In this document: positions 1-64,000 of the stretch, piece after piece | How the letters are laid out: each line of letters starts with the position of its first letter | How positions within the stretch are numbered: the first letter of the stretch is position 1 | NCBI RefSeq assembly: GCF_900104965.1 | Contig: NZ_LT629757.1 | Location: 992,001 to 1,056,000 of the forward strand | Length of the DNA stretch: 64,000 bases | Source: Nocardioides scoriae | Lineage (GTDB): Bacteria > Actinomycetota > Actinomycetes > Propionibacteriales > Nocardioidaceae | Reading direction: 5' to 3' | Translations under genes and position numbers: made by a program | The notes under the pieces: model-generated | Databases searched by the model: none | What the model was told of the DNA's origin: nothing | The model's input: only the letters and a program-made list of their open reading frames with translations

Positions 1-660
1 GGGCCATGGCACCGGTGTCGTGGGCGGGCTCGGGCACGAGGGTGCCGGCCAGGTGGTGGACCGACCAGCCGGTCGCGGCCGGCGCCTCGGCGGCGTACGA
101 CGTGCGCCGCAGGCCGAGCGGCTCCAGCACCCGCGTGGACACGAGCGTGCGCCAGGACGCGCCCCGCACCCGGGCGACGACCTCGCCGAGCAGGCCGTAG
201 CCCAGGTTGGAGTAGTGGTGGTGCGTCCCGGGCTCGAAGACCGCCCCGGAGCCGTCGTTGGCCGCGAGCAGCTGCGCGACCGTGCCGCCGGGCGAGCGCT
301 CCCACCACGGCCCGGCCGGCTCGCTCTGCATCCCCGCGGTGTGGGACAGCAGACCGCGGACGGTGGCGGCGGCGTACCTCCCGGCCTCGGGGACGAAGCG
401 GCCCAGCGGGTCGTCGAGCGAGAGCAGCCCCTCGTCGCGGCACTGGAGCACCAGCACGGCCGTGAGGGTCTTGGTGATCGAGCCGATGCGGAACTGGGTG
501 TCGGACGTCGCCGGGGACCCGGCGGCTCCGGTCCACCCGAGCCCCGAGGGCAGCCCGGGGTCGAGCAGCCCCGTCACCAGCGAGGGCAGCCGGCGCTCGG
601 CCTGGTAGCGGTCGGTGACGGCCTGCAGGTGCTCGGCCCGTGGGGCCGGACCCGGCTGGG

Positions 661-664
<4 letters not shown>
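1..664 (-). CDS. Serine hydrolase, beta-lactamase family (partial)
   Basis: Reading from a GTG at 664, the protein begins [12 protein letters not shown] and runs off the window at its C-terminal side. It shows the penicillin-binding/class C beta-lactamase fold signatures: SITK (the SxxK nucleophile-lysine pair, near residue 66) and a later YSN (YxN) motif near residue 150, followed by the typical [10 protein letters not shown] segment. No signal peptide is evident. Members act as esterases, D-amino-acid peptidases or resistance enzymes, and substrate cannot be told from sequence. The start overlaps the gcvP stop in a GTGA (661-664), so it is translationally coupled to gcvP. The function is probably unrelated to glycine cleavage. 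Confidence 0.85.
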
Positions 665-3525
<2,861 letters not shown>

Positions 3526-3615
3526 GTCACTCCTGGTGTGAGGCGGCTCAACGTGGTCGGTCGGTGAGTGCGCCTCCCCTCAGCCAGGACCTGGTGGTCC
3601 CTCCTGAGTGCCAGC

Positions 3616-3709
3616 CCGTGCGGTCCTGTGGCCTGAGAGGTTGGTGGGAGGAAATGCCCCTTCGGCGTCCCGGTCGGTGCACGCACCAGCCGGGAGCTCT
3701 CCCGCACGG
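3616..3709 (-). ncRNA. Glycine riboswitch (single aptamer)
   Basis: On the minus strand the sequence has the conserved glycine aptamer blocks GGGAGAG, GCCGAAGGGGCA and CTCTCAGGC followed by AGGACCG. The P1 helix pairs CCGCACGG (3702-3709) with CCGTGCGG (3616-3623). It sits in the 5' leader of gcvP, where glycine riboswitches typically switch expression on. A second, shorter structure (CTCAG...CTGAG, 3579-3607, enclosing GGACC/GGTCC) follows before the gcvP start and may be the expression platform. No complete second aptamer is seen. Confidence 0.93.
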
Positions 3710-3727
3710 AGTTTGTCAGCAGGACCG

Positions 3728-3733
3728 ATTTTA
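3728..3733 (-). promoter_or_regulatory. Probable gcvP -10 box
   Basis: The minus strand reads TGCTAAAAT just upstream of the glycine aptamer, giving TAAAAT as a -10 box (5 of 6 to TATAAT). It would start the RNA about 10 nt before the P1 helix. No good -35 is visible because that position falls in the upstream terminator. Confidence 0.5.
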
Positions 3734-3745
3734 GCAGGTACGCCG

Positions 3746-3783
3746 ACGGGCCCCGCGACGCTGGACGCGTCGGCGGGGCCCGT
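3746..3783 (-). terminator. Hairpin terminator after merR
   Basis: Arms ACGGGCCCCGC (3746-3756) and GCGGGGCCCGT (3773-3783) form a perfect 11-bp stem with a 16-nt loop, 23 nt past the stop of the MerR gene. There is no U-run, as is common in high-GC actinobacteria. It separates the MerR transcript from the gcvP promoter. Confidence 0.7.
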
Positions 3784-3806
3784 GGGTGAGGGTCGGTGGG
3801 GGTGGA

Positions 3807-4436
3807 TCAGCCGGTCTGGCGGGCCTTGCGGCGCCGCGACAGCTCGTCGGAGCCGGCCTCGCCCGTGGCGTCCTCGGCCTCCTCGGCGGTGCGCTCGGAG
3901 GGCAGCTCCGCGAGCGAGCCCTCGATCTCGCGCCAGACGCCGCCGATGGCGATGCCGAAGACGCCCTGGCCGCCCTGCAGCAGGTCGATGACCTCGTCGT
4001 TGCTGGTGCACTCGTAGACGCTGGCGCCATCGCTCATCAGCGTGACGCGCGTCAGGTCGTCGGTGCCGCGGGCCCGCAGGTGCGAGACCGCGGTGCGGAT
4101 CTGCTGCAGCGAGATGCCGGCGTCGAGGAGCCGCTTGATGATCTTGAGGATGAGGATGTCGCGGAAGCTGTAGAGCCGCTGGGTGCCCGAGCCGGTCGCG
4201 CCGCGGACCGTGGGCTCGACGAGGCCGGTGCGGGCCCAGTAGTCGAGCTGGCGGTAGGTGATGCCGGCCGCGTTGCAGGCCGTGGGACCGCGGTAGCCGA
4301 GGTCCTTGGGCAGCGTCGACACGTCGTCGTCGAAGAGCAGCCCCTGCTCGGTGGCGTCGAGGGCGGCGTCGAGCGCCGCCTGCTCGGCGCGCTGGTCGCG
4401 TCCTGCGGTCGTGCCGCCGTCTGTCGTGCTGGCCAC
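3807..4436 (-). CDS. MerR-family transcriptional regulator (Rv1830-type)
   Basis: A MerR-type winged helix is seen around residues 45-120 (GYRGPTACNAAGITYRQLDYWARTGLVEP, then YSFRDILILKIIKRLLDAGISLQQIR). The C-terminal half is a short effector/dimer region and a charged tail. Order and similarity match the second MerR gene of the conserved gcvH-garA-MerR-DUF151-MerR-gcvP cluster (Rv1830 in Mycobacterium tuberculosis). The GTG start at 4436 has GGAGGT six bases upstream. The leader holds two inverted repeats that could be its own operators. The target genes are not known from sequence. Confidence 0.88.
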   Translation of the reverse strand: MASTTDGGTTAGRDQRAEQAALDAALDATEQGLLFDDDVSTLPKDLGYRGPTACNAAGITYRQLDYWARTGLVEPTVRGATGSGTQRLYSFRDILILKIIKRLLDAGISLQQIRTAVSHLRARGTDDLTRVTLMSDGASVYECTSNDEVIDLLQGGQGVFGIAIGGVWREIEGSLAELPSERTAEEAEDATGEAGSDELSRRRKARQTG

Positions 4437-4589
4437 TGCTACCTCCGGAGTCCGGCTCCGCCTGGTGTAGCTCCGGAGGAAGGCCGGGTCACGTCCGGTC
4501 CGCCCGGGTGGGACGGGCTCGGAGTTGCAGCCGTGGAGTTACAGCGAAGACACTCGTGAAGGTAGACCTCGGCTCGAGGGTTGGTCAAA

Positions 4590-4606
4590 GACACGCGCGG
4601 CGTGTC
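4590..4606. promoter_or_regulatory. Inverted repeat in merR leader
   Basis: GACACGC-GCG-GCGTGTC is a perfect 7-3-7 inverted repeat in the 215-bp gap between DUF151 and the MerR gene. It is a candidate operator. A regulator of the MerR class is plausible but nothing assigns it. Confidence 0.4.
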
Positions 4607-4617
4607 GGGTCTAACTC

Positions 4618-4632
4618 TCAACCAGAGGTTGA
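4618..4632. promoter_or_regulatory. TCAACC-AGA-GGTTGA inverted repeat
   Basis: A perfect 6-3-6 inverted repeat, 20 bp downstream of the DUF151 stop and 180 bp upstream of the merR start. Its half-site GGTTGA is also the half-site of the longer palindrome at 7543-7559 upstream of garA, but with the arms in the opposite order. A shared MerR-type binder is a reasonable guess. Confidence 0.4.
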
Positions 4633-4651
4633 AGGTAGGGCCTGCGGACGC

Positions 4652-5125
4652 TCAGCCCTGGCCCTTCTCGAAGTCCTCTGGCGTGACGTGGTCGAGGAAC
4701 TCGCGGAACTTCTCGACCTCGTCCTCCTGCTCGTCGGGCACCAGGATGCCGGCGTCGTCGAGCAGCTCCTCGGCGCAGACGATCTTGGACCCGGTGCGCA
4801 GCGCCAGCGCGATCGAGTCCGAGGGCCGGGCGCTGACCTCGACGCCGGAGGCCAGGACGAGCGTCGCGTAGAAGACGTTGTCCTTCATCTCGGTGATCCG
4901 GATCTCGCTGATCTCGTTGCCGGTCGCCTCGAGGACGTCGCGCAGCAGGTCGTGGGTGAGCGGCCGCGGCGGCACGACGCCCTGCTGGGCGAAGGCGATG
5001 GCGGTGGCCTCGACGGCCCCGATCCAGATGGGGAGGTAGCGCTCCCCCGCGGCTTCCCGCAGCAGCACGATGGGCGTGTTGGACGGCATCTCGACCCGGA
5101 CTCCGACTACCTCGACCTCGCGCAC
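4652..5125 (-). CDS. Bifunctional nuclease-domain protein (DUF151)
   Basis: A 157-residue protein covered by the DUF151/BFN domain (MREVEVVGVRVEMPSNTP..., ERYLPIWIGAVEATAIA, RPSDSIALALR). It corresponds to Rv1829 in the conserved cluster. Family members have reported DNase/RNase activity in plants, but the bacterial role is unclear. The GTG start at 5125 follows TAGGCT plus six bases on the minus strand, so the transcript is likely leaderless and starts inside the 3' end of the neighbouring TetR gene. Confidence 0.88.
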   Translation of the reverse strand: MREVEVVGVRVEMPSNTPIVLLREAAGERYLPIWIGAVEATAIAFAQQGVVPPRPLTHDLLRDVLEATGNEISEIRITEMKDNVFYATLVLASGVEVSARPSDSIALALRTGSKIVCAEELLDDAGILVPDEQEDEVEKFREFLDHVTPEDFEKGQG

Positions 5126-5129
5126 CCGG

Positions 5130-5702
5130 TCAGCCTAGCGGTCGGTCGCCAGCCTGCTCCCACAGCAGGCGCACGGCGCGCGCGAGGTCCTCGACGCTGG
5201 CCGCCAGCGTGGTCTCGTCGGTCAGCGGGTCGTCCAGCATCAGCCCCACGAAGGTGGCCTCGACCAGCCGGGCGGCGCGCCGCCCCCCGGCACCGAGGCC
5301 CGAGGCGGCGAGGTGGTCCGCCAGGGCCGTCATCCACAGCTCGTTGGCCTGGGCGACCACCTCCACGAAGGGCTCGCGGCCCAGCACGCCCAGCGCCGCG
5401 GCCTCGACGTACAGCCGCTGGCACCGGGCCTGGTGGGGGCTGCTGACGACCCGCCACAGGTCGAGCACGGCGCGGTGGGCGCCCGGCGAGGCCGGCAGCT
5501 CGCGGATCTCGGCCACGGAGCGGTCGTTGGAGACCCGGAGCACGGTCGCGACCAGGTCGTCCTTGTCGCGGAAGTGGTAGAGCAGCATCCGGTCGCTGGT
5601 GCCGATGGCCGCGGCCAGCGGCCGCAGGCTCATCCCGATGAGGCCGTGCTCGAGCACGTAGTCGGTCGCCGCGTCGGCGAGCGTGGTGCGCCGGTCCCCC
5701 AC
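5130..5702 (-). CDS. TetR-family repressor of the SMR pump
   Basis: The 190-residue protein begins with a TetR helix-turn-helix (residues about 8-55, ending SDRMLLYHFRDKDDLVATVL), followed by an all-helical ligand domain. The GTG start is at 5702. It is divergent from the small multidrug resistance gene at 5815. The 112-bp gap carries two TGTAGC...GCTACA palindromes, a layout typical of a local repressor that senses a pump substrate. This pair breaks the otherwise conserved ftsR-DUF151 order and is probably a later insertion. Confidence 0.9.
   Translation of the reverse strand: MGDRRTTLADAATDYVLEHGLIGMSLRPLAAAIGTSDRMLLYHFRDKDDLVATVLRVSNDRSVAEIRELPASPGAHRAVLDLWRVVSSPHQARCQRLYVEAAALGVLGREPFVEVVAQANELWMTALADHLAASGLGAGGRRAARLVEATFVGLMLDDPLTDETTLAASVEDLARAVRLLWEQAGDRPLG
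5132..5137 (-). promoter_or_regulatory. Leaderless -10 box of the DUF151 gene
   Basis: TAGGCT (TAnnnT) lies six bases before the GTG at 5125, the usual spacing for leaderless actinobacterial mRNAs. It overlaps the stop codon of the TetR gene (5130-5132). Confidence 0.5.
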
Positions 5703-5743
5703 GTGAGCTGCCCCTCCTCGGTCCGCGGCCGCAGGCAGCCGTC

Positions 5744-5759
5744 TGTAGCGAGTGCTACG
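5744..5759. promoter_or_regulatory. TetR operator 1 (imperfect)
   Basis: TGTAGC-GAGT-GCTACG matches operator 2 at 15 of the 16 positions that define the two arms apart from its spacer and last base. It lies on the tetR side of the intergenic region. Confidence 0.6.
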
Positions 5760-5767
5760 CTACCGGA

Positions 5768-5783
5768 TGTAGCAGCTGCTACA
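5768..5783. promoter_or_regulatory. TetR operator 2 (perfect palindrome)
   Basis: TGTAGCAGCTGCTACA is a perfect 16-bp palindrome, centred 24 bp from the first copy and 31 bp before the SMR start codon. Paired copies between divergent tetR and pump genes suggest repression of both. Confidence 0.75.
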
Positions 5784-5814
5784 AAGTCCTGCGCCCGCCC
5801 GAGGAAACCCGCTC

Positions 5815-6141
5815 ATGATCGTCGCCGTCCTGCTCCTGCTCGTCGCCATCGCCACCGAGGTCGGCGCCACCGCGGCGCTGCCGCGCACCCAGGGGTTCCA
5901 CCACCCGGGCTGGACCGCGATCGTGCTGGCGGGGTACGCCGTGTCGATCTGGCTGCTCGCCATCGTGGTGCGCCACATCCCGGTGTCGGTGACCTACGCC
6001 ATCTGGGCCGGCCTGGGCACGGCCGCCATCGCCGTGGTCGGCGTGGTGGTGCTCGGCGAGAGCTGGGACCTGACCAAGGTGACCGCGCTGGGCCTCATCA
6101 TCTCGGGCGTGGTGCTGCTCAACCTGCAGGGCGCCCACTGA
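5815..6141 (+). CDS. Small multidrug resistance (SMR) efflux protein
   Basis: A 108-residue protein with four transmembrane helices. The essential membrane glutamate is at Glu14 in LLVAIATEVGATAALP, and the family's YAIWAGLGTAAIAVVGVVVLGE segment is present. SMR proteins work as dimers in the plasma membrane and exchange protons for cationic drugs or guanidinium. Which subfamily (EmrE or Gdx/SugE-like) is not certain. The divergent TetR gene and paired operators point to inducible expression. It ends 21 bp from the convergent ftsR gene. Confidence 0.92.
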   Translation: MIVAVLLLLVAIATEVGATAALPRTQGFHHPGWTAIVLAGYAVSIWLLAIVVRHIPVSVTYAIWAGLGTAAIAVVGVVVLGESWDLTKVTALGLIISGVVLLNLQGAH

Positions 6142-6162
6142 CACCGGTGCCCCGCCCCCGGC

Positions 6163-6885
6163 TCAGCGGATGGTGCGCAGGCCGGCCTTGACCAGGGCGG
6201 CGTGCAGCCGGACCGAGAGCACGGCCAGCTCGTCGATGGCCTGGGCGGCGCGGCCCTCGGCCCCGGCCTCGCGGCCGTGGCGCATCGGGGAGACGACCTG
6301 CTCCATCAGCCCGATCTCGCGGTCGGCGGCGGTCTTGAAGGCGCGCAGGTGACGCGGCTCCAGGCCGAAGGCCGACAGCTCGCCCGCGACCTTGGCGATC
6401 ACCAGGGCGTCGGCGTCGTAGTGCTTGGAGCCCGTGCGGGGGCGCACCAGGCCGTAGGTCTCGAGCTGGTCGAGCAGCTCCTCGGTGATGTCGGCCGTCT
6501 TGACCAGCTCGCGCCGCGAGATCCGCACGTCGGAGTGGCCGCTGAGCAGCGACTCGACCCCGGGGGCCGGGTTGGCGAGCAGCGAGGTCGGGATGCTGGG
6601 CGACCCGCTGGTCGCCGGCGGCTCCAGGCCGCGGTCGAGCGCCTCCAGGTGCTCCTTGATGACCTTGAGCGGCAGGTAGTGCTCGCGCTGCGCCCGGATG
6701 ATGTAGCGCAGCTTCTCCATGTCGTCGGTGGAGTACTTGCGGTAGCCCGAGGGCGTCCGCTCGGGCTCGACGAGCCCTTCGTTCTCCAGGTGCCGGATCT
6801 TCGACTCCTTGATGTCGACGTCCGGGAACTCCGCCTTGAGGTCGGCGACCGCCTGACCGATGGTGATGCGGGCTGCCTGCCGCAC
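6163..6885 (-). CDS. ftsR: MerR-family regulator FtsR (Rv1828-type)
   Basis: The N-terminal winged helix is clear (ITIGQAVADLKAEFPDVDIKESKIRHLENEGLVEPERTPSGYRKYS, residues 7-52). A second HTH-like region occurs near residues 125-165 (RRELVKTADITEELLDQLETYGLVRPRTGSKHYDADAL), as in Rv1828 and Corynebacterium FtsR, which activates ftsZ. The GTG at 6885 is two bases after the garA stop, so the two are co-transcribed. The palindrome at 7543-7559 upstream of garA is a plausible autoregulatory site. Targets in this organism are not shown. Confidence 0.87.
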   Translation of the reverse strand: MRQAARITIGQAVADLKAEFPDVDIKESKIRHLENEGLVEPERTPSGYRKYSTDDMEKLRYIIRAQREHYLPLKVIKEHLEALDRGLEPPATSGSPSIPTSLLANPAPGVESLLSGHSDVRISRRELVKTADITEELLDQLETYGLVRPRTGSKHYDADALVIAKVAGELSAFGLEPRHLRAFKTAADREIGLMEQVVSPMRHGREAGAEGRAAQAIDELAVLSVRLHAALVKAGLRTIR

Positions 6886-6887
6886 GT

Positions 6888-7427
6888 TCAGCCGACCTGG
6901 GCGTCGCTGGCGAAGAAGCTGAGCCGGAACTTGCCGATCCGCACCTCGTCGCCGTTCTGGAGGACGACCTCGTCCACGCGGTCGCCGTTGAGGTAGGTGC
7001 CGTTGAGGCTGCCGACGTCGTGGACGCGGAAGCCCTCCGGGGTGCGCCGGAACTCCACGTGGCGGCGCGAGACCGTGATGTCGTCGAGGAAGATGTCGCT
7101 CTCCGGGTGGCGCCCCACCGTCGAGAGGTCGGTGTCGAGGAGGTAGCGGCTGCCGGCACCGGGCCCGCGCTGCACCACGAGCAGCGCGCTGCCGGCGGGC
7201 AGGGCGTCGACCGCGGCCGCGTCGGCCGGGGCCAGCGAGGCCCGCTCGTCGTCGACCGGCTTGGCCAGGCCGCCGAAGGTGATGGTCGCGGTGGAGTCGG
7301 AGGCGGGCACCTCACCGCCCGCGGGGGCGCCGGACTGCGGCGCCGCGGCGGCGAGCGGGGTGCCGCACTGCGAGCAGAAGCGCGCGGTGGCGGGGTTGTC
7401 GTGGCCGCACTGCGAGCAAAAAGGCAT
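6888..7427 (-). CDS. garA: FHA-domain metabolic regulator GarA with zinc ribbon
   Basis: From the ATG at 7427 the protein has 179 residues. It starts with a double-CxxC zinc ribbon (Cys4, Cys7, Cys18, Cys21) and ends with a forkhead-associated domain (about residues 82-172, with GRHPESDIFLDDITVSRRH and SLNGTYLNGDR). In mycobacteria GarA (no zinc ribbon) binds and inhibits 2-oxoglutarate enzymes and is switched off by Thr phosphorylation in an ETTS motif. That motif is absent here, and the nearest candidate threonines are in STATITF (residues 45-51). An upstream in-frame ATG at 7556 is unlikely because the zinc ribbon gives the natural start and a palindrome lies there. Confidence 0.88.
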   Translation of the reverse strand: MPFCSQCGHDNPATARFCSQCGTPLAAAAPQSGAPAGGEVPASDSTATITFGGLAKPVDDERASLAPADAAAVDALPAGSALLVVQRGPGAGSRYLLDTDLSTVGRHPESDIFLDDITVSRRHVEFRRTPEGFRVHDVGSLNGTYLNGDRVDEVVLQNGDEVRIGKFRLSFFASDAQVG

Positions 7428-7542
7428 CTCGTCGGTCTCCAGTCCTGCTGCTAGGCCGGTGATGGTCGGTGGTGGTGAGGGTGGTGCCGTGCCGTGCACC
7501 CCTGCCCCGCGACGCGAACCCTGAAGCGTCACTGGAGGGTCA

Positions 7543-7559
7543 AGGTTGAGCCTCAACCT
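7543..7559. promoter_or_regulatory. 17-bp palindrome upstream of garA
   Basis: AGGTTGAG-C-CTCAACCT is a perfect palindrome, 116 bp upstream of the garA start and downstream of the gcvH terminator. It is where the garA-ftsR promoter should be. The encoded MerR protein FtsR is the obvious candidate binder. Confidence 0.6.
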
Positions 7560-7584
7560 ACCAGCGGGTCCGGTCGGAACGACA

Positions 7585-7622
7585 CACCGCGCGGCGCGTC
7601 AGTCACGACACGCCGCGCGGTG
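7585..7622 (-). terminator. Terminator after gcvH
   Basis: CACCGCGCGGCG (7585-7596) and CGCCGCGCGGTG (7611-7622) form a perfect 12-bp stem with a 14-nt loop, 71 nt past the gcvH stop. There is no U-run. Confidence 0.65.
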
Positions 7623-7692
7623 GCGGTGAGCAGGTGGACCCGGTCGCGCCGGGTCCGAGGTGGTGCCGAGGTGGGTGCCGGGGCGAGCCGGC

Positions 7693-8076
7693 TCAGCCCT
7701 CGAGCGTGGCCTGGTAGGCGGCCGCGTCGAGCAGGTCGGAGGCGCCGCTGTCGTCGGCGACGATCTCGAAGAGCCAGCCCTCGCCGTACGGGTCGGTGTT
7801 GACCAGCTCGGGGGTGGCGTCGAGCGCCTCGTTGCGGGCCACGACCTCGCCGCCGAGCGGCGCGTAGACCTCGCTGACGGACTTGGTCGACTCCAGCTCG
7901 CCCACCACGGCGCCGGAGACGACGGTCTCGCCGACCTCGGGCAGCTGGACGAACACGATGTCACCGAGGGCGTCCTGGGCGAACTCCGTGATGCCGACGC
8001 GGACCGAGCCCGCGCTCTGACCGGGGTCGCGCAGCCACTCGTGCTCGGCGGTGTACTTCAGGTCTTCGGGATACAC
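7693..8076 (-). CDS. gcvH: Glycine cleavage system H protein
   Basis: The lipoyl carrier that shuttles the aminomethyl group between GcvP, GcvT and the lipoamide dehydrogenase. The lipoylated lysine is Lys65 in ELESTKSVSEVYAP. YTAEHEWL near the start and the DPYGEGWLFEI segment are typical. I place the start at the GTG at 8076 (127 residues), which has AGGAG six bases upstream and matches the family N-terminus (YPEDLKYTAEHEWL). ATGs at 8097 and 8088 are alternatives. No glycine riboswitch precedes it, unlike gcvP. Confidence 0.95.
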   Translation of the reverse strand: MYPEDLKYTAEHEWLRDPGQSAGSVRVGITEFAQDALGDIVFVQLPEVGETVVSGAVVGELESTKSVSEVYAPLGGEVVARNEALDATPELVNTDPYGEGWLFEIVADDSGASDLLDAAAYQATLEG

Positions 8077-8127
8077 GCTGCTCCTCGTCATCGGCATGGG
8101 CGGTGAGTGGACCGGGAGACGTCGCCG

Positions 8128-8150
8128 CGGGGCTCGCCCCGCGAGCCCCG
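8128..8150 (-). terminator. Hairpin between DUF881 gene and gcvH
   Basis: CGGGGCTCG-N5-CGAGCCCCG forms a perfect 9-bp stem, about 35 nt after the stop of the DUF881 gene and about 50 nt upstream of the gcvH start. It may terminate the pgsA-DUF881 transcript or attenuate gcvH. Confidence 0.55.
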
Positions 8151-8184
8151 GGTCGTGCCCTCCCCGGCACGCCTGGCCGGAACC

Positions 8185-8964
8185 CTACTGCCCGGGGACC
8201 GGCTCGGCGTAGCGGGGAGCGGTGGCGCTGCGGGTGACGGTGACCTCGACGCGGTCGAGCTTCTCGACGTCGACCGTGCCGCCCTCGTCCTCGACGTCCT
8301 CGATGAAGCCGCCGGAGAAGCTCAGCGCGCCGGACAGGGTGTCGGGGTTGCCGATCGCCTCGATGACGTACGGCGAGCGCAGCAGCACCCCGTCGACGCG
8401 GATGCCGCGGGTCGCGTCGTCCTCGAACGACGTCTGGGCGATGACGCGCACCTGGCCGTTGACCTGCATCGCCTCGACGCCGGCGTTGCGGAGCTCCTCG
8501 ATGCCGTCCAGCATGCTGTTGAGGCCGAGCTGGTCGCGCGGGTCGGAGAAGGTGATGCGGACGCCGGGCCCGCTCGCGGGGACGGTGCCGGCGAGCACGC
8601 CGAGGGTGTCGAGCTCGGTGCGGGCCTGCTCCAGGGCGGTGCTGCGCCGCTCGGTGCTGTCGTTGAGCCGGGCCCGGGTCGCCTCGAGGGTGGCGATGTC
8701 GCGCTCGGCGCGCCGGGAGGCGGACTGGAGCCCGTTGAGGGCCTGGACCAGCTCGGCCTCGCGGAGCCCGGCGTAGGTGTCGTCCTGTCCGGCGAGCCGG
8801 ACCTGGGTCACGGCGGCGAAGCCGAGGACCCCGACCAGCACGCCCGCGACGGCCTGGCCGCGCGACGGCGTGCGCAGCGAGCGGCGCAGCCGGGCCAGGC
8901 CGGTGTCGGGCGCCGGCTCGACGGGCGCGTCGGGCTGGTCGGGCCGGTCGGGCTCGTCAGGCAT
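8185..8964 (-). CDS. DUF881 membrane-anchored protein
   Basis: A 259-residue protein with a cytoplasmic N-terminus, one transmembrane helix (about residues 36-54, GQAVAGVLVGVLGFAAVTQV), a coiled coil (about 65-115) and a C-terminal DUF881 domain (GPGVRITFSDP..., IEELRNAGVEAMQVNGQVRV, PYVIEAIGNPDTLSGAL). It corresponds to Rv1825 in the conserved pgsA2-gcvH cluster. The function is unknown; related proteins sit in division and envelope loci. Its start overlaps the end of sbp by 8 bp. Confidence 0.85.
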   Translation of the reverse strand: MPDEPDRPDQPDAPVEPAPDTGLARLRRSLRTPSRGQAVAGVLVGVLGFAAVTQVRLAGQDDTYAGLREAELVQALNGLQSASRRAERDIATLEATRARLNDSTERRSTALEQARTELDTLGVLAGTVPASGPGVRITFSDPRDQLGLNSMLDGIEELRNAGVEAMQVNGQVRVIAQTSFEDDATRGIRVDGVLLRSPYVIEAIGNPDTLSGALSFSGGFIEDVEDEGGTVDVEKLDRVEVTVTRSATAPRYAEPVPGQ

Positions 8965-9289
8965 GGAAGAGGTGGCGCCTGATGGCGGCGACGTTGGAGA
9001 AGATCCGGATGCCGAGCACGACCACGACGCCGGTGGACAGCTGCGCCCCGACGCCGAGCTGGTCGCCGAGGAAGACGATGACGGCGGCGATGAGGACGTT
9101 GCTGATGAAGGAGACGACGAAGACCTTGTCGTCGAAGATCCCGTCGAGGAAGGCGCGGAAGGCTCCGAACACGGCGTCGAGGGCGGCCACGACCGCGATG
9201 GGCAGGTAGGGCTCCATCGCGAGGGGGACGTCCGGGGTGAGCCACAGCCCGAGCAGGACCCCGACGACGAGTCCGAGAACGGCGATCAC
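8957..9289 (-). CDS. sbp: Small basic protein Sbp (DUF1290)
   Basis: A 110-residue integral membrane protein with about three helices (VIAVLGLVVGVLLGLWL; YLPIAVVAALDAVFGAF; VSFISNVLIAAVIVFLGDQLG) and a positive C-terminus (IRRHLFHA). I place the start at the GTG at 9289, preceded by GGAGGT six bases upstream. The DUF1290 family includes the Sbp gene found near division genes in Gram-positive bacteria; its activity is unknown. It lies between two DUF881 genes, as in mycobacteria (Rv1824). Confidence 0.85.
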   Translation of the reverse strand: MIAVLGLVVGVLLGLWLTPDVPLAMEPYLPIAVVAALDAVFGAFRAFLDGIFDDKVFVVSFISNVLIAAVIVFLGDQLGVGAQLSTGVVVVLGIRIFSNVAAIRRHLFHA

Positions 9290-10209
9290 GGCGTACCTCC
9301 CTGTGTCTGGTCCCGGGCGGGTGAGCGCTCCGGGTCGGCTGGTTGTCCCGCCTGGCGGGCGAAGCGCAGGTCGACCTCCGCGGCGGGGAGCCGCAGCGAC
9401 TCCTCCGGGGTGAGGCGCAGCACGAGCCCGACCTGCTGCTGCAGGTCCAACCATGCCTGACCGCTCGAGGTCTCGGCGAAACGTGCGGGCAGCGTGTCGG
9501 GGTCGCCGATCACGTTGAGGACGTACGGCGGCCGCAGCGACCGGGCGTTGACCGTGATGGCGCCGCCGGCCAGCCGGATCGTCGACAGGTTGGTCAGCCG
9601 CTGGCCGTTGATCGAGATCGCCTCGGCGCCGGCCTCCCACAGCCCGTTGGCCAGCCGCTGGAGGTCGCTGTCGAGCACGGTCGTCTTGTCCTCGGTGCTG
9701 CCCGGGGCGTCGTCGGCGACCACCCGCACCCCGGGGCCGCGGACCGCGGCGGTGCCGGTGGCGGCCGAGAGCCGCTCGATGCGGGCGAGGAGGCCCTCGG
9801 TCGACGCGTCGCCGGCGAGCTGGCTCTGCTGCAGGCGGCTGGTCTCGGCCTCGAGGTCGGCCAGCCGCTCGCGGCTGGCCGCCAGCTGGGTGCGGGCGCT
9901 CGCCACCTGGGAGGCGAGCTCGCGCCGGTCGGCCTCGTCGGAGGCCGCGCTGCGGGAGGTCTGCTGGCCGGCCGCGACGACGAGCACGGCGAAGGCGGCC
10001 AGCGCGACGGCGCCGAGCGCGCCGAAGCGCCGGCGGCGGGGTGCGCGGTGGCCCTCGTCGCGGGCCTGCGCCCGCTCGCGCTCGGCGACGAAGGCGTAGT
10101 CCTCGTCCATGGCGTGCGAGGTCAGGTAGTCGAGCAGGCCCATCGTCGCCTGCGGCGGCAGCCGGGTGGGCTGCAGCGGGCCGGGCCGGCGAGTCGGGTC
10201 GGGAGCCAC
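9286..10209 (-). CDS. DUF881 membrane-anchored protein
   Basis: The second DUF881 protein, 307 residues from the GTG at 10209. It has a transmembrane helix at about residues 65-82 (ALGAVALAAFAVLVVAAG), a coiled coil (about 90-140) and the DUF881 domain (RGPGVRVVADDAP..., LWEAGAEAISINGQRL, RPPYVLNVIGDPDTL). The GTG overlaps the pgsA stop in TAGTG and has GGAG five bases upstream. An ATG at 10143 is an alternative start. It corresponds to Rv1823. The paired DUF881 proteins around Sbp suggest one membrane complex, which is inference. Confidence 0.83.
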   Translation of the reverse strand: MAPDPTRRPGPLQPTRLPPQATMGLLDYLTSHAMDEDYAFVAERERAQARDEGHRAPRRRRFGALGAVALAAFAVLVVAAGQQTSRSAASDEADRRELASQVASARTQLAASRERLADLEAETSRLQQSQLAGDASTEGLLARIERLSAATGTAAVRGPGVRVVADDAPGSTEDKTTVLDSDLQRLANGLWEAGAEAISINGQRLTNLSTIRLAGGAITVNARSLRPPYVLNVIGDPDTLPARFAETSSGQAWLDLQQQVGLVLRLTPEESLRLPAAEVDLRFARQAGQPADPERSPARDQTQGGTP

Positions 10210-10835
10210 TAGGACTCCGGGAGGCTCGGGGCGTGGCGGCTGCGGTCGGCCATGAGCAGGCGCACCTGCCAGGCGTAGAGCAGCCCGGCCCACCAGTACA
10301 GGCCCATCCCCCAGATCGCGAACGCCCAGCCGAACACCCGGGCCAGGGTCGCGGCGGCGCCACCGCCGTCGCCGAGGAACAGCAGCGGGAAGGCGTAGAG
10401 CAGGGCCGCGGTGGCGGCCTTGCCGAGGTAGTGGACCGGGAGCGCGGAGTAGCCGCGGGTCCGCAGGAAGGGGACCAGGCACCACAGGAAGGCGTCGCGC
10501 GCGGGCAGGATCACCGCCACCCACCACGGGATGATGTCGCGGTAGAGCAGGCCGACGACGGCGGCCAGGATGTAGAGGCGGTCCGCGACGGGGTCGAGGA
10601 TCTCGCCGAGCTTGGACATCTGGTCGAGGCGACGGGCCAGGAAGCCGTCGAGCCAGTCCGAGAAGCCGGAGACCATGAGGACCACGAGGGCCCAGACGTC
10701 CGCCTCCGGGCCGATGACCAGCCACAGGAACAGCGGCACGCCGGCCAGCCGGACCATGCTGATGATGTTGGGCAGCGTCCACACCGCACGGGCGTGGGTG
10801 CCGCCGGGCCGCCCACTCACCGTCTGCCTCGCCAC
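10209..10835 (-). CDS. pgsA2: CDP-alcohol phosphatidyltransferase (PgsA2-type)
   Basis: A 208-residue membrane enzyme carrying the full CDP-alcohol phosphotransferase motif DGx2ARx8Gx3Dx3D as DGFLARRLDQMSKLGEILDPVAD (key residues Asp, Gly, Ala-Arg, Gly, two Asp), followed by hydrophobic helices. It moves a phosphatidyl group from CDP-diacylglycerol to an alcohol acceptor, probably in cardiolipin or phosphatidylglycerol-phosphate synthesis. The acceptor is not certain. The GTG at 10835 has AGGAGG seven bases upstream. It is the first gene of the DUF881-Sbp-DUF881 block, matching Rv1822 (pgsA2). Confidence 0.87.
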   Translation of the reverse strand: MARQTVSGRPGGTHARAVWTLPNIISMVRLAGVPLFLWLVIGPEADVWALVVLMVSGFSDWLDGFLARRLDQMSKLGEILDPVADRLYILAAVVGLLYRDIIPWWVAVILPARDAFLWCLVPFLRTRGYSALPVHYLGKAATAALLYAFPLLFLGDGGGAAATLARVFGWAFAIWGMGLYWWAGLLYAWQVRLLMADRSRHAPSLPES

Positions 10836-10885
10836 CGATGTGCCTCCTGACGCGTGGTCGGAGGTCACCCTATCGACGGGCGGGG

Positions 10886-11038
10886 TCAGTTCAGGCAGCA
10901 GCCGCACCGCGGGCAGTGGGCACGTCGGCTGGTGCCGATCTCCTGCCCGCACCCGCAGACCAGGATCTCGGTCGCGACGGTCGCGCTGGTGGCTCCGGAC
11001 CCGTACAGGGCCGCATCGGTGGTGATCATGTCGTTCAT
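10886..11038 (-). CDS. Small predicted zinc-ribbon protein
   Basis: A 50-residue reading frame that starts MNDMITTDAALYGSG and ends in a cysteine-rich module (VCGCGQEIGTSRRAHCPRCGCCLN, with CxC and CxxCxCC). The second ATG (11029, MITTDAAL) is better spaced from the GAGGAG just upstream and may be the true start. The DNA upstream (11070-11130) is clearly less GC-rich than the rest of the window. I do not recognise a family. The cysteine pattern supports a real metal-binding peptide, but expression is not shown. Confidence 0.5.
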   Translation of the reverse strand: MNDMITTDAALYGSGATSATVATEILVCGCGQEIGTSRRAHCPRCGCCLN

Positions 11039-11241
11039 CTCCTCGTGGTGTCCTTCTCCACCTATGAGACGCCTCGTCCGTTTTGCGGTGATACGCAACA
11101 CGCACGAATAGTCCGAAAGGACCATGCATTTCGACCCTGCCGGGTAGCAGCGTCACCCGGTGAGGAGGCGTGGTGCAGAGCGCCCGATACCAGGGTGGCG
11201 GCTCCGCTGGGCCGCGACGCGGAGCCGCGCCGGAGGAGGTC
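11039..11241. other. Gap before pobA 3' end
   Basis: Apart from the terminator at 11198-11228 I see only a short lower-GC segment (about 11070-11130) that probably holds the promoter of the small zinc-ribbon ORF. No clear -10/-35 pair could be assigned. Confidence 0.4.
11198..11228 (-). terminator. Terminator after pobA
   Basis: GCGGCTCCGC and GCGGAGCCGC make a perfect 10-bp stem with an 11-nt loop, 14 nt past the pobA stop. Confidence 0.7.
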
Positions 11242-12462
11242 TCAGGCGCGCGAGGTGGGCCAGCCGGTGTAGCCCTCGGCGAGGTACGTCGACCCGGCCG
11301 TCGAGCCGACCAGGCCGGCCAGCTCGCCCTCCTGGCGGCGCACGTCGAAGTCGCTGGCGTCCGGCAGCCGGTGCAGCATCGTGGTCATCCAGTAGGAGAA
11401 GTGCTGGGCCTTCCAGACCCGCGCGAGCGCGCGCTCGCCGTACGCGTCCAGCAGGCCGAGGTCCTGCCGGCCCAGCGCCCGCTCGAGCTCCTCCGCCAGG
11501 ACCCGGACGTCGGCCAGCGCGAGGTTGAGGCCCTTGGCGCCGGTGGGCGGCACGGTGTGGGCGGCGTCGCCGGCCAGCAGCAGGTTGCCGTGGCGCACCG
11601 GCTCCTGGACGAAGCTGCGGAACGGCAGCACCGAGCGCGAGGTGATCGGCCCCTGCCGCAGGGTGTGCCCGTTGGCGCCGACGCGCGACTGCAGCTCCTC
11701 CCAGATGCGGTCGTCGGAGAAGGACTCCGGGTCGTCGGCGGGGTCGCACTGGAAGTACATCCGCTGCAGCGACTCGGTCCGCTGGCTGATGAGCGCGAAC
11801 CCGCGGTCGGAGTGGTGGTAGACCAGCTCGGGCGCGCTCGGCGGCGCCTCGCACAGGATCCCGAACCAGGCGAAGGGGTACTCCCGGAAGAACTGCCGTC
11901 GCTCCCCCTCCGGCACCGCGCGTCGGCACAGGCTGCGGGAGCCGTCGCAGCCGACCAGCACCTGGCAGCAGACCTCCTGGGCCCTCCCCTCGGCGTCGGT
12001 GAAGGTGATCCGGGGCTCGCCGGTCAGGTCGTGGACCGCCACGTCGGCGACCCCGAACCGGACGTCGCCGCCGTCGCGCTCCCGGGCGTCGGCCAGGTCG
12101 GTGAACACGTCGGTCTGCGGGTAGAGCTGGGCCGTGGCGCCGACCAGCGCCTCGAAGTCGATGCGGTGGCTCGCCCCGCCGAAGGCGAGCTCGATCCCCT
12201 CGTGGCGGAACCCCTCGCGCAGCACCCGGTCGCTGACGCCGGTCTCGGTCAGCAGCCGCACGCTGTCCTGCTCGAGGATCCCCGCCCGGTGGGTCTGCTC
12301 GATCTCGGTGCGGCTGCGCACCTCGACCACGACGCTGTCGATCCCCGACAGCGACAGCAGGTGGGCCAGCATCAGGCCGGCCGGCCCGCCCCCCACGATG
12401 CCGACGGCGGTGCGGGTCACGGCGCGGGTGCGGGCGGGTGCGGGCGGGGTCGGGGCGGGCAT
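11242..12462 (-). CDS. pobA: 4-hydroxybenzoate 3-monooxygenase
   Basis: A class A flavoprotein hydroxylase that converts 4-hydroxybenzoate to protocatechuate with NAD(P)H and O2. The FAD GxGxxG motif is VGIVGGGPAGLMLAH (about residues 20-34), the DG motif is VGCDGSRS and the second FAD motif is LAGDAAHTVPPTGAKGLNLA. RAGILEQ and the RIDF stretch match PobA. The 406-residue length from the ATG at 12462 is slightly long; a GTG at 12420 would give 392, close to the usual 394. The gene feeds the pca cluster next door and has an IclR-type palindrome 44 bp upstream. Confidence 0.93.
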   Translation of the reverse strand: MPAPTPPAPARTRAVTRTAVGIVGGGPAGLMLAHLLSLSGIDSVVVEVRSRTEIEQTHRAGILEQDSVRLLTETGVSDRVLREGFRHEGIELAFGGASHRIDFEALVGATAQLYPQTDVFTDLADARERDGGDVRFGVADVAVHDLTGEPRITFTDAEGRAQEVCCQVLVGCDGSRSLCRRAVPEGERRQFFREYPFAWFGILCEAPPSAPELVYHHSDRGFALISQRTESLQRMYFQCDPADDPESFSDDRIWEELQSRVGANGHTLRQGPITSRSVLPFRSFVQEPVRHGNLLLAGDAAHTVPPTGAKGLNLALADVRVLAEELERALGRQDLGLLDAYGERALARVWKAQHFSYWMTTMLHRLPDASDFDVRRQEGELAGLVGSTAGSTYLAEGYTGWPTSRA

Positions 12463-12505
12463 GGCCCGAGCCTGGCGGCCCCGCGAGACGCACACCACAC
12501 CACGG

Positions 12506-12520
12506 TTCCGACCAGCGGAA
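12506..12520. promoter_or_regulatory. IclR operator upstream of pobA
   Basis: TTCCGACCAGCGGAA (TTCCG-N5-CGGAA). It is the first of three related 15-bp TTCC-N7-GGAA palindromes, the others being upstream of the iclR gene and between the transporter and pcaH. Confidence 0.75.
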
Positions 12521-12524
12521 GACC

Positions 12525-13286
12525 TCAGCGGGGCGCGACGAGCGAGCGACCGATCCCGTGGGCGGCCACCTGCAGCGCCGCCACCAGCTGCGGTCGGCCC
12601 GTGCGCAGGCTCGGGACCACCATGCCGAGCGCCGCGACGACGTCGCCGCGCTCCCCCGTGCGGATCGGGACCGCCACCGAGCAGGCGCCGAGGCTCATCT
12701 CCTCGCTGGTGGTCGCGTAGCCGTCGCGACGCACCCGGGCGAGCTGGCGCTGCAGCACCCCGGGCTGGCTCACGGTGTACGCCGTGACGCGGGTCAGCGC
12801 CCCCATCACCTCCTGCTGCAGCGACGCCGGGGCGTGGGCCAGGAGCACCTTGCCGACGCCGGTGGCGTGCAGCGGCAGCCGCGACCCGATCGTGCTGACG
12901 ACCGGCACCGACGCGTGGCCGGCCAGCCGGTCGACGTAGAGCACCTGCGCGCCGTCGCGCACCGCGAGGTGGACCGTGGCGCGGGTCGCGGCGTACAGGT
13001 CGTGGAGGTACGGCGAGGCCACCTCCCGCAGCCCGGTCTGCACGGGCGCCAGCATGCCGACGTCCCACAGCCGCCGCCCGACGACGTAGTGCCCGTCGGA
13101 GGTGCGCCGCAGGGCGCCCCACGCGACCAGCTCCCCGACCAGCCGGTGCGCCGTCGGCACCGGCAGGCCGGCCCGCCCGGCCAGCTCGGTCAGCGTCAGC
13201 CGCCGGTGCTGCTCGTCGAACGCTCCCACGAGCGCCAGCGCGCGCCCGGTGACCGTCGTCCCCGCGCTCGAGGTGTTGCCCGCCAT
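12525..13286 (-). CDS. IclR-family regulator of the pob/pca genes
   Basis: 253 residues with an N-terminal winged helix (about 14-66, LTLTELAGRAGLPVPTAHRLVGEL) and a C-terminal IclR effector domain (HLAVRDGAQVLYVDRL, LPLHATGVGKVLLAH, GYATTSEEMSLGACSVAVPI). PcaR, PcaU and PobR of other bacteria belong to this family and respond to protocatechuate, beta-ketoadipate or 4-hydroxybenzoate. It sits between pobA and the transporter. The TTCC-N7-GGAA palindrome 10 bp before its start suggests autoregulation. Confidence 0.9.
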   Translation of the reverse strand: MAGNTSSAGTTVTGRALALVGAFDEQHRRLTLTELAGRAGLPVPTAHRLVGELVAWGALRRTSDGHYVVGRRLWDVGMLAPVQTGLREVASPYLHDLYAATRATVHLAVRDGAQVLYVDRLAGHASVPVVSTIGSRLPLHATGVGKVLLAHAPASLQQEVMGALTRVTAYTVSQPGVLQRQLARVRRDGYATTSEEMSLGACSVAVPIRTGERGDVVAALGMVVPSLRTGRPQLVAALQVAAHGIGRSLVAPR

Positions 13287-13296
13287 GGCGCCATCC

Positions 13297-13311
13297 TTCC
13301 ACCCACCGGAA
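13297..13311. promoter_or_regulatory. IclR operator upstream of the iclR gene
   Basis: TTCCACCCACCGGAA, the second copy of the TTCC-N7-GGAA palindrome, 10 bp upstream of the ATG of the regulator gene. Confidence 0.7.
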
Positions 13312-13337
13312 CCACGACCCGCCTCTCTCGAGCGGGG

Positions 13338-14609
13338 TCAGCGGGCGACGGCCTCCTCGGGGGCGAGGTGGGCGGGGACGGTGGCCAGCGCCGCGACGGC
13401 GAGCAGCGCGGCGACCGCGAAGGCGTAGAAGCCCCAGGGGTACGCCACGCCGGCCGTCACGAGCGCGCCGCCGAGGAAGGGTCCGACGATGGCGCCCACG
13501 CGGCCCACGCCGGCGGCCAGGCCGAGGGCCGTGCCGCGCACCTCCGGCGGGTAGAGGTGGCCGACGAAGGCGTAGACCAGGACCTGGGCGCTGAAGACGA
13601 AGATGCCGGCGAGCAGGACGGCGGCGTACACCACCACGGCGCTCTCGACCTTGATGGACAGCAGCGCCAGGAACACGGCGGCCAGGCCGAACCACAGCAG
13701 CACGGTCGGCTTGTTGCCGCGCGAGTCCGAGAGGCCGCCGGCCACCAGCAGGCCGATGACGGCGCCGACGTTGAGGACGAGCAGCAGGCCGGTGCCGGCG
13801 GTGATGGAGTAGCCCGCCTCCCCCATGATCGTGGGCAGCCAGGTGTTGAGGCCGTAGACGAGCAGCAGGCCCATGAAGGAGGCGACCCACAGGCCGATGC
13901 TCACGGCCAGGTAGCGACCGCGCACGACGTCCCCGCTGCGGACCTGCGCGGAGGTCCGGCCGGCCTCCCGGTCGGCCACGGCGCGCAGGTAGGTCTCCGA
14001 CTCGGGCAGCCTGGCCCACATCACCGGCAGGGTCAGCAGGCCGAGCACGCCGCCCACGACGAACATCGAGCGCCAGCCGTGGTCCTCGACCAGCCACAGC
14101 GCGAGCAGCGCCGTCAGCACCGCGCCGACGTGGTAGCCGGTCATCATCCGGGTCACCGCCGAGCCGCCGCGGCCCTGGGGCGCGTGCTCGGTCATGAAGG
14201 CCAGCGCTGTGGGCAGGCAGGCCCCGAGCCCGAGGCCCGCCAGGAACCGCAGCACGGTGAACTGGGTGACGTCCTGGGCCACCGCGACGGCCAGGGTCAG
14301 CACCGAGAAGGCCGCGATGCAGGAGATCAGCGTGACGCGGCGGCCGACGCGGTCGGTCAGCGGGCCGACGGCCACGGCGCCGAGCCCGACGCCGACCAGG
14401 CCGATGGTCGAGGCGGCGGTGAGGGAGGACGGGGTGAACCCCAGGTCGCCGGTCGCGCGCAGCGTCGGGATCACGGCGCCGAGGACGACGAGGTCGAAGC
14501 CGTCGAGGGCGACCGCGACCCAGCACAGCCACACCGGCCACCGGTCGCGACGACCGCCCTCGGCGGCCGCCCCCGAGGTGGGGCGCAGGTCAGGAGAGGA
14601 GGAGGACAT
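13338..14609 (-). CDS. pcaK: MFS aromatic acid:H+ symporter (PcaK/BenK type)
   Basis: A 423-residue major facilitator protein with 12 predicted helices. The aromatic-acid symporter signature in helix 1 is VALDGFDLVVLGAVIP, and the loop 2-3 motif is GPLTDRVGRR. The family imports 4-hydroxybenzoate or protocatechuate with protons. It is divergent from pcaHGBLFIJ and shares the IclR palindrome in the 104-bp gap. The exact substrate is inferred from context. Confidence 0.88.
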   Translation of the reverse strand: MSSSSPDLRPTSGAAAEGGRRDRWPVWLCWVAVALDGFDLVVLGAVIPTLRATGDLGFTPSSLTAASTIGLVGVGLGAVAVGPLTDRVGRRVTLISCIAAFSVLTLAVAVAQDVTQFTVLRFLAGLGLGACLPTALAFMTEHAPQGRGGSAVTRMMTGYHVGAVLTALLALWLVEDHGWRSMFVVGGVLGLLTLPVMWARLPESETYLRAVADREAGRTSAQVRSGDVVRGRYLAVSIGLWVASFMGLLLVYGLNTWLPTIMGEAGYSITAGTGLLLVLNVGAVIGLLVAGGLSDSRGNKPTVLLWFGLAAVFLALLSIKVESAVVVYAAVLLAGIFVFSAQVLVYAFVGHLYPPEVRGTALGLAAGVGRVGAIVGPFLGGALVTAGVAYPWGFYAFAVAALLAVAALATVPAHLAPEEAVAR

Positions 14610-14653
14610 GGCCCGACCGTGTCACCGGTCACGTGACGACGACCACAGCCGCC

Positions 14654-14668
14654 TTCCGGCCAGTGGAA
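14654..14668. promoter_or_regulatory. IclR operator between transporter and pcaH
   Basis: TTCCGGCCAGTGGAA, the third TTCC-N7-GGAA copy, in the middle of the divergent promoter region. It is nested with a GGCCAG-N7-CTGGCC inverted repeat just downstream. Confidence 0.75.
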
Positions 14669-14700
14669 CTCTGGCCGCGCCGACCGGGACCCGGGTGCCC

Positions 14701-14706
14701 TACGTT
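14701..14706 (+). promoter_or_regulatory. Leaderless -10 box of pcaH
   Basis: TACGTT (TAnnnT) is followed by seven bases and then the GTG of pcaH, so the pca operon mRNA is probably leaderless. Confidence 0.5.
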
Positions 14707-14713
14707 CGGTCCC

Positions 14714-15478
14714 GTGACCACCACCCCCTCCCTCGCCACCCAGGCGCAGATCGACGCCGAGATCGCCTCGGTCTCGCAGGAGTACGCCGCGGCAGGCGTC
14801 GTCGAGACCCGCACCCGCGTCGACTACGCGCCGTACCGCTCCAGCCTGCTGCGCCACCCGACGAAGGACCTGCACCACGCGGACCCCGAGTCGATCGAGC
14901 TGGTCGCCCCCGTCTTCGGGCACAGCGACGTGGCCGCCCCGGAGGCCGACCTCACCATCCAGCACTCCGGCGAGCCGCTCGGCGAGCGGATCGTGGTCGC
15001 GGGCCGGGTCCTCGACGCCGACGGCCGACCGGTGCGCCACCAGCTCGTCGAGATCTGGCAGGCCAACGCCTCGGGCCGCTACATCCACCAGCGCGACCAG
15101 CACCCCGCCCCGATCGACCCGCACTTCACCGGGGTCGGGCGGGTGCTGACCGGCGCGGACGGCAGCTACACCTTCACCACGATCAAGCCGGGTCCCTACC
15201 CGTGGAAGAACCACCACAACGCCTGGCGGCCGGCGCACATCCACTTCTCGCTGTTCGGCACCGAGTTCACCCAGCGGATGATCACGCAGATGTACTTCCC
15301 CGGCGACCCGCTGTTCGCCCTCGACCCGATCTACCAGGCGATCGTCGACCCGCGGGCGCGCGAGCGGCTGGTGGCGACGTACGACCACGAGCTGACGCAG
15401 GCGGAGTGGGCCACGGGGTACCGCTGGGACATCGTGCTGACCGGCAGCCACCGCACCCCGATGGAGGACGACCTGTGA
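14714..15478 (+). CDS. pcaH: Protocatechuate 3,4-dioxygenase beta subunit
   Basis: The iron-binding subunit of the intradiol dioxygenase that opens protocatechuate to 3-carboxy-cis,cis-muconate. The Fe(III) ligands are visible as Tyr in GRYIHQRDQH, Tyr in GPYPWKNHHN and the two His in WRPAHIHF. I take the GTG at 14714 (254 residues), preceded by a TACGTT box at leaderless spacing, over an ATG at 14633 that would run through the operator. The stop overlaps the pcaG start in GTGA. Confidence 0.95.
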   Translation: MTTTPSLATQAQIDAEIASVSQEYAAAGVVETRTRVDYAPYRSSLLRHPTKDLHHADPESIELVAPVFGHSDVAAPEADLTIQHSGEPLGERIVVAGRVLDADGRPVRHQLVEIWQANASGRYIHQRDQHPAPIDPHFTGVGRVLTGADGSYTFTTIKPGPYPWKNHHNAWRPAHIHFSLFGTEFTQRMITQMYFPGDPLFALDPIYQAIVDPRARERLVATYDHELTQAEWATGYRWDIVLTGSHRTPMEDDL

Positions 15479-16047
15479 GCGAGCGACTGGTCCCGACCCC
15501 GGGACAGACCGTGGGGCCGTTCTTCGGCTACGCCCTGCCCTTCGAGGGCGGCGAGCGGCTGGTGCCGGCGAGCCACCCCGGCGCCGTGCGGCTGCGCGGC
15601 ACCGTCCTCGACGGGGCCGGCGACCCCGTGCCCGACGCGCTGCTCGAGATCTGGCAGGCCGACGAGCAGGGCCGCGCACCGCGGCGCGAGGGCTCCTGGC
15701 ACCGCGACCCCTTCGAGTTCACCGGCTTCGGCCGCACCCCGGTCGACCCCGCGGGCCGGTACGCCTTCACGACCGTCGTGCCGGGGGCCGCCGAGCCCGG
15801 TCGCGCCCCCTTCGTCGCGATGACCGTCTTCGCCCGCGGCCTGCTCGACCGGCTGCTGACGCGGGTCTACCTGCCCCTCGACGAGGACGTCCTGGCCGCC
15901 GACCCCTTCCTGGCCTCGCTGCCGGAGGACCGCCGCCGCACCCTGGTGGCCGGGCGCGACGAGCACGGGTTCGTCTTCGACGTCCACCTCCAGGGCGAGC
16001 ACGAGACCGTCTTCCTCGACTTCGAGCCGGCGACCGGGGACCGATGA
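15475..16047 (+). CDS. pcaG: Protocatechuate 3,4-dioxygenase alpha subunit
   Basis: The 190-residue alpha subunit pairs with PcaH. It keeps the fold (PTPGQTVGPFFGYALP, LLEIWQADEQG) but lacks the full set of iron ligands, as is normal for this subunit. GTG start at 15475 by GTGA overlap with pcaH; its own stop overlaps the pcaB ATG. Second gene of the pca operon. Confidence 0.94.
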   Translation: MSERLVPTPGQTVGPFFGYALPFEGGERLVPASHPGAVRLRGTVLDGAGDPVPDALLEIWQADEQGRAPRREGSWHRDPFEFTGFGRTPVDPAGRYAFTTVVPGAAEPGRAPFVAMTVFARGLLDRLLTRVYLPLDEDVLAADPFLASLPEDRRRTLVAGRDEHGFVFDVHLQGEHETVFLDFEPATGDR

Positions 16048-17258
16048 CCGACCTGTTCTGGCCCGGCGACGACCGCGCCGAGGAGCACCTGTCCGGGGCG
16101 TCGTTCCTGGCGTCGATGGTCACGGTGGAGCAGGCGTGGCTGGACGCGCTGGTCGCCGCGGGCGCCGCGCCCGCGGACGCGGCGCTGCCGGGCGGCCTGG
16201 CCGCGCTGGTCGGCGCCGACGACCTCGCGGCCGTCGCGGGGGCCGCGGAGGCGTCCGGCAACCCGGTGGTGCCGCTGCTGCGCCTGCTACGGCAGCGCCT
16301 GGAGACCTCCTCCCCCGCGGCCGCGCGCTGGCTGCACCGCGGCCTGACCAGCCAGGACGTCGTCGACACCGCGCTCGTGCTCGGGGCGCGCGCGGCCACC
16401 GCCCGGCTGCTGGAGCACCTCGACGCGGCCGTCGCCGCGACCGCCGGGCTCGCCGAGCGCCACCGCGACGCGGTCGTGGCCGGGCGCACGCTGACCCAGC
16501 ACGCCGTGCCGATCACCTTCGGGCTCAAGGCCGCGCACTGGCTCGCCGGCCTGCTGGACGCGCGCGACGACCTGCGGGCGCTGCGGTTCCCGGTGCAGGT
16601 CGGCGGGGCCGCCGGCACCCTGGCGGCCGTCGGGCTGCTCGGCGACGCCGAGGCGCTGGTGGCGGCCACGGCCGGCTCCCTGGGGCTCGAGGTCGCCCGG
16701 CCCTGGCACACCGTCCGGACGCCCCTGACCAGGTGCGCCGACGCGCTGGTGCGCACCACCGACGCGCTGGGCCACGTAGCCGACGACGTCCTGGTGCTCG
16801 CCCGGCCCGAGGTCGGGGAGCTCGCCGAGCCGGCCGCCGCCGGTCGGGGCGGCTCCTCGACGATGCCCCACAAGGCCAACCCCGTCCTGAGCGTGCTCGT
16901 GCGGCGGGCCGCCCTCACCACCCCCGGCCTGGCCGCCCAGCTCCACCTCGCCGCGGCGGGGACCGTCGACGAGCGCCCCGACGGCGCCTGGCACACCGAG
17001 TGGGCCACGCTGGCGACCCTGGGCCGACGTACGCTCGCGGCCGCCTCGCAGAGCGCCGAGCTGCTGGCCGGCCTGCACGTCGACACGGCCCGGATGGCCG
17101 CGCGGGCGAGCGCCGTCGCGCCCGACCTGCTGGCCGAGCAGCGGGGGCTGGCCGAGCTCGTCGGCGCCGCCCCGCTCGACGACCCCACCCGCTACCTGGG
17201 CGCCACCGGGAGGATCATCGACGAGGTCCTGACCCGCGCCCGCGAGGAGACCCCGTGA
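16044..17258 (+). CDS. pcaB: 3-carboxy-cis,cis-muconate cycloisomerase
   Basis: A 404-residue member of the fumarase/aspartase superfamily. The signature loop is GGSSTMPHKANPVLS (near residue 275), with the helix SQDVVDTALVLGAR. It lactonises 3-carboxymuconate to 4-carboxymuconolactone. The length is somewhat short of the roughly 450 of other PcaB, mainly at the C-terminus. The start overlaps pcaG (ATGA) and the end overlaps the next gene (GTGA). Confidence 0.93.
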   Translation: MTDLFWPGDDRAEEHLSGASFLASMVTVEQAWLDALVAAGAAPADAALPGGLAALVGADDLAAVAGAAEASGNPVVPLLRLLRQRLETSSPAAARWLHRGLTSQDVVDTALVLGARAATARLLEHLDAAVAATAGLAERHRDAVVAGRTLTQHAVPITFGLKAAHWLAGLLDARDDLRALRFPVQVGGAAGTLAAVGLLGDAEALVAATAGSLGLEVARPWHTVRTPLTRCADALVRTTDALGHVADDVLVLARPEVGELAEPAAAGRGGSSTMPHKANPVLSVLVRRAALTTPGLAAQLHLAAAGTVDERPDGAWHTEWATLATLGRRTLAAASQSAELLAGLHVDTARMAARASAVAPDLLAEQRGLAELVGAAPLDDPTRYLGATGRIIDEVLTRAREETP

Positions 17259-18517
17259 CCGTCCCGACCATCACCGCCGCCCGGCTCACCGGCGCCGCGC
17301 ACCGCGCCGAGCTGCCGCTGCTCGTGCTCGGCCCCTCGCTCGGGTCCTCCGCCTCGACGCTGTGGACCCGGTGCGCGATGTCGGGGCTGACCGAGGTCTT
17401 CGACGTCGTCGCCTGGGACCTGCCCGGCCACGGCTACAACCACGCCGTCCCCGACGGGTCGTTCACCGTGGCCGAGCTCGCCGAGGGCGTGCTGCGGGTG
17501 CTCGACGACGTCCTGGAGCAGCGGGGCGAGGTCGGTGGCGGCCGCGGCGGCTCCTTCGCGTACGCCGGCGACTCCGTCGGCGGCGCCGTCGGCCTGCAGC
17601 TGCTGCTCGACCACCCCGACCGCGTCACCTCGGCCGTGCTGCTGTGCACCGGGGCCCGCATCGGCGAGCCCGCCATGTGGGAGGGCCGCCTGGGCCAGGT
17701 GAGCGTCTCCGGCACCTCGGTCATGGTGGCCGGGTCGGCGGAGCGGTGGTTCGCCCCGGGCTTCCTCGACGAGCACCCCGAGACCGGCTCGGCGCTGCTG
17801 CACGCCCTGGCCGACGCCGACGACCGCGGCTACGCCCAGGTCTGCGAGGCGCTGGCCGGGTTCGACGTGCGGCACCGGCTGGGCGAGGTCGCCGCCCCCG
17901 TGCTGGCCGTCGCCGGCGCCCACGACGTCGCCACTCCCCCCGCGAACCTGCAGGAGATCGCCGACGGCGTCCAGCAGGGCCGCTACGTCGAGCTGCCCGA
18001 CGTCGCCCACCTGGCGCCCGCCGAGGCCCCCGAGACGGTCGCCCGGCTGGTCCGCGCCCACGTCCTGGGCGAGGAGCCCGAGCCCCCGGCCGAGGCGCCG
18101 GCTCCCGCCGCGGCGACCGCCGCCGGGGAGCGGTACGACGCCGGCATGGCCGTGCGCCGCGAGGTGCTCGGCGACGCCCACGTCGACCGGGCCACCGCCG
18201 CTGCCACGCCGCTCACCGAGGACTTCCAGCGCTTCATCACCGAGTACGCCTGGGGCGGCATCTGGACCCGCCCCGGGCTCGACCGTCGCAGCCGCTCGAT
18301 GATCACGCTCACCGCGCTCATCGCCCGCGGCCACCACGAGGAGCTGGCGATGCACGTCCGGGCCGCCCGCACCAACGGCCTCGACGACGAGGAGATCAAG
18401 GAGGTGATCCTGCAGAGCGCGATCTACTGCGGGGTCCCCGACGCCAACACCGCCTTCCGGATCGCCCAGCAGGTGCTGTCCGAGCTCGACGCCACCCCTC
18501 CAGGAGGAGACCGATGA
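17255..18517 (+). CDS. pcaL: PcaL: 3-oxoadipate enol-lactonase / 4-carboxymuconolactone decarboxylase fusion
   Basis: A 420-residue two-domain enzyme. Residues 1-270 form an alpha/beta hydrolase (PcaD) with nucleophile Ser107 in GDSVGG, Asp224 in GAHDVATP and His252 in DVAHLAP. A proline/alanine linker (about 273-290) leads to a carboxymuconolactone decarboxylase domain (PcaC, about 292-415, with GGIWTRPGLDRRSRSMITL and GHHEELAMHVRAA). It performs two consecutive steps to beta-ketoadipate. Such fusions are known in Actinobacteria. The GTG start is by overlap with pcaB. The end, PPGGDR, encodes the strong ribosome site of pcaF. Confidence 0.95.
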   Translation: MTVPTITAARLTGAAHRAELPLLVLGPSLGSSASTLWTRCAMSGLTEVFDVVAWDLPGHGYNHAVPDGSFTVAELAEGVLRVLDDVLEQRGEVGGGRGGSFAYAGDSVGGAVGLQLLLDHPDRVTSAVLLCTGARIGEPAMWEGRLGQVSVSGTSVMVAGSAERWFAPGFLDEHPETGSALLHALADADDRGYAQVCEALAGFDVRHRLGEVAAPVLAVAGAHDVATPPANLQEIADGVQQGRYVELPDVAHLAPAEAPETVARLVRAHVLGEEPEPPAEAPAPAAATAAGERYDAGMAVRREVLGDAHVDRATAAATPLTEDFQRFITEYAWGGIWTRPGLDRRSRSMITLTALIARGHHEELAMHVRAARTNGLDDEEIKEVILQSAIYCGVPDANTAFRIAQQVLSELDATPPGGDR

Positions 18518-19710
18518 CCACGTCCGCCTTCGTCTACGACGCCGTCCGCACGCCCTTCGGCAAGTTCAACGGCGCGTACGCCGGCGTACGCCCCGACGAC
18601 CTGGCCGCCACCGTGCTCCGGGCCGTGCGGGAGCGCGTGCCGGGCCTCGACCCGGCGGCCGTCGACCAGGTCCTGCTCGGCAACGCCAACGGTGCGGGCG
18701 AGGAGAACCGCAACGTCGCCCGGATGGCCACGCTGCTCGCGGGCTACCCGGTCTCGGTGCCCGGGTCGAGCATCAACCGGCTCTGCGGGTCCTCGCTGGA
18801 CGCCGCGATGGCCGGGTCGCGCGAGATCGAGACCGGTGACGCCGAGGTCGTGCTCACGGGCGGCGTCGAGTCGATGACCCGCGCGCCCTGGGTGCTGCCC
18901 AAGCCCAGCCGGGCCTTCCCCGCCGGCAACCTCGAGGCCGTCTCCACGGCGCTGGGCTGGCGCTTCGTCAACGAGGCCATGCCCGCCGAGTGGACGGTGT
19001 CGCTGGGCGAGGCCAACGAGCAGCTCCAGGAGGAGTTCGCGGTCTCCCGCGAGCGCCAGGACGAGTTCGCCGTGCGCTCGCACCGGCTGGCCCACGAGGC
19101 CTGGGAGGCGGGGTTCTACGACGACCTCACCGTGGCCGTGGAGGGCACCGAGCTGACCCGCGACGAGGGCGTGCGGGCCTCGGCCAGCACCGAGTCGCTC
19201 GCGCGGCTGCGCCCGTCGTTCCGCAAGGACGGCACCATCACCGCCGGCAACGCCTCGCCGCTGTCCGACGGCGCCTCCGCCGTGCTGCTCGGGTCCGAGG
19301 CCGCGGCCGCGTCCCTGGGCCGGGAGCCGCTGGCCCGGATCGCCGGCCGCGCCGCCCACGCGCTGGAGCCGCAGCGCTTCGGCTACGCCCCGGTCGAGGC
19401 CGCGAACCGGGCGCTGGCCCGGGCCGGCATCGGCTGGTCCGACGTCGGCGCGGTCGAGCTCAACGAGGCCTTCGCGGTCCAGTCGCTGGCCTGCCTCGAC
19501 GCCTGGAAGGTCGACCCCGACCTGGTCAACACCCGCGGCGGCGCGATCGCCGTCGGCCACCCGCTGGGCGCCTCGGGCGGCCGGGTGCTCGGCACCCTGG
19601 CCAAGGTGATGCGCGAGGGCGGCGTCCGCTGGGGCGTCGCGGCCATCTGCATCGGCGTCGGCCAGGGCCTGGCCGTGGTGCTGGAGAACGCCGGGGAGAC
19701 GACCTCGTGA
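18514..19710 (+). CDS. pcaF: 3-oxoadipyl-CoA thiolase
   Basis: A 398-residue thiolase that splits beta-ketoadipyl-CoA into succinyl-CoA and acetyl-CoA. The active-site cysteine is in SINRLCGSSLDA (about Cys90), the His in NEAFA and GGAIAVGHPLGASGGR, and the second Cys in AICIGVGQG. The ATG at 18514 follows AGGAGGAGA. It overlaps pcaL (ATGA) and pcaI (GTGA). Confidence 0.95.
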   Translation: MTTSAFVYDAVRTPFGKFNGAYAGVRPDDLAATVLRAVRERVPGLDPAAVDQVLLGNANGAGEENRNVARMATLLAGYPVSVPGSSINRLCGSSLDAAMAGSREIETGDAEVVLTGGVESMTRAPWVLPKPSRAFPAGNLEAVSTALGWRFVNEAMPAEWTVSLGEANEQLQEEFAVSRERQDEFAVRSHRLAHEAWEAGFYDDLTVAVEGTELTRDEGVRASASTESLARLRPSFRKDGTITAGNASPLSDGASAVLLGSEAAAASLGREPLARIAGRAAHALEPQRFGYAPVEAANRALARAGIGWSDVGAVELNEAFAVQSLACLDAWKVDPDLVNTRGGAIAVGHPLGASGGRVLGTLAKVMREGGVRWGVAAICIGVGQGLAVVLENAGETTS

Positions 19711-20396
19711 CGACCGTGCTCGAGCGTCCGGGCGCCGAGGGGGCCGCGACCGCTGCCGACGAGGCCGTGGCCGACGTCCCCGACGGCGCGACCGTGCTGA
19801 TCGGCGGCTTCGGCGCGGCCGGCCAGCCCGTCGAGCTGATCGACGCGCTGCGCCGGCGCGGCGCCCGCGACCTGACCGTGGTCAACAACAACGCCGGCAA
19901 CGGCGACACCGGGCTCGCGGCGCTGCTGGCGACCGGGGCCGTGCGCAAGATGGTGTGCTCGTTCCCGCGGCAGAGCGACTCGTGGGTCTTCGACGACCTC
20001 TACCGCTCCGGCAGGATCGAGCTCGAGGTGGTGCCGCAGGGCAACCTGGCCGAGCGGATGCGGGCGGCAGGAGCCGGCATCGGCGCCTTCTTCTCCCCCA
20101 CCGGCGTCGGCACGCCCCTGGCCGAGGGCAAGGAGGAGCGCACCATCGACGGTCGGCGCTACGTCCTGGAGATGCCGATCCGCGGCGACTACGCGCTGGT
20201 CAAGGCCCACGTCGCCGACCGGGTGGGCAACCTGGTCTACCGCAAGACGGCCCGCAACTTCGGTCCCGTGATGGCCACCGCGGCCACCACCACCGTCGTG
20301 CAGGTCTCCCGCGTCGTGGAGACCGGCGAGCTCGACCCGGAGGTCGTCGTGACCCCCGGCATCTACGTCGACCGGGTGGTGGTGACCCATGGGTGA
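19707..20396 (+). CDS. pcaI: 3-oxoacid (beta-ketoadipate) CoA-transferase subunit A
   Basis: A 229-residue alpha subunit with the family motif ATVLIGGFGAAGQPVELIDAL and GAFFSPTGVGTPLAEGKE. With PcaJ it moves CoA from succinyl-CoA to beta-ketoadipate. The GTG at 19707 overlaps the pcaF stop. It overlaps pcaJ by 8 bp. Confidence 0.93.
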   Translation: MTTVLERPGAEGAATAADEAVADVPDGATVLIGGFGAAGQPVELIDALRRRGARDLTVVNNNAGNGDTGLAALLATGAVRKMVCSFPRQSDSWVFDDLYRSGRIELEVVPQGNLAERMRAAGAGIGAFFSPTGVGTPLAEGKEERTIDGRRYVLEMPIRGDYALVKAHVADRVGNLVYRKTARNFGPVMATAATTTVVQVSRVVETGELDPEVVVTPGIYVDRVVVTHG

Positions 20397-21039
20397 GCGC
20401 GCGAGCACCTCCGAGCGGCTGTCCAAGGACCAGATCGCGGCCATGATCGCCGACGACATCCCGACCGGTGCCTTCGTCAACCTGGGGATCGGCCAGCCCA
20501 CGCTGGTGGCCGACCACCTCGACCTCGAGCGCGGCGTGGTCCTCCACACCGAGAACGGCATGCTCGGGATGGGACGCGCCGCGGTCGGCGACGAGGTCGA
20601 CCCCGACCTCATCAACGCCGGCAAGATCCCGGTCGTGGAGACCCCCGGGGCGTCGTACTTCCACCACGCCGACTCGTTCGCCATGATGCGCGGCGGCCAC
20701 CTCGACGTCTGCGTGCTCGGCGCCTTCCAGGTCGCGGTCAACGGCGACCTCGCCAACTGGCACACCGGCGCGCCCGACGCGATCCCCGCCGTCGGCGGCG
20801 CGATGGACCTCGCCATCGGCGCCAAGGACGTCTTCGTGATGATGACGCTCTTCGGCAAGGACGGCTCGTCCAAGCTGGTCCGCGAGTGCACCTACCCGCT
20901 GACCGGCGTGGCCTGCGTCAGCCGGGTCTACACCGACCACGGCGTCTTCGAGATCACGCCGGCCGGCGTACGGCTGCGGGAGGCGTACGGCGCCACCGCC
21001 GACGAGCTGCGCCACCGCACCGGCCTCGACCTGCTCTAG
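20389..21039 (+). CDS. pcaJ: 3-oxoacid (beta-ketoadipate) CoA-transferase subunit B
   Basis: A 216-residue beta subunit. The catalytic glutamate that forms the CoA thioester is in HTENGMLGMG (about Glu54), with GIGQPTLVADHL upstream. It is the last gene of pcaHGBLFIJ, so the operon reaches succinyl-CoA and acetyl-CoA without outside enzymes. A 32-bp repeat array begins right after its TAG stop. Confidence 0.94.
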   Translation: MGERASTSERLSKDQIAAMIADDIPTGAFVNLGIGQPTLVADHLDLERGVVLHTENGMLGMGRAAVGDEVDPDLINAGKIPVVETPGASYFHHADSFAMMRGGHLDVCVLGAFQVAVNGDLANWHTGAPDAIPAVGGAMDLAIGAKDVFVMMTLFGKDGSSKLVRECTYPLTGVACVSRVYTDHGVFEITPAGVRLREAYGATADELRHRTGLDLL

Positions 21040-21150
21040 CCGCCGAGCGGGCGATCGCAGCCCGCCAGGGAGCGTCGAGCGGGCGATCGCAGCACGCCAG
21101 GCGCCGCCGAGCGGGCGATCGCAGCACGCCGCGGAGCGTCGAGCGGGCGG
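21040..21150 (+). repeat. 32-bp tandem repeat array A (after pcaJ)
   Basis: Four copies of a unit with core GAGCGGGCGATCGC followed by AGCACGCC. The core starts at 21045, 21077, 21109 and 21141, an exact 32-bp period. It begins one or two bases after the pcaJ stop and reads in the pcaJ sense. The last unit is cut by the convergent end of the dehydrogenase gene (stop at 21151-21153). Confidence 0.9.
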
Positions 21151-22014
21151 TCAGTGCGCGGCGTACGTCGCCGCCATGTCCTCGTCGCCGTGGCCCGCGT
21201 CGACGGCGCGGGCGAGGTGGTCGCGGATGCCGGGCATGGCGCCGAGATCGACCCCGGCCGAGCCGGCGGCGGCCAGGATCAGCTCGACGTCCTTGAGCGC
21301 GCCCGACAGCGCGAACGACGGCTCGTAGCTGCCGGCGAGCATCGCCTTGCCCTTGAGCTGGACGTACGGCGCGTCCATCGCGCCGCCCGAGACCGCCTCG
21401 AGGAACAGCGCGGGGTCCAGGCCGAGCTCGCGGGTGAGCGTCAGCGAGTCGGCGACGCCCTCCAGCACGGTGACCACCCAGGCGTTGGCGGCGAGCTTGA
21501 GCCGGCTGCCGCCACCGGGCTGGTCGCCGACCCAGATGGTGCGACCGCCGATGGCCTCGAAGACGGGCCCGACCACGGCGCGCGCGGACTCCGGACCGGA
21601 GGCCAGCACGACGAGCGCACCGTCCTCGGCCGGCTTCTTGGTGCCGAGCACGGGGGCGTCGACGAGCGTCACGCCGAGGTCCTCGGCCAGCGCGACGAGG
21701 CGGTCCGAGCCGGCCACGCCGACGGTGCTCTGCTGGACCCACACCGTGTCGGCACCGAGGTGGCCGCGCGCCTGCTCCATGGTCTCGGCGACGCTGTCGG
21801 CGTCGTACAGCATGGTGAGGACGACGTCGGCGCCCTCGACCGCCTCGGCGACCGACCCCGCCACCGTCGCGACGTCGGCCAGCGGCTGCGCCTTCTCGGC
21901 GCTGCGGTTCCACACGGTCAGCGGCAGCCCCGCCGCGGCCAGGTTGCGGGCCATGCCGGCGCCCATCGTGCCGGTGCCGAGCAGGGTCACGGACGGGGTG
22001 GAGCTGGGGGACAT
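21151..22014 (-). CDS. NAD(P)-dependent beta-hydroxyacid dehydrogenase (HIBADH family)
   Basis: A 287-residue protein with a Rossmann motif (LLGTGTMGAGMARNL, residues 10-24), the substrate segment DAPVLGTKKPAEDG and the catalytic lysine in SRLKLAANAWV. The family includes 3-hydroxyisobutyrate, tartronate semialdehyde and 6-phosphogluconate dehydrogenases and imine reductases. The substrate here is unknown. The usual DAPVSGG is changed to DAPVLGT, which favours a less typical substrate. The gene lies between two repeat arrays in opposite orientations and has no obvious operon partner. Confidence 0.87.
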   Translation of the reverse strand: MSPSSTPSVTLLGTGTMGAGMARNLAAAGLPLTVWNRSAEKAQPLADVATVAGSVAEAVEGADVVLTMLYDADSVAETMEQARGHLGADTVWVQQSTVGVAGSDRLVALAEDLGVTLVDAPVLGTKKPAEDGALVVLASGPESARAVVGPVFEAIGGRTIWVGDQPGGGSRLKLAANAWVVTVLEGVADSLTLTRELGLDPALFLEAVSGGAMDAPYVQLKGKAMLAGSYEPSFALSGALKDVELILAAAGSAGVDLGAMPGIRDHLARAVDAGHGDEDMAATYAAH

Positions 22015-22067
22015 GGGGGTTCCTCTCGGTGGGGCTGCGGTCGCACGCCTCGTACCCCGTCCGGTCG

Positions 22068-22254
22068 TGCCGCAACTGCCCGCTGGGCGTCGCCTGAGGT
22101 GCTCCGAACGCCCGCTCGGCGTCCCCGCGCGTGCTGCGATCGCCCGCTCGGCGTCCCCGCGCGTGCTGCGATCGACCGCTCGGCGCTCCTGGGCGTGCTG
22201 GAAACGCCCGCTCGGCGGTCCTCGGCGTGCTGCGAACGCCCCCTCGGGGCGTGC
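22068..22254 (-). repeat. 32-bp tandem repeat array B (after fgd)
   Basis: Six units with exact 32-bp spacing (starts at 22068, 22100, 22132, 22164, 22196, 22228). On the plus strand they read TGCTGCGATCGCCCGCTCGG, which is the reverse complement of array A. In the sense of fgd (minus) they read GAGCGGGCGATCGC, directly after its TGA. The outer units are degenerate. Confidence 0.9.
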
Positions 22255-23259
22255 TCAGGCCAGGGCGCGGAGCCGCGGGAGCACGTCGCGGCCGAAGTCG
22301 CTCAGGAAGGTGTCCTGGTCGTGGCCGGGGGCGTGGAAGACGAGGTGGTCGAAGCCGGCGTCGAGGTAGGGCTGCACGGCGTCGACGACGCCGTCGGGGT
22401 CGGTCTCGACGATCCAGCGCTGGGCGACCTGCTCGATCGGCAGCTCGTCGGCGGCGCGGGCCATCTCGACCGGGTCGTCGAGGCCGTGCTTCTGCTCGGC
22501 GGTCAGCGACAGCGGGGCCCAGAACCGGCAGTTCTCCAGCGCGTCCTCGCGGGTCCGGGCGTAGGAGAGCTTGATCTCGATGGTGCGCTCGATCGCGGCC
22601 GGGTCCCGGTCCCCCGCCTCCGCGCCCGCGGCCACGGCGGGCAGCAGCTTGTCGGTGTAGAGGTCCATGCCCTTGCCGCTGGTGCAGATGAAGCCGTCGC
22701 CGGCGCGGCCGGCGTACTTCGCCACCACCGGGCCGCCGGCGGCGACGTAGATCGGGACCCCGCCCTCGGGACGGTCGTAGACGGTCGCCTCGTCGGTGGC
22801 GTAGTAGTCGCCCTCGAAGGTGACCCGCTCGCCGGCCCACAGCGCCCGCATCAGCCGCACCGACTCGCGCAGCCGCCCGAACCGCTCCTTGAACTCCGGC
22901 CACTCGAAGCGCGCGACCGACACCTCGTTGAGCGCCTCGCCGGTGCCGACTCCGAGGATCACGCGGTCGGGGTAGAGCGAGCCGAGGGTGCCGAACGCCT
23001 GCGCCAGCACCGCCGGGTTGTAGCGGAACGTCGGGGTGAGCACCGAGGTGCCCATCACGATCCGCTCCGTGCGCTCCCCCATGGCCGCCAGCAGCGACAT
23101 GGCGTACGGCGCGTGGCCGTCGACGTGGCGCCACGGCTGGAAGTGGTCGCTCACCATGACGCTGTCGAGCCCCACCTCCTCGGCCCGGACGGCCAGCTCG
23201 ACCAGCTGGCGGGGGGCGAACTGCTCGGCCGAGGCCTTGTAACCGATGCGCAGGGACAC
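22255..23259 (-). CDS. fgd: F420-dependent glucose-6-phosphate dehydrogenase
   Basis: 334 residues, nearly the length of mycobacterial FGD1 (336), with long blocks typical of it: [27 protein letters not shown] (catalytic His), [25 protein letters not shown] (catalytic Glu), CTSGKG and [14 protein letters not shown]. It oxidises glucose-6-phosphate and reduces coenzyme F420, which supplies F420H2 to other enzymes. The GTG at 23259 lies 5 nt after the histidine kinase stop. Its presence implies that the organism makes F420. Confidence 0.95.
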
Positions 23260-23264
23260 GAGGC

Positions 23265-25346
23265 TCAATCTGCCACACGCGCCTCGGCGGGGACGGTCGG
23301 GAGCCACACCTCCAGCAGGGTGCCGCCGTGGGGACCGGGACCGACGTCGAGACGACCCCCCGCCACGACGGCCCGGTCGTGCATGCTGGCCAGCCCCAGG
23401 TGGCCCGGTCGCCGCTCCAGGTCGGCGGCCCGCAGGCCCCGGCCGTCGTCGAGCACGCTCACCCGCACCCCGTGGTCCTCGCGGGCGACCTCGACGGCCA
23501 CCGACGCCGCCCCGGAGTGGCGGCGGGTGTTGACCAGGGCCTCCTTGGCGACGCGGTACGCCGTGACCCGCGCGCCGTCGGACAGCCCGCTGTCGGGGTC
23601 GCCGACGACGCTCCAGGCGATGCCCGTCCCGTCCAGGACGTACGCCGCGGCCTCCCGCAGCGCGGTCACCAGGTCGGTGCGCCGGGCCGGCGACTCGAGG
23701 TCGAAGAGCAGGTGACGCAGCCGGGCGGTGGCCCCGGCGAGCGACTCGTGCATCCGCCCCAGGTCACGGCGCTGGGCATCGTCGAGGGAGTCGCCCAGCT
23801 GCCGCTCGAGCAGGGACAGCCGCAGCTGCACCGCCGCCAGCGCCTGCACCGAGTCGTCGTGGACGTCGGCGGCGATCCGGCTGCGCTCGTCCTCCTGCGC
23901 CTCCACCAGGCGGGTCAGCAGCACCTGTCGCGTCTCGGCGAGCCGCCGCAGGTCCTCGCGGGCCTGGGTGAGGTCGGTGACGTCGCGCTGGATGCTGCCG
24001 AGGGCGAGGGGCTCCCCCGTCACCGGGCTGCGCATCACGAAGCTGTGGCTGAGCACCGGGACGTCGTCGCCCCCGTCCTGGTGGCGCAGCCAGGTCGACC
24101 ACTCCTGGTGACCGACGGCGCGCAGCTGCTCCATCGCGGCCGGGCCCCCGCCCGCGAGCACGTGGTCGGGGCGGAAGGACCGGTGGTCGAGCCGGCGCAC
24201 GTCGTCGTCGGACCCCAGGCCGGTCATGGTGCGCCCGGCGGGGTTGAGGTAGAGCAGGCGGCCGTCCAGGTCCGCGATGGCGATGAAGTCGTCCGAGGCC
24301 TCGACCAGGGCCACGAACCGCTCCCGCTCCTCGGCGCTGAAGCTGACCTGGTCGTCGCTCTCGCGCTGGCCGTCGCGCAGCGTCTGCAGGGTGCGGACCA
24401 TGGCCACCACGATGCCGAGGCCGAGCAGCGCGACCCCCGGCGCGGAGGGGTGGTCGAAGGGGGTGAGCACCACCAGGCCGACCAGGCACACCGTGGCGAG
24501 GACCGCGGTCCAGGCCAGGCCCGGGGCGGTGATCGACCGCGTGACGGCGGAGCGCTCCGGCTCCGCCGGCCCCGCTGCCGGTTCGGGCACGGTCCACGCC
24601 GCCAGCACGACCAGCGCGGTCGCCAGGTAGAGCAGTGCGCCCACCGGGTTGCCGGGTCGCCACACGCCCGCGGCCAGCATCACGAGGTAGGTCACGTCGA
24701 CGACGGCCGAGAGCACCACGCCGGCCAGGAGCAGCAGGTCGGCGGGCCGGGCGCGGAGACCGGCGGCGACCATGGCCGCGACCACGGCCAGCATCGCCAC
24801 GTCGAGCACCGGGTAGGCCAGGTTGACCGCGACCGCGTGGGGCGGCGTCCCCGGCGCCCCGAGCGGCCGGACCGCCATGTCCACCACCGCGACCGTGACC
24901 CCGCCCACCCCGAGCGCCGCGACGGCCCCGTCGAGCAGCAGCAGCCGCGGCAGGGCCCGTCGGCGCCGGGCCCCGCGCACCACGAGCGCGGCCAGGAACA
25001 GCAGCGCGGAGCCGACAAACAGGGCGTCGGCCGCCGAGGGGTAGGGCTGCGGGACCGCGGTGCGCACGAAGGTCCAGAAGACGACGAACCCCAGCGTCCG
25101 TGCGGTCACCGCGGCCGCGACCAGGCCCCACAGCCAGCGGCCCTCGCGCACGGTCGCGGCCCGCCACACCAGCGCGGCGCTCATCAGGGCGTAGCCGGCC
25201 CCCTGCAGGAAGCCGTCGACCTCCACCCGGAACCCCGGGCGCGACCGCACCCCGGGCACGGTGGACACGGCGTACACCGCTCCGATCGCGGCCACGACCG
25301 CGATCAGGACGCGCAGCCCACGGACGTGAGCCAGGCCCAGCGACAT
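23265..25346 (-). CDS. Orphan sensor histidine kinase (7-8 TM, PAS, HisKA_3)
   Basis: From the ATG at 25346 (GGAGGG upstream) the protein has 693 residues. The N-terminal 300 residues contain about eight transmembrane helices. A PAS domain follows ([28 protein letters not shown]...GSIQRDVT). Then a HisKA_3 helix with phospho-acceptor His496 (RIAADVHDD), and an HATPase domain with N-box [11 protein letters not shown] and G-box LDDGRGLR. This is the NarL-partner class, but no response regulator is adjacent. It ends just before fgd, so the two may be co-transcribed. The signal is unknown. A longer start at 25403 is possible. Confidence 0.88.
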
Positions 25347-25437
25347 CGGGGCCCCCTCCCGAGCGATCGGCGTGCCGACACGGTAGCCCGAACTCGTCTC
25401 CACCGGGAGAGGTGTGACCGCCCGCCGGCCGCGGACC

Positions 25438-26178
25438 CTAGCGGTCGACCAGGGTGAGCTCGAAGGCGTAGAGGTCGGGGCGGTAGACGTGGCGGCCGAA
25501 CTCGACGGCGCGGCCGGCGTCGTCGTACGCCGTGCGCTGCATCGTCAGCAGCGGCGAGCTGCGCTTCTCGTGGAGCAGCGTGGCCTCGCGGGCGCCCGCC
25601 CGGCGGGCACCGATCCGCTGCTTGGCCACCCGCATCAGGATCCCCGAGCGCCGCAGCAGCGCGTAGAGGCCGTCGTCGGCCAGGTCGTGGGCCCCGAGGT
25701 CGACCACGTCGAGCGGCAGGTAGTTGCGCATCAGGGCGAGCGGCTCCTCGCCGATCCACCGCAGCCGCTCCAGGCTCCACACCGGCGCCCCGGGGTCGAC
25801 CTGCAGCTCGGAGGCGACCTCCTCGTCGGCGGGGGCCTGCGTCAGCTCGAGGAGGTCGGTGCGGGGCTGCTGGCCGGCCCCGGTGAGGTCGTCGTGGAGC
25901 GAGGTCAGCTCCAGCGAGCGGCGCACGCGTCCCTGCACCACCTGGGTGCCGACCCCGCGCTTGCGCACCAGCAGGCCCTTGTCGACCAGCAGCTGGATGG
26001 CCTGGCGCATGGTCGGGCGGGAGAGCCCGAGGTCGCGCGCCAGGGACACCTCGTTGTCGATCTTGTCCCCGGGTGCGATCTCGCCCGAGGCGATGGCACG
26101 CTCGAGCTGCTCGGCGACCTGGAAGTAGAGCGGCACCGGGCTCCCGCGGTCCAGGGTGATGGGCGGGCCGGAGGTCAT
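25438..26178 (-). CDS. GntR/HutC-family repressor of the inositol genes
   Basis: A 246-residue protein with an N-terminal winged helix (residues about 14-80, PLYFQVAEQLERAIASGEIAPGDKI, SRPTMRQAIQLLVDKGLLVRKRGVGTQV) and a C-terminal UTRA ligand domain (ERLRWIGEEPLALMRNYLP...VEFGRHVYRPDLYAFEL). It is divergent from the iol operon, with two TGTC-N2-GACA palindromes between them. By context it is the IolR-type repressor; the inducer would be an inositol catabolite (inference). Confidence 0.9.
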   Translation of the reverse strand: MTSGPPITLDRGSPVPLYFQVAEQLERAIASGEIAPGDKIDNEVSLARDLGLSRPTMRQAIQLLVDKGLLVRKRGVGTQVVQGRVRRSLELTSLHDDLTGAGQQPRTDLLELTQAPADEEVASELQVDPGAPVWSLERLRWIGEEPLALMRNYLPLDVVDLGAHDLADDGLYALLRRSGILMRVAKQRIGARRAGAREATLLHEKRSSPLLTMQRTAYDDAGRAVEFGRHVYRPDLYAFELTLVDR

Positions 26179-26216
26179 GACCGGAGCCTACCGGCGGAGC
26201 GCCTCGCTTGTCAGTA

Positions 26217-26226
26217 TGTCAGGACA
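26217..26226. promoter_or_regulatory. GntR operator 1
   Basis: TGTCAGGACA, inside TATGTCAGGACAAATA, between the divergent GntR and iol genes and just upstream of the TTGACA -35 box. Confidence 0.7.
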
Positions 26227-26231
26227 AATAG

Positions 26232-26237
26232 TTGACA
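26232..26237 (+). promoter_or_regulatory. iol operon -35 box
   Basis: TTGACA is a perfect -35 hexamer. The matching -10 is poor (possibly GAGACT at 26256-26261, 18-bp spacer). It sits between the two operators. Confidence 0.5.
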
Positions 26238-26272
26238 CCCTGCCCGCGCGCGGTGGAGACTTCCCGGGTCCC

Positions 26273-26294
26273 CGAGTTTGTCACGACAAACTCG
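26273..26294. promoter_or_regulatory. GntR operator 2 (22-bp palindrome)
   Basis: A perfect 10-2-10 inverted repeat whose left arm is CGAGTTTGTC and whose core is TGTC-AC-GACA. It is centred 62 bp (about six helical turns) from operator 1 and lies in the iol 5' leader, 21 bp before the first start codon. Confidence 0.85.
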
Positions 26295-26315
26295 ACCGAT
26301 CCGAGAGGCCGCAGC

Positions 26316-27236
26316 ATGTCCGAGCAGACCACGTCCCCCCTCGACCGGATCGCCGGCGCCCCGATCTCGTGGGGCGTGTGCGAGGTCCCCGGCTGGGGCC
26401 ACCAGCTGCCCGCCGACCGGGTCCTCGGCGAGATGCGCGACCTCGGCCTGACCGCCACCGAGTTCGGCCCCGACGGGTTCCTGCCCGACGCGCCCGCGGC
26501 CAAGGCCGCCTTCCTGCGCGAGCGCGGGCTGCGTGCCGTCGGCGGCTTCCTGCCGGTGCTGCTCCACGACGCCTCCCACGACCCGATGCCCGAGGTCGAC
26601 GCCTTCGTCGACGGCTGCCTGGCCGCGGACGCCGGCGTCGTGGTGCTGGCCGCCACCACCGGCACCGACGGGTACGACGTCCGTCCCGAGCTCGACGACG
26701 TGCAGTGGAAGACCCTGCTCGACAACCTCGACCGGATCGCCGAGCGGGCCTCCGAGCGCGGCGTGCTGGCCGTCGTCCACCCCCACATGGGCACCATGGT
26801 CGAGGGCGCCGACGACGTGCAGCGCGTGCTCGACGGCTCCAGCATCGGCCTGTGCGTCGACACCGGCCACCTCGTCGCCGCCGGCGCCGACCCGGTCGCG
26901 ATCACGCTCGCCCACACCGACCGCGTGCGCCACGTCCACCTCAAGGACGTCGACGCCGCCCGGGCAGCCCGCGTGGTGGCCGGCGAGGTCTCCTTCTCCG
27001 ACGCCGTCGCCGGCGGGATGTGGACCCGGCTGGGCGAGGGCTCGGTCGACGTGACCGCGATGATCGACGCCCTCGAGGACGCGGGGTACGACGGCTGGTA
27101 CGTCCTCGAGCAGGACCTGATGCTGCTCGACGGCGAGCCCGGGGGCGAGGGCCCCGTCGCCGACGTGCGCCGCTGCCTGGCGTTCGTGCTCGACCGCCTC
27201 GAGGCCCGTCGCACCGGCGCGGGGGCGGACGCGTGA
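26316..27236 (+). CDS. iolE: Inosose dehydratase/isomerase-like TIM-barrel protein
   Basis: A 306-residue xylose-isomerase-like (AP endonuclease 2) barrel starting with APISWGVCEVPGWG and carrying likely metal ligands in VVHPHMGTMVE, CVDTGHLVAAG, VHLKDVD and VLEQDLML. It probably acts on scyllo-inosose, either as the IolE dehydratase or the IolI isomerase. IolE fits better because no other iolE candidate is in the operon. First gene of the operon; its stop overlaps iolC (GTGA). Confidence 0.8.
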   Translation: MSEQTTSPLDRIAGAPISWGVCEVPGWGHQLPADRVLGEMRDLGLTATEFGPDGFLPDAPAAKAAFLRERGLRAVGGFLPVLLHDASHDPMPEVDAFVDGCLAADAGVVVLAATTGTDGYDVRPELDDVQWKTLLDNLDRIAERASERGVLAVVHPHMGTMVEGADDVQRVLDGSSIGLCVDTGHLVAAGADPVAITLAHTDRVRHVHLKDVDAARAARVVAGEVSFSDAVAGGMWTRLGEGSVDVTAMIDALEDAGYDGWYVLEQDLMLLDGEPGGEGPVADVRRCLAFVLDRLEARRTGAGADA

Positions 27237-28207
27237 GCGCGCCCTTCGACGTCATCACGATGGGGCGGGTCAGCGTCGACGTCTACCCGACCCAGGTGGG
27301 CGTGCGGCTCGAGGACGTGACGACCTTCGGCAAGTTCCTGGGCGGCAGCTCGACCAACGTCTCGGTCGCCGCCTCCCGCCTGGGCCACCGGGCCGCGACC
27401 ATCACGCGGGTCGGCGAGGACCCCTTCGGCCGCTTCGTGCACCAGGCGCTCGCCGGCTTCGGCGTCGACGACCGGTGGGTCTCGGCCGTGCCGGGGCTGC
27501 AGACGCCCGTCGTGTTCTGCGAGATCTTCCCGCCCGACGACTTCCCGCTCTACTTCTACCGGCGCCCGAAGGCCCCCGACCTGGAGATCTCGCCCGACGA
27601 CCTCGACTACGACGCCATCCGGGCGGCCGAGGTCTTCTGGGTGACCGTCACCGGCCTGTCGGAGTCGCCCAGCCGCGAGGCCCACCTGGCCGCGCTCGAG
27701 GCCCGCGGGTCCGACCGGACCACGGTCCTCGACCTCGACTACCGGCCGATGTTCTGGGGGTCCGAGGCCGAGGCCACCGCCCAGGTCGAGGCCGCGCTGC
27801 CCCACGTGAGCGTGGCCGTCGGCAACCTCGAGGAGTGCCGGGTGGCCGTCGGCGAGTCCGAGCCCGCCGCCGCGGCGAAGGCGCTGCACGACGCCGGCGT
27901 CAGCCTGGCCGTCGTGAAGCAGGGACCCCTCGGCGTGCTGGGCAGCCGTCGCCGACCCGACGGCACCGAGGACCACGTCGTGGTGCCGCCCGTGCCGGTC
28001 GAGGTGGTCAACGGCCTCGGCGCCGGCGACGCCTTCGGCGGCGCGCTGGTCCACGGCCTGCTCGAGGGCAGCGACCTGCGGACCATGCTCACCTGGGCCA
28101 ACGCCGCCGGGTCCTTCGTCGCGGGCCAGCTGGCCTGTGCCGACGCGATGCCGTCGGTCGACGAGCTGGGCACCTACCTGCGCGAGCACGAGAAGAGCAC
28201 CCGATGA
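27233..28207 (+). CDS. iolC: 5-dehydro-2-deoxygluconokinase
   Basis: A 324-residue PfkB-family kinase. The N-terminal motif is GKFLGGSSTNVSVAASRLG and the catalytic Asp is in NGLGAGDAFGGALVHGLL (near residue 265). It phosphorylates 5-dehydro-2-deoxygluconate in myo-inositol breakdown. The GTG start is at 27233 by overlap, and the stop overlaps the next ATG. Confidence 0.92.
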   Translation: MSAPFDVITMGRVSVDVYPTQVGVRLEDVTTFGKFLGGSSTNVSVAASRLGHRAATITRVGEDPFGRFVHQALAGFGVDDRWVSAVPGLQTPVVFCEIFPPDDFPLYFYRRPKAPDLEISPDDLDYDAIRAAEVFWVTVTGLSESPSREAHLAALEARGSDRTTVLDLDYRPMFWGSEAEATAQVEAALPHVSVAVGNLEECRVAVGESEPAAAAKALHDAGVSLAVVKQGPLGVLGSRRRPDGTEDHVVVPPVPVEVVNGLGAGDAFGGALVHGLLEGSDLRTMLTWANAAGSFVAGQLACADAMPSVDELGTYLREHEKSTR

Positions 28208-29124
28208 CCACCCTGTCCCCGGCGCCCGCCACGAGCGGGCCGCGCGTCGGACCCGACGACGTCGCCCGCCTCGTGGCCACCCGCGTCGCGCACCCCGAGC
28301 GCGTCGCCGAGCTGTACGCCGCCCGCCGGGCCCCCGAGGGCCTCGTCGGCCGCACCGGCCGGCTGATGCTCATCGCCGCCGACCACCCCGCCCGCGGCGC
28401 CCTGCGCGCCGGCCCCGACCCGCTGGCCATGGGCGACCGGGCGCAGCTGCTCGACCGGCTGGTCCGGGCGCTGGCCCGACCGGGGGTCGACGGCTTCCTC
28501 GGCACCCCCGACGTCGTCGAGGACCTGCTGCTGCTCGGCGCTCTCGAGGACAAGGTGGTCATCGGGTCGATGAACCGCGGCGGCCTCGCCGGCACCTGCT
28601 TCGAGATGGACGACCGGTTCACCGGCTACGACGCCGCCACCATCGCCGCCGCCGGTCTCCAGGGCGGCAAGATGCTGCTGCGCATCGACCCCGAGGACCC
28701 CACCACCGTGCGCACCCTCGAGGCCTGCGCCGGCGCGGTGTCCGAGCTGGCCGGCGAGCGCGTGATGGCCATGGTCGAGCCCTTCATCTCGGGCCGCGAC
28801 GAGTCCGGCCGGGTCCGCAACGACCTCTCGGCCGAGGCCGTGGTCCGCTCGGTCGGCGTCGCCGCCGGCCTGGGCACCACCTCGGCCCACACCTGGCTCA
28901 AGCTGCCCGTGGTCGCCGACATGGAGCCGGTGCTGGCCGCCTCGGCGCTGCCGGTGCTGCTGCTCGGCGGCGAGGTCGCCGACGACGCCGAGGCCCAGCG
29001 GGCCTCCTGGCGGGCCGCCCTCGCCAGCCCGGTCGTGCGCGGCATGGTCGTGGGCCGCTCGCTGCTCTTCCCGCCCGACGGCGACGTCGAGCGGGCCGTC
29101 GACGCCTGCGTGGAGCTGATGTGA
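28204..29124 (+). CDS. Cgl0159-type (beta/alpha)8 aldolase-like protein
   Basis: A 306-residue class I aldolase-fold protein of the kind always found in actinobacterial inositol operons. Visible features are LMLIAADHPARGALRAG, GLQGGKMLLRID (candidate Schiff-base Lys) and AHTWLKLPVV. It probably splits 2-deoxy-5-keto-gluconate 6-phosphate in place of Bacillus IolJ, which is inference from pathway and context. It overlaps iolC (ATGA) and iolB (GTGA). Confidence 0.75.
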   Translation: MTTLSPAPATSGPRVGPDDVARLVATRVAHPERVAELYAARRAPEGLVGRTGRLMLIAADHPARGALRAGPDPLAMGDRAQLLDRLVRALARPGVDGFLGTPDVVEDLLLLGALEDKVVIGSMNRGGLAGTCFEMDDRFTGYDAATIAAAGLQGGKMLLRIDPEDPTTVRTLEACAGAVSELAGERVMAMVEPFISGRDESGRVRNDLSAEAVVRSVGVAAGLGTTSAHTWLKLPVVADMEPVLAASALPVLLLGGEVADDAEAQRASWRAALASPVVRGMVVGRSLLFPPDGDVERAVDACVELM

Positions 29125-30007
29125 GCGAGGTCCTCGGTCCCGTGGTCCGACGTGGCGAGGCGGCCGCCGGGCCCTTCGCCCTGGAGGTGACGCCCGCCTC
29201 CGCAGGCTGGACCCACAGCGGGCTGCGGGTCCTCGAGCTCGCCCCCGGGCAGTCCGAGACCGTGGCGACCGGCGGCAGCGAGGTCGTGGTGCTCTCGCTC
29301 GGCGGCGCGGCCGGCGTGGTGGTCGACGGGGCGGCGTACGAGCTGGAGGGGCGTCGCGACGTCTTCGACGGCCCGAGCGACGCGGTCTACGCGCCCCGTG
29401 ACGCGGAGGTGGTGCTCTCCAGCCGCGCGGGCGCCCGGCTCGCGCTGTGCTCCGCCGTGTGCGAGACGCGGCTGCCGGCGGCGTACCTGCCCCGGAGCGA
29501 CGTGCCCGTCGAGCTGCGCGGCGCCGGACGGGCCAGCCGCCAGGTCAACAACTTCGGGGTCCCGGGCGTGCTCGAGGCCGACCGGATCATCGCCTGCGAG
29601 GTCCTCACCCCGGGCGGCAACTGGTCGTCGTGGCCGCCGCACAAGCACGACGAGGAGCGCGACGGCGAGACCCGCCTGGAGGAGATCTACTACTTCGAGG
29701 TGGCCGACGGCCCGTCCGGGCCCGGCTTCGGGCTGCAGCGCGTCTACGGCCACGAGCACGCCGAGATCGACGTCACCGCCGAGGTCCGCACCGGCGACGT
29801 CGTCCTCATCCCCCACGGCTGGCACGGCCCCTCGGTGGCCACCCCCGGCTACGACCTGTACTACCTCAACGTGATGGCCGGTCCCGGGCCCGAGCGCTCG
29901 TGGCAGATCTGCGACGACCCCGCCCACGCCTGGGTCCGCGGCACCTGGCCCGACCAGGACGTCGACCCGCGGCTCCCGTTCCCGGGCGCCACCCCAGGAG
30001 GAGACCG

Positions 30008-30011
<4 letters not shown>
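29121..30011 (+). CDS. iolB: 5-deoxy-glucuronate isomerase
   Basis: A 296-residue bicupin. The metal-binding histidines and glutamate are in WSSWPPHKHD, LEEIYYFEV and IPHGWHGPS. It isomerises 5-deoxy-glucuronate to 5-dehydro-2-deoxygluconate. The GTG start is at 29121, and the C-terminus PGGDR encodes the ribosome site AGGAGGAGA for iolD. Confidence 0.92.
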
Positions 30012-31971
<1,960 letters not shown>

Positions 31972-31975
<4 letters not shown>

Positions 31976-33471
31976 GCCACACCTACGACCACTGGATCAA
32001 CGGGGCGGCGACCCCCGGCGAGAGCGACCGCACGGGCGACGTCTACGACCCGGCGCTCGGCTCGGCCGCGAGGCAGGTGCGCCTGGCGACCGCCGGCGAC
32101 GTCGACCTGGCCGTGGCCGCCGCCGCCGAGGCCTTCACCACCTGGAGCGAGAGCTCCGTGGTCGCCCGCTCGCGGGTGATGTTCGCCTTCCGCGAGCTGC
32201 TGGTGCAGCACGAGGACGAGCTGGCGCAGCTGATCTCGGCCGAGCACGGCAAGACCCTCGACGACGCCAGGGGCGAGGTGGTCCGCGGCCGCGAGGTCGT
32301 GGAGTTCGCGTGCGGCATCGCGCAGCTGCTCAAGGGCGAGTACAACGACCAGGTCTCCGGCGGCATCGACTCCCACTCGTTCCGCCAGCCGCTCGGCGTC
32401 GTCGCCGGCATCACGCCGTTCAACTTCCCGATCATGGTCCCGCTGTGGATGCACCCGGTCGCGATCGCGTGCGGCAACACCTTCGTGCTCAAGCCGTCCG
32501 AGCGCGTGCCCGGCGCCTCCGACCTGGTGGCGCGGCTCTACCAGCAGGCCGGCCTGCCCGACGGCGTGTTCAACGTCGTGCACGGCGACAAGGTCGCGGT
32601 CGACCGGATCCTCGAGCACCCCGACGTCGCCGCGGTGTCCTTCGTGGGCTCCACGCCGATCGCGCGCTACGTCCACGAGGGCGCCAGCCGCACCGGCAAG
32701 CGCGTGCAGGCCCTCGGTGGCGCCAAGAACCACGCCGTCGTGATGCCCGACGCCGACCTCGACTTCGCCGCCGACCACATCGTGGCCGCGGGCTACGGCT
32801 CCGCCGGGCAGCGCTGCATGGCGATCTCGGCCGTCGTGGCCGTCGGCCCCGCCGCCGACACCCTGGTCGACAAGATCCGCGAGCGCAGCGTCGACCTCAC
32901 CGTGGGCCCCGGCACCGGTGAGGGCGTCGACATGGGCCCCGTGGTCACCCGCGCCTCGCGCGACCGGATCGTCGACTACGTCGGCCAGGGCGAGGACGCC
33001 GGCGCCAAGGTCGTCGTGGACGGCCGTGAGGTCACCGTCGAGGGCCACGAGGAGGGCTTCTTCGTCGGCCCCACGCTGCTCGACCAGGTCACCACCGACA
33101 TGTCGGTCTACACCGACGAGATCTTCGGTCCGGTCCTGACCGTGCTGCGCGTGCCGACCCTGGAGGCGGCGATCGAGCTGATCAACGCCAACCCCTACGG
33201 CAACGGAACCGCGGTGTTCACCTCCTCCGGGGAGGTCGCCCGCACCTTCCAGCGCAAGGTCACCGTCGGCATGATCGGCATCAACGTGCCGGTGCCCGTC
33301 CCGATGGCGTTCCACTCCTTCGGCGGCTGGAAGGACTCGCTGTTCGGCGACCACCACATCCACGGTCCCGAGGGCGTGCGCTTCTACACCCAGGCCAAGG
33401 TCGTCACCACCCGCTGGCCCCACGTGGCCGAGGAGTCGCTGGCGCAGCTCAACTTCCCGACCGCCCAGTGA
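31972..33471 (+). CDS. mmsA: CoA-acylating methylmalonate-semialdehyde dehydrogenase
   Basis: A 499-residue aldehyde dehydrogenase with the motifs GVVAGITPFNFPIMVP, LGGAKNHAVV and catalytic Cys in GSAGQRCMAIS (about Cys282). It turns malonate semialdehyde into acetyl-CoA (as IolA) or methylmalonate semialdehyde into propionyl-CoA. Its place in the iol operon favours the IolA role. It overlaps iolD and iolG. Confidence 0.93.
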
Positions 33472-34502
33472 GCGGGCCAGTGAGCGGACCAGCGAGCGGG
33501 CCGGTGTCGGGGGTCCTGCGCGTCGGGGTCATCGGCGCCGGCGCGATGGGCGCCTCCCACGTGCGGACCCTGTCCGAGAGCGTGCCCGCAGCCCGGGTGA
33601 CGGCCGTCTACGACCGCGACGTCGCCCGGGCCGGCGAGGTCGCGGGGGCCGTGGGTGCGGTGGCGACCGACTCGGCCGAGGCCCTGGTGGCCTCGGGCGA
33701 GGTCGACGCCGTCGTGGTCGCCTCCCCCGACTTCACCCACGCCGACCTGGCCGTGGCCTGCATCGACGCCGGCAAGCCGGTCCTGTGCGAGAAGCCGCTG
33801 GCCGTGACGGCCAAGGACGCCCTGCGGGTGGTCGAGGCGGAGGTCGCGGGTGGACGGCAGCTGGTGCAGGTCGGCTTCATGCGCCGCTTCGACCCCGGCT
33901 TCCTGGCGCTGCGGCGCCACGTCGCCGACGGGACGCTGGGCGAGGTGCGCCTGGTGCACGCCGTGCACCGCAACGCGACCAACTCGACCAGCACCGACGA
34001 CGCGACGCTGGTGACCGGGTCGATGGTCCACGAGCTCGACATCGTCCCGTGGCTGCTCGACGACCCGCTGGTCGGCATCCGCGTCGAGTCCCCGGTGGCC
34101 GAGGGGTTCCGCGACCCGCAGCTGGCGACGCTGTGGACCCGCAGCGGCGTCATGGTGACCGTCGACATCTTCGCCAACGCGGCGTACGGCTACGACGTGC
34201 GCTGCGAGGTCGTCGGCACCCGCGGCACGGCCGCGCTGTCGCCGGTCGCCCCGGTCAGCCTGCGGGCTGCCGGTCGCGAGGGCACCGCGCTCGGCCAGGA
34301 CTTCGTGGCGCACTTCCTCGAGGCCTACCGGGTCGAGCTCTCGGCCTGGGCCGAGGCCGCCGCCCGCGGCGGGGTCGACGGGCCGAGCGCCTGGGACGGC
34401 TACCTGGCCAACGTCGCCGCCGAGGCCGGCGTGGCGTCGCTGTCGACGGGCAGCCGCGAGGTCATCGACCCCGGGGAGCGTCCGGCGCTGTACGCCGGCT
34501 GA
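33468..34502 (+). CDS. iolG: Inositol 2-dehydrogenase
   Basis: A 344-residue Gfo/Idh/MocA oxidoreductase with GVIGAGAMGASHVR (NAD binding), the catalytic Lys in VLCEKPLAVTA and His in GSMVHELDIVPWLL. It starts inositol breakdown by making scyllo-inosose. The first residues repeat SGP (a low-complexity start caused by GAGCGGGCC-type repeats), so the true start may be a downstream GTG. It is the last gene of the operon. Its 3' end overlaps the convergent FUSC gene by 41 bp. No inositol transporter is in the window. Confidence 0.9.
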   Translation: MSGPVSGPASGPVSGVLRVGVIGAGAMGASHVRTLSESVPAARVTAVYDRDVARAGEVAGAVGAVATDSAEALVASGEVDAVVVASPDFTHADLAVACIDAGKPVLCEKPLAVTAKDALRVVEAEVAGGRQLVQVGFMRRFDPGFLALRRHVADGTLGEVRLVHAVHRNATNSTSTDDATLVTGSMVHELDIVPWLLDDPLVGIRVESPVAEGFRDPQLATLWTRSGVMVTVDIFANAAYGYDVRCEVVGTRGTAALSPVAPVSLRAAGREGTALGQDFVAHFLEAYRVELSAWAEAAARGGVDGPSAWDGYLANVAAEAGVASLSTGSREVIDPGERPALYAG

Positions 34503-35553
34503 GCGGGCCGGCCCGCGCCACCAGCGCCGCGCCGAGCAGCGCCACCGCGAGGCCGAGCAGGGAGCCGACGACGGTCTCCACGCCGCGGTCGAGCAGCAGC
34601 GGGCCGACGGGGCGCGGCGCGGCCAGCTGGCCCATCAGCAGCGCCAGCGGGGTGATGGCCAGCAGCGCCAGGGCGTAGTGGCGCGTCACCACGAGCTCGG
34701 TCAGCAGCTGGAGCACCCCGACCACCACCACGACGGCGACGTCGTCGGTCACCACCAGCAGCAGGGCCGCCGCCACCACCAGCCCCAGCAGCGTCCCGGC
34801 GATGCGGTGGGCGGCCCGCTCCCAGCGGTGGCGGCGGTCGCGGCCGGTGACGACGGCGACGGCGGCCACCATCGACCAGTAGGGGTGGCCGATGCCGAGC
34901 CCCGTCGAGACCGCTCCCGAGAGCACCACCGAGACGGCGGCCAGGGCCGGGTAGAGCGTCGTGCCGCGCGGGACCGCGGACGGGGTGGGTGCCCCGGCCT
35001 GCGCCCGGGTGCCCGGCGGGGCGGCGGGCCGAGGTGGCTGCGGTCCCTGCGGCACGACCAGCCCGCTGAGCAGGCCCACCACCACGGCGTACGCCGCGCT
35101 GGCCGCGGCCACCGCCAGCGCCACCGGCACCTGGTCGGGCTCGCGCGCCACGCTGGCGACCGCCCCGAAGGCGAAGACCAGGAACAGCGGGCCGGGCGGA
35201 CGCCACTCCTCGAGCACCACGATCGCGCTGCCGAGGGCCGCGACCACCCCGCAGCCGAGCACCAGCCACCACTCCCGGTCGGCGAGCGTCCCGGCGGCCG
35301 CGCCGGCCGTCACGCACGTCGTGAGCAGCGCCGCGCCAAGGAGCTGGCGCCGCAGGCGCCGACCAGTCGGCTGGTTGCGGCCGTAGAGGGCCGCGAACGC
35401 CCCGAACGCGGCGTACGACGTCCAGTCGGTGCGGCCCAGGGCCAGCACCACGAGCAGCGACCCGGCCACCGCGACGGTCGCCTGGGCGGCGGCCCGGCGG
35501 TCGTCGGGGCGCCGCGGCCCGAGGTGGAGCCACCCGGGTCTGGCTGCGGTCAC
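34462..35553 (-). CDS. FUSC-family membrane protein
   Basis: A 363-residue integral membrane protein with two blocks of about five to six transmembrane helices (AAAQATVAVAGSLLVVLALG..., and ALLAITPLALLMGQ...), a proline-rich loop near residues 170-195 and the FUSC_2-like segment GIGHPYWSMVAAVAVVTGRDRRHRWERAAHRIAGTLLG. The family resembles aromatic acid exporters (AaeB/YccS), but the substrate is unknown. GTG start at 35553. It is convergent with iolG and overlaps it by 41 bp. Confidence 0.82.
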   Translation of the reverse strand: MTAARPGWLHLGPRRPDDRRAAAQATVAVAGSLLVVLALGRTDWTSYAAFGAFAALYGRNQPTGRRLRRQLLGAALLTTCVTAGAAAGTLADREWWLVLGCGVVAALGSAIVVLEEWRPPGPLFLVFAFGAVASVAREPDQVPVALAVAAASAAYAVVVGLLSGLVVPQGPQPPRPAAPPGTRAQAGAPTPSAVPRGTTLYPALAAVSVVLSGAVSTGLGIGHPYWSMVAAVAVVTGRDRRHRWERAAHRIAGTLLGLVVAAALLLVVTDDVAVVVVVGVLQLLTELVVTRHYALALLAITPLALLMGQLAAPRPVGPLLLDRGVETVVGSLLGLAVALLGAALVARAGPLSRRTAPDAPRGR

Positions 35554-35594
35554 CGGCGCTCCCGTCCCCCGTGCGGCTCCCGACGCGGCTGCGG

Positions 35595-35600
35595 CAGGAT
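35595..35600 (+). promoter_or_regulatory. Leaderless -10 box of the DUF1330 gene
   Basis: CAGGAT followed by GGCGGC and then the ATG at 35607, a spacing typical for leaderless transcripts in Actinobacteria. Confidence 0.45.
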
Positions 35601-35606
35601 GGCGGC

Positions 35607-35897
35607 ATGACTGCCTACTGGATCAGCATCTACCAGGAGATCACCGACGAGGCCAAGCTGGCGGCGTACGCCGAGCTGGCCGGTCCGGCCATCACGGCCG
35701 CCGGCGGTCGCTTCATCGCCCGCGGCATGCCCGCCCAGGTCTACGAGGCCGGCCGCGAGACCCGCTCGGTGCTGGTGGAGTTCCCCTCGGTCGAGGTCGC
35801 CCGCGAGGCCCACGACAGCCCGGCCTACCAGGAGGCCCTGGCCGCCCTCGACGGCGGCGCCGTCCGCGACCTGCGGATCGTCCCCGGCGTCGAGTAG
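35607..35897 (+). CDS. DUF1330 family protein
   Basis: A 96-residue dimeric alpha+beta barrel protein: MTAYWISIYQEITDEAKLAAYAELAGPAI, GGRFIARG, VLVEFPSVEVAREAHDSPAYQEAL, all typical of DUF1330. The function is unknown. The ATG at 35607 is chosen over one at 35571 because it fits the family start and the leaderless -10. A 32-bp repeat array follows its stop. Confidence 0.88.
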   Translation: MTAYWISIYQEITDEAKLAAYAELAGPAITAAGGRFIARGMPAQVYEAGRETRSVLVEFPSVEVAREAHDSPAYQEALAALDGGAVRDLRIVPGVE

Positions 35898-35898
35898 C

Positions 35899-35997
35899 CC
35901 GCCGAGCGGGCGATCCCAGCACGCCCCGGCCCGCCGAGCGGGCGGTCCCAGCACGCCCCACGCCGCCGAGCGGGCGATCGCCGCCCGCTCGGCGGCG
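35899..35997 (+). repeat. 32-bp tandem repeat array C (after DUF1330 gene)
   Basis: Three units in the sense of the DUF1330 gene, core GAGCGGGCG at 35904, 35936 and 35968 (exact 32-bp period), starting one base after its TAG. The last unit is followed by an inverted half-unit, which makes a long hairpin. Confidence 0.88.
35961..35997. terminator. Bidirectional terminator built from repeat units
   Basis: CGCCGCCGAGCGGGC (35961-35975) and GCCCGCTCGGCGGCG (35983-35997) form a perfect 15-bp stem with a 7-nt loop between convergent genes, three bases from the stop of the DUF347-type gene. Confidence 0.75.
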
Positions 35998-36000
35998 CCC

Positions 36001-36786
36001 TCACACCTCGCGCACGGGTGAGGTCCGGTCGACCTTCGTGATGCTGAGGAACACCACCGTGGCCAGGATGGTCGCGAGGAAGACCACGCTGGTCACCAGC
36101 GTGCCGAGCCCGAGGCCGCCGTCGGCGTGCGGGCTGGCGAGGAAGTCGCCGATGTTGGCGCCGAGCGGCCGGGTGAGGACGTAGGCCAGCCAGAAGGACA
36201 GCACAGGGCCCAGGCCCGCGCGCCACGCGACGAGCACCAGGGCGATCAGGCCGGCGGGCAGCAGGATCGAGGCACCCGGCGACCAGCCGGTCAGCTCGAG
36301 GGTCCAGTCGCCGACGGCCGTGCCGAGGGCGAAGGTCACCAGGACGACCAGCCAGTACCAGCCCTCGCGGGGCGTCGTGGTGATCGAGTGGATCGACAGG
36401 GTGCGCTCGCGGGCGTACCACGCGCCGAAGACCACCGCGAGCAGCACGGCGAAGCCCGTCGAGCTGATCCACAGGGGCACGCCGTGCGCGTCGGTGAGGT
36501 TGTCGGTCAGCAGGGTGCCGACGACGCTGATCAGCACGACCGCCAGCCAGTAGATGCCTGGGACGTAGCGGCGGCTGCGGAACTGCGCCACGAGCACCGC
36601 CACCAGCGCGACCGTGAACAGCACGGTCGTGTTGGTCAGGCCGAAGCCCAGGGTCTCGTTGACGTAGTCGGCGAAGCTCTCGCCGACGGTCGTGCACAGG
36701 ATCTTGATGACCCAGAAGAAGACCGTGACTTCCGGGACCTTGTTGAGCATCTGGCGGCGGCTGGGCGCTGGGGTGGTCGTCGTCAT
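36001..36786 (-). CDS. DUF347/COG4705 membrane protein
   Basis: A 261-residue integral membrane protein with about eight helices in internal repeats; each repeat carries a conserved acidic pattern (KILCTTVGESFADYVNETLG; FALGTAVGDWTLE; RPLGANIGDFLA). This matches COG4705. Members have been linked to metal (manganese) handling, which I cannot confirm from sequence. ATG at 36786. The gene is bracketed by repeat arrays C and D in opposite orientations. Confidence 0.8.
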   Translation of the reverse strand: MTTTTPAPSRRQMLNKVPEVTVFFWVIKILCTTVGESFADYVNETLGFGLTNTTVLFTVALVAVLVAQFRSRRYVPGIYWLAVVLISVVGTLLTDNLTDAHGVPLWISSTGFAVLLAVVFGAWYARERTLSIHSITTTPREGWYWLVVLVTFALGTAVGDWTLELTGWSPGASILLPAGLIALVLVAWRAGLGPVLSFWLAYVLTRPLGANIGDFLASPHADGGLGLGTLVTSVVFLATILATVVFLSITKVDRTSPVREV

Positions 36787-36838
36787 GGGTGGCAGCCTGG
36801 GCGATCCCGCCTGGACGCGACCTGACCGTGCTGCGGCG

Positions 36839-36958
36839 TACGACATCCGCCCGCTCGGTGTCCCACGGCGTACGACGATCGCCCGCTCGGCGTCCCGCGG
36901 CGTACGACGATCGCCCGCTCGACGTACCCCGGCGTGGTGCAATCGCCCGCTCGGCGGA
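36839..36958 (-). repeat. 32-bp tandem repeat array D (after acyl-CoA dehydrogenase)
   Basis: Four units with starts at 36839, 36871, 36903 and 36935. In the sense of the acyl-CoA dehydrogenase gene they read GAGCGGGCGATCG followed by TCGTACGCC; the other arrays have CAGCACGCC at this place. The first unit starts within 10 nt of the TGA. Confidence 0.88.
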
Positions 36959-36962
36959 GGGG

Positions 36963-38126
36963 TCAGGCGTGGGTGATGGCGCCCGAGTCGTCCTTCTTCA
37001 GGGAGCGGCTGACGACCATCCGCTGGATCTGGTTGGTGCCCTCGAAGATCTGCATCACCTTGGCCTCGCGCATGTAGCGCTCGACGGGGAAGTCCTTGGT
37101 GTAGCCGGCGCCGCCGAGGACCTGGACGGCGTCGGTGGTGACCTTCATGGCGTTGTCGGTGGCGACCAGCTTGGCGATCGAGGCCTCGCGGCCGAAGGGT
37201 CGGCCGAGGTCGCGCAGGCGGGCGGCGTGCAGGGTGGTCTGGCGGGCGCTCTGCACGGCGGCCTCCATGTCGGCCAGCACGAAGGCCAGGCCCTGGTGGT
37301 CGATGATCGCCGACCCGAAGGTCTCGCGCTCGCGGGCGTAGGCCACCGCGCGGTCCAGCGCGCCCTGGGCCAGGCCCACGGCGACGGCGGCGATGCCGAG
37401 GCGTCCGGAGTCGAGGCCCGCCAGGGCGATCCGCAGGCCGTCGCCCTCCTCGCCGAGGCGGCGCTCGACCGGGACCCGGACGCCGTCGAAGCGCATCGTG
37501 GCGGTCGCCGAGCCGGTGAGGCCCATCTTGTGCTCGGGCGGGTCGGCCGACAGGCCCTCGGCGTCGGCCGGCACGAGGAAGCAGGAGATGCCGTTGCGGT
37601 CGTCGGAGGTGCGGGCCATCACCTTGTAGAAGTCGGCGTGGCCGCCGTGGGTGGTCCAGGCCTTGGCGCCGTCGATGACGTAGTCGTCGCCCTCGCGCCT
37701 GGCGCGCGTGCGCATCGCCGCGGGGTCGGAGCCGGCGTGGGCCTCGGACAGGCAGTAGGCGCCGAGCTGGGTGCCGCCGAGCATCTCGGGCAGCCAGGCC
37801 AGCTGCTCGGGGGTGCCGCGGGTCGCGAGGCCGAAGCAGGCCAGGCCGTGGACGCTGACGCCCACCCCGACGCTGGCCCAGACGCTCGAGATCTCCTCGA
37901 GCACCTGCAGGTAGACCTCGTAGGAGAGCCCGCCGCCGCCCACCTCCTCGGGGTAGGGCAGGCCCAGCAGGCCCATCTCCCCCAGGCTCGCGAACACGTC
38001 GCGGGGGAAGGTCTCGGTCGCCTCGGCCTCGACCGACCGGTCGCGCAGGTCGTCCTGGGCGACCTGGCGGACCAGCCGCACGAGGTCGGCGGCCTCCTCG
38101 CTGGGCAGGTGGCGGTCAGCCGGCAT
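36963..38126 (-). CDS. Acyl-CoA dehydrogenase
   Basis: A 387-residue flavoprotein with the family signatures AYCLSEAHAGSDPAAM (ACADs_1), QVLGGAGYTKDFPVERYMREA (ACADs_2) and the catalytic Glu in QIFEGTNQIQR. It oxidises a short- or medium-chain acyl-CoA at the alpha-beta bond and passes electrons to ETF. ATG at 38126 with AGGAGG upstream. It is a single gene with no beta-oxidation neighbours, so the chain length is open. Confidence 0.93.
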   Translation of the reverse strand: MPADRHLPSEEAADLVRLVRQVAQDDLRDRSVEAEATETFPRDVFASLGEMGLLGLPYPEEVGGGGLSYEVYLQVLEEISSVWASVGVGVSVHGLACFGLATRGTPEQLAWLPEMLGGTQLGAYCLSEAHAGSDPAAMRTRARREGDDYVIDGAKAWTTHGGHADFYKVMARTSDDRNGISCFLVPADAEGLSADPPEHKMGLTGSATATMRFDGVRVPVERRLGEEGDGLRIALAGLDSGRLGIAAVAVGLAQGALDRAVAYARERETFGSAIIDHQGLAFVLADMEAAVQSARQTTLHAARLRDLGRPFGREASIAKLVATDNAMKVTTDAVQVLGGAGYTKDFPVERYMREAKVMQIFEGTNQIQRMVVSRSLKKDDSGAITHA

Positions 38127-38186
38127 GCGTCCTCCTGGGGGTGTACGTCGGACCGTACCGGCCCACGGCTCGGACCGGCCCAGTCG

Positions 38187-38200
38187 CCTATCCCAGTAGG
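38187..38200. promoter_or_regulatory. CCTA-N6-TAGG inverted repeat
   Basis: CCTATCCCAGTAGG followed by AATACAG, an AT-rich island in the 132-bp gap between the divergent acyl-CoA dehydrogenase and monooxygenase genes. It is a candidate operator/promoter of the monooxygenase operon. Confidence 0.4.
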
Positions 38201-38258
38201 AATACAGTGGATCAGGAGCCGGCCGCCCGGGCCAGGCCCCTCCAGGACGGGAGACCAC

Positions 38259-39416
38259 GTGACCCCGCTGCACCTCGCGGTCGCCCTCGACGGCGCCGGC
38301 TGGCACTCCGCCGCCTGGCGGCTCCCGGAGGCCCGGCCGACCGAGCTGCTGAGCGCCGGCTACTGGACCGACCTCGCGCAGGAGGCCGAGCGCGGGCTCC
38401 TCGACCTGGTCACCTTCGAGGACGCCCTGGCGCCCCAGAGCGACACCCGCCCTGGCGGGCCCGCGGGAGGCCGGGTGCAGGGCCGGCTCGACGCCGTCCT
38501 GCTCGCCGCCCGCGTCGCCCCGCTCACGCACCACCTCGGGCTGGTCCCGACCGCCACCGTCACCCACACCGAGCCCTTCCACCTCTCCAAGGCGATCGCC
38601 ACCCTCGACCACGTCAGCACCGGTCGCGCCGGCTGGCGCCCGCGGGTCTCGGCGACCCGGGCCGAGGCCGACCACGTCGGACGGCGACCCGTGGCCGCCG
38701 TCGAGGACCTGGTCGAGGAGGCGGGCGAGGTCGTGGAGGTGGTGCGGCAGCTGTGGGACAGCTGGGAGGACGACGCGGAGATCCGCGACGCCGCCACGGG
38801 GCGCTTCGTCGACCGCGACAAGCTCCACCACGTCGACTTCGAGGGCCGCTGGTTCAGCGTGCGCGGTCCGTCCATCACGCCCCGACCGCCCCAGGGCCAG
38901 CCCGTGGTCGTCGCCCTGTCGCACACGGCGGGGGCGCACCGCTTCGCCGCCCGGCACGCCGACGTCGTGCTGCTGGCCCCGCACGGCACCGACGCCACCC
39001 GCGCCGTCGTCTCCGACCTGCGCGAGGAGCAGCACGCAGCCGGCCGGGAGCAGGCGCCGCTGCACCTGTTCGGCGAGCTCGTGGTGCACCTCGACCACGA
39101 CGCTGCCCGGGCCCGCGACCGCGCCGCCCACCTCGACGACCTCGTCGGCGGGCCGGAGGACTCCGACGCCGAGACCTTCGTCGGCACGCCCGCCGACCTC
39201 GCCGACCTGCTGCTCGAGCGGCAGCAGGCCGGCCTCACCGGGTTCCGGCTGCGCCCGGCGGCGCTGCCCCACGACCTGGTCGCCGTCACCCGCGGGCTGG
39301 TGCCCGAGCTGCAGCGCCGCGGCGCGTTCCGGACGGCGTACGACGCCCCGACGCTGCGCGGCCGCCTCGGCCTGCCCCGCCCGACCAACCGGTACGCCGC
39401 CGGAGCCCCCGCGTGA
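38259..39416 (+). CDS. LLM-class flavin-dependent oxidoreductase
   Basis: A 385-residue bacterial luciferase-like TIM barrel, with LLDLVTFEDAL, HHLGLVPTATVTHTEPFHLSKAIATLDHVSTGRAGWRP and RPPQGQPVVVALS. This pattern is close to the NtaA/SnaA group but divergent from its partner. It needs reduced FMN (or F420H2) from another enzyme. GTG start at 38259. First of three overlapping monooxygenase genes. The substrate is unknown. Confidence 0.82.
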   Translation: MTPLHLAVALDGAGWHSAAWRLPEARPTELLSAGYWTDLAQEAERGLLDLVTFEDALAPQSDTRPGGPAGGRVQGRLDAVLLAARVAPLTHHLGLVPTATVTHTEPFHLSKAIATLDHVSTGRAGWRPRVSATRAEADHVGRRPVAAVEDLVEEAGEVVEVVRQLWDSWEDDAEIRDAATGRFVDRDKLHHVDFEGRWFSVRGPSITPRPPQGQPVVVALSHTAGAHRFAARHADVVLLAPHGTDATRAVVSDLREEQHAAGREQAPLHLFGELVVHLDHDAARARDRAAHLDDLVGGPEDSDAETFVGTPADLADLLLERQQAGLTGFRLRPAALPHDLVAVTRGLVPELQRRGAFRTAYDAPTLRGRLGLPRPTNRYAAGAPA

Positions 39417-40774
39417 GCCGGCCCCTCAAGCAGGTCCACCTGGCCGCGCACTTCCCCGGGGTCAACAACACCACCGTGTGGAGCGACCCCGCGGCCGGCA
39501 GCCACATCGACTTCGCGTCGTTCGTCCACCTCGCGCGCACGGCCGAGCGCGCCAAGCTGGACTTCTTCTTCCTCGCCGAGGGCCTGCGGCTGCGCGAGCA
39601 GGGCGGCCGGATCCACGACCTCGACGTCGTCGGACGGCCCGACACCTTCACGGTGCTGGCCGCGCTCGCCGGCGTGACCGAGCGGCTGGGTCTGGCCGGC
39701 ACCATCAGCTCGACCTTCAACGAGCCCTACGAGGTGGCGCGCCAGTTCGCCACCCTCGACCACCTCTCGGAGGGCCGCGCGGCCTGGAACGTCGTCACCT
39801 CCTGGGACGCCTTCACCGGAGAGAACTTCCGGCGCGGCGGCTTCCTGCCGCGGGAGGACCGCTACACCCGCGCCGAGCAGTTCCTGCGCACCGCCTGGGA
39901 GCTGTTCGACTCCTGGGACGACGGCGTCGTGGTCGCCGACCGGGCCTCGGGCCGCTTCCTGGGCGAGGGCCGCGCCGGCGCGTTCGCCCACCGCGACCAG
40001 CACTTCGACATCAGCGGCACCTTCACCACGCCGCGCAGCCCGCAGGGCCGGCCGGTGATCCTCCAGGCCGGCGACTCCGAGGAGGGCCGGGAGTTCGCGG
40101 CGGCCACGGCCGACGCCATCTTCACCCGCCACGCGACGTACGACGCGGGCCGGGCCTTCCACGCCGACGTCAAGCGCCGCCTCGCCGCCCACGGCCGCCA
40201 GCCGCACCAGCTGGTGGTGCTGCCCGCCGCCACCTTCGTGCTCGGCGACACCGACGCCGACGCCCGGGTGCGGGCCCGGCACGTGCGGCTGCAGCAGGTG
40301 AGCGGGGCGACCGCGATCGCCCACCTCGAGCAGGTCTGGAACCGCGACCTCTCGGCGTACGACCCCGACGGCCCGCTGCCCGAGGTCGACCCCGTCCCGG
40401 GGGAGAACACCGTCTCGCTCGGTCGCGCCCAGACCAGGATGTACGCCGACCCGGCCGCCACCGCGTCCCAGTGGCGCACCCTGGCCGCCGAGCGCGGCCT
40501 GTCCATCCGCGAGCTGGTGGTCGAGGTGACCGGGCGCCAGACCTTCGTCGGCTCCGCCGCGACCGTCGCCGCCACCATCGACCGCTACGTGCAGGACGAC
40601 GTCAGCGACGGCTTCGTGCTGGTGCCCCACCTGACCCCGGGCGGCCTGGACGAGTTCGCCGACACCGTGGTCCCGCTGCTGCAGGGACGCGGCGTCTTCC
40701 GCACCGAGTACACCGGCACGACGCTGCGCGACCACCTCGGCATCGACGCGCCCGTCCCCGAGGAGGCCCCGTGA
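39413..40774 (+). CDS. NtaA/DmoA-family FMN-dependent monooxygenase
   Basis: A 453-residue protein typical of the nitrilotriacetate/dimethylsulfide/dibenzothiophene-sulfone monooxygenase group: FFLAEGLRLRE, GTISSTFNEPYEVARQFATLDHLSEGRAAWNVVTSWD, NFRRGGFLPREDRY, SPQGRPVILQAGDSEEGREFAA. Such enzymes use FMNH2 and O2 to cleave C-N or C-S bonds. GTG start at 39413 by GTGA overlap. No flavin reductase or ABC transporter is adjacent. Confidence 0.87.
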   Translation: MSRPLKQVHLAAHFPGVNNTTVWSDPAAGSHIDFASFVHLARTAERAKLDFFFLAEGLRLREQGGRIHDLDVVGRPDTFTVLAALAGVTERLGLAGTISSTFNEPYEVARQFATLDHLSEGRAAWNVVTSWDAFTGENFRRGGFLPREDRYTRAEQFLRTAWELFDSWDDGVVVADRASGRFLGEGRAGAFAHRDQHFDISGTFTTPRSPQGRPVILQAGDSEEGREFAAATADAIFTRHATYDAGRAFHADVKRRLAAHGRQPHQLVVLPAATFVLGDTDADARVRARHVRLQQVSGATAIAHLEQVWNRDLSAYDPDGPLPEVDPVPGENTVSLGRAQTRMYADPAATASQWRTLAAERGLSIRELVVEVTGRQTFVGSAATVAATIDRYVQDDVSDGFVLVPHLTPGGLDEFADTVVPLLQGRGVFRTEYTGTTLRDHLGIDAPVPEEAP

Positions 40775-41997
40775 CCGGCCCCGCCACCAGCGGCCCCGCC
40801 ACCAGCGGCCCCACCCGCGTCCCGCTCACCGTGCTCGACCTGGTGCCGGTGGTCTCGGGGTCCGACGCCCCGGAGGCGCTGCGCCGCAGCACCGATCTGG
40901 CCCGCCGCGCCGAGGCGCTCGGGTACGCCCGCTACTGGGTCGCCGAGCACCACCTCAACCCCGGCGTCGCCGGCACCGCGCCGGCGGTGGTGCTGGCCCT
41001 GCTCGGGACGGTCACGACGCGGATCCGGCTGGGCTCGGCCGCGGTGCTGACGGGGCACCGCACGGCGCTGTCGGTCGTGGAGGAGTTCGGCCTGCTGGAC
41101 GCGGCGTACCCCGGTCGCATCGACCTCGGCCTCGGCCGCTCCGGAGGGCGGCACCTGCCACCCGGCCAGGGGACCCGCTCGACCGGACAGCCGAGCTCCC
41201 CGCGGCCGGACGGCACCCCGACCGACGCCGGGTCCGCGGCAGGCCCACCGGACGAGCACGGCGACCGCCGGGCGCCCAACGGGCTGCTGCTGCCGGCGCC
41301 GTTCTCGTCGGCGGCGTTGCTCTCCTCGCCGCGCTTCGCGCTCCAGGCGGCCCTGCTGCAGCAGCCGGAGGCCCGGACGCCCGACTACGGCGACTGGGTC
41401 CACGACCTGCTCGCCCTGCTGGGCGACGGCCTCGTCTCGGACGACGGCGTCGAGGCCCGGCCCGTGCCCGGGGCGGGGTCGGCGGTCCAGCCCTGGGTCC
41501 TGGGCAGCAGCCCTGGTCGCAGCGCCGAGGTGGCCGGCGCCCGGGGGCTGCGCTTCGGCGCCAACTACCACGTGGCGCCGAGCGCGGTGCTGGACGCGGT
41601 GGCGGCGTACCGCAGCGCGTTCCGGCCCTCGCCCGGGCTCGACCGGCCCCACGTGAGCGTCTCGGCGGACGTCGTGGTGGCCGAGGACGACGCCGCCGCC
41701 GCCGAGCTGGCGACCGGGTTCGGGCTGTGGGTGCACAGCATCCGCAGCGGGCAGGGGGCGATCGCGTTCCCCACGCCCGAGGAGGCCCGCCGCCACGCCT
41801 GGACCGACGAGGAGCGGGCGCTGGTGCGCGACCGGGTCGCGACCCAGGTGGTCGGCTCGCCCGACACGGTGGTGGCGCGCCTGGAGCAGCTGCAGGAGGC
41901 GACGGGCGCCGACGAGCTGGCGATCACCACGATCACCCACGACCACGCCGCCCGGGTGCGCTCCTACGAGCTGCTGGCCGACGCCTGGCACGGCTGA
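40771..41997 (+). CDS. MsnO8-family LLM oxidoreductase
   Basis: A 408-residue luciferase-like protein of the MsnO8 type: LTVLDLVPVVSGSDAPEALRRSTDLARRAEALGYARYWVAEHH, IRLGSAAVLTGHRTALSVVEEFGLLDAAYPGRIDLGLGRSGG. A long low-complexity insert (about residues 135-175, rich in Gly, Pro and Ser) is unlike most members. GTG start by overlap. It completes the three-gene operon. Confidence 0.85.
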   Translation: MTGPATSGPATSGPTRVPLTVLDLVPVVSGSDAPEALRRSTDLARRAEALGYARYWVAEHHLNPGVAGTAPAVVLALLGTVTTRIRLGSAAVLTGHRTALSVVEEFGLLDAAYPGRIDLGLGRSGGRHLPPGQGTRSTGQPSSPRPDGTPTDAGSAAGPPDEHGDRRAPNGLLLPAPFSSAALLSSPRFALQAALLQQPEARTPDYGDWVHDLLALLGDGLVSDDGVEARPVPGAGSAVQPWVLGSSPGRSAEVAGARGLRFGANYHVAPSAVLDAVAAYRSAFRPSPGLDRPHVSVSADVVVAEDDAAAAELATGFGLWVHSIRSGQGAIAFPTPEEARRHAWTDEERALVRDRVATQVVGSPDTVVARLEQLQEATGADELAITTITHDHAARVRSYELLADAWHG

Positions 41998-42006
41998 GCG
42001 GGGCAA

Positions 42007-42044
42007 CAGGTCGCAGACGCGGACTGCTTCACGCCTGCGACCTG
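42007..42044 (+). terminator. Hairpin after the monooxygenase operon
   Basis: CAGGTCGCAG (42007-42016) and CTGCGACCTG (42035-42044) make a perfect 10-bp stem with an 18-nt loop, 10 nt past the last stop. Confidence 0.6.
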
Positions 42045-42223
42045 ATGTGTGCCGTACACCTGTGCGTGCGGTCGGTGCACACTGACCTCGTGCCCGATGC
42101 CCCACGGTTGAGACGCCCGTCCCACCGCAGGAGTCCCGTCGGGCCGGAGACCCGCGTCACCCCCATGGCCCACGTGGGACCATGGTCGGGCCCCACAGTC
42201 CGGCACTGCTCCGAGGAAGACGT

Positions 42224-43024
42224 GTGACGCCCAGCTATCCCCCCGCCCTGCTGCAGTCCTTCGAGGACCTGTCGCGCGTGGTCTTCCGCGCCGACTCGCC
42301 GCAGGAGGTCTACGACGACGTGTGCCGCCAGACGGTCCGGATCGTCGACGGCTGCGACCACGCCTCGCTCATGCTGCGCCGACGCGGTGGCGCGTCGGGC
42401 GAGGGGGCGGCGTACACCGCCGGCTCCTCGGACGAGACCGCCGCCCACAGCGACCGCCTCGAGCTCGCGATCGGCGAGGGCCCCTGCCTCGACGTGCTGC
42501 GCGACGACGAGCCGGAGCACCACTTCTGCCCCGACCTGCGCGCCGCCTCCGCCAGCAGGTGGCCAGCGCTGGCCGAGCGGCTGGTCGAGGAGACGCCCGT
42601 GCGGGGCGTGGCCGGCTTCCGGGTCCGGGTGGACGACGAGGCGGTGGGAGCGCTCAACATCTTCAGCCGCGACCCGCGTGCCCTCACCGAGGACTCGATG
42701 GCCCAGGCAGCCGTGATCGCGGCCTTCGTGAGCGTGGCGCTGCAGGCCGTGCGCAACGGCCAGGAGCGCGACACCCTGCGCCGCGGGCTCGACAGCAACC
42801 GCATCATCGGCAAGGCCGTCGGCCTGCTGATGTCCTCGCAGGGACTCACCGACGACGAGGCCTTCGACGTGCTCGCGCGCCTCTCGCAGGAGATGAACGT
42901 CAAGCTCGCCCAGCTGGCCACCGACGTCGTCGCCCAGCACCACCGTGGCCTCGCCGAGGCCCCGGCCGCCGCCACGGCCCTGCCCCCCGGCCCGGCGGCC
43001 GACCCCTCGCCCGCGCAGGCGTGA
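42224..43024 (+). CDS. GAF-ANTAR regulator
   Basis: A 266-residue protein with an N-terminal GAF domain (about 10-165, e.g. RLELAIGEGPCLDVLRDDEPEHHF, GALNIFSRDP) and a C-terminal ANTAR RNA-binding domain (about 175-235, LRRGLDSNRIIGKAVGLLMSSQGLTDDEAFDVLARLSQEMNVKLAQLATDVV). ANTAR proteins act as antiterminators on paired hairpins. The GTG at 42224 has GAGGAAG upstream; an earlier ATG at 42182 is possible. No antitermination target is obvious nearby. The 3' end overlaps the WcbI-like gene. Confidence 0.9.
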   Translation: MTPSYPPALLQSFEDLSRVVFRADSPQEVYDDVCRQTVRIVDGCDHASLMLRRRGGASGEGAAYTAGSSDETAAHSDRLELAIGEGPCLDVLRDDEPEHHFCPDLRAASASRWPALAERLVEETPVRGVAGFRVRVDDEAVGALNIFSRDPRALTEDSMAQAAVIAAFVSVALQAVRNGQERDTLRRGLDSNRIIGKAVGLLMSSQGLTDDEAFDVLARLSQEMNVKLAQLATDVVAQHHRGLAEAPAAATALPPGPAADPSPAQA

Positions 43025-43959
43025 GCCCGCGCCCGGCCGCCGAGGGGCACCACTACCGCCACTTCCTCGCCGGGCCCACGACCGGTGCCGGGGACCGGCC
43101 GCTGCTCCTGGCGGTCGGCAACTGCCAGGCCGAGTCGTTGCGGCTGCTGCTCCGGGGCGAGGACGTGCGCACGGTCCGGGTGCCGGCCCTGCACGACCTG
43201 CGGCCCGAGGAGGTCGCGGTGCTGCACGCCTGGGTGCGGGCCAGCGAGCTGCTCGTGGTGCCGCCCGTGGCCGACGACTACCGGGGACTCCCCCTCGGCA
43301 GCGACCAGCTCGTGGCCCTGCTCCCCCCCTCGGCGCGGGTCGCCCGCGTCCCCCTGGTGAGGTGGGCCGGCCTGCACCCCTGGCAGCTGGTCGTCCACCC
43401 GCCGGGGCTGCCCGACCCCGAGCCGCCGGTCGTGGCCTACCACGACCTGCGGGTCCTCGCCGAGGCCGCGTGGGCCCGGTCCGGCCGTCCCCGCCCCGAG
43501 CCGGTGCCGCCGTCGGCCGACGGGCTGCGCGAGGTCGCCCGGACCTCGCGTGCGGAGCTCGCCCGCCGGGAGGGGCGCGCCGGCACGGTGGTCGTCAGCG
43601 ACCTGCTGGCCCGGCCCAGCGGGGAGGAGATGCGCACCGTCAACCACCCCGGCAACCGGCTGCTCGAACCGCTGGCGGCGCGGGTCCGCGCGGCGCTGGG
43701 CCTGGCCGCCCTGGGCCCCGGGGTGGACCGCCCGCTGCTGACCTCGGTGGTCGCGCCGCTCGAGCCGGCCGTCGTGGCGGCCCTGCAGCTGTCCGCGCCC
43801 GCCCGGTCGGACTGGACCGTCGACGGCGCCGCCGTCACCACCGAGGAGGTCCGCCGCACCCACCTCGGCTGGTACGCCGCCCGCCCCGACGTCCTGGACG
43901 TCGCGGTCGAGCGGGCCCGGGAGCCCGCCGGCCTGCTCGGGGTGCCCCTGCCGGGCTGA
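43021..43959 (+). CDS. WcbI-family putative polysaccharide acetyltransferase
   Basis: A 312-residue protein with the WcbI hallmark GNCQAESLRLLLRG near residue 33 and VVPPVADDYRGLPLGSDQL, HPGNRLLEPLAARV later. WcbI of Burkholderia binds CoA and takes part in capsule acetylation; SGNH-like chemistry is proposed. No polysaccharide genes are near, so the role is open. GTG start overlaps the ANTAR gene stop (GTGA). A 13-bp tandem repeat runs over its own stop codon. Confidence 0.78.
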   Translation: MSPRPAAEGHHYRHFLAGPTTGAGDRPLLLAVGNCQAESLRLLLRGEDVRTVRVPALHDLRPEEVAVLHAWVRASELLVVPPVADDYRGLPLGSDQLVALLPPSARVARVPLVRWAGLHPWQLVVHPPGLPDPEPPVVAYHDLRVLAEAAWARSGRPRPEPVPPSADGLREVARTSRAELARREGRAGTVVVSDLLARPSGEEMRTVNHPGNRLLEPLAARVRAALGLAALGPGVDRPLLTSVVAPLEPAVVAALQLSAPARSDWTVDGAAVTTEEVRRTHLGWYAARPDVLDVAVERAREPAGLLGVPLPG

Positions 43960-44051
43960 CCTGCCGGGCTGACCTGCCGGGCTGACCTGCCGGGCTGGCC
44001 TGCCGGGCTGGCCTGCCGGGCTGACCTGCCGGGCTGACCTGCCGCGCCGGC
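43948..44051 (+). repeat. 13-bp minisatellite over the WcbI-like stop codon
   Basis: Eight contiguous copies of CTGCCGGGCTGAC (two with GGC at the end, the last one degenerate). The first copy contains the TGA stop codon (43957-43959). Because 13 is not a multiple of three, the reading frame changes in each copy. Confidence 0.9.
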
Positions 44052-44107
44052 CCGGCCGACCCGCCGGGCCGATCCCGAGCGGCAGGCCCGGAGCGGCGGA
44101 CCGGGCC

Positions 44108-44121
44108 GTGACGGTCGTCAC
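44108..44121. promoter_or_regulatory. GTGACG-GT-CGTCAC inverted repeat
   Basis: A perfect 6-2-6 inverted repeat about 24 bp before a TACCCT -10-like hexamer (44145-44150) upstream of the AraC-type gene. It is a candidate operator. Confidence 0.4.
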
Positions 44122-44170
44122 TGGTCGGATGCGGCGGGGGCACCTACCCTCGACTCGCAGGGAGGCCGGC

Positions 44171-45133
44171 ATGCGCAGCGACCTGGCACACGAGCAGGCG
44201 GAGGACCGCTCCGCCTGGTCCTCGCTGCTGCGCGAGCGCTTCGTCGCCCTCGAGGTCGGCGACGCCGCGCGCAACGACGTCCACGGCGACGTCGACAGCT
44301 GGTCGCTGGGCCACCTGCAGGTCTCGCGGGTGCGCTCGGTCTCCCAGGCCATCGAGCGAAGCCCCGCCCTGGTGCGCAGCGACGACCGCGACTACCTCCA
44401 GGTCGGGCTGATCCGCGAGGGAGCCGCGCTGACCCACCAGGACGGCCGCGAGGCCCTCCTCGGGGTCGGCGACTTCGTGATCTACGAGACCACCCGGCCC
44501 TTCGACTGGGTGCTCCGCAGCGGGGAGCGCGACCCGCTCTGGACCATGGACGTGTTCACCTGGCCCCGCGAGAGCCTGGCGCTGAGCCGGGCCCACTCGC
44601 GGCTGGCGACCGCACGCACCATGCGCGGCGACGCCGGCCTGAGCGCGGTGATCTCGCGAATGCTGGCCTCGCTGGTGGCCGAGCGCCCCGCGCTCGAGCC
44701 GCCGCGCGCGGCGTCGCTGGCCGACGAGGTGGGCGACCTGCTCGCCGTGCTCGCGTGCGGCGTCGTGCCGATGGAGTCCCACCGGCGCGACGCCGCGCTG
44801 CTGGCCTCGGTGGAGCGCTACATCGACGACCACCTGCACGACCCGGGGCTCGGCCCCGACGAGGTCGCCCGGGCCCACTCCGTGTCGACCCGGCAGCTGC
44901 ACCGCCTCTTCGCCGACCGCCAGCAGACCGTGGCCCGCACCATCCGGACCCGGCGCCTGGAGCGGTGTCGGCGCGAGCTGGTCTCCCCCGCGGGGGCGGG
45001 GAGAGCCGTGGCCGAGATCGGCCGGCGGTGGGGCTTCGTCGACGCCGGCAGCTTCGGCCGGGCGTTCCGCGAGGCCTACGGCGTCAGCCCGACGCAGTAC
45101 CGCGACGGCGCCGGGTGGCGCAGGACGACCTAG
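44171..45133 (+). CDS. AraC-family transcriptional regulator
   Basis: A 320-residue protein with an N-terminal AraC-binding-like cupin domain (about 20-185, YLQVGLIREGAALTHQDGREALLGVGDFVIYETTRPF) and a C-terminal double HTH (about 215-312, VERYIDDHLHDPGLGPDEVARAHSVSTRQLHRLF; AEIGRRWGFVDAGSFGRAFREAYGVSPTQYR). ATG at 44171 with AGGGAGG upstream. It converges on the molybdopterin gene; the two stop codons share the bases CTAG (45130-45133). It may control that gene or others. The effector is unknown. Confidence 0.9.
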   Translation: MRSDLAHEQAEDRSAWSSLLRERFVALEVGDAARNDVHGDVDSWSLGHLQVSRVRSVSQAIERSPALVRSDDRDYLQVGLIREGAALTHQDGREALLGVGDFVIYETTRPFDWVLRSGERDPLWTMDVFTWPRESLALSRAHSRLATARTMRGDAGLSAVISRMLASLVAERPALEPPRAASLADEVGDLLAVLACGVVPMESHRRDAALLASVERYIDDHLHDPGLGPDEVARAHSVSTRQLHRLFADRQQTVARTIRTRRLERCRRELVSPAGAGRAVAEIGRRWGFVDAGSFGRAFREAYGVSPTQYRDGAGWRRTT

Positions 45134-47334
45134 TCGGGGTCGCGCACCACCTCCACCTCGACCAGGGTGTCGGAGAAGGTCGGCGCGTTGCCGAGGTCGG
45201 CGAAGGCCGTCGGGTTGAGCGAGGCCGGTGTGGCGAGTGCCAGCGTGTTCTTGCGCCAGTGACCCATGGAGCTCACGGTCACGCCCGGCATCGTCGAGGG
45301 GTCGACCTTGGCCAGCACGGTGAACTCGCCGCGGTCGTTGAAGACCCGCACGGTCGTCCCGGTCTCGATGCCGCGCTCCTCCGCGTCCTCGGGGTTGACC
45401 AGCAGCACCGGCTCCTTCTGGACCTTGCGCTGGCGTTCGAGGTTGCCGTAGCTGGAGTTGAGGAAGGCGTGCGCCTTGGGGCTGCGCAGGCTCAGCGGGA
45501 AGCGCGAGGCCAGGTCGGGCGCGCTGCCGGGCGACTCGCGGGGCGCGACGTAGTGCGGCAGCGGGTCCACCGGCGTGCCCGGCTGGTGGTCGTTGGAGCC
45601 CTGGCGGAACAGCGGCACCACGAAGTTGCCACCCGCCGCGATGGAGGAGGCGAGCTCGACCTTGCCCGAGGGCGTGGGGAAGCCGCCCTCGGCGTGCGGG
45701 GCGTACTCGTCGGCCGGCGGCAGGTTGAGCCGCTGCCAGCCCTGCGCCTTGAGCGACTCGACGTCGATGCCCTCCATCGCCGGGGCGCTCCAGTCGAAGG
45801 CCTCCGCGACCATCTCGTCGTCGGTGCGGGTGAAGCACGGCTCGTCGAAGCCCATCGCGGCCGCGAGCCGGCGGAACAGCTCGGTGTTGGACACCGCCTC
45901 GCCCACCGGCTCGATGGCCGGGTGGTTGTAGGTCACGTAGAGGTGGCCCCACGAGAACATGATGTCGGTCTGCTCGAGCTGCGTGGTCGCCGGCAGCACG
46001 AGGTCGGCGAGGTCGGCGGTGTCGGTCATGAACTGCTCGCTGACCACGGTGAACAGGTCCTCGCGCTGCAGGCCCGCGACCATCCGCTCCTGGTCCGGAC
46101 AGACCACCACGGGGTTGGAGTTGTAGACGAACAGCGCCTTGAGCGGCGTCTCGAGCTCCATCGCCCCCGTCAGGGCCTCGCCGAGCCGGTAGAGGTTGAT
46201 CACCCGGGTGCCGGGGGTCTGCAGCTCGGGGTGCATGAAGGCGGGCCAGTTGACCGGGAACGCCCACAGGGGCAGCTGCAGGATCCCGCCACCGGGACGC
46301 CGCCACGCCCCGACCAGGGCCGGCAGGCAGGCGAGCGCACGCACGGTCTGGCCGCCGCCCGCGTGCCGCTCCACGGCGACGCCGATGCGGATCACCGAGG
46401 GCTGGCTGGTGGCGTACTCCCGGGCCAGGGTCCGGATCACCTCGACCGGCACGCCGGTCTCCTCCGAGGCCCACTCGGGGGTGTGCTGCTGGACCCGCTC
46501 GGCGAGGTCCTCGAACCCCACGGTGTGCTCCGCGACGTACGCCTCGTCGGTGAGGCCCTCGGTGATGATCACGTGCATCATCGCCATCGCCAGGGCGCCG
46601 TCGGTGCCGGGTCGGATGGCGATGTGCTGGTCGGCGGCGTTGGCCGTGCGGGTGCGCACCGGGTCGACCACGACGACCTTGGCGCCGCGCCGCTGCGCCT
46701 CGGCGACGTAGGGCCACAGGTGGAGGTTGGTGCTCATCAGGTTGGCGGCCCAGATCAGGATGAACTTGGAGTGCACGAACGACTCGGGGTCGACGCCGGC
46801 GGTGTCGCCCATCGTCATGACGTACGCCGTGCAGGCGCCGGAGTCGCAGTAGGTCCGCTCGGCGATCGTGGCGCCGAGCTTGTTGAAGAACGGGTCGCCG
46901 ACGTTGAGGCCGTTGAGGATGCCCTGGGTGCCGAGGTAGCTGCACGGCATGATCGCCTCGGGGCCGTGCTGGTCGATGATGTCGCGGAAGCGGTCGGCGA
47001 TCTCGGTGATCGCCTCGTCCCAGGTGATCCGCTCGAACTGGCCGCTGCCCTTGGGCCCGGTGCGCCGCATCGGGTGGGTGACGCGCTGCGGGCTGTAGAC
47101 GCGGTCGACGTAGTTGTCGACCTTCACGCACAGTCCGCCGCGCGTGTAGGGGTGGTCCCGGTTGCCGCTCACGTCGGTCGCGACGCCGTTCTCGACGGTC
47201 ACGACCATCGCGCAGGTGTCGGGGCAGTCGTGCGGGCAGGCGGCCAGCACGGTGAGCCGCTCGGCCCCGGTGTCGGTGGCCCTCTCGGTGGCGCTCTCGG
47301 TGGCGTGGTCGCTGGTGGGCATGGTCGCGGTCAT
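45130..47334 (-). CDS. Molybdopterin-dependent oxidoreductase
   Basis: A 734-residue DMSO-reductase-superfamily catalytic subunit. An N-terminal 4Fe-4S site is shown by CPHDCPDTC and GGLCVK. Molybdopterin domains follow (WDEAITEIADRFRDII, KFILIWAANLMSTNLH, VVVVDPVRTRTA, DLADLVLPATTQLEQTD) and a C-terminal Molydop_binding domain (AHAFLNSSYGN, VLLVNPEDAEERGI). There is no Tat signal, so it is probably cytoplasmic. No electron-transfer subunit is next to it, which leaves substrate and partner unknown. ATG at 47334 with GAGGAGA upstream. Confidence 0.88.
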   Translation of the reverse strand: MTATMPTSDHATESATERATDTGAERLTVLAACPHDCPDTCAMVVTVENGVATDVSGNRDHPYTRGGLCVKVDNYVDRVYSPQRVTHPMRRTGPKGSGQFERITWDEAITEIADRFRDIIDQHGPEAIMPCSYLGTQGILNGLNVGDPFFNKLGATIAERTYCDSGACTAYVMTMGDTAGVDPESFVHSKFILIWAANLMSTNLHLWPYVAEAQRRGAKVVVVDPVRTRTANAADQHIAIRPGTDGALAMAMMHVIITEGLTDEAYVAEHTVGFEDLAERVQQHTPEWASEETGVPVEVIRTLAREYATSQPSVIRIGVAVERHAGGGQTVRALACLPALVGAWRRPGGGILQLPLWAFPVNWPAFMHPELQTPGTRVINLYRLGEALTGAMELETPLKALFVYNSNPVVVCPDQERMVAGLQREDLFTVVSEQFMTDTADLADLVLPATTQLEQTDIMFSWGHLYVTYNHPAIEPVGEAVSNTELFRRLAAAMGFDEPCFTRTDDEMVAEAFDWSAPAMEGIDVESLKAQGWQRLNLPPADEYAPHAEGGFPTPSGKVELASSIAAGGNFVVPLFRQGSNDHQPGTPVDPLPHYVAPRESPGSAPDLASRFPLSLRSPKAHAFLNSSYGNLERQRKVQKEPVLLVNPEDAEERGIETGTTVRVFNDRGEFTVLAKVDPSTMPGVTVSSMGHWRKNTLALATPASLNPTAFADLGNAPTFSDTLVEVEVVRDPD

Positions 47335-47449
47335 CGGCGCTCTCCTCGTCCGAGGGTGGGACCCCCAGCCTGGCCCCGCGGATGGGGTGCGGGCTCGACG
47401 GTCAGCGCCCGGAAATCGGCGCAGAGCGACAGGATCGGAGCGCCGGGCC

Positions 47450-49168
47450 TCAGGCGCGGCCGGTGCGCCCGGTGCTGCGGCGCAGCTCCAGCCCGCCGAG
47501 CAGCAGCCTCGACGCGAGCGCGGCGCCGACGCCCTCGCCGGCGCGCAGCCGCAGGTCGAGCAGGGGCTCGAGACCGAGGTGCTCCAGGACCCGGGCGTGG
47601 GCGCGCTCGCGGCTGCGCTGCCCGGCCACGAGGTACGCCGCGGCGCCCGGCTCGAGCCGCACGGCCAGCAGGGCCGCCACGCTGGTGGCCAGCCCGTCGA
47701 GCACGACCACGGCTCCCCCGTCGGCCGCGCCGAGCACGGCGCCGGCCAGCAGGCACAGCTCGGGGCCGCCGAGGGCCGCGAGCAGGCGCTCGGGGGGCAG
47801 CGGGCCGGGGCCGGCGTCGCGGCGCACCCTGGCGACCGCCCGGGTGACGACCTCGGCCTTGCGGCGCAGCATGTCGGCGTCGGCGCCCGCCCCCAGCCCC
47901 ACGACGTCGTCGGCGGGCAGGTCGAGCGCCCCGGCGGCGAGGGCCGCCGCGACCGTGGTGTTGCCGATGCCGACCTCGCCCAGCGCGACGAGCAGGTGCT
48001 CGGCCGCCAGCTCGCGGCCGACGGCGCGGCCGCGCTCGAGCAGCGCACCGACGGCGTCGGGCGCCAGCGCGTCGGCGTGCAGCAGGTCGCCGGTGGCGCT
48101 CCCGGCGTCCTCGGCCCGGAAGCCGAGCCCGGACGCCCGCGCGGCGGCCGCGCCGGAGGACTCCCCGGCCCGGCTGGCCGCCAGCACCTCGTCGGTCACG
48201 GAGTCCTCGAACGCGCTCACCCCCAGCTCGGTCACGCGGTGGCGACCGGCGGCGAGCAGCAGCACCCCGCCGCGGGCGGTGCTGCCGCTCCGCAGCCGCC
48301 CGACCGCCTCGAGCCGGTCGACGGCCCGGTCCAGCAGGCCGAGCGACCCGGGTGGCGTGAGCAGGGCGTCGGCGACGTCGCGCACGCCGACGACCTCGGC
48401 ACGGCCCGGCGCCCGCAGGTGCGAGGGCGGGGGCGCCGGGGCGGTCGCGCCGTCCTCGGCCCACCGCTCGCGCATCACGACGTCGGCCACCGGCTGGCGC
48501 CGCGACCAGCCGGCCCGCTCGAGCCCGGGGGCCGGGGGCCGCTCGTCGGGCCAGCCCAGGCACAGCCACCCCAGCGTCACCACGCCCTCGGGCAGGCCCA
48601 GCAGGCCCTCGAGGTCGGCGGGGTCGAACAGCGTCACCCAGCCGACGCCGAGCCCCTCGGCGCGCGCGGCCAGCCAGAGGTTCTCGATGGCGCAGGCGCA
48701 CGACCACAGGTCGGCGTCGGGGAAGGTGGCCCGGCCCAGCACGCCCGCCGCCGGCGCCCGCCGGTCGCAGGCGACCACGACGCCCAGCGGGGCCTCGCGG
48801 ATGCCCTCGAGCTGCAGGTCGAGCAGCCGCCGGGCCGCGTCGGGCTCGAGCTGGCGGGCCTGCCGCAGCCGCTGCTCGTCGGCCATCCGGGCCGCGCGCT
48901 CACGGGTGGCGGGCTCGGCGACCACCACGAACCGCCACGGCTGGCTGTGGCCCACCGAGGGGGCGGCGTGGGCCGCGGCCAGCACCCGGTCGAGCACCTC
49001 GGCCGGCACCGGGTCGGGCCGGAAGCGGCGGATGTCGCGTCGCGACGCCACCACGTCGTGGAGCGCCTGGCGCGCCGAGGCCGGGAAGGCCCACGCCCCG
49101 ACGTCCTCGGCCCGCTCGGCGGCCGAGGTCCGGTCGCCGATGAGCGGCACCGGACGGTTCCAGGTCAT
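47450..49168 (-). CDS. bluB-cobT: BluB-CobT fusion (DMB synthase / NaMN:DMB phosphoribosyltransferase)
   Basis: A 572-residue protein. Residues 1 to about 215 are a nitroreductase-like BluB (FRPDPVPAEVLDRVLAAAHAAPSVGHSQPWRFVVV, DADLWSCACAIENLWLAARAEGLGVGWVTLF), which makes 5,6-dimethylbenzimidazole from FMNH2. Residues from about 225 are CobT (LTPPGSLGLLDRAVDRL; ALGEVGIGNTTVAAAL), which turns it into alpha-ribazole phosphate. Thus consecutive steps of lower-ligand synthesis are on one chain. The ATG at 49168 follows TACACT plus eight bases, a leaderless pattern; an upstream ATG at 49195 is less likely. No riboswitch precedes this gene. Confidence 0.92.
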   Translation of the reverse strand: MTWNRPVPLIGDRTSAAERAEDVGAWAFPASARQALHDVVASRRDIRRFRPDPVPAEVLDRVLAAAHAAPSVGHSQPWRFVVVAEPATRERAARMADEQRLRQARQLEPDAARRLLDLQLEGIREAPLGVVVACDRRAPAAGVLGRATFPDADLWSCACAIENLWLAARAEGLGVGWVTLFDPADLEGLLGLPEGVVTLGWLCLGWPDERPPAPGLERAGWSRRQPVADVVMRERWAEDGATAPAPPPSHLRAPGRAEVVGVRDVADALLTPPGSLGLLDRAVDRLEAVGRLRSGSTARGGVLLLAAGRHRVTELGVSAFEDSVTDEVLAASRAGESSGAAAARASGLGFRAEDAGSATGDLLHADALAPDAVGALLERGRAVGRELAAEHLLVALGEVGIGNTTVAAALAAGALDLPADDVVGLGAGADADMLRRKAEVVTRAVARVRRDAGPGPLPPERLLAALGGPELCLLAGAVLGAADGGAVVVLDGLATSVAALLAVRLEPGAAAYLVAGQRSRERAHARVLEHLGLEPLLDLRLRAGEGVGAALASRLLLGGLELRRSTGRTGRA

Positions 49169-49176
49169 GGTCGGCG

Positions 49177-49182
49177 AGTGTA
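49177..49182 (-). promoter_or_regulatory. Leaderless -10 box of bluB-cobT
   Basis: TACACT (TAnnnT) eight bases before the ATG at 49168 on the minus strand. Confidence 0.5.
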
Positions 49183-49240
49183 GGGCGAGCGCCACGCGCC
49201 CGCGGCGCGGGCGACGGTGTCCAGCGGCGCTCCGGGTTGG

Positions 49241-49246
49241 TAGCGT
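49241..49246 (+). promoter_or_regulatory. -10 box of the cobGHIJ riboswitch transcript
   Basis: TAGCGT (TAnnnT) about 7-10 nt before the first helix of the cobalamin riboswitch. Confidence 0.45.
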
Positions 49247-49252
49247 GCCCGG

Positions 49253-49430
49253 AGCCAGTCAACCTCCCGCGGTCCGCCGCGGGAGACCAGGGAACCCGGT
49301 GAGAGGCCGGGACTGACGCGCAGCGGTGTGGGTGACGGGCGGGGCACGGTCGCAGACCAGCCACTGGATCGAGCTGGTCCGGGAAGGCGCCCCGCACCGA
49401 TCGATCCCGAGTCCGAAGACCTGCTGGCCC
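49253..49430 (+). ncRNA. Cobalamin riboswitch 1 (cobGHIJ)
   Basis: Contains the cobalamin core GGGAA...CCGGTGAGA...CCGGGACTGACGCG...CGGTG, the GCCACTG box (49360-49366) and the B12 box GAGTCCGAAGACCTGCTGG (49409-49427). It lies in the 5' leader of cobG. When adenosylcobalamin binds, such elements reduce expression, often by hiding the ribosome site. Confidence 0.93.
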
Positions 49431-49496
49431 TCGCGGCAACAGCCGTGAGGTCACTCGCGGGCCACGCGGACGGGCCCCTGACCTCGAGGACACCCG

Positions 49497-50414
49497 GTGC
49501 TGACCACCACCCCCGTCGACACGGACCGGACCACGCGCGGCCGCCACCGGCGCGACCGGTGCCCGGGGGTGCTGCGTCCCTGGCCCGCTCAGGACGGCGC
49601 CCTGGTGCGGGTGCGCCTGGTCGGGGGCCACGTGGCACCCGACGCCCTGGCCGGGCTGTCGGCCGTGGCGCGCGAGCACGGAGACGGCGACCTGCACCTC
49701 ACCGGCCGGGCCAACCTGCAGCTGCGGGCGCTGCCCAGCACCGGCGACGGCTCGCTGCCCGAGCCGGTCGTGGCCGCCGTCGAGGCCACCGGCCTGCTGC
49801 CGTCGCGGAGCCACGAGATGGGGCGCAACGTGATGGTGTCGCCGCTGACCGGCCTGGTCGGCGGTCGCGCCGACCTGCGCGGCCTCGCCCGCGAGCTCGA
49901 TGCCGGCCTGCAGGCCGAGCCGTCGCTGGCCGTCCTGCCCGGGCGCTTCCTCCTCGTCCTCGACGACGGGCGCGGCGACCTGCTCGACCGCGACGCCGAC
50001 CTGGGGCTGGTCGCCCTCGACGAGCGGCGCGCCCAGCTCCGCGTCGGCGACGCCTGGGGGCCGGTGGTCGCCCTCGACGAGGCGGCCTCCCACCTGGTCG
50101 CGCTCGCGCGCCGCTTCGTGCGGCTGCGCGGCGACGGACCGACGGCCGCGTGGCACGTCGAGGAGCTCGACGCCCCGCTCGTCCCGGCCGGCCCCCGGGA
50201 CGCGCGGCTGCCCGCGGACGGGCCCGCGGGGTCGCGCGCGGCGGCGTACGGTCCGGTGCCGGGTGCGCCGGGCCTCGACCACGTGGCGGCCCCCGACGGG
50301 GTGCTCTCCCCCGCCCTGGTCGACGCGCTGGTCGCCGCCGCGGCGCCGGGCAGCGACCTGGTCGTGACGCCCTGGCGCGGCGTCCTGGTGACGCGGCAGG
50401 AGGCGGTCCGGTGA
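49497..50414 (+). CDS. cobG: CobG-like precorrin-3B synthase, short form
   Basis: A 305-residue protein matching the N-terminal two-thirds of CobG: CPGVLRPWPAQDGALVRVRL, DLHLTGRANLQLRAL, RNVMVSPLTGLVGGRADL, LPGRFLLVLDDGRGD and LVVTPWRGVLV. CobG contracts precorrin-3A with O2 using a 4Fe-4S/heme-type reductase fold. This copy ends just after TPWRGVLV and has only one cysteine (Cys22), so the C-terminal cysteine-rich part known in CobG is missing. cobH starts at once, so no remnant is left. The GTG at 49497 is the start. Activity is therefore doubtful. Confidence 0.85.
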   Translation: MLTTTPVDTDRTTRGRHRRDRCPGVLRPWPAQDGALVRVRLVGGHVAPDALAGLSAVAREHGDGDLHLTGRANLQLRALPSTGDGSLPEPVVAAVEATGLLPSRSHEMGRNVMVSPLTGLVGGRADLRGLARELDAGLQAEPSLAVLPGRFLLVLDDGRGDLLDRDADLGLVALDERRAQLRVGDAWGPVVALDEAASHLVALARRFVRLRGDGPTAAWHVEELDAPLVPAGPRDARLPADGPAGSRAAAYGPVPGAPGLDHVAAPDGVLSPALVDALVAAAAPGSDLVVTPWRGVLVTRQEAVR

Positions 50415-51076
50415 CGGTGCTGAGGCGGCCGAGCAGCCACTACGAGTACGTCGACCGCGGCGGCGACATCTACACCGAGTCGTTCGCCACCATCCGGCGC
50501 GAGACCCGGCTCGAGGGCTGGGCACCCGACGCCGCGACGGTGGCGGTGCGGATGGTGCACGGCACCGGCCAGACCGACCTGGTCGACGACCTGGTCTTCC
50601 ACCCCGACGTCGTGACCGCGGCGCGCGAGGCGCTGCAGGCGGGCGCGCCGGTGCTCGCCGACGCCCACATGGTCGCCTCGGGCGTCACCCGGGCCCGGCT
50701 GCCGAGGGACAACGAGGTCGTCTGCCTGCTGCGCAGCCCGCTGGTGCCGCCCCTGGCCGAGGAGTGGGGCACCACCCGCTCCGCCGCGGCCGTCTCGCTG
50801 TGGGAGCCCCTCCTGGAGGGCGCGGTGGTCGCCATCGGCAACGCCCCGACCGCGCTGTTCCACCTGCTCGAGATGCTCATCGACGGCGCGCCCCGGCCCG
50901 CCGCGATCGTCGGCTGCCCGGTGGGGTTCATCGGCGCCGCCGAGTCCAAGGACGCGCTCGCCTCCCTGGCCGCCGACCACGGCATCGACGTCCCCTTCCT
51001 GACGGTCCGCGGTCGCCGCGGCGGCTCGGCGATGACCGCCTCGGCCGTCAACGCGCTGGCCCAGGAGCGCGAGTGA
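50411..51076 (+). CDS. cobH: Precorrin-8X methylmutase
   Basis: A 221-residue protein. The catalytic histidine is in VRMVHGTGQTDLVDD (near residue 49), with GCPVGFIGAAESKDAL and GRRGGSAMTASAVNAL at the C-terminus. It moves the C-11 methyl to C-12 to form hydrogenobyrinate. GTG start overlaps cobG; the stop overlaps cobIJ. Confidence 0.95.
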   Translation: MTVLRRPSSHYEYVDRGGDIYTESFATIRRETRLEGWAPDAATVAVRMVHGTGQTDLVDDLVFHPDVVTAAREALQAGAPVLADAHMVASGVTRARLPRDNEVVCLLRSPLVPPLAEEWGTTRSAAAVSLWEPLLEGAVVAIGNAPTALFHLLEMLIDGAPRPAAIVGCPVGFIGAAESKDALASLAADHGIDVPFLTVRGRRGGSAMTASAVNALAQERE

Positions 51077-52626
51077 GCACCGGCGCGACCGGCCGCTTCT
51101 ACGGCGTCGGTCTCGGCCCGGGCGACCCCGAGCTGGTGACCCTCAAGGCGGCCAGGCTGATCGGCTCGGCCGACGTGGTGGCCTACCACGCCGGGGTCGG
51201 CAAGCAGTCCAACGCACGCCGCATCGCGGCCGACCTGATCCCGGCGAGCGCCGTCGAGGAGGAGCTCCGCTACCCGGTGACGACCGGACGCACCGAGCAC
51301 CCGGGCGGGTACGCCGGCGCCATCGCCGAGTTCTACGAGGAGTCCGCCGAGCGGCTGGCGGTCCACCTCGAGGCCGGGCGCACGGTGGTGCTGCTGGCCG
51401 AGGGCGACCCGCTCTTCTACGGGTCCTACATGTACATGCACGACCGGCTCGCCGATCGCTTCCCGACCGAGGTCGTGCCGGGGGTGCCGGCCTTCGCCGC
51501 GGCGACCGCGGCGGTCGCGGCGCCGCTGGTGCGCCAGACCGACGTGCTGACGATCCTGCCCGGCACGCTGCCCGAGGCCGAGCTCGCCCGGCGCCTGGCC
51601 GACACCGACGGCGCCATCATCATGAAGCTCGGCCGCACCTTCCCGGCCGTCCGCTCCGCGCTGGAGCAGGCCGGCCGCCTGGAGCACGCGGTGTACGTCG
51701 AGCGCGCGTCGATGCCCGCCGAGCGCTGGCTGCCGGTGGCCGACGTCGACCCCGACTCGGTGCCCTACTTCTCGCTGGTCGTGGTGGCCGGCGACACCCG
51801 GGCGACCGACCCGGTCGGGCGGCGGGAGCCCGCGCTGCCGGAGGCCCGGGCCGCGGTGGTCGGCGCCCCCGCGGAGGTCCGCGACCCAGCGCCGGGCGAG
51901 GTGGTGGTGGTCGGCCTGGGCCCCGGTCCGGACCGCTGGCTCACCCCCGAGGTGGCCGAGGTGCTGGCCGAGGTCGACCACGTGGTCGGCTACGCGCCGT
52001 ACGTCCACCGGGTGCCGCAGCGCGCCGGCCTCACCCGGCACGCCTCGGGCAACACCGTCGAGCTCGACCGCTCGCGCCTGGCGCTCGACCTGGCCAGGGC
52101 CGGCGACCGCGTGGCCGTGGTGTCCGGCGGCGACGCCGGGGTCTTCGGGATGGCCTCGGCCGTCTTCGAGGCGGCCGAGGACCCGGCGTACGCCTCGGTG
52201 CCGGTGCGGGTGCTCCCCGGCGTCTCCGCGGTGCAGGCCGTCGCGGCCCGGGCCGGCGCCCCCATCGGCGGCGACTTCGCGGTGATGAGCCTCTCGGACC
52301 GCCTCAAGCCCTGGTCGCTCATCGAGCGCCGGCTGCGCGCGGTCGCCGAGGCCGACCTGGTGCTGGCGATCTACAACCCCGCCTCGCGCTCGCGCACCGA
52401 GCAGATCGTCGACGCCCAGAAGGTGCTCCTCGAGGTCCGCCCCGCCGACACCTGGGTGGTCGTGGGCCGCGACGTCGGCCGCGCCGAGGAGTCCCTCACC
52501 GTCACCACCCTCGCCGACCTCGACGCCTCGTCGATCGACATGAAGTGCCTCCTGCTCGTCGGCTCCACCGGCACCCGGCGCTCGGCGTCCGGGGCGGTGT
52601 GGACGGCTCGGTCGACGCCGTCCTGA
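51073..52626 (+). CDS. cobIJ: CobIJ fusion: precorrin-2 C20- and precorrin-3B C17-methyltransferase
   Basis: 517 residues. The first half (CobI, about 1-250) shows YGVGLGPGDPELVTLKAARLI, LLAEGDPLFYGSYMYMHDRL and VPGVPAFAAA. The second half (CobJ, from about 275) shows VVVVGLGPGPDRWLTPEVAEVL, VSGGDAGVFGMASAVFE, LPGVSAVQA and AIYNPASRSRTEQI. Each is a SAM-dependent tetrapyrrole methyltransferase. The fusion is the one known from mycobacteria. GTG start overlaps cobH. Confidence 0.95.
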   Translation: MSTGATGRFYGVGLGPGDPELVTLKAARLIGSADVVAYHAGVGKQSNARRIAADLIPASAVEEELRYPVTTGRTEHPGGYAGAIAEFYEESAERLAVHLEAGRTVVLLAEGDPLFYGSYMYMHDRLADRFPTEVVPGVPAFAAATAAVAAPLVRQTDVLTILPGTLPEAELARRLADTDGAIIMKLGRTFPAVRSALEQAGRLEHAVYVERASMPAERWLPVADVDPDSVPYFSLVVVAGDTRATDPVGRREPALPEARAAVVGAPAEVRDPAPGEVVVVGLGPGPDRWLTPEVAEVLAEVDHVVGYAPYVHRVPQRAGLTRHASGNTVELDRSRLALDLARAGDRVAVVSGGDAGVFGMASAVFEAAEDPAYASVPVRVLPGVSAVQAVAARAGAPIGGDFAVMSLSDRLKPWSLIERRLRAVAEADLVLAIYNPASRSRTEQIVDAQKVLLEVRPADTWVVVGRDVGRAEESLTVTTLADLDASSIDMKCLLLVGSTGTRRSASGAVWTARSTPS

Positions 52627-52634
52627 GGGGGGCA

Positions 52635-52658
52635 GTTTCCCCGGTCGACCGGGGAAAC
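52635..52658. terminator. 24-bp perfect palindrome between cobIJ and cobM
   Basis: Left half GTTTCCCCGGTC with its exact reverse complement, no spacer, 8 nt after the cobIJ stop in the convergent gap. It may be a terminator or a protein-binding site; its TTT/AAA edges give a short U-run on both strands. Confidence 0.6.
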
Positions 52659-52690
52659 AGCCCGCGGGCGGGCGACATGTCCGACTCCGC

Positions 52691-52706
52691 GGGCAGTGTT
52701 GCCCGT
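52691..52706 (-). terminator. Hairpin after cobM
   Basis: CGGGCA-GTGT-TGCCCG, a 6-bp stem with a tetraloop, 53 nt past the cobM stop. A CCCGCGG/CCGCGGG pair surrounds it. Confidence 0.45.
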
Positions 52707-52758
52707 CAGGTGCGCCCGATTCGTCCCCGGGCGGATCGGTGCCGGTCCGGTGGCGCAG

Positions 52759-53526
52759 CTACGGCTGGGCGGGGCGGCGCTTGGCGGCGCGGTCGCGGGC
52801 GGGGTCGTAGAGGTACGACTCCCCGCCGTCGTGGGGGTCGAGGGCGCGGCCGACCAGGATGACGGCCGCCTGGCGCAGGCCGGCGCGCTCGACCGCGTCG
52901 GCGACGTCGGCGACGGTGCCGCGGAGCACCAGCTCGTCGGGCTGGCTGGCGCGGTGGACCACCACGACGGGGCAGTCGGCGCCGTAATCCGGCTCCAGCT
53001 CGGCCATCAGCTCGCGGGTCCGCGTGACGGCCAGGTGCAGGGCGAGGGTGGCGCGGGTGGCGGCGAAGCGGGCCAGCGACTCGGTCTCGGGCATCGCCGT
53101 CGAGCGGGCCTGGGCGCGGGTCAGCACCACCGACTGCGCCACCAGCGGGACGGTGAGCTCGCGGCCCACCAGCGCGGCCGCGGCGGCGTACGCCGGGACG
53201 CCGGGCGTGACGTCCCAGCCCACGCCGGCGGCGTCGAGACGCCGGGTCTGCTCGGCCACGGCGCTGTAGAGCGACGGGTCGCCGGAGACCAGCCGGACGA
53301 CGTCGCGGCCGGCGCCGTCGGCGGCGACCAGCTCGGCCAGGATCTGGTCGAGGTCGAGGTCCTGGGTGTCGACCAGCCGGGCGTCCGGGCGGGCGTGGCC
53401 CAGCACCTCGGCGTCGAGGTAGGTGCCGGGGTAGAGCACCACGTCGGCGCGGGCGAGCAGGCTCGCGGCACGCAGCGTGAGCAGGTCGGCGGCACCGGGG
53501 CCGGCCCCGACGAAGTGGACGGTCAC
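52759..53526 (-). CDS. cobM: Precorrin-4 C11-methyltransferase
   Basis: A 255-residue SAM methyltransferase with VHFVGAGPGAADLLTLRAASLLARADVVLYPGT, VRLVSGDPSLYSAVAEQ and TPGVPAYAAAAALVGRELTVP, all diagnostic for CobM. It adds the C-11 methyl group. The GTG at 53526 overlaps the cobL stop. The two genes form a minus-strand operon that is convergent with cobIJ. Confidence 0.94.
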   Translation of the reverse strand: MTVHFVGAGPGAADLLTLRAASLLARADVVLYPGTYLDAEVLGHARPDARLVDTQDLDLDQILAELVAADGAGRDVVRLVSGDPSLYSAVAEQTRRLDAAGVGWDVTPGVPAYAAAAALVGRELTVPLVAQSVVLTRAQARSTAMPETESLARFAATRATLALHLAVTRTRELMAELEPDYGADCPVVVVHRASQPDELVLRGTVADVADAVERAGLRQAAVILVGRALDPHDGGESYLYDPARDRAAKRRPAQP

Positions 53527-54791
53527 GGGTGCTCCTGGGGAGTGGTGGCGGGGCGGGTGTGGGCCCACTGCACGACGGCGCGGGCCGGGGTCCAGCCGGT
53601 GAAGGAACCGATGGGCTCGGCGTGCTCGACCGAGAGCCGGGTCAGCTCGCCGCCGTGGGCGGCGTGCGCCGCGGCCAGCACCCCCTCGGTCTCCAGGGTG
53701 ACCCCGTGGACCACCAGCCGCCCGCCGGGACGCAGCGCCGCCAGGCAGGCCTCGAGCACGCCCGGCCGGGTGGCACCGCCGCCGACGAAGACCGCGTCGG
53801 GCCGCTCGAGGTCCACCAGCGCGTCGGGCGCCCGGCCCTCGACGACCACGAGGCCGGGCACGCCGAGCGCGGCGGCGTTGCGCGCGACCCGCGCGGCCCG
53901 CTCGGGGTGGTGCTCGACGGCCACGGTGCGGCAGGTCGGGTGGGCGCGCATCCACTCGATGCCGACCGACCCGGCGCCGGCCCCGACGTCCCACAGCAGC
54001 TGCCCGGGGGCGGGGGCGAGCCGGGCGAGGGCGCTGGCGCGGACGTCGCGCTTGGTCAGCTGCCCGTCGTGGTCGTACGCCGCGTCCGCCAGGCCGGCGA
54101 CCCACGACGCAGCCGTCGCGCCGCCCGGGCCGGCCACCTCGACGGCGAGGACGTGCAGCCGCGGGGCCACGACGTCCCAGCCGCCGGCCACGCCCTCGGA
54201 CCGGGACTCGTCGTCGGCCCCGAGGTCGCCGAGGACGGTGAGCCGGCTCGCGGCGTACCCCTGCGCGACCAGCAGCTCCGCCACCACCCCCGGCGTCCGC
54301 TCGTCGGAGGTCAGCACCAGCAGCCGCCGTCCGGGCGCCAGCGCGCGCAGCAGCAGGTGCGGGTCGCGCCCGACCAGGCTGACCACCTCGACTGACTCGG
54401 CGGCCCAGCCCATCCGGGCACCGGCGAGCGCGACCGAGGAGACCGTCGGCTCGACCCGCACGGCGTCGGCGCCGAGCAGGTCGACCAGGGTGCTGCCGAC
54501 GCCGGACAGCAGCGGGTCGCCCGAGGCCAGGGCGACCACCGCGGCGCCCCGGTGGCGCTCCAGCAGGGCGGGCAGCCCGTCGCGCAGCGGCGAGGGCCAG
54601 GCCTCGCGGAGCTGGCCGGCCACGTCGGGCAGCAGCCCGAGGTGACGGCGCCCCCCGAGCACCACCGGCGCCTGCAGGACCAGCGTCCGCAGGCGCTGCG
54701 GGACGCCGTCCCAGCCGTCGGCCCCGAGCCCCACGACGGTCACCGTGGCGGGCCCGTCGACGGGTGGGCGCGGTCGGCCTCCGGAGGTCAC
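53523..54791 (-). CDS. cobL: Precorrin-6Y C5,15-methyltransferase (decarboxylating)
   Basis: A 422-residue two-domain enzyme. The N-terminal CobE-type methyltransferase (VVGLGADGWDGVPQRLRTLV, ALASGDPLLSGVGSTLVDLL) is followed by a C-terminal CobT-type Rossmann methyltransferase (LLWDVGAGAGSVGIEWMRAHP, VFVGGGATRPGVLEACLAALRPGGRLVVHGVTLE). It methylates C-5 and C-15 and removes a carboxyl group. I take the GTG at 54791, which follows TAGCGT plus eight bases, so the mRNA looks leaderless and free of riboswitch. Confidence 0.94.
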   Translation of the reverse strand: MTSGGRPRPPVDGPATVTVVGLGADGWDGVPQRLRTLVLQAPVVLGGRRHLGLLPDVAGQLREAWPSPLRDGLPALLERHRGAAVVALASGDPLLSGVGSTLVDLLGADAVRVEPTVSSVALAGARMGWAAESVEVVSLVGRDPHLLLRALAPGRRLLVLTSDERTPGVVAELLVAQGYAASRLTVLGDLGADDESRSEGVAGGWDVVAPRLHVLAVEVAGPGGATAASWVAGLADAAYDHDGQLTKRDVRASALARLAPAPGQLLWDVGAGAGSVGIEWMRAHPTCRTVAVEHHPERAARVARNAAALGVPGLVVVEGRAPDALVDLERPDAVFVGGGATRPGVLEACLAALRPGGRLVVHGVTLETEGVLAAAHAAHGGELTRLSVEHAEPIGSFTGWTPARAVVQWAHTRPATTPQEHP

Positions 54792-54799
54792 GAGGGCAG

Positions 54800-54809
54800 A
54801 CGCTATCGT
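54800..54809. promoter_or_regulatory. Overlapping divergent -10 boxes (cobL / riboswitch 2)
   Basis: ACGCTATCGT contains TAGCGT on the minus strand (54800-54805, for cobL) and TATCGT on the plus strand (54804-54809, for the chlID riboswitch). Both fit TAnnnT and share two base pairs. Confidence 0.55.
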
Positions 54810-54818
54810 GACGCCCGA

Positions 54819-54985
54819 CAGGCACGAGGTGCCCCGACGGACGCAGCACCACCCCAGCCCCAACCGCGTCCCGACGGGAGAATCTGGGAAGCCGGTGAGA
54901 CTCCGGCACAGGCCCGCTGCGGTGACCCGGACGCCGCCGACCACGAGGTCGGCAGCGATCCGGGCAAGTCCGAAGACCGGCCTCG
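54819..54985 (+). ncRNA. Cobalamin riboswitch 2 (chlID-cobO-cobBC)
   Basis: Shows the cobalamin core GGGAA-GCCGGTGAGA-CTCCGGCACAGGCCCGCTGCGGTGA and the B12 box AAGTCCGAAGACCGGCC (about 54966-54982). Its 5' limit is less certain. It lies about 40 nt upstream of the chelatase gene. Confidence 0.93.
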
Positions 54986-55022
54986 CGCCACTTGTTCGCT
55001 GGCTGACGAGCGGGAGCCTCCC

Positions 55023-57203
55023 ATGCCACTGCAGTTCCCCTTCAGCGCCGTCGTCGGGTCCGACGACATGGCGCTGGCCCTCGTGCTGACCACGATCTCC
55101 CCGGAGGTCGGCGGCGTCCTGGTGCGCGGCGAGAAGGGCACGGCCAAGTCGACGATCGTGCGGGCGCTCGCCGCGGTGCTGCCCCCGATCGACGTGGTCG
55201 CGGGCGACCGGTTCTCCACCGACCCGCGCGACCGCTCGCCGCTGTCGCCCGACGGCCCCTTCACCGCCGACGCGCCGACCGAGACCCGCGCCGTGCGGCT
55301 CGTCGAGCTGCCCGTGGGCGCGACCGAGGACCGCGTGCTGGGCTCGCTGCACCTCGAGCGGGCGCTGTCGGAGGGCAAGGCGGAGTACGAGCCCGGCCTG
55401 CTGGCCCGCGCCCACCGCGGCATCCTCTACGTCGACGAGGTCAACCTGCTCCACGACCACCTCGTCGACCTGCTGCTCGACGCGGCCGCGATGGGCCGCT
55501 CCACGGTCGAGCGCGACGGCGTCTCGGTCGAGCACGCCGCCCGGTTCGTGCTCGTGGGCACCATGAACCCCGAGGAGGGCGAGCTGCGGCCGCAGCTGCT
55601 CGACCGGTTCGGGCTCACCGTCGAGGTCGCCGCGCCCCGCGACCCCGCCCAGCGCGTCGACGTCGTGCGCCGCCGGATGGCCTTCGACGCCGACCCCGAG
55701 ACCTTCGCCGCGTCGTACGCCGACGCCGAGCGCGACCTGACCGCCCGCATCCGGGCCGCCCAGGAGCGGGTCGCCCACGTCGTGCTGAGCGACGCCGCCC
55801 TGCTCAAGATCGCCGAGGTGTGCGCCGCCTTCGAGGTCGACGGGATGCGCGCCGACCTCGTCACGGCCCGCACCGCCGTCGCCCACGCCGCCTGGCGGGG
55901 CCGCTCGCGGGTGGTCCTCGACGACATCCGGGCCGCCGCCCGGCTGGCACTGCCCCACCGCCGCCGGCGCAACCCGTTCGACGCCCCGGGCCTCGACGAG
56001 GACCTGCTCGACCGGGTCCTCGGCGACGAGGAGCCCGACCCCGACCCGCCGGAGGGCACCGACGGCCGGGACGGCGAGCCCGACCGCGGCCCGGACGGCG
56101 ACGGGGCCGACCCGGGCACGTCGGACGGTCCGGCCGCCCCGACGACCGGACCGCACGACGGCCAGGACGGCGGGTCCCTCGACGGCCAGGACGACGGTGG
56201 GGCCGACGGTGCGGAGGACCGCGACGCGTCGGACGACGCGGCCGCCCCACCCCACGACGCCGCCCCCCAGCCGGGCGACCGGCCCGGCGACCAGCCCGGC
56301 TCCCCCGGCGACGGCGGCGAGCAGCCCCCCGGCACCGTGGCCGCGAGCGGCGACCCCTACCGGACCCGGCTCTTCACCGTCCGCGGCACGGGCGCCGGCG
56401 AGGCCGGCAAGCGGAGCCGGGCCGTCACCGAGTCGGGGCGCCGCACGGGCTCGCGACGCAGCCTCGGTGGCTCCGACACCGCCGGCAGCCTGCACCTCGC
56501 CGAGACGGTCCGGGCGGCGGCGCCGCACCAGGTCGCCCGCGGGCGGCGCAGCGGGAGCCTGCGCTTCCGCGCCGACGACCTGCGGGTGGCCACCCGCGAG
56601 GGCCAGGAGTCCAACCTGGTGCTGTTCTGCGTCGACGCCTCCGGCTCGATGGCCGCGCGCCGCCGCATGGAGCAGGTCAAGACCGCGATCCTCTCGCTGC
56701 TGCTCGACGCCTACCGCCGCCGCGACAAGGTCGGCCTGGTCACCTTCCGCGGCCACGGCGCCGAGCTGGCGCTGCCCCCGACCCGGTCGGTCGACATCGC
56801 CGCGACCCGCCTCCAGGACCTCCCCGCCGGTGGCCGCACGCCGCTCGCCGAGGGACTGCTCCGGGCCGCCGAGGTGCTGCGCCTCGAGCGGGTCCGCGAC
56901 CCGCGCCGACGCCCCCTCCTGGTCGTGGTCACCGACGGCCGGGCCACCTCGGGCCCGGACGCCGTCGCCCGGTCCCGCCAGGTCGCGGCCCACCTCGCCG
57001 AGGCCGGCACCGCCGCCCTGGTCGTCGACTGCGAGAGCGGTGCGATGCGGCTCGGGCTGGCCGGCGTGCTCGCCGAGCACCTGCGCGCCGAGCACGTCCC
57101 CGTGAGCGAGGTCAGCGCCGACCGCCTCACCGCCCTGGTGCAGGACCACGTGCGCCCCACGGGTGGCCCCACCGGCGCCCCCACCACCGAAGGAGCCGCC
57201 TGA
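55023..57203 (+). CDS. ChlI-ChlD fusion, putative cobaltochelatase subunit
   Basis: A 726-residue protein. The N-terminal AAA+ ChlI-type module has Walker A GEKGTAKST (about residues 37-45) and Walker B ILYVDEVNLLHD. An acidic Asp/Gly/Pro-rich linker spans about residues 330-440. The C-terminal von Willebrand A domain has the MIDAS motif DASGSMA and later TDGRATSG. In actinobacterial cobalamin clusters this ATPase works with CobN to insert cobalt. CobN is not in the window. ATG at 55023, in the riboswitch 2 operon; its stop overlaps cobO by one base (TGATG). Confidence 0.92.
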   Translation: MPLQFPFSAVVGSDDMALALVLTTISPEVGGVLVRGEKGTAKSTIVRALAAVLPPIDVVAGDRFSTDPRDRSPLSPDGPFTADAPTETRAVRLVELPVGATEDRVLGSLHLERALSEGKAEYEPGLLARAHRGILYVDEVNLLHDHLVDLLLDAAAMGRSTVERDGVSVEHAARFVLVGTMNPEEGELRPQLLDRFGLTVEVAAPRDPAQRVDVVRRRMAFDADPETFAASYADAERDLTARIRAAQERVAHVVLSDAALLKIAEVCAAFEVDGMRADLVTARTAVAHAAWRGRSRVVLDDIRAAARLALPHRRRRNPFDAPGLDEDLLDRVLGDEEPDPDPPEGTDGRDGEPDRGPDGDGADPGTSDGPAAPTTGPHDGQDGGSLDGQDDGGADGAEDRDASDDAAAPPHDAAPQPGDRPGDQPGSPGDGGEQPPGTVAASGDPYRTRLFTVRGTGAGEAGKRSRAVTESGRRTGSRRSLGGSDTAGSLHLAETVRAAAPHQVARGRRSGSLRFRADDLRVATREGQESNLVLFCVDASGSMAARRRMEQVKTAILSLLLDAYRRRDKVGLVTFRGHGAELALPPTRSVDIAATRLQDLPAGGRTPLAEGLLRAAEVLRLERVRDPRRRPLLVVVTDGRATSGPDAVARSRQVAAHLAEAGTAALVVDCESGAMRLGLAGVLAEHLRAEHVPVSEVSADRLTALVQDHVRPTGGPTGAPTTEGAA

Positions 57204-57817
57204 TGCCCCAGGGCAAGCCGATCACCGTCCCCGACGACGGCCTGAGCACCCGCGAGCGTCGCCAGCAGCCGCTGCTGATGGTCCACACCGGCGACGGCAA
57301 GGGGAAGTCGACGGCCGCCTTCGGCCTGGCCATCCGCGCCTGGAACCAGGGCTGGGACGTCGGCGTCTTCCAGTTCGTCAAGTCGGCCAAGTGGCGCATC
57401 GGCGAGCAGACCGTCCTGGAGCGGCTCGGCGAGCTGCACCGCGAGACCGGCGAGGGCGGCCCGGTCGAGTGGCACAAGATGGGCGCCGGCTGGTCCTGGT
57501 CGCGCAAGGAGGGCTCGGAGACCGACCACGCCGTCGAGGCCGCCGAGGGCTGGGCCGAGGTCAAGCGCCGCCTCGCCGAGGAGACCCACGACCTGCTGGT
57601 GCTCGACGAGTTCACCTACCCCATGGAGTGGGGCTGGGTCGACGTCGAGGACGTGGTGGAGACGCTCGCGAACCGCCCGGGCCGGCAGTACGTCGTCGTC
57701 ACGGGCCGCCGCGCCAACCCCCGGCTGATCGAGGTCGCCGACCTCGTCACCGAGATGACCAAGGTCAAGCACCAGATGGACCGCGGGCAGAAGGGCCAGA
57801 AGGGCATCGAGTGGTGA
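57203..57817 (+). CDS. cobO: Cob(I)yrinic acid a,c-diamide adenosyltransferase
   Basis: A 204-residue CobO/BtuR-type enzyme. The P-loop is VHTGDGKGKSTAAFGLA (near residue 30), with VGVFQFVKSAKW, VLDEFTYPMEWGW and VVTGRRANPRLIEVADLVTEM. It adds the adenosyl group to the cobalt. It follows the chelatase gene directly and precedes cobB-cobC by 4 nt. Confidence 0.95.
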   Translation: MPQGKPITVPDDGLSTRERRQQPLLMVHTGDGKGKSTAAFGLAIRAWNQGWDVGVFQFVKSAKWRIGEQTVLERLGELHRETGEGGPVEWHKMGAGWSWSRKEGSETDHAVEAAEGWAEVKRRLAEETHDLLVLDEFTYPMEWGWVDVEDVVETLANRPGRQYVVVTGRRANPRLIEVADLVTEMTKVKHQMDRGQKGQKGIEW

Positions 57818-57821
57818 CCCC

Positions 57822-60386
57822 GTGAGCACCCGGCTGCCCCGCTTCGTGGTCGCCGCCCCGTCCACCGGGCAGGGCAAGACGACGGTCGCGACCGGCCTGA
57901 TGGCCGCGCTGTCCCGCGCCGGCCACCAGGTCAGCGGCCACAAGGTCGGCCCGGACTACATCGACCCGGGCTACCACGCCCTGGCCAGCGGCCGCCCCGG
58001 CCGCAACCTCGACCCCCACCTGGTGGGCGAGGACCGCGTCACCCCGCTGCTGCTGCACGGCGCCGCCGGGGCCGACGTCGCCGTCGTGGAGGGCGTGATG
58101 GGTCTCTTCGACGGCCGCATGGGCGGCGCGGGCTTCTCCTCCACCGCCCACGTCGCCCGCCTCACCCGCACGCCGGTGGTGCTGGTCGTCGACATCTCCC
58201 GCTCCTCGCGCACGATCGGTGCGGTGGTCCACGGCCTCTGCACCTTCGACCCCCGCATCACCGTCGCCGGCGTGATCCTCAACAAGGCCGGCTCGCCGCG
58301 CCAGGTCGCCGAGGTCCGCAGCTCGATCCGCATCCCGGTGCTGGGCACCATCGGCCGCGACGACGCCTTCTCCGCCCCCTCGCGCCACCTCGGGCTGGTG
58401 CCCGCCGCCGAGCGCGACGAGGCCGCCCACGCCCTCGACCGGCTCGCCGAGCACGTGACGGAGTCGGTCGACCTCCGGGCGCTGCTCGAGCTGGCGTCCA
58501 GCGCCTCCGACCTCGACGAGGAGCCCTGGGACCCCGCCAGCGAGGTCCGGGCGCCCGCCCGGACCTCCGACAGGACCCCCGACCGGGCCCCCGGACGGGC
58601 GGACCGGCCCGTGATCGCCATGGCGGGCGGGCGTGCCTTCACCTTCCGCTACACGGAGACCGAGGAGCTGCTGCGCGCCGCGGGCTGCGACGTGGTCGCC
58701 TTCGACCCGCTCGCCGACACGGCGCTGCCGGAGGGCACCAGCGGGCTCTACCTCGGCGGCGGCTTCCCCGAGGTCCACGCCGCGGCCCTGACCGCCAACG
58801 CCCCGCTGCGCGACGAGCTGCGCACCGCCGTCGCCGGGGGCGTGCCCACGGTCGCCGAGTGCGCCGGCCTGCTCTACCTGTGCACCTCGGTCGACGAGTC
58901 CCCCATGGTCGGGGCGCTGCCGGTGACGGCCGCGATGTCGCCGCGGCTGACGCTGCGCTACCCCGTCGCGACCGCCGCCGGCGACTCGCTGCTCGGCCGC
59001 ACCGGCGAGGAGGTCACGGGCCACGAGTTCCACCGCACGACGACCACGCCAGCGGCCGGCGCCGGACCCGACCCGGCCCCCGGCGGCGACGCCGCGTGGA
59101 CGATCGACGGCGAGGCCACCGGGTTCGCCACGACCAGCGTGCACGCGTCGTACCTCCACACGCACTGGGCCGGCCACCCCCACCTCGCCCAGCGCTTCGC
59201 CGACGCCGTCCACGCGTACGCCGACGCGGGGACCACCCTTCGAGACGGTCGCGGGGCGACCTCCTCAGGGACCGATCTTCGAGACGGTCGCGGGGCGACC
59301 TCCTCGGGGACCGAGCAGCCGGCCGCCGAGGAAGGACGAAGTCCTGTCTCGACGGGCGCCGGCCCCCTGCCCGACCCCCTGCGCCACCACGGCGACGTCG
59401 AGGCGGCCGAGGGGCTGCTCGACCTGGCCGTCAACGTCTTCCCCGGTCCGCGGCCGCCGTGGCTGGACGCCGCGCTGCGCGACAGCCTGGACGACGTCGG
59501 GCGCTACCCCTCGCCGACCGCCGCCGAGGCCGCGGTCGCCGCCCACCACGGCCGCGAGCCCGACGAGGTGCTGGCCACGGCCGGTGCCGCCGAGGCCTTC
59601 ACGCTGCTGGCCCGGCTCCGGCCGTGGCGGCTGCCCGTGGTGGTCCACCCGCAGTTCACCGAGCCCCACGCCGCGCTGGAGCAGGCCGGCCACGCGGTGA
59701 CCGAGGTGCAATGCCGCCCCGAGGACGGCTTCGTGCTGGACCCCGCCGCGGTGCCCGAGGCCGCCGACCTGGTCGTGGTCGGCAACCCCACCAACCCGAC
59801 CGGCGTGCTGCACCCCGCCGAGGCGGTGCGCCGGCTGCGCCGGCCCGGGCGGCTGGTGGTCGTCGACGAGGCGTTCATGGACGTGGTGCCCGGCGAGACC
59901 GGGTCGCTGGCCGGCACGGGGCTGCCCGGCGTCGTGGTGGTGCGCAGCCTGACCAAACACTGGGCGGTCCCGGGGGTGCGGGCGGGCTACCTGCTGGCCG
60001 AGCCCGAGGTCGTCGCCGGGCTGCGCCGCGAGCAGGTGCCGTGGTCGGTGTCGACCACCGCGGCGGCTGCCACGGTGGCCTGCACGAGCGACGCCGCGCG
60101 CGAGGAGGCGGCCCGCCGCGCGGAGGCCCTGGGGGCGTGGCGCGGCGTCCTGGAGGCCGGCCTGGCCGAGCGCCGGATCCACCACGTCGCGTCCGCCGCG
60201 TCGTACGTCCTGGCCCAGGTCGGCGAGGGCGTCCACGCCGCGCTGCGCGACGCCGGCATCGCCGTGCGGCGGGCCGACACGTTCCCCGGGCTCGACCCGA
60301 GCTGGGTCCGGATCGCCGTGCGGCCCGAGCCCCAGGTGCGACACCTGCTCGCCACGCTGGACGGGCTGGACACCGCGCGCTCCTGA
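57822..60386 (+). CDS. cobB-cobC: CobB-CobC fusion: cobyrinate a,c-diamide synthase / threonine-phosphate decarboxylase-like
   Basis: 854 residues from the GTG at 57822. Residues 1 to about 470 are CobB: VVAAPSTGQGKTTVATGLM (ATP site), HKVGPDYIDPGYH, and a glutaminase part with GLYLGGGFPEVHA, AECAGLLYL (Cys) and HTHWAGHP. Residues from about 515 are a PLP aminotransferase-fold CobC/CobD-like decarboxylase (LAVNVFPGPRPPWL, VVGNPTNPTGVLHP, VVDEAFMD, VVVRSLTKHWAVPGVRAGY with the PLP Lys). The linker (about 473-515) is encoded by two 39-bp repeats, which are in frame. The aminotransferase half would make (R)-1-amino-2-propanol phosphate. Confidence 0.92.
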   Translation: MSTRLPRFVVAAPSTGQGKTTVATGLMAALSRAGHQVSGHKVGPDYIDPGYHALASGRPGRNLDPHLVGEDRVTPLLLHGAAGADVAVVEGVMGLFDGRMGGAGFSSTAHVARLTRTPVVLVVDISRSSRTIGAVVHGLCTFDPRITVAGVILNKAGSPRQVAEVRSSIRIPVLGTIGRDDAFSAPSRHLGLVPAAERDEAAHALDRLAEHVTESVDLRALLELASSASDLDEEPWDPASEVRAPARTSDRTPDRAPGRADRPVIAMAGGRAFTFRYTETEELLRAAGCDVVAFDPLADTALPEGTSGLYLGGGFPEVHAAALTANAPLRDELRTAVAGGVPTVAECAGLLYLCTSVDESPMVGALPVTAAMSPRLTLRYPVATAAGDSLLGRTGEEVTGHEFHRTTTTPAAGAGPDPAPGGDAAWTIDGEATGFATTSVHASYLHTHWAGHPHLAQRFADAVHAYADAGTTLRDGRGATSSGTDLRDGRGATSSGTEQPAAEEGRSPVSTGAGPLPDPLRHHGDVEAAEGLLDLAVNVFPGPRPPWLDAALRDSLDDVGRYPSPTAAEAAVAAHHGREPDEVLATAGAAEAFTLLARLRPWRLPVVVHPQFTEPHAALEQAGHAVTEVQCRPEDGFVLDPAAVPEAADLVVVGNPTNPTGVLHPAEAVRRLRRPGRLVVVDEAFMDVVPGETGSLAGTGLPGVVVVRSLTKHWAVPGVRAGYLLAEPEVVAGLRREQVPWSVSTTAAAATVACTSDAAREEAARRAEALGAWRGVLEAGLAERRIHHVASAASYVLAQVGEGVHAALRDAGIAVRRADTFPGLDPSWVRIAVRPEPQVRHLLATLDGLDTARS
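59237..59351 (+). repeat. 39-bp direct repeat inside cobB-cobC
   Basis: CTTCGAGACGGTCGCGGGGC begins two nearly identical 39-bp units (59238 and 59277), each encoding LRDGRGATSSGT plus one residue. A further related tail (GAAGGACGAAGTCCTGTCTC, about 59331-59350) follows. It looks like an intergenic repeat that has become the interdomain linker. Confidence 0.8.
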
Positions 60387-60391
60387 TGCCC

Positions 60392-60397
60392 TAGGGT
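60392..60397 (+). promoter_or_regulatory. -10 box of the cbtBA riboswitch transcript
   Basis: TAGGGT (TAnnnT) six bases after the cobB-cobC stop and about 8 nt before the riboswitch. Confidence 0.5.
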
Positions 60398-60403
60398 GGC
60401 TGC

Positions 60404-60495
60404 GCGGGCACGAGGAAGCCGGTGGGAATCCGGCACAGTCGCGCTACTGTGACACCGCTCCCGAACCTGGGGGCGGTGGAGTCAGACCCGAGTGT
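60404..60495 (+). ncRNA. Cobalamin riboswitch 3, short form (cbtBA-cobSD)
   Basis: GAGGAAGCCGGTGGGAATCC, GGCACAGTCGCGCTACTGTGA and GAGTCAGACCC are the conserved blocks of a short (class II-like) cobalamin riboswitch. It lacks the long peripheral arm and the GAAGACC-type B12 box of the other two. It is 50 nt before cbtB. Confidence 0.9.
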
Positions 60496-60546
60496 CCGCT
60501 CATCCATCCGCATCGTCGGGGACGCACTCATCCCCCAGGAGGACAC

Positions 60547-60765
60547 ATGTCCCAGGTTGTCGCCGCTCCCACCACCACCGCGGTCGAGGTCCCCTCGATC
60601 CCGCTCGGCCAGATCGCCCCGTGGGCGCTGTTCTTCGGCCTGGTCGCCACGCTGGTGCTCTTCTTCGTCAGTGCCGAGCAGGGCGCGTTCTCGCTGTCCT
60701 CCGGCACCCTGGTGCACGAGTTCGTGCACGACGGTCGCCACCTGCTCGGCTTCCCCTGCCACTGA
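60547..60765 (+). CDS. cbtB: Cobalt transporter subunit CbtB
   Basis: A 72-residue protein with one transmembrane helix (APWALFFGLVATLVLFFVSAEQG) and a C-terminal His-rich tail (HEFVHDGRHLLGFPCH) that is typical of CbtB and suits metal binding. It works with CbtA to take up cobalt. ATG at 60547 with AGGAGG upstream. The riboswitch upstream supports the B12-regulated role. Confidence 0.94.
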   Translation: MSQVVAAPTTTAVEVPSIPLGQIAPWALFFGLVATLVLFFVSAEQGAFSLSSGTLVHEFVHDGRHLLGFPCH

Positions 60766-60854
60766 GGGTCCGCCCCACCTGATCCCCCGGTCGCACCGGG
60801 CGTCCCGGCGTACGCCGACGCGCCCTGCTGCGCCCGCTGCCGAACGGACCCCTC

Positions 60855-61670
60855 ATGACTGCACGCGCCTTCCTCGTCCGCGGGCTGCTCGCGGGCCTGC
60901 TCGCCGGCTTCGCCACCTTCCTCGTCGCCTACCAGGTCGGCGAGCCCCAGGTGGAGGCCGCGATCGCCCTCGAGTCCTCGGGCGAGCACTCCCACGACGA
61001 GTCGGCTGACACCGGCTCCGCCTCGGCGGCCGACCCCGGGGCCGAGGCCGCCGCGGGCCACTCCCACGACGAGGCCGACGCCGTCGTCTCGCGGGGCACC
61101 CAGCGCACCTGGGGCCTGCTGACCGGCTCGCTGGCCGTCGGCACGGCTCTCGGCGGCCTCGTCGCGCTGGCCGCGGCGACCGCGATGGGCCGCCTCGGCC
61201 GGCTCGGCGCCACCGGCTCGACCGCGGTGGTCGCCCTGGCCGGCTTCGTCGGGGTCGCGCTGGTGCCGTTCTGGAAGTACCCCGCCACCCCGCCCGCCGT
61301 CGGCAGCGCCGACACCATCGGGCAGCGCAGCGACTACTACTTCGTGTTCCTGCTCGTCTCGGTGCTGGCGGTGGTCGGCGCGGTCGTGCTGGGGGCTCGG
61401 CTGCTGCCGCGGCTCGGTGCGTGGACCGCAGTGCTGGTGGCCGCCGGCGCCTACCTGGTGCTGGTCACCGTCGTGGGGCTGCTGATGCCGACGGTCAACG
61501 AGGTGGGCGACTTCCCGGCCGACACGCTGTGGTACTTCCGACGCGCCTCGCTGCTCACCCTGGCCACCATGTGGGCCGCCATCGGCATCCTGCTGACCGG
61601 CTTCCTGCGACCGCTCGAGCAGCGCACCACCGAGCGCACCCGGCGCCGCGAGCTCGCCGCCTCCCTGTGA
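60855..61670 (+). CDS. cbtA: Cobalt transporter subunit CbtA
   Basis: A 271-residue integral membrane protein with about six helices. Two HSHDE motifs (residues about 43-48 and 69-74, GEHSHDESAD and GHSHDEADA) lie in the first extramembrane loop and probably bind cobalt. PFWKYPATPPAVG is the family signature. It is 89 bp downstream of cbtB; no separate promoter is clear in that gap. Confidence 0.94.
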   Translation: MTARAFLVRGLLAGLLAGFATFLVAYQVGEPQVEAAIALESSGEHSHDESADTGSASAADPGAEAAAGHSHDEADAVVSRGTQRTWGLLTGSLAVGTALGGLVALAAATAMGRLGRLGATGSTAVVALAGFVGVALVPFWKYPATPPAVGSADTIGQRSDYYFVFLLVSVLAVVGAVVLGARLLPRLGAWTAVLVAAGAYLVLVTVVGLLMPTVNEVGDFPADTLWYFRRASLLTLATMWAAIGILLTGFLRPLEQRTTERTRRRELAASL

Positions 61671-61671
61671 C

Positions 61672-62463
61672 GTGCTGAGCGACGCCTGGCGGCTGGCCGT
61701 CGGCACCCTCACGGTGGTGCGCGTGCGTCCGCCCGTCACGGTCGACCGGCGCACGGCGGGCGCGGCCGTGCTCCTCGCGCCGCTGGCCGTGCTGCCGCTG
61801 GGCGTCGGCGTCGCGGTGGTGCTGGAGCTCGGCGACCGCCTCTCCGCGCCGCCGCTGGTGGCGGGGCTGCTCGCCGTGGCCGTGCTGGTGCTCGGCACCC
61901 GCGCCCTCCACGTCGACGGCCTCTCCGACACCGCCGACGGGCTGACCGCGTCCTACGACCGCGAGCGCTCGCTGGCGGTCATGCACAGCGGCACCTCCGG
62001 TCCGGCGGGCGGCGTGGCCGTGCTGCTCGTGCTGGGCGTGCAGGCCGCGGCCTTCGCCTCCCTGGTGCTGCCGTCGCGAGGACCCGTCCTCGCCGGGGTG
62101 CTGGTCTGCCTGTCCCGCTGCGCGCTGGCGCTGGCCTGCGCCCGGGGCGTCCCGGCCGCCCGTCCCGACGGGCTGGGCACCACCTTCGCCGGCTCGGTGG
62201 GTCGCCCCGCCGCCGTCGGCACGTGGCTGGCCGCCCTGGTCGTCGCCGCCCTCGTCGCCGGGTGGGTCGGGCCCGGACCGCTGGTCCTGCGCGCCGCCGC
62301 CGGGGTGCTGCTGGCGGCGGGCGTGGTGCTGCTGGTGGTGCGACGGGCCACCCACCGGCTGGGCGGGGTCACCGGCGACGTCCTCGGCGCGGCCGTCGAG
62401 CTGTGCCTGGCCGCGCTGCTGGTGGGCGTCGCCGGGGCCGCGACCGTCGTCCTCGCCGGATGA
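61672..62463 (+). CDS. cobS: Adenosylcobinamide-GDP ribazoletransferase (cobalamin synthase)
   Basis: A 263-residue membrane enzyme with the CobS motif ALHVDGLSDTADGLTASYDRERSLAVMHSGTSGPAG (acidic residues bind Mg) and about six helices. It joins alpha-ribazole and adenosylcobinamide-GDP in the last stage. GTG at 61672, one base after the cbtA stop. The stop overlaps cobD (ATGA). Confidence 0.95.
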   Translation: MLSDAWRLAVGTLTVVRVRPPVTVDRRTAGAAVLLAPLAVLPLGVGVAVVLELGDRLSAPPLVAGLLAVAVLVLGTRALHVDGLSDTADGLTASYDRERSLAVMHSGTSGPAGGVAVLLVLGVQAAAFASLVLPSRGPVLAGVLVCLSRCALALACARGVPAARPDGLGTTFAGSVGRPAAVGTWLAALVVAALVAGWVGPGPLVLRAAAGVLLAAGVVLLVVRRATHRLGGVTGDVLGAAVELCLAALLVGVAGAATVVLAG

Positions 62464-63440
62464 GCACCCGACGGGCTCGTGGGGTGCGCGGCGCGGTGCC
62501 GACGCGCGCGCTCGGCCTCGGCCTCGGGTTCCTCGCCGACCGGCTGCTGGGCGACCCGCAGCGGTTCCACCCGGTGGCCGGGTTCGGCCGGGTCGCCGGC
62601 GCGCTCGAGCAGCGGACCTGGGCGCCGTCGCGGCGGCGGGGCGCGGCGTACGCCCTGGTGCTGGTGGGCGGCACCACCGGTCTCGGGGCACTGGCCGAGC
62701 GGTCCACCCGCGGACGACCCGTGGCCCACGTGGTCGTCACGGCCGTCGCGACCTGGTCGGTGCTGGGCGGCACCTCGCTCGACCGCGAGGGCCGGGCGGT
62801 GGCGGCGCTGCTCGACGCCGACCGGCTGCCCGAGGCGCGGCAGCGGCTGACCCACCTGGTGGGGCGCGACACCACCGCGCTGACCTCCGACGAGGTGGCG
62901 CGGGCCGTGGTCGAGTCGGTCGCGGAGAACACCTCCGACGCCGTCGTCGCCCCGCTGGTGCTGGGGGCGGTCGCGGGCGTGCCGGGGCTGGTGGGCTACC
63001 GCGCGGCGAACACGCTGGACGCCATGGTGGGCCACCGCAGCGAGCGGCACGTCGCCTTCGGCTGGGCCTCCGCCCGCCTCGACGACCTGCTCAACCTGCC
63101 GGGGTCACGGCTCTCGGCCCTGCTCGCCGCCGCCTGCGGACCCGATCCCCGAGGTGCGCTGCGGGCCTGGCGCCGCGACGCCGGTGGGCACCCCAGCCCC
63201 AACGCGGGGCCCGTCGAGGCGTCCTTCGCCGGCGCGCTCGGGCTGCGGCTCGGGGGCACCAACACCTACGGCGACCGCGTCGAGCACCGGCCCGTGATGG
63301 GCTCCGGGAGGGCCCTCGCGGCCGCCGACGTCTCCCCCGCCCTCGCCCTCGCCCGCCGGGTCGACCTGGCCGCGGCGGTGCTCGCGGCGGCGTGGGCCCT
63401 CGCGCGGCGGCGACCGGCGGGTGCCCGCCACGACCGATGA
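62460..63440 (+). CDS. cobD: Cobalamin biosynthesis protein CobD/CbiB
   Basis: A 326-residue membrane protein with GFLADRLLGDPQRFHPVAGFG, VVESVAENTSDAVVAPL, YRAANTLDAMVGHR and HPSPNAGPVEASFAGALGLRLGG, which are the family's conserved blocks. It attaches aminopropanol (phosphate) to adenosylcobyric acid. It is coupled to cobS and ends the cobalamin island in this window. Confidence 0.95.
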   Translation: MSTRRARGVRGAVPTRALGLGLGFLADRLLGDPQRFHPVAGFGRVAGALEQRTWAPSRRRGAAYALVLVGGTTGLGALAERSTRGRPVAHVVVTAVATWSVLGGTSLDREGRAVAALLDADRLPEARQRLTHLVGRDTTALTSDEVARAVVESVAENTSDAVVAPLVLGAVAGVPGLVGYRAANTLDAMVGHRSERHVAFGWASARLDDLLNLPGSRLSALLAAACGPDPRGALRAWRRDAGGHPSPNAGPVEASFAGALGLRLGGTNTYGDRVEHRPVMGSGRALAAADVSPALALARRVDLAAAVLAAAWALARRRPAGARHDR

Positions 63441-63487
63441 GGCCGGTCCGCCGCGCCGGTCGGCACCTGCGACACCACCCGCGAGCC

Positions 63488-63504
63488 CGTCACCGCCGGT
63501 GACG
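63488..63504. promoter_or_regulatory. CGTCACC-GCC-GGTGACG inverted repeat
   Basis: A perfect 7-3-7 inverted repeat in the 88-bp gap, 47 nt after cobD and 24 nt before the DUF899 gene. It could be a terminator of the cob operon or an operator. Confidence 0.35.
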
Positions 63505-63528
63505 GACCCCTCGACCCAGGAGGTCCGC

Positions 63529-64000
63529 ATGAGCACCAAGCACGACCAGCCCCAGGCCGCCCCGCCCGTCGTGGGCCGGGACGCCTTCGACGCCGCCCTC
63601 GCCGAGCAGGTGGAGCGCGAGAAGGAGGTCACCCGCCACGGCGACCGCGTCTCCGCGGCCCGCAGGCGGCTGCCCATGGTGGCGGTGGAGGACTACGCGT
63701 TCACCGGTCCGGACGGCGAGGTCCGGCTGACCGAGCTCTTCCGGGGCCGCTACCTGCTGCTGGTGCAGAACGTCATGTTCGGCCCGGACTGGGAGGAGGG
63801 CTGCCCCAGCTGCACCTGGGCCGTCGACAACCTCCCGGCGCGGATGAGCCGCCTCGACGACGAGGCGATCGCGTTCGCGATGGTCTCCCAGGCGCCGATC
63901 GAGAAGCTGGAGGACTGGCGCCGCAAGCAGGGCTGGGACCACCTGTGGGTCTCCTCCCACGGCACCGGCTACCACCACGACTGGGGCTGGACGCGGACCG
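63529..64000 (+). CDS. DUF899 family (thioredoxin-like) protein, partial
   Basis: The first 157 residues of a DUF899 protein: REKEVTRHGDRVSAARRRLPMV, FRGRYLLLVQNVMFGPDWEEGCPSCTWAVDNLP (a CPSC redox-type site) and AFAMVSQAPIEKLEDWRRKQGWDHLWVSS. ATG at 63529 with AGGAGG upstream. The end lies outside the window. The family resembles peroxiredoxins or thioredoxins, with no proven reaction. Confidence 0.9.
   Translation, partial: MSTKHDQPQAAPPVVGRDAFDAALAEQVEREKEVTRHGDRVSAARRRLPMVAVEDYAFTGPDGEVRLTELFRGRYLLLVQNVMFGPDWEEGCPSCTWAVDNLPARMSRLDDEAIAFAMVSQAPIEKLEDWRRKQGWDHLWVSSHGTGYHHDWGWTRT

Follow-up and report, generated by a model that had tools for sequence, protein, structure and literature searches.

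A polar tandem repeat family behind stop codons in Nocardioides scoriae and its relatives suggests an uncharacterised signal at gene ends

Dozens of Nocardioides-type genomes, that of Nocardioides scoriae included, carry short tandem repeats behind certain genes. The repeats start within a few nucleotides of stop codons, read away from the preceding gene and point towards one another (-> <-), in most cases between convergent genes. They keep fixed spacing classes, and some of their positions recur in more than one species with drifted unit sequences. These features point to an uncharacterised signal by which gene ends are marked or closed off. In the explanation that we tentatively favour, the repeats are helically phased, putative protein half-sites that mark gene 3' ends and probably limit read-through.

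Four arrays lie in the 64-kb window of the N. scoriae genome (Table 1). The initial annotation had described these arrays, their 32-bp period and their sense orientation close behind stop codons. All four were confirmed, with gaps of 4, 8, 5 and 9 nt and every array in the sense orientation. Array 2 faces array 1 and array 4 faces array 3, with one enclosed gene in each pair and the arms 0.8-0.9 kb apart. Array 1 extends with its last unit into the stop codon of the dehydrogenase gene that converges on it, and the inverted repeat at array 3 comes directly after the stop of the DUF347 gene, which is likewise convergent. Gene positions were taken from our own codon-usage script rather than an annotation pipeline, and some of the exceptions given below may be miscalled genes.

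Table 1. Repeat arrays and adjoining genes in the 64-kb window
Feature	Position	Strand	Description
CoA-transferase (pcaJ-like), Pfam CoA_trans	20389..21039	+	Precedes array 1; gene caller
Array 1	21044..21153	+	4 units of 32 bp; starts 4 nt past pcaJ stop
3-hydroxyisobutyrate-dehydrogenase-like (NAD_binding_2, NAD_binding_11)	21151..22014	-	Separates arrays 1 and 2; gene caller
Array 2	22055..22246	-	6 units, last unit's tail included; 8 nt past stop of luciferase-like (fgd) gene
Luciferase-like monooxygenase (fgd-like)	22255..23259	-	Precedes array 2
DUF1330 gene	35607..35897	+	Precedes array 3
Array 3	35903..35998	+	3 units; 5 nt past DUF1330 gene stop
Perfect 16-bp inverted repeat, 5-nt loop	35961..35997	.	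Pairs the final array 3 unit with one inverted core
DUF347 repeat protein gene	36001..36750	-	Separates arrays 3 and 4
Array 4	36826..36953	-	4 units, last unit's tail included; 9 nt past acyl-CoA dehydrogenase stop
Acyl-CoA dehydrogenase gene	36963..38126	-	Precedes array 4

The pattern GAGCGGGCGATCG with up to two mismatches had 36 matches in the window, compared with a shuffle mean of 14.05 and a shuffle maximum of 22. Throughout the N. scoriae genome, the exact 14-mer CGAGCGGGCGATCG had 36 copies (control, 0) and the degenerate unit had 135 matches (reversed pattern as control, 1); both genome counts include a few duplicates (9 among the listed unit matches), apparently from overlapping contig ends. 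At least 30 arrays in at least 18 clusters were obtained, indicating a genome-wide family; contig coordinates 1-392 and 4051826-4052217 look like one place at the overlapping ends and were taken once in these array counts. Among the Nocardioides genomes, 39 of 215 contained matches, 26 of them with five or more. Arrays in relatives were collected by core searches, which miss degenerate arrays, and duplicates were dropped by sequence. The scan of named genomes yielded at least 80 loci, with 15 from other taxa left out of the counts. Across unit copies the core is kept and the spacer is variable, and the unit consensus varies from genome to genome. Matches to the core dimer beyond the family were scattered, and its controls matched too (any match in 28 of 394 genomes, a count that takes in N. 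scoriae and the family); these matches were taken as chance or short-period repeats. The titles and abstracts among the literature matches listed held no description of the repeat family.

The initial annotation had named a genome-wide tabulation of strand as the test that could refute its strand rule. The rule survived this tabulation, as 26 of the 30 listed N. scoriae arrays follow a same-strand gene (25 by script, and one that overlaps its gene end by hand). The same holds for 158 of the 193 arrays in relatives; 191 of the 193 have a called gene on the relevant side. The median distance from stop to array was 2 nt, and in 50 arrays the YGA of the first unit itself supplies the TGA stop. Convergent arrays follow one stop and precede another, and the strand rule there rests on distance; arrays 1 and 3 of the window, between convergent genes, thus adjoin two stops, of which only the nearer fits the rule. 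Some arrays are divergent or isolated, which counts against the favoured explanation; 8 of the 193 in relatives are divergent, and N. scoriae has an isolated or divergent example at 1883044.

The facing arrangement was examined in the same arrays. Directly convergent genes flanked 9 of the 18 listed N. scoriae clusters, compared with 57 of 420 gene pairs (P 2e-4), and the convergent background among gene pairs separated by at least 80 was 18 of 165. Head-to-tail runs face once (->-> <-<-), without alternation inside clusters, and none of the 193 arrays in relatives were back to back. A facing array was also present for 22 of the 25 relatives' arrays that are antisense to both neighbours. From the strand rule, an RNA-level 3'-UTR element had been proposed. 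The rule itself stands, but the step to an RNA element does not follow from it; facing arms are the better rule.

When tandem spacings of 16-46 were allowed, 144 of the 150 matches listed had a spacing of 31 or 32 bp. N. scoriae arrays showed no tandem spacing other than 32, and no dimer at 31 bp was found there with a pattern one base short. The 32-bp period first described accordingly holds for the window arrays and fails as a family-wide value, since the period is 31 bp in many Nocardioides genomes. In 60 of 61 elements the span of the facing cores fell into one of three classes, 36-39, 46-48 or 56-59 bp, with about one helical turn per step; this count leaves out G184 (5 elements), a sibling of G208. 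Two of the nine long elements (in G116 and G208) hold another core copy inside. Among eight orthologous groups with differing span, three did not move between classes (differences 5-6, 15, 19, 34 and 54), and the five that fit showed steps of 8-12 and 18-21, not sharply 10.5. With these exceptions, the arrays have the conserved core and near-constant helical spacing of a DNA-binding-site array. DNA binding had been offered as an alternative on the grounds that 32 bp is close to three helical turns. The quantised tandem and facing spacing near helical turns favours this alternative, yet an RNA role is possible. The facing-span classes could partly be a few founder forms copied about, and the strict 31/32 spacing could come from homogenisation or from two pairing arms kept in register.

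In the half-site explanation, each unit would be a candidate half-site recognised by a putative protein of these actinobacteria that binds DNA sequence-specifically. The units would lie on one helix face: three turns, 31 or 32 bp, would separate neighbouring tandem copies, and roughly whole numbers of turns would separate facing copies. With such half-sites at selected gene 3' ends, reading away from the stop, arrays would face each other where genes converge. Most likely, a bound array would act as a polar end-of-gene barrier, limiting read-through and transcription collision between converging genes; alternatively, it may absorb supercoils between them. Where the arms are close, the transcript would also make a long hairpin, which may help. 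The layout, the placement at stop codons, the facing rule, the spacing classes, the shared positions and the drift of the unit sequence are observed; we infer the protein binding, the phasing as its reflection and the effect on transcription. High-GC actinobacteria have few U-tract terminators, and how they end transcription and protect converging genes is poorly settled. TTF-I Sal boxes, which follow rRNA genes, offer a comparison as protein sites repeated in tandem at a gene end, and the present arrays are likewise tandem, polar and downstream of a gene; in contrast, Sal boxes are eukaryotic and belong to one locus type, and the protein here is only putative. The half-site explanation predicts that whole-turn spacing should matter and that half-turn shifts should break function, and array-rich species offer dozens of natural test sites per genome.

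Array positions are partly common to different species, and the unit sequences there have drifted. A more specific proposal, which we consider rather doubtful, is an end-of-gene signal of Nocardioidaceae on duplex DNA, in which a putative fast-drifting protein would read polar half-sites three turns apart, and facing stacks between convergent genes would stop RNA polymerase or fix supercoils. The sites would be rewritten genome-wide as the protein changes, with their positions retained. If true, this would give bacteria an equivalent of polar terminators bound by protein. This drift argument is weak, because loci within Marmoricola sp. Leaf446 were no more alike (0.677) than loci between genomes, and shared loci of Soil805 and N. 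sediminis kept some likeness (0.750 vs 0.704). Shared positions with drifted site sequence may serve as a handle for finding a trans-acting factor by co-variation.

RNA hairpins are the main rival to protein half-sites. A bidirectional 3'-end element at the RNA level is possible, though we would not call it probable; its facing arms would form a long transcript hairpin just past the stop codon that either ends transcription with no U-tract or shields the end of the mRNA, and tandem copies would multiply the chances of pairing. The 2-nt median distance, the 50 first units holding the stop, the 16-bp perfect hairpin at 35961-35997 and the full -> <- elements between codirectional genes, as for the 22 antisense arms above, are consistent with such an element. 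Moreover, 9 close facing pairs of N. scoriae folded far better than shuffles (mean z -7.8, the opposite strand also strong), as did 17 compact elements, which are near-perfect palindromes (mean z -11.0, one strand tested). In the inner facing arms of compact elements, variable RN letters matched in 23 of 31 cases, compared with 16 and 17 for tandem neighbours; this somewhat better matching, together with the strong folds, speaks for pairing as RNA or as a cruciform in the genomes concerned. However, single arrays folded no better than shuffles (mean z -0.20 for 30 arrays, 3 of 30 below -2), and the GC-rich hairpin after the stop, strong in close facing pairs, was missing from most lone arrays. 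Also against an RNA element, 33 of the 193 relatives' arrays had no facing array within 1500 bp and no inverted core within 140 nt, and both window pairs lie far apart around a gene. N. scoriae arms were less alike than random pairings, and their complementarity was not kept. A test in which arms of the 'misc' group were more alike than permuted arms was invalid, as species were mixed, and was not used. U-tracts were present at 0 of 18 element ends in N. scoriae and 2 of 122 in relatives, and hairpins leave the steps of 10-11 bp unexplained.

No canonical terminator was found at the arrays, and the sole terminator-like site in 20500-37500 was at 26291-26305, away from them. An Rfam covariance-model search of 20000-38000 gave no match up to E 1. 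The arrays resemble bidirectional intrinsic terminators in following the stop and in forming a hairpin in both directions when the arms are close; they differ in the missing U-tract, in arrays without a close partner arm, in the tandem copies and in the helical spacing classes. Widespread solitary ACCGGGC-stem hairpins in N. scoriae were unsupported (17 places vs 8 for the control).

Mobile or selfish repeats of the REP/BIME kind would survive only between convergent genes and beside stops, with binding of gyrase or a nucleoid protein as a side effect. As described in PMC2817692 and PMC1525189, REP/BIME of enterobacteria, Pseudomonas and Stenotrophomonas are extragenic, dispersed and often between convergent genes at gene ends, with inverted copies, regular spacing in clusters and species-specific sequence, and BIME-2 binds gyrase. 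The present arrays are similar in their repetition and in being extragenic and frequent between convergent genes, and the unit consensus also differs from genome to genome. In contrast to REP/BIME as described there, the present unit is not palindromic, the copies form head-to-tail runs that then face, with no alternation, and the arrays start a few nucleotides past the stop and keep their orientation to the gene. This non-random orientation and -> <- order are unlike insertion, and the positions common to different species also argue against such repeats. REPs driven by RAYT were rejected for the seven array-bearing genomes searched, none of which had a Y1_Tnp (RAYT) gene (control matches in 5 of 14). 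We consider a REP/BIME-like origin unlikely.

A neutral satellite, in which slippage expanded an old terminator arm into extra copies without present function, is very unlikely. N. scoriae arrays are long and locally homogeneous (identity 0.841 within arrays vs 0.711 between clusters), as slippage would give, but the core is conserved beside a varying spacer, the spacing there is solely 32, and the family recurs in 39 of the 215 genomes. Mycobacteria, also actinobacteria, carry short tandem repeats close to gene ends, the MIRU/ETR; these differ from the present arrays in unit length, and we know of no facing-pair rule for them. A CRISPR array was rejected on the repeat structure, as the variable part is only about 9 nt and copies differ in the core region too.

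Finally, the genes between facing arrays look like conserved gene order, not a cassette. A mobile cassette flanked by facing arrays was rejected, since the gene order of the first window pair, at the 3-hydroxyisobutyrate-dehydrogenase-like locus, recurs in Leaf446 with arrays on both sides, and the rbpA-pgl order recurs as well. The order rbpA, an unnamed gene and pgl, with arrays on both sides, was found at six loci with differing sequences; at the Soil805 locus, rbpA lies beyond the examined stretch.

The initial annotation had placed four arrays in the window, each with a 32-bp period and each beginning within about 10 nt of a stop codon, and all four were recovered as described (Table). 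The window lies in the complete 4.06-Mb genome of Nocardioides scoriae, a congener of Marmoricola sp. Leaf446. Across this genome, an exact 14-mer of the unit was found at 36 places and a degenerate unit gave 135 matches, compared with 0 and 1 for the reversed controls, respectively; both counts contain a few duplicates, apparently from overlapping contig ends. The two ends of the contig (G000:C1:1-6657 and 4051826-4058482) appear to overlap by ~6.6 kb, with matching arrays and genes recurring at a constant offset near both, and therefore the assembly was probably not trimmed at circular closure. Among the matches listed, the family formed 18 clusters, and the regions around them held 30 arrays with 137 units. 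A two-unit cluster at 2204 kb fell below the array threshold and is outside these 30.

Table. Positions of the 32-bp-unit arrays and of the dispersed TTTCCCCGGTCGACCGGGGAAA hairpin
Feature	Position	Period	Distance from stop codon to first unit
Array 1, after pcaJ (+)	21044-21153	32 bp	4 nt
Array 2, after fgd (-)	22055-22246	32 bp	8 nt
Array 3, after the DUF1330 gene (+)	35903-35998	32 bp	5 nt
Array 4, after the acyl-CoA dehydrogenase gene (-)	36826-36953	32 bp	9 nt
Hairpin copy, window	52636		
Hairpin copy, locus L282	L282:10047		
Hairpin copy, locus L289	L289:2534		
Hairpin copy, locus L289	L289:5018		
Hairpin copy, locus L077	L077:5519		

Each unit consists of a conserved core, (C/T)GA(G/C)CGGGC(A/G)NT(C/T), a segment with a genome-specific consensus up to about position 23, and a weakly conserved spacer of ~9 nt. 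Usually, a run of direct copies was followed by an oppositely oriented run, both pointing inward. Among 193 distinct arrays of relatives, 150 faced another array at no more than 1500 bp, and a back-to-back arrangement did not occur. In the compact form, a close facing pair present in several Nocardioides genomes, there were often two units per direction, with the outermost YGA (the first letters of the unit) serving as a TGA stop codon. Between the arms of N. scoriae facing pairs less than 100 bp apart, the majority G/C core letter was unlike in 8 of 9 pairs (one a tie), a pattern that would fit an avoidance of long perfect palindromes.

The sense orientation after stop codons that had been claimed for the window held genome-wide and in the relatives. 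A same-strand gene preceded 26 of the 30 N. scoriae arrays, mostly 4 to 38 nt past the stop, including an array at 3121291 that overlaps the gene end and was entered by hand; at 611136, the same-strand gene was 296 nt away. The exceptions at 475906 and 3247505 were far arms of facing pairs, that at 2575577 carried an inverted core at its distal end, and only that at 1883044 had no such explanation. In the relatives, a same-strand gene preceded 158 of 193 arrays at a median distance of 2 nt (-30 to 40 nt in 145 of the 158). The contexts of the 193 were convergent (116), codirectional sense (40), codirectional antisense (25, of which 22 had a facing array), divergent (8), or locus ends (4). In N. 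scoriae, 9 of the 18 clusters listed lay directly between convergent genes, compared with 57 of 420 neighbouring gene pairs from an evenly spaced genome sample plus the window (P = 2e-4), and three further clusters (the two pairs in the window and the one at rbpA-pgl) had a single gene between the arms. The flanking genes, as identified from 30 of 39 flanking proteins scanned, were ordinary core genes, such as those for an era-like GTPase, SHMT, relA/spoT, cytochrome b, rbpA, and H+-pyrophosphatase.

Tandem spacing in N. scoriae was 32 bp in 102 of 102 cases, and no other spacing was found across 107 successive unit pairs, which carried 358 substitutions (137 in the spacer). The relatives showed 246 spacings of 32 bp, 14 of 31 bp, and a few others; because these relatives had been found with a 32-bp pattern, the search was repeated with 16 to 46 bp allowed. 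Matches occurred in 39 of 215 Nocardioides genomes, and 144 of the 150 matches listed were spaced at 31 or 32 bp; the reversed control gave 4 matches in total, as counted from the table of results. Facing-core pairs, allowed at 29 to 59 bp, were found in 23 of 215 genomes, and the spans of 61 elements, counted after one sibling genome was dropped, were 36 to 39 (15), 46 to 48 (36), 52 (1), and 56 to 59 bp (9), with an extra core copy inside two of the nine long elements (genomes G116 and G208). Pooling of all loci gave 81 distinct facing pairs, and the best period for the 74 with spans of ≤95 bp was 10.9 bp. Among eight orthologous junction groups with spans differing by at least 4 bp, three were off-pattern (differences of 5 to 6, 15, 19, 34, and 54), and five had shifted between span classes in steps of 8 to 12 or 18 to 21; because of these shifts, founder copying accounts for part of the classes at most.

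The layout that would fit most of the observations is one of half-sites for a putative protein. The array would present polar half-sites, all on one helical face, with the first at the stop codon, and where genes converge it would point at a second array. Its likely effect would be to restrict transcription past the gene end or to manage supercoiling at that point.

The alternative is an RNA-level element, as the initial annotation suggested, and for compact elements the RNA hairpin remains a strong explanation. Close facing pairs folded very well (mean z of -7.8 for 9 N. scoriae pairs and -11.0 for 17 compact elements), but the folds of the 30 lone N. scoriae arrays were not stronger than those of dinucleotide-shuffled sequences (mean z of -0.20 in sense and 0.32 in antisense; 3 of 30 below -2 in sense). 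If pairing were selected, facing arms would be expected to match each other. Those of N. scoriae matched less than shuffled pairings (0.694 versus 0.724; 1981 of 2000 permutations higher), and those of Nocardioides sp. Soil805 and N. sediminis showed no clear difference from permuted pairings. In compact elements, the inner pair was slightly better matched than tandem neighbours (0.888 versus 0.871 and 0.865; sign-flip 1511/10000), and its RN letters were alike in 23 of 31 cases versus 16 and 17. Pairing is therefore possibly of importance in the compact forms; in the long N. scoriae arrays, it is not maintained. Rfam gave no match at the window arrays.

The DNA-protein and RNA-hairpin readings could both be true. 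Such a dual role is conceivable by analogy with REP/BIME elements, for which passages of PMC2817692 and PMC1525189 describe binding of gyrase, IHF, and polymerase I as well as effects on mRNA stability and Rho-dependent termination. The array family is similar in location to REP/BIME elements as described in those passages, but it differs from them in three defining features that were examined: the unit is not palindromic, its orientation does not alternate, and no RAYT gene was found in the 7 array-bearing genomes searched. It also resembles bidirectional terminators, but without their U-tract, which occurred at 0 of 18 element ends in N. scoriae and at 2 of 122 in relatives. The literature search returned no description of the family among the matches listed.

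Some array positions were common to more than one species. The pcaJ-dehydrogenase-fgd region carries arrays on either side in Leaf446 (locus L303) as it does in the window, the M13 peptidase-MTHFR position is present in Leaf446 and others, and the order rbpA-unnamed gene-pgl with arrays occurred at six loci of differing sequence (the Soil805 locus was covered without rbpA itself). The middle gene of this order, between the facing arrays, encodes a 328-aa protein (L067:4210-5196 and relatives); the L067 protein had no Pfam match at 1e-5. The second window pair had no close counterpart among the relatives' loci compared. Unit likeness at positions shared by N. scoriae and Leaf446 was 0.672 (7 arms), compared with 0.676 for arbitrary arms of these two genomes and 0.765 for different loci inside N. 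scoriae. Loci inside Leaf446 showed a likeness of 0.677, no higher than between genomes, and orthologous arms of Soil805 and N. sediminis showed 0.750 (9 comparisons, with repeats) versus 0.704. Genome-wide rewriting of the unit is thus only partly supported by these comparisons, because the Leaf446 loci resemble one another no more than loci of different genomes do and the Soil805 and N. sediminis orthologous arms keep some likeness.

Another dispersed hairpin has TTTCCCCGGTCGACCGGGGAAA as its core and is centred on a SalI site. Four copies were present in a 464-kb sample of which the window was part, and a further region examined held the fifth. Several copies lay directly past stop codons, and the hairpin is possibly another gene-end element of N. 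scoriae. The window also contains a 13-bp-unit tandem array, CCTGCCGGGCTGA (43947-44044; 7.5 copies, 97% match), and a 39-bp tandem repeat (59227-59314; 2.3 copies, 89%).
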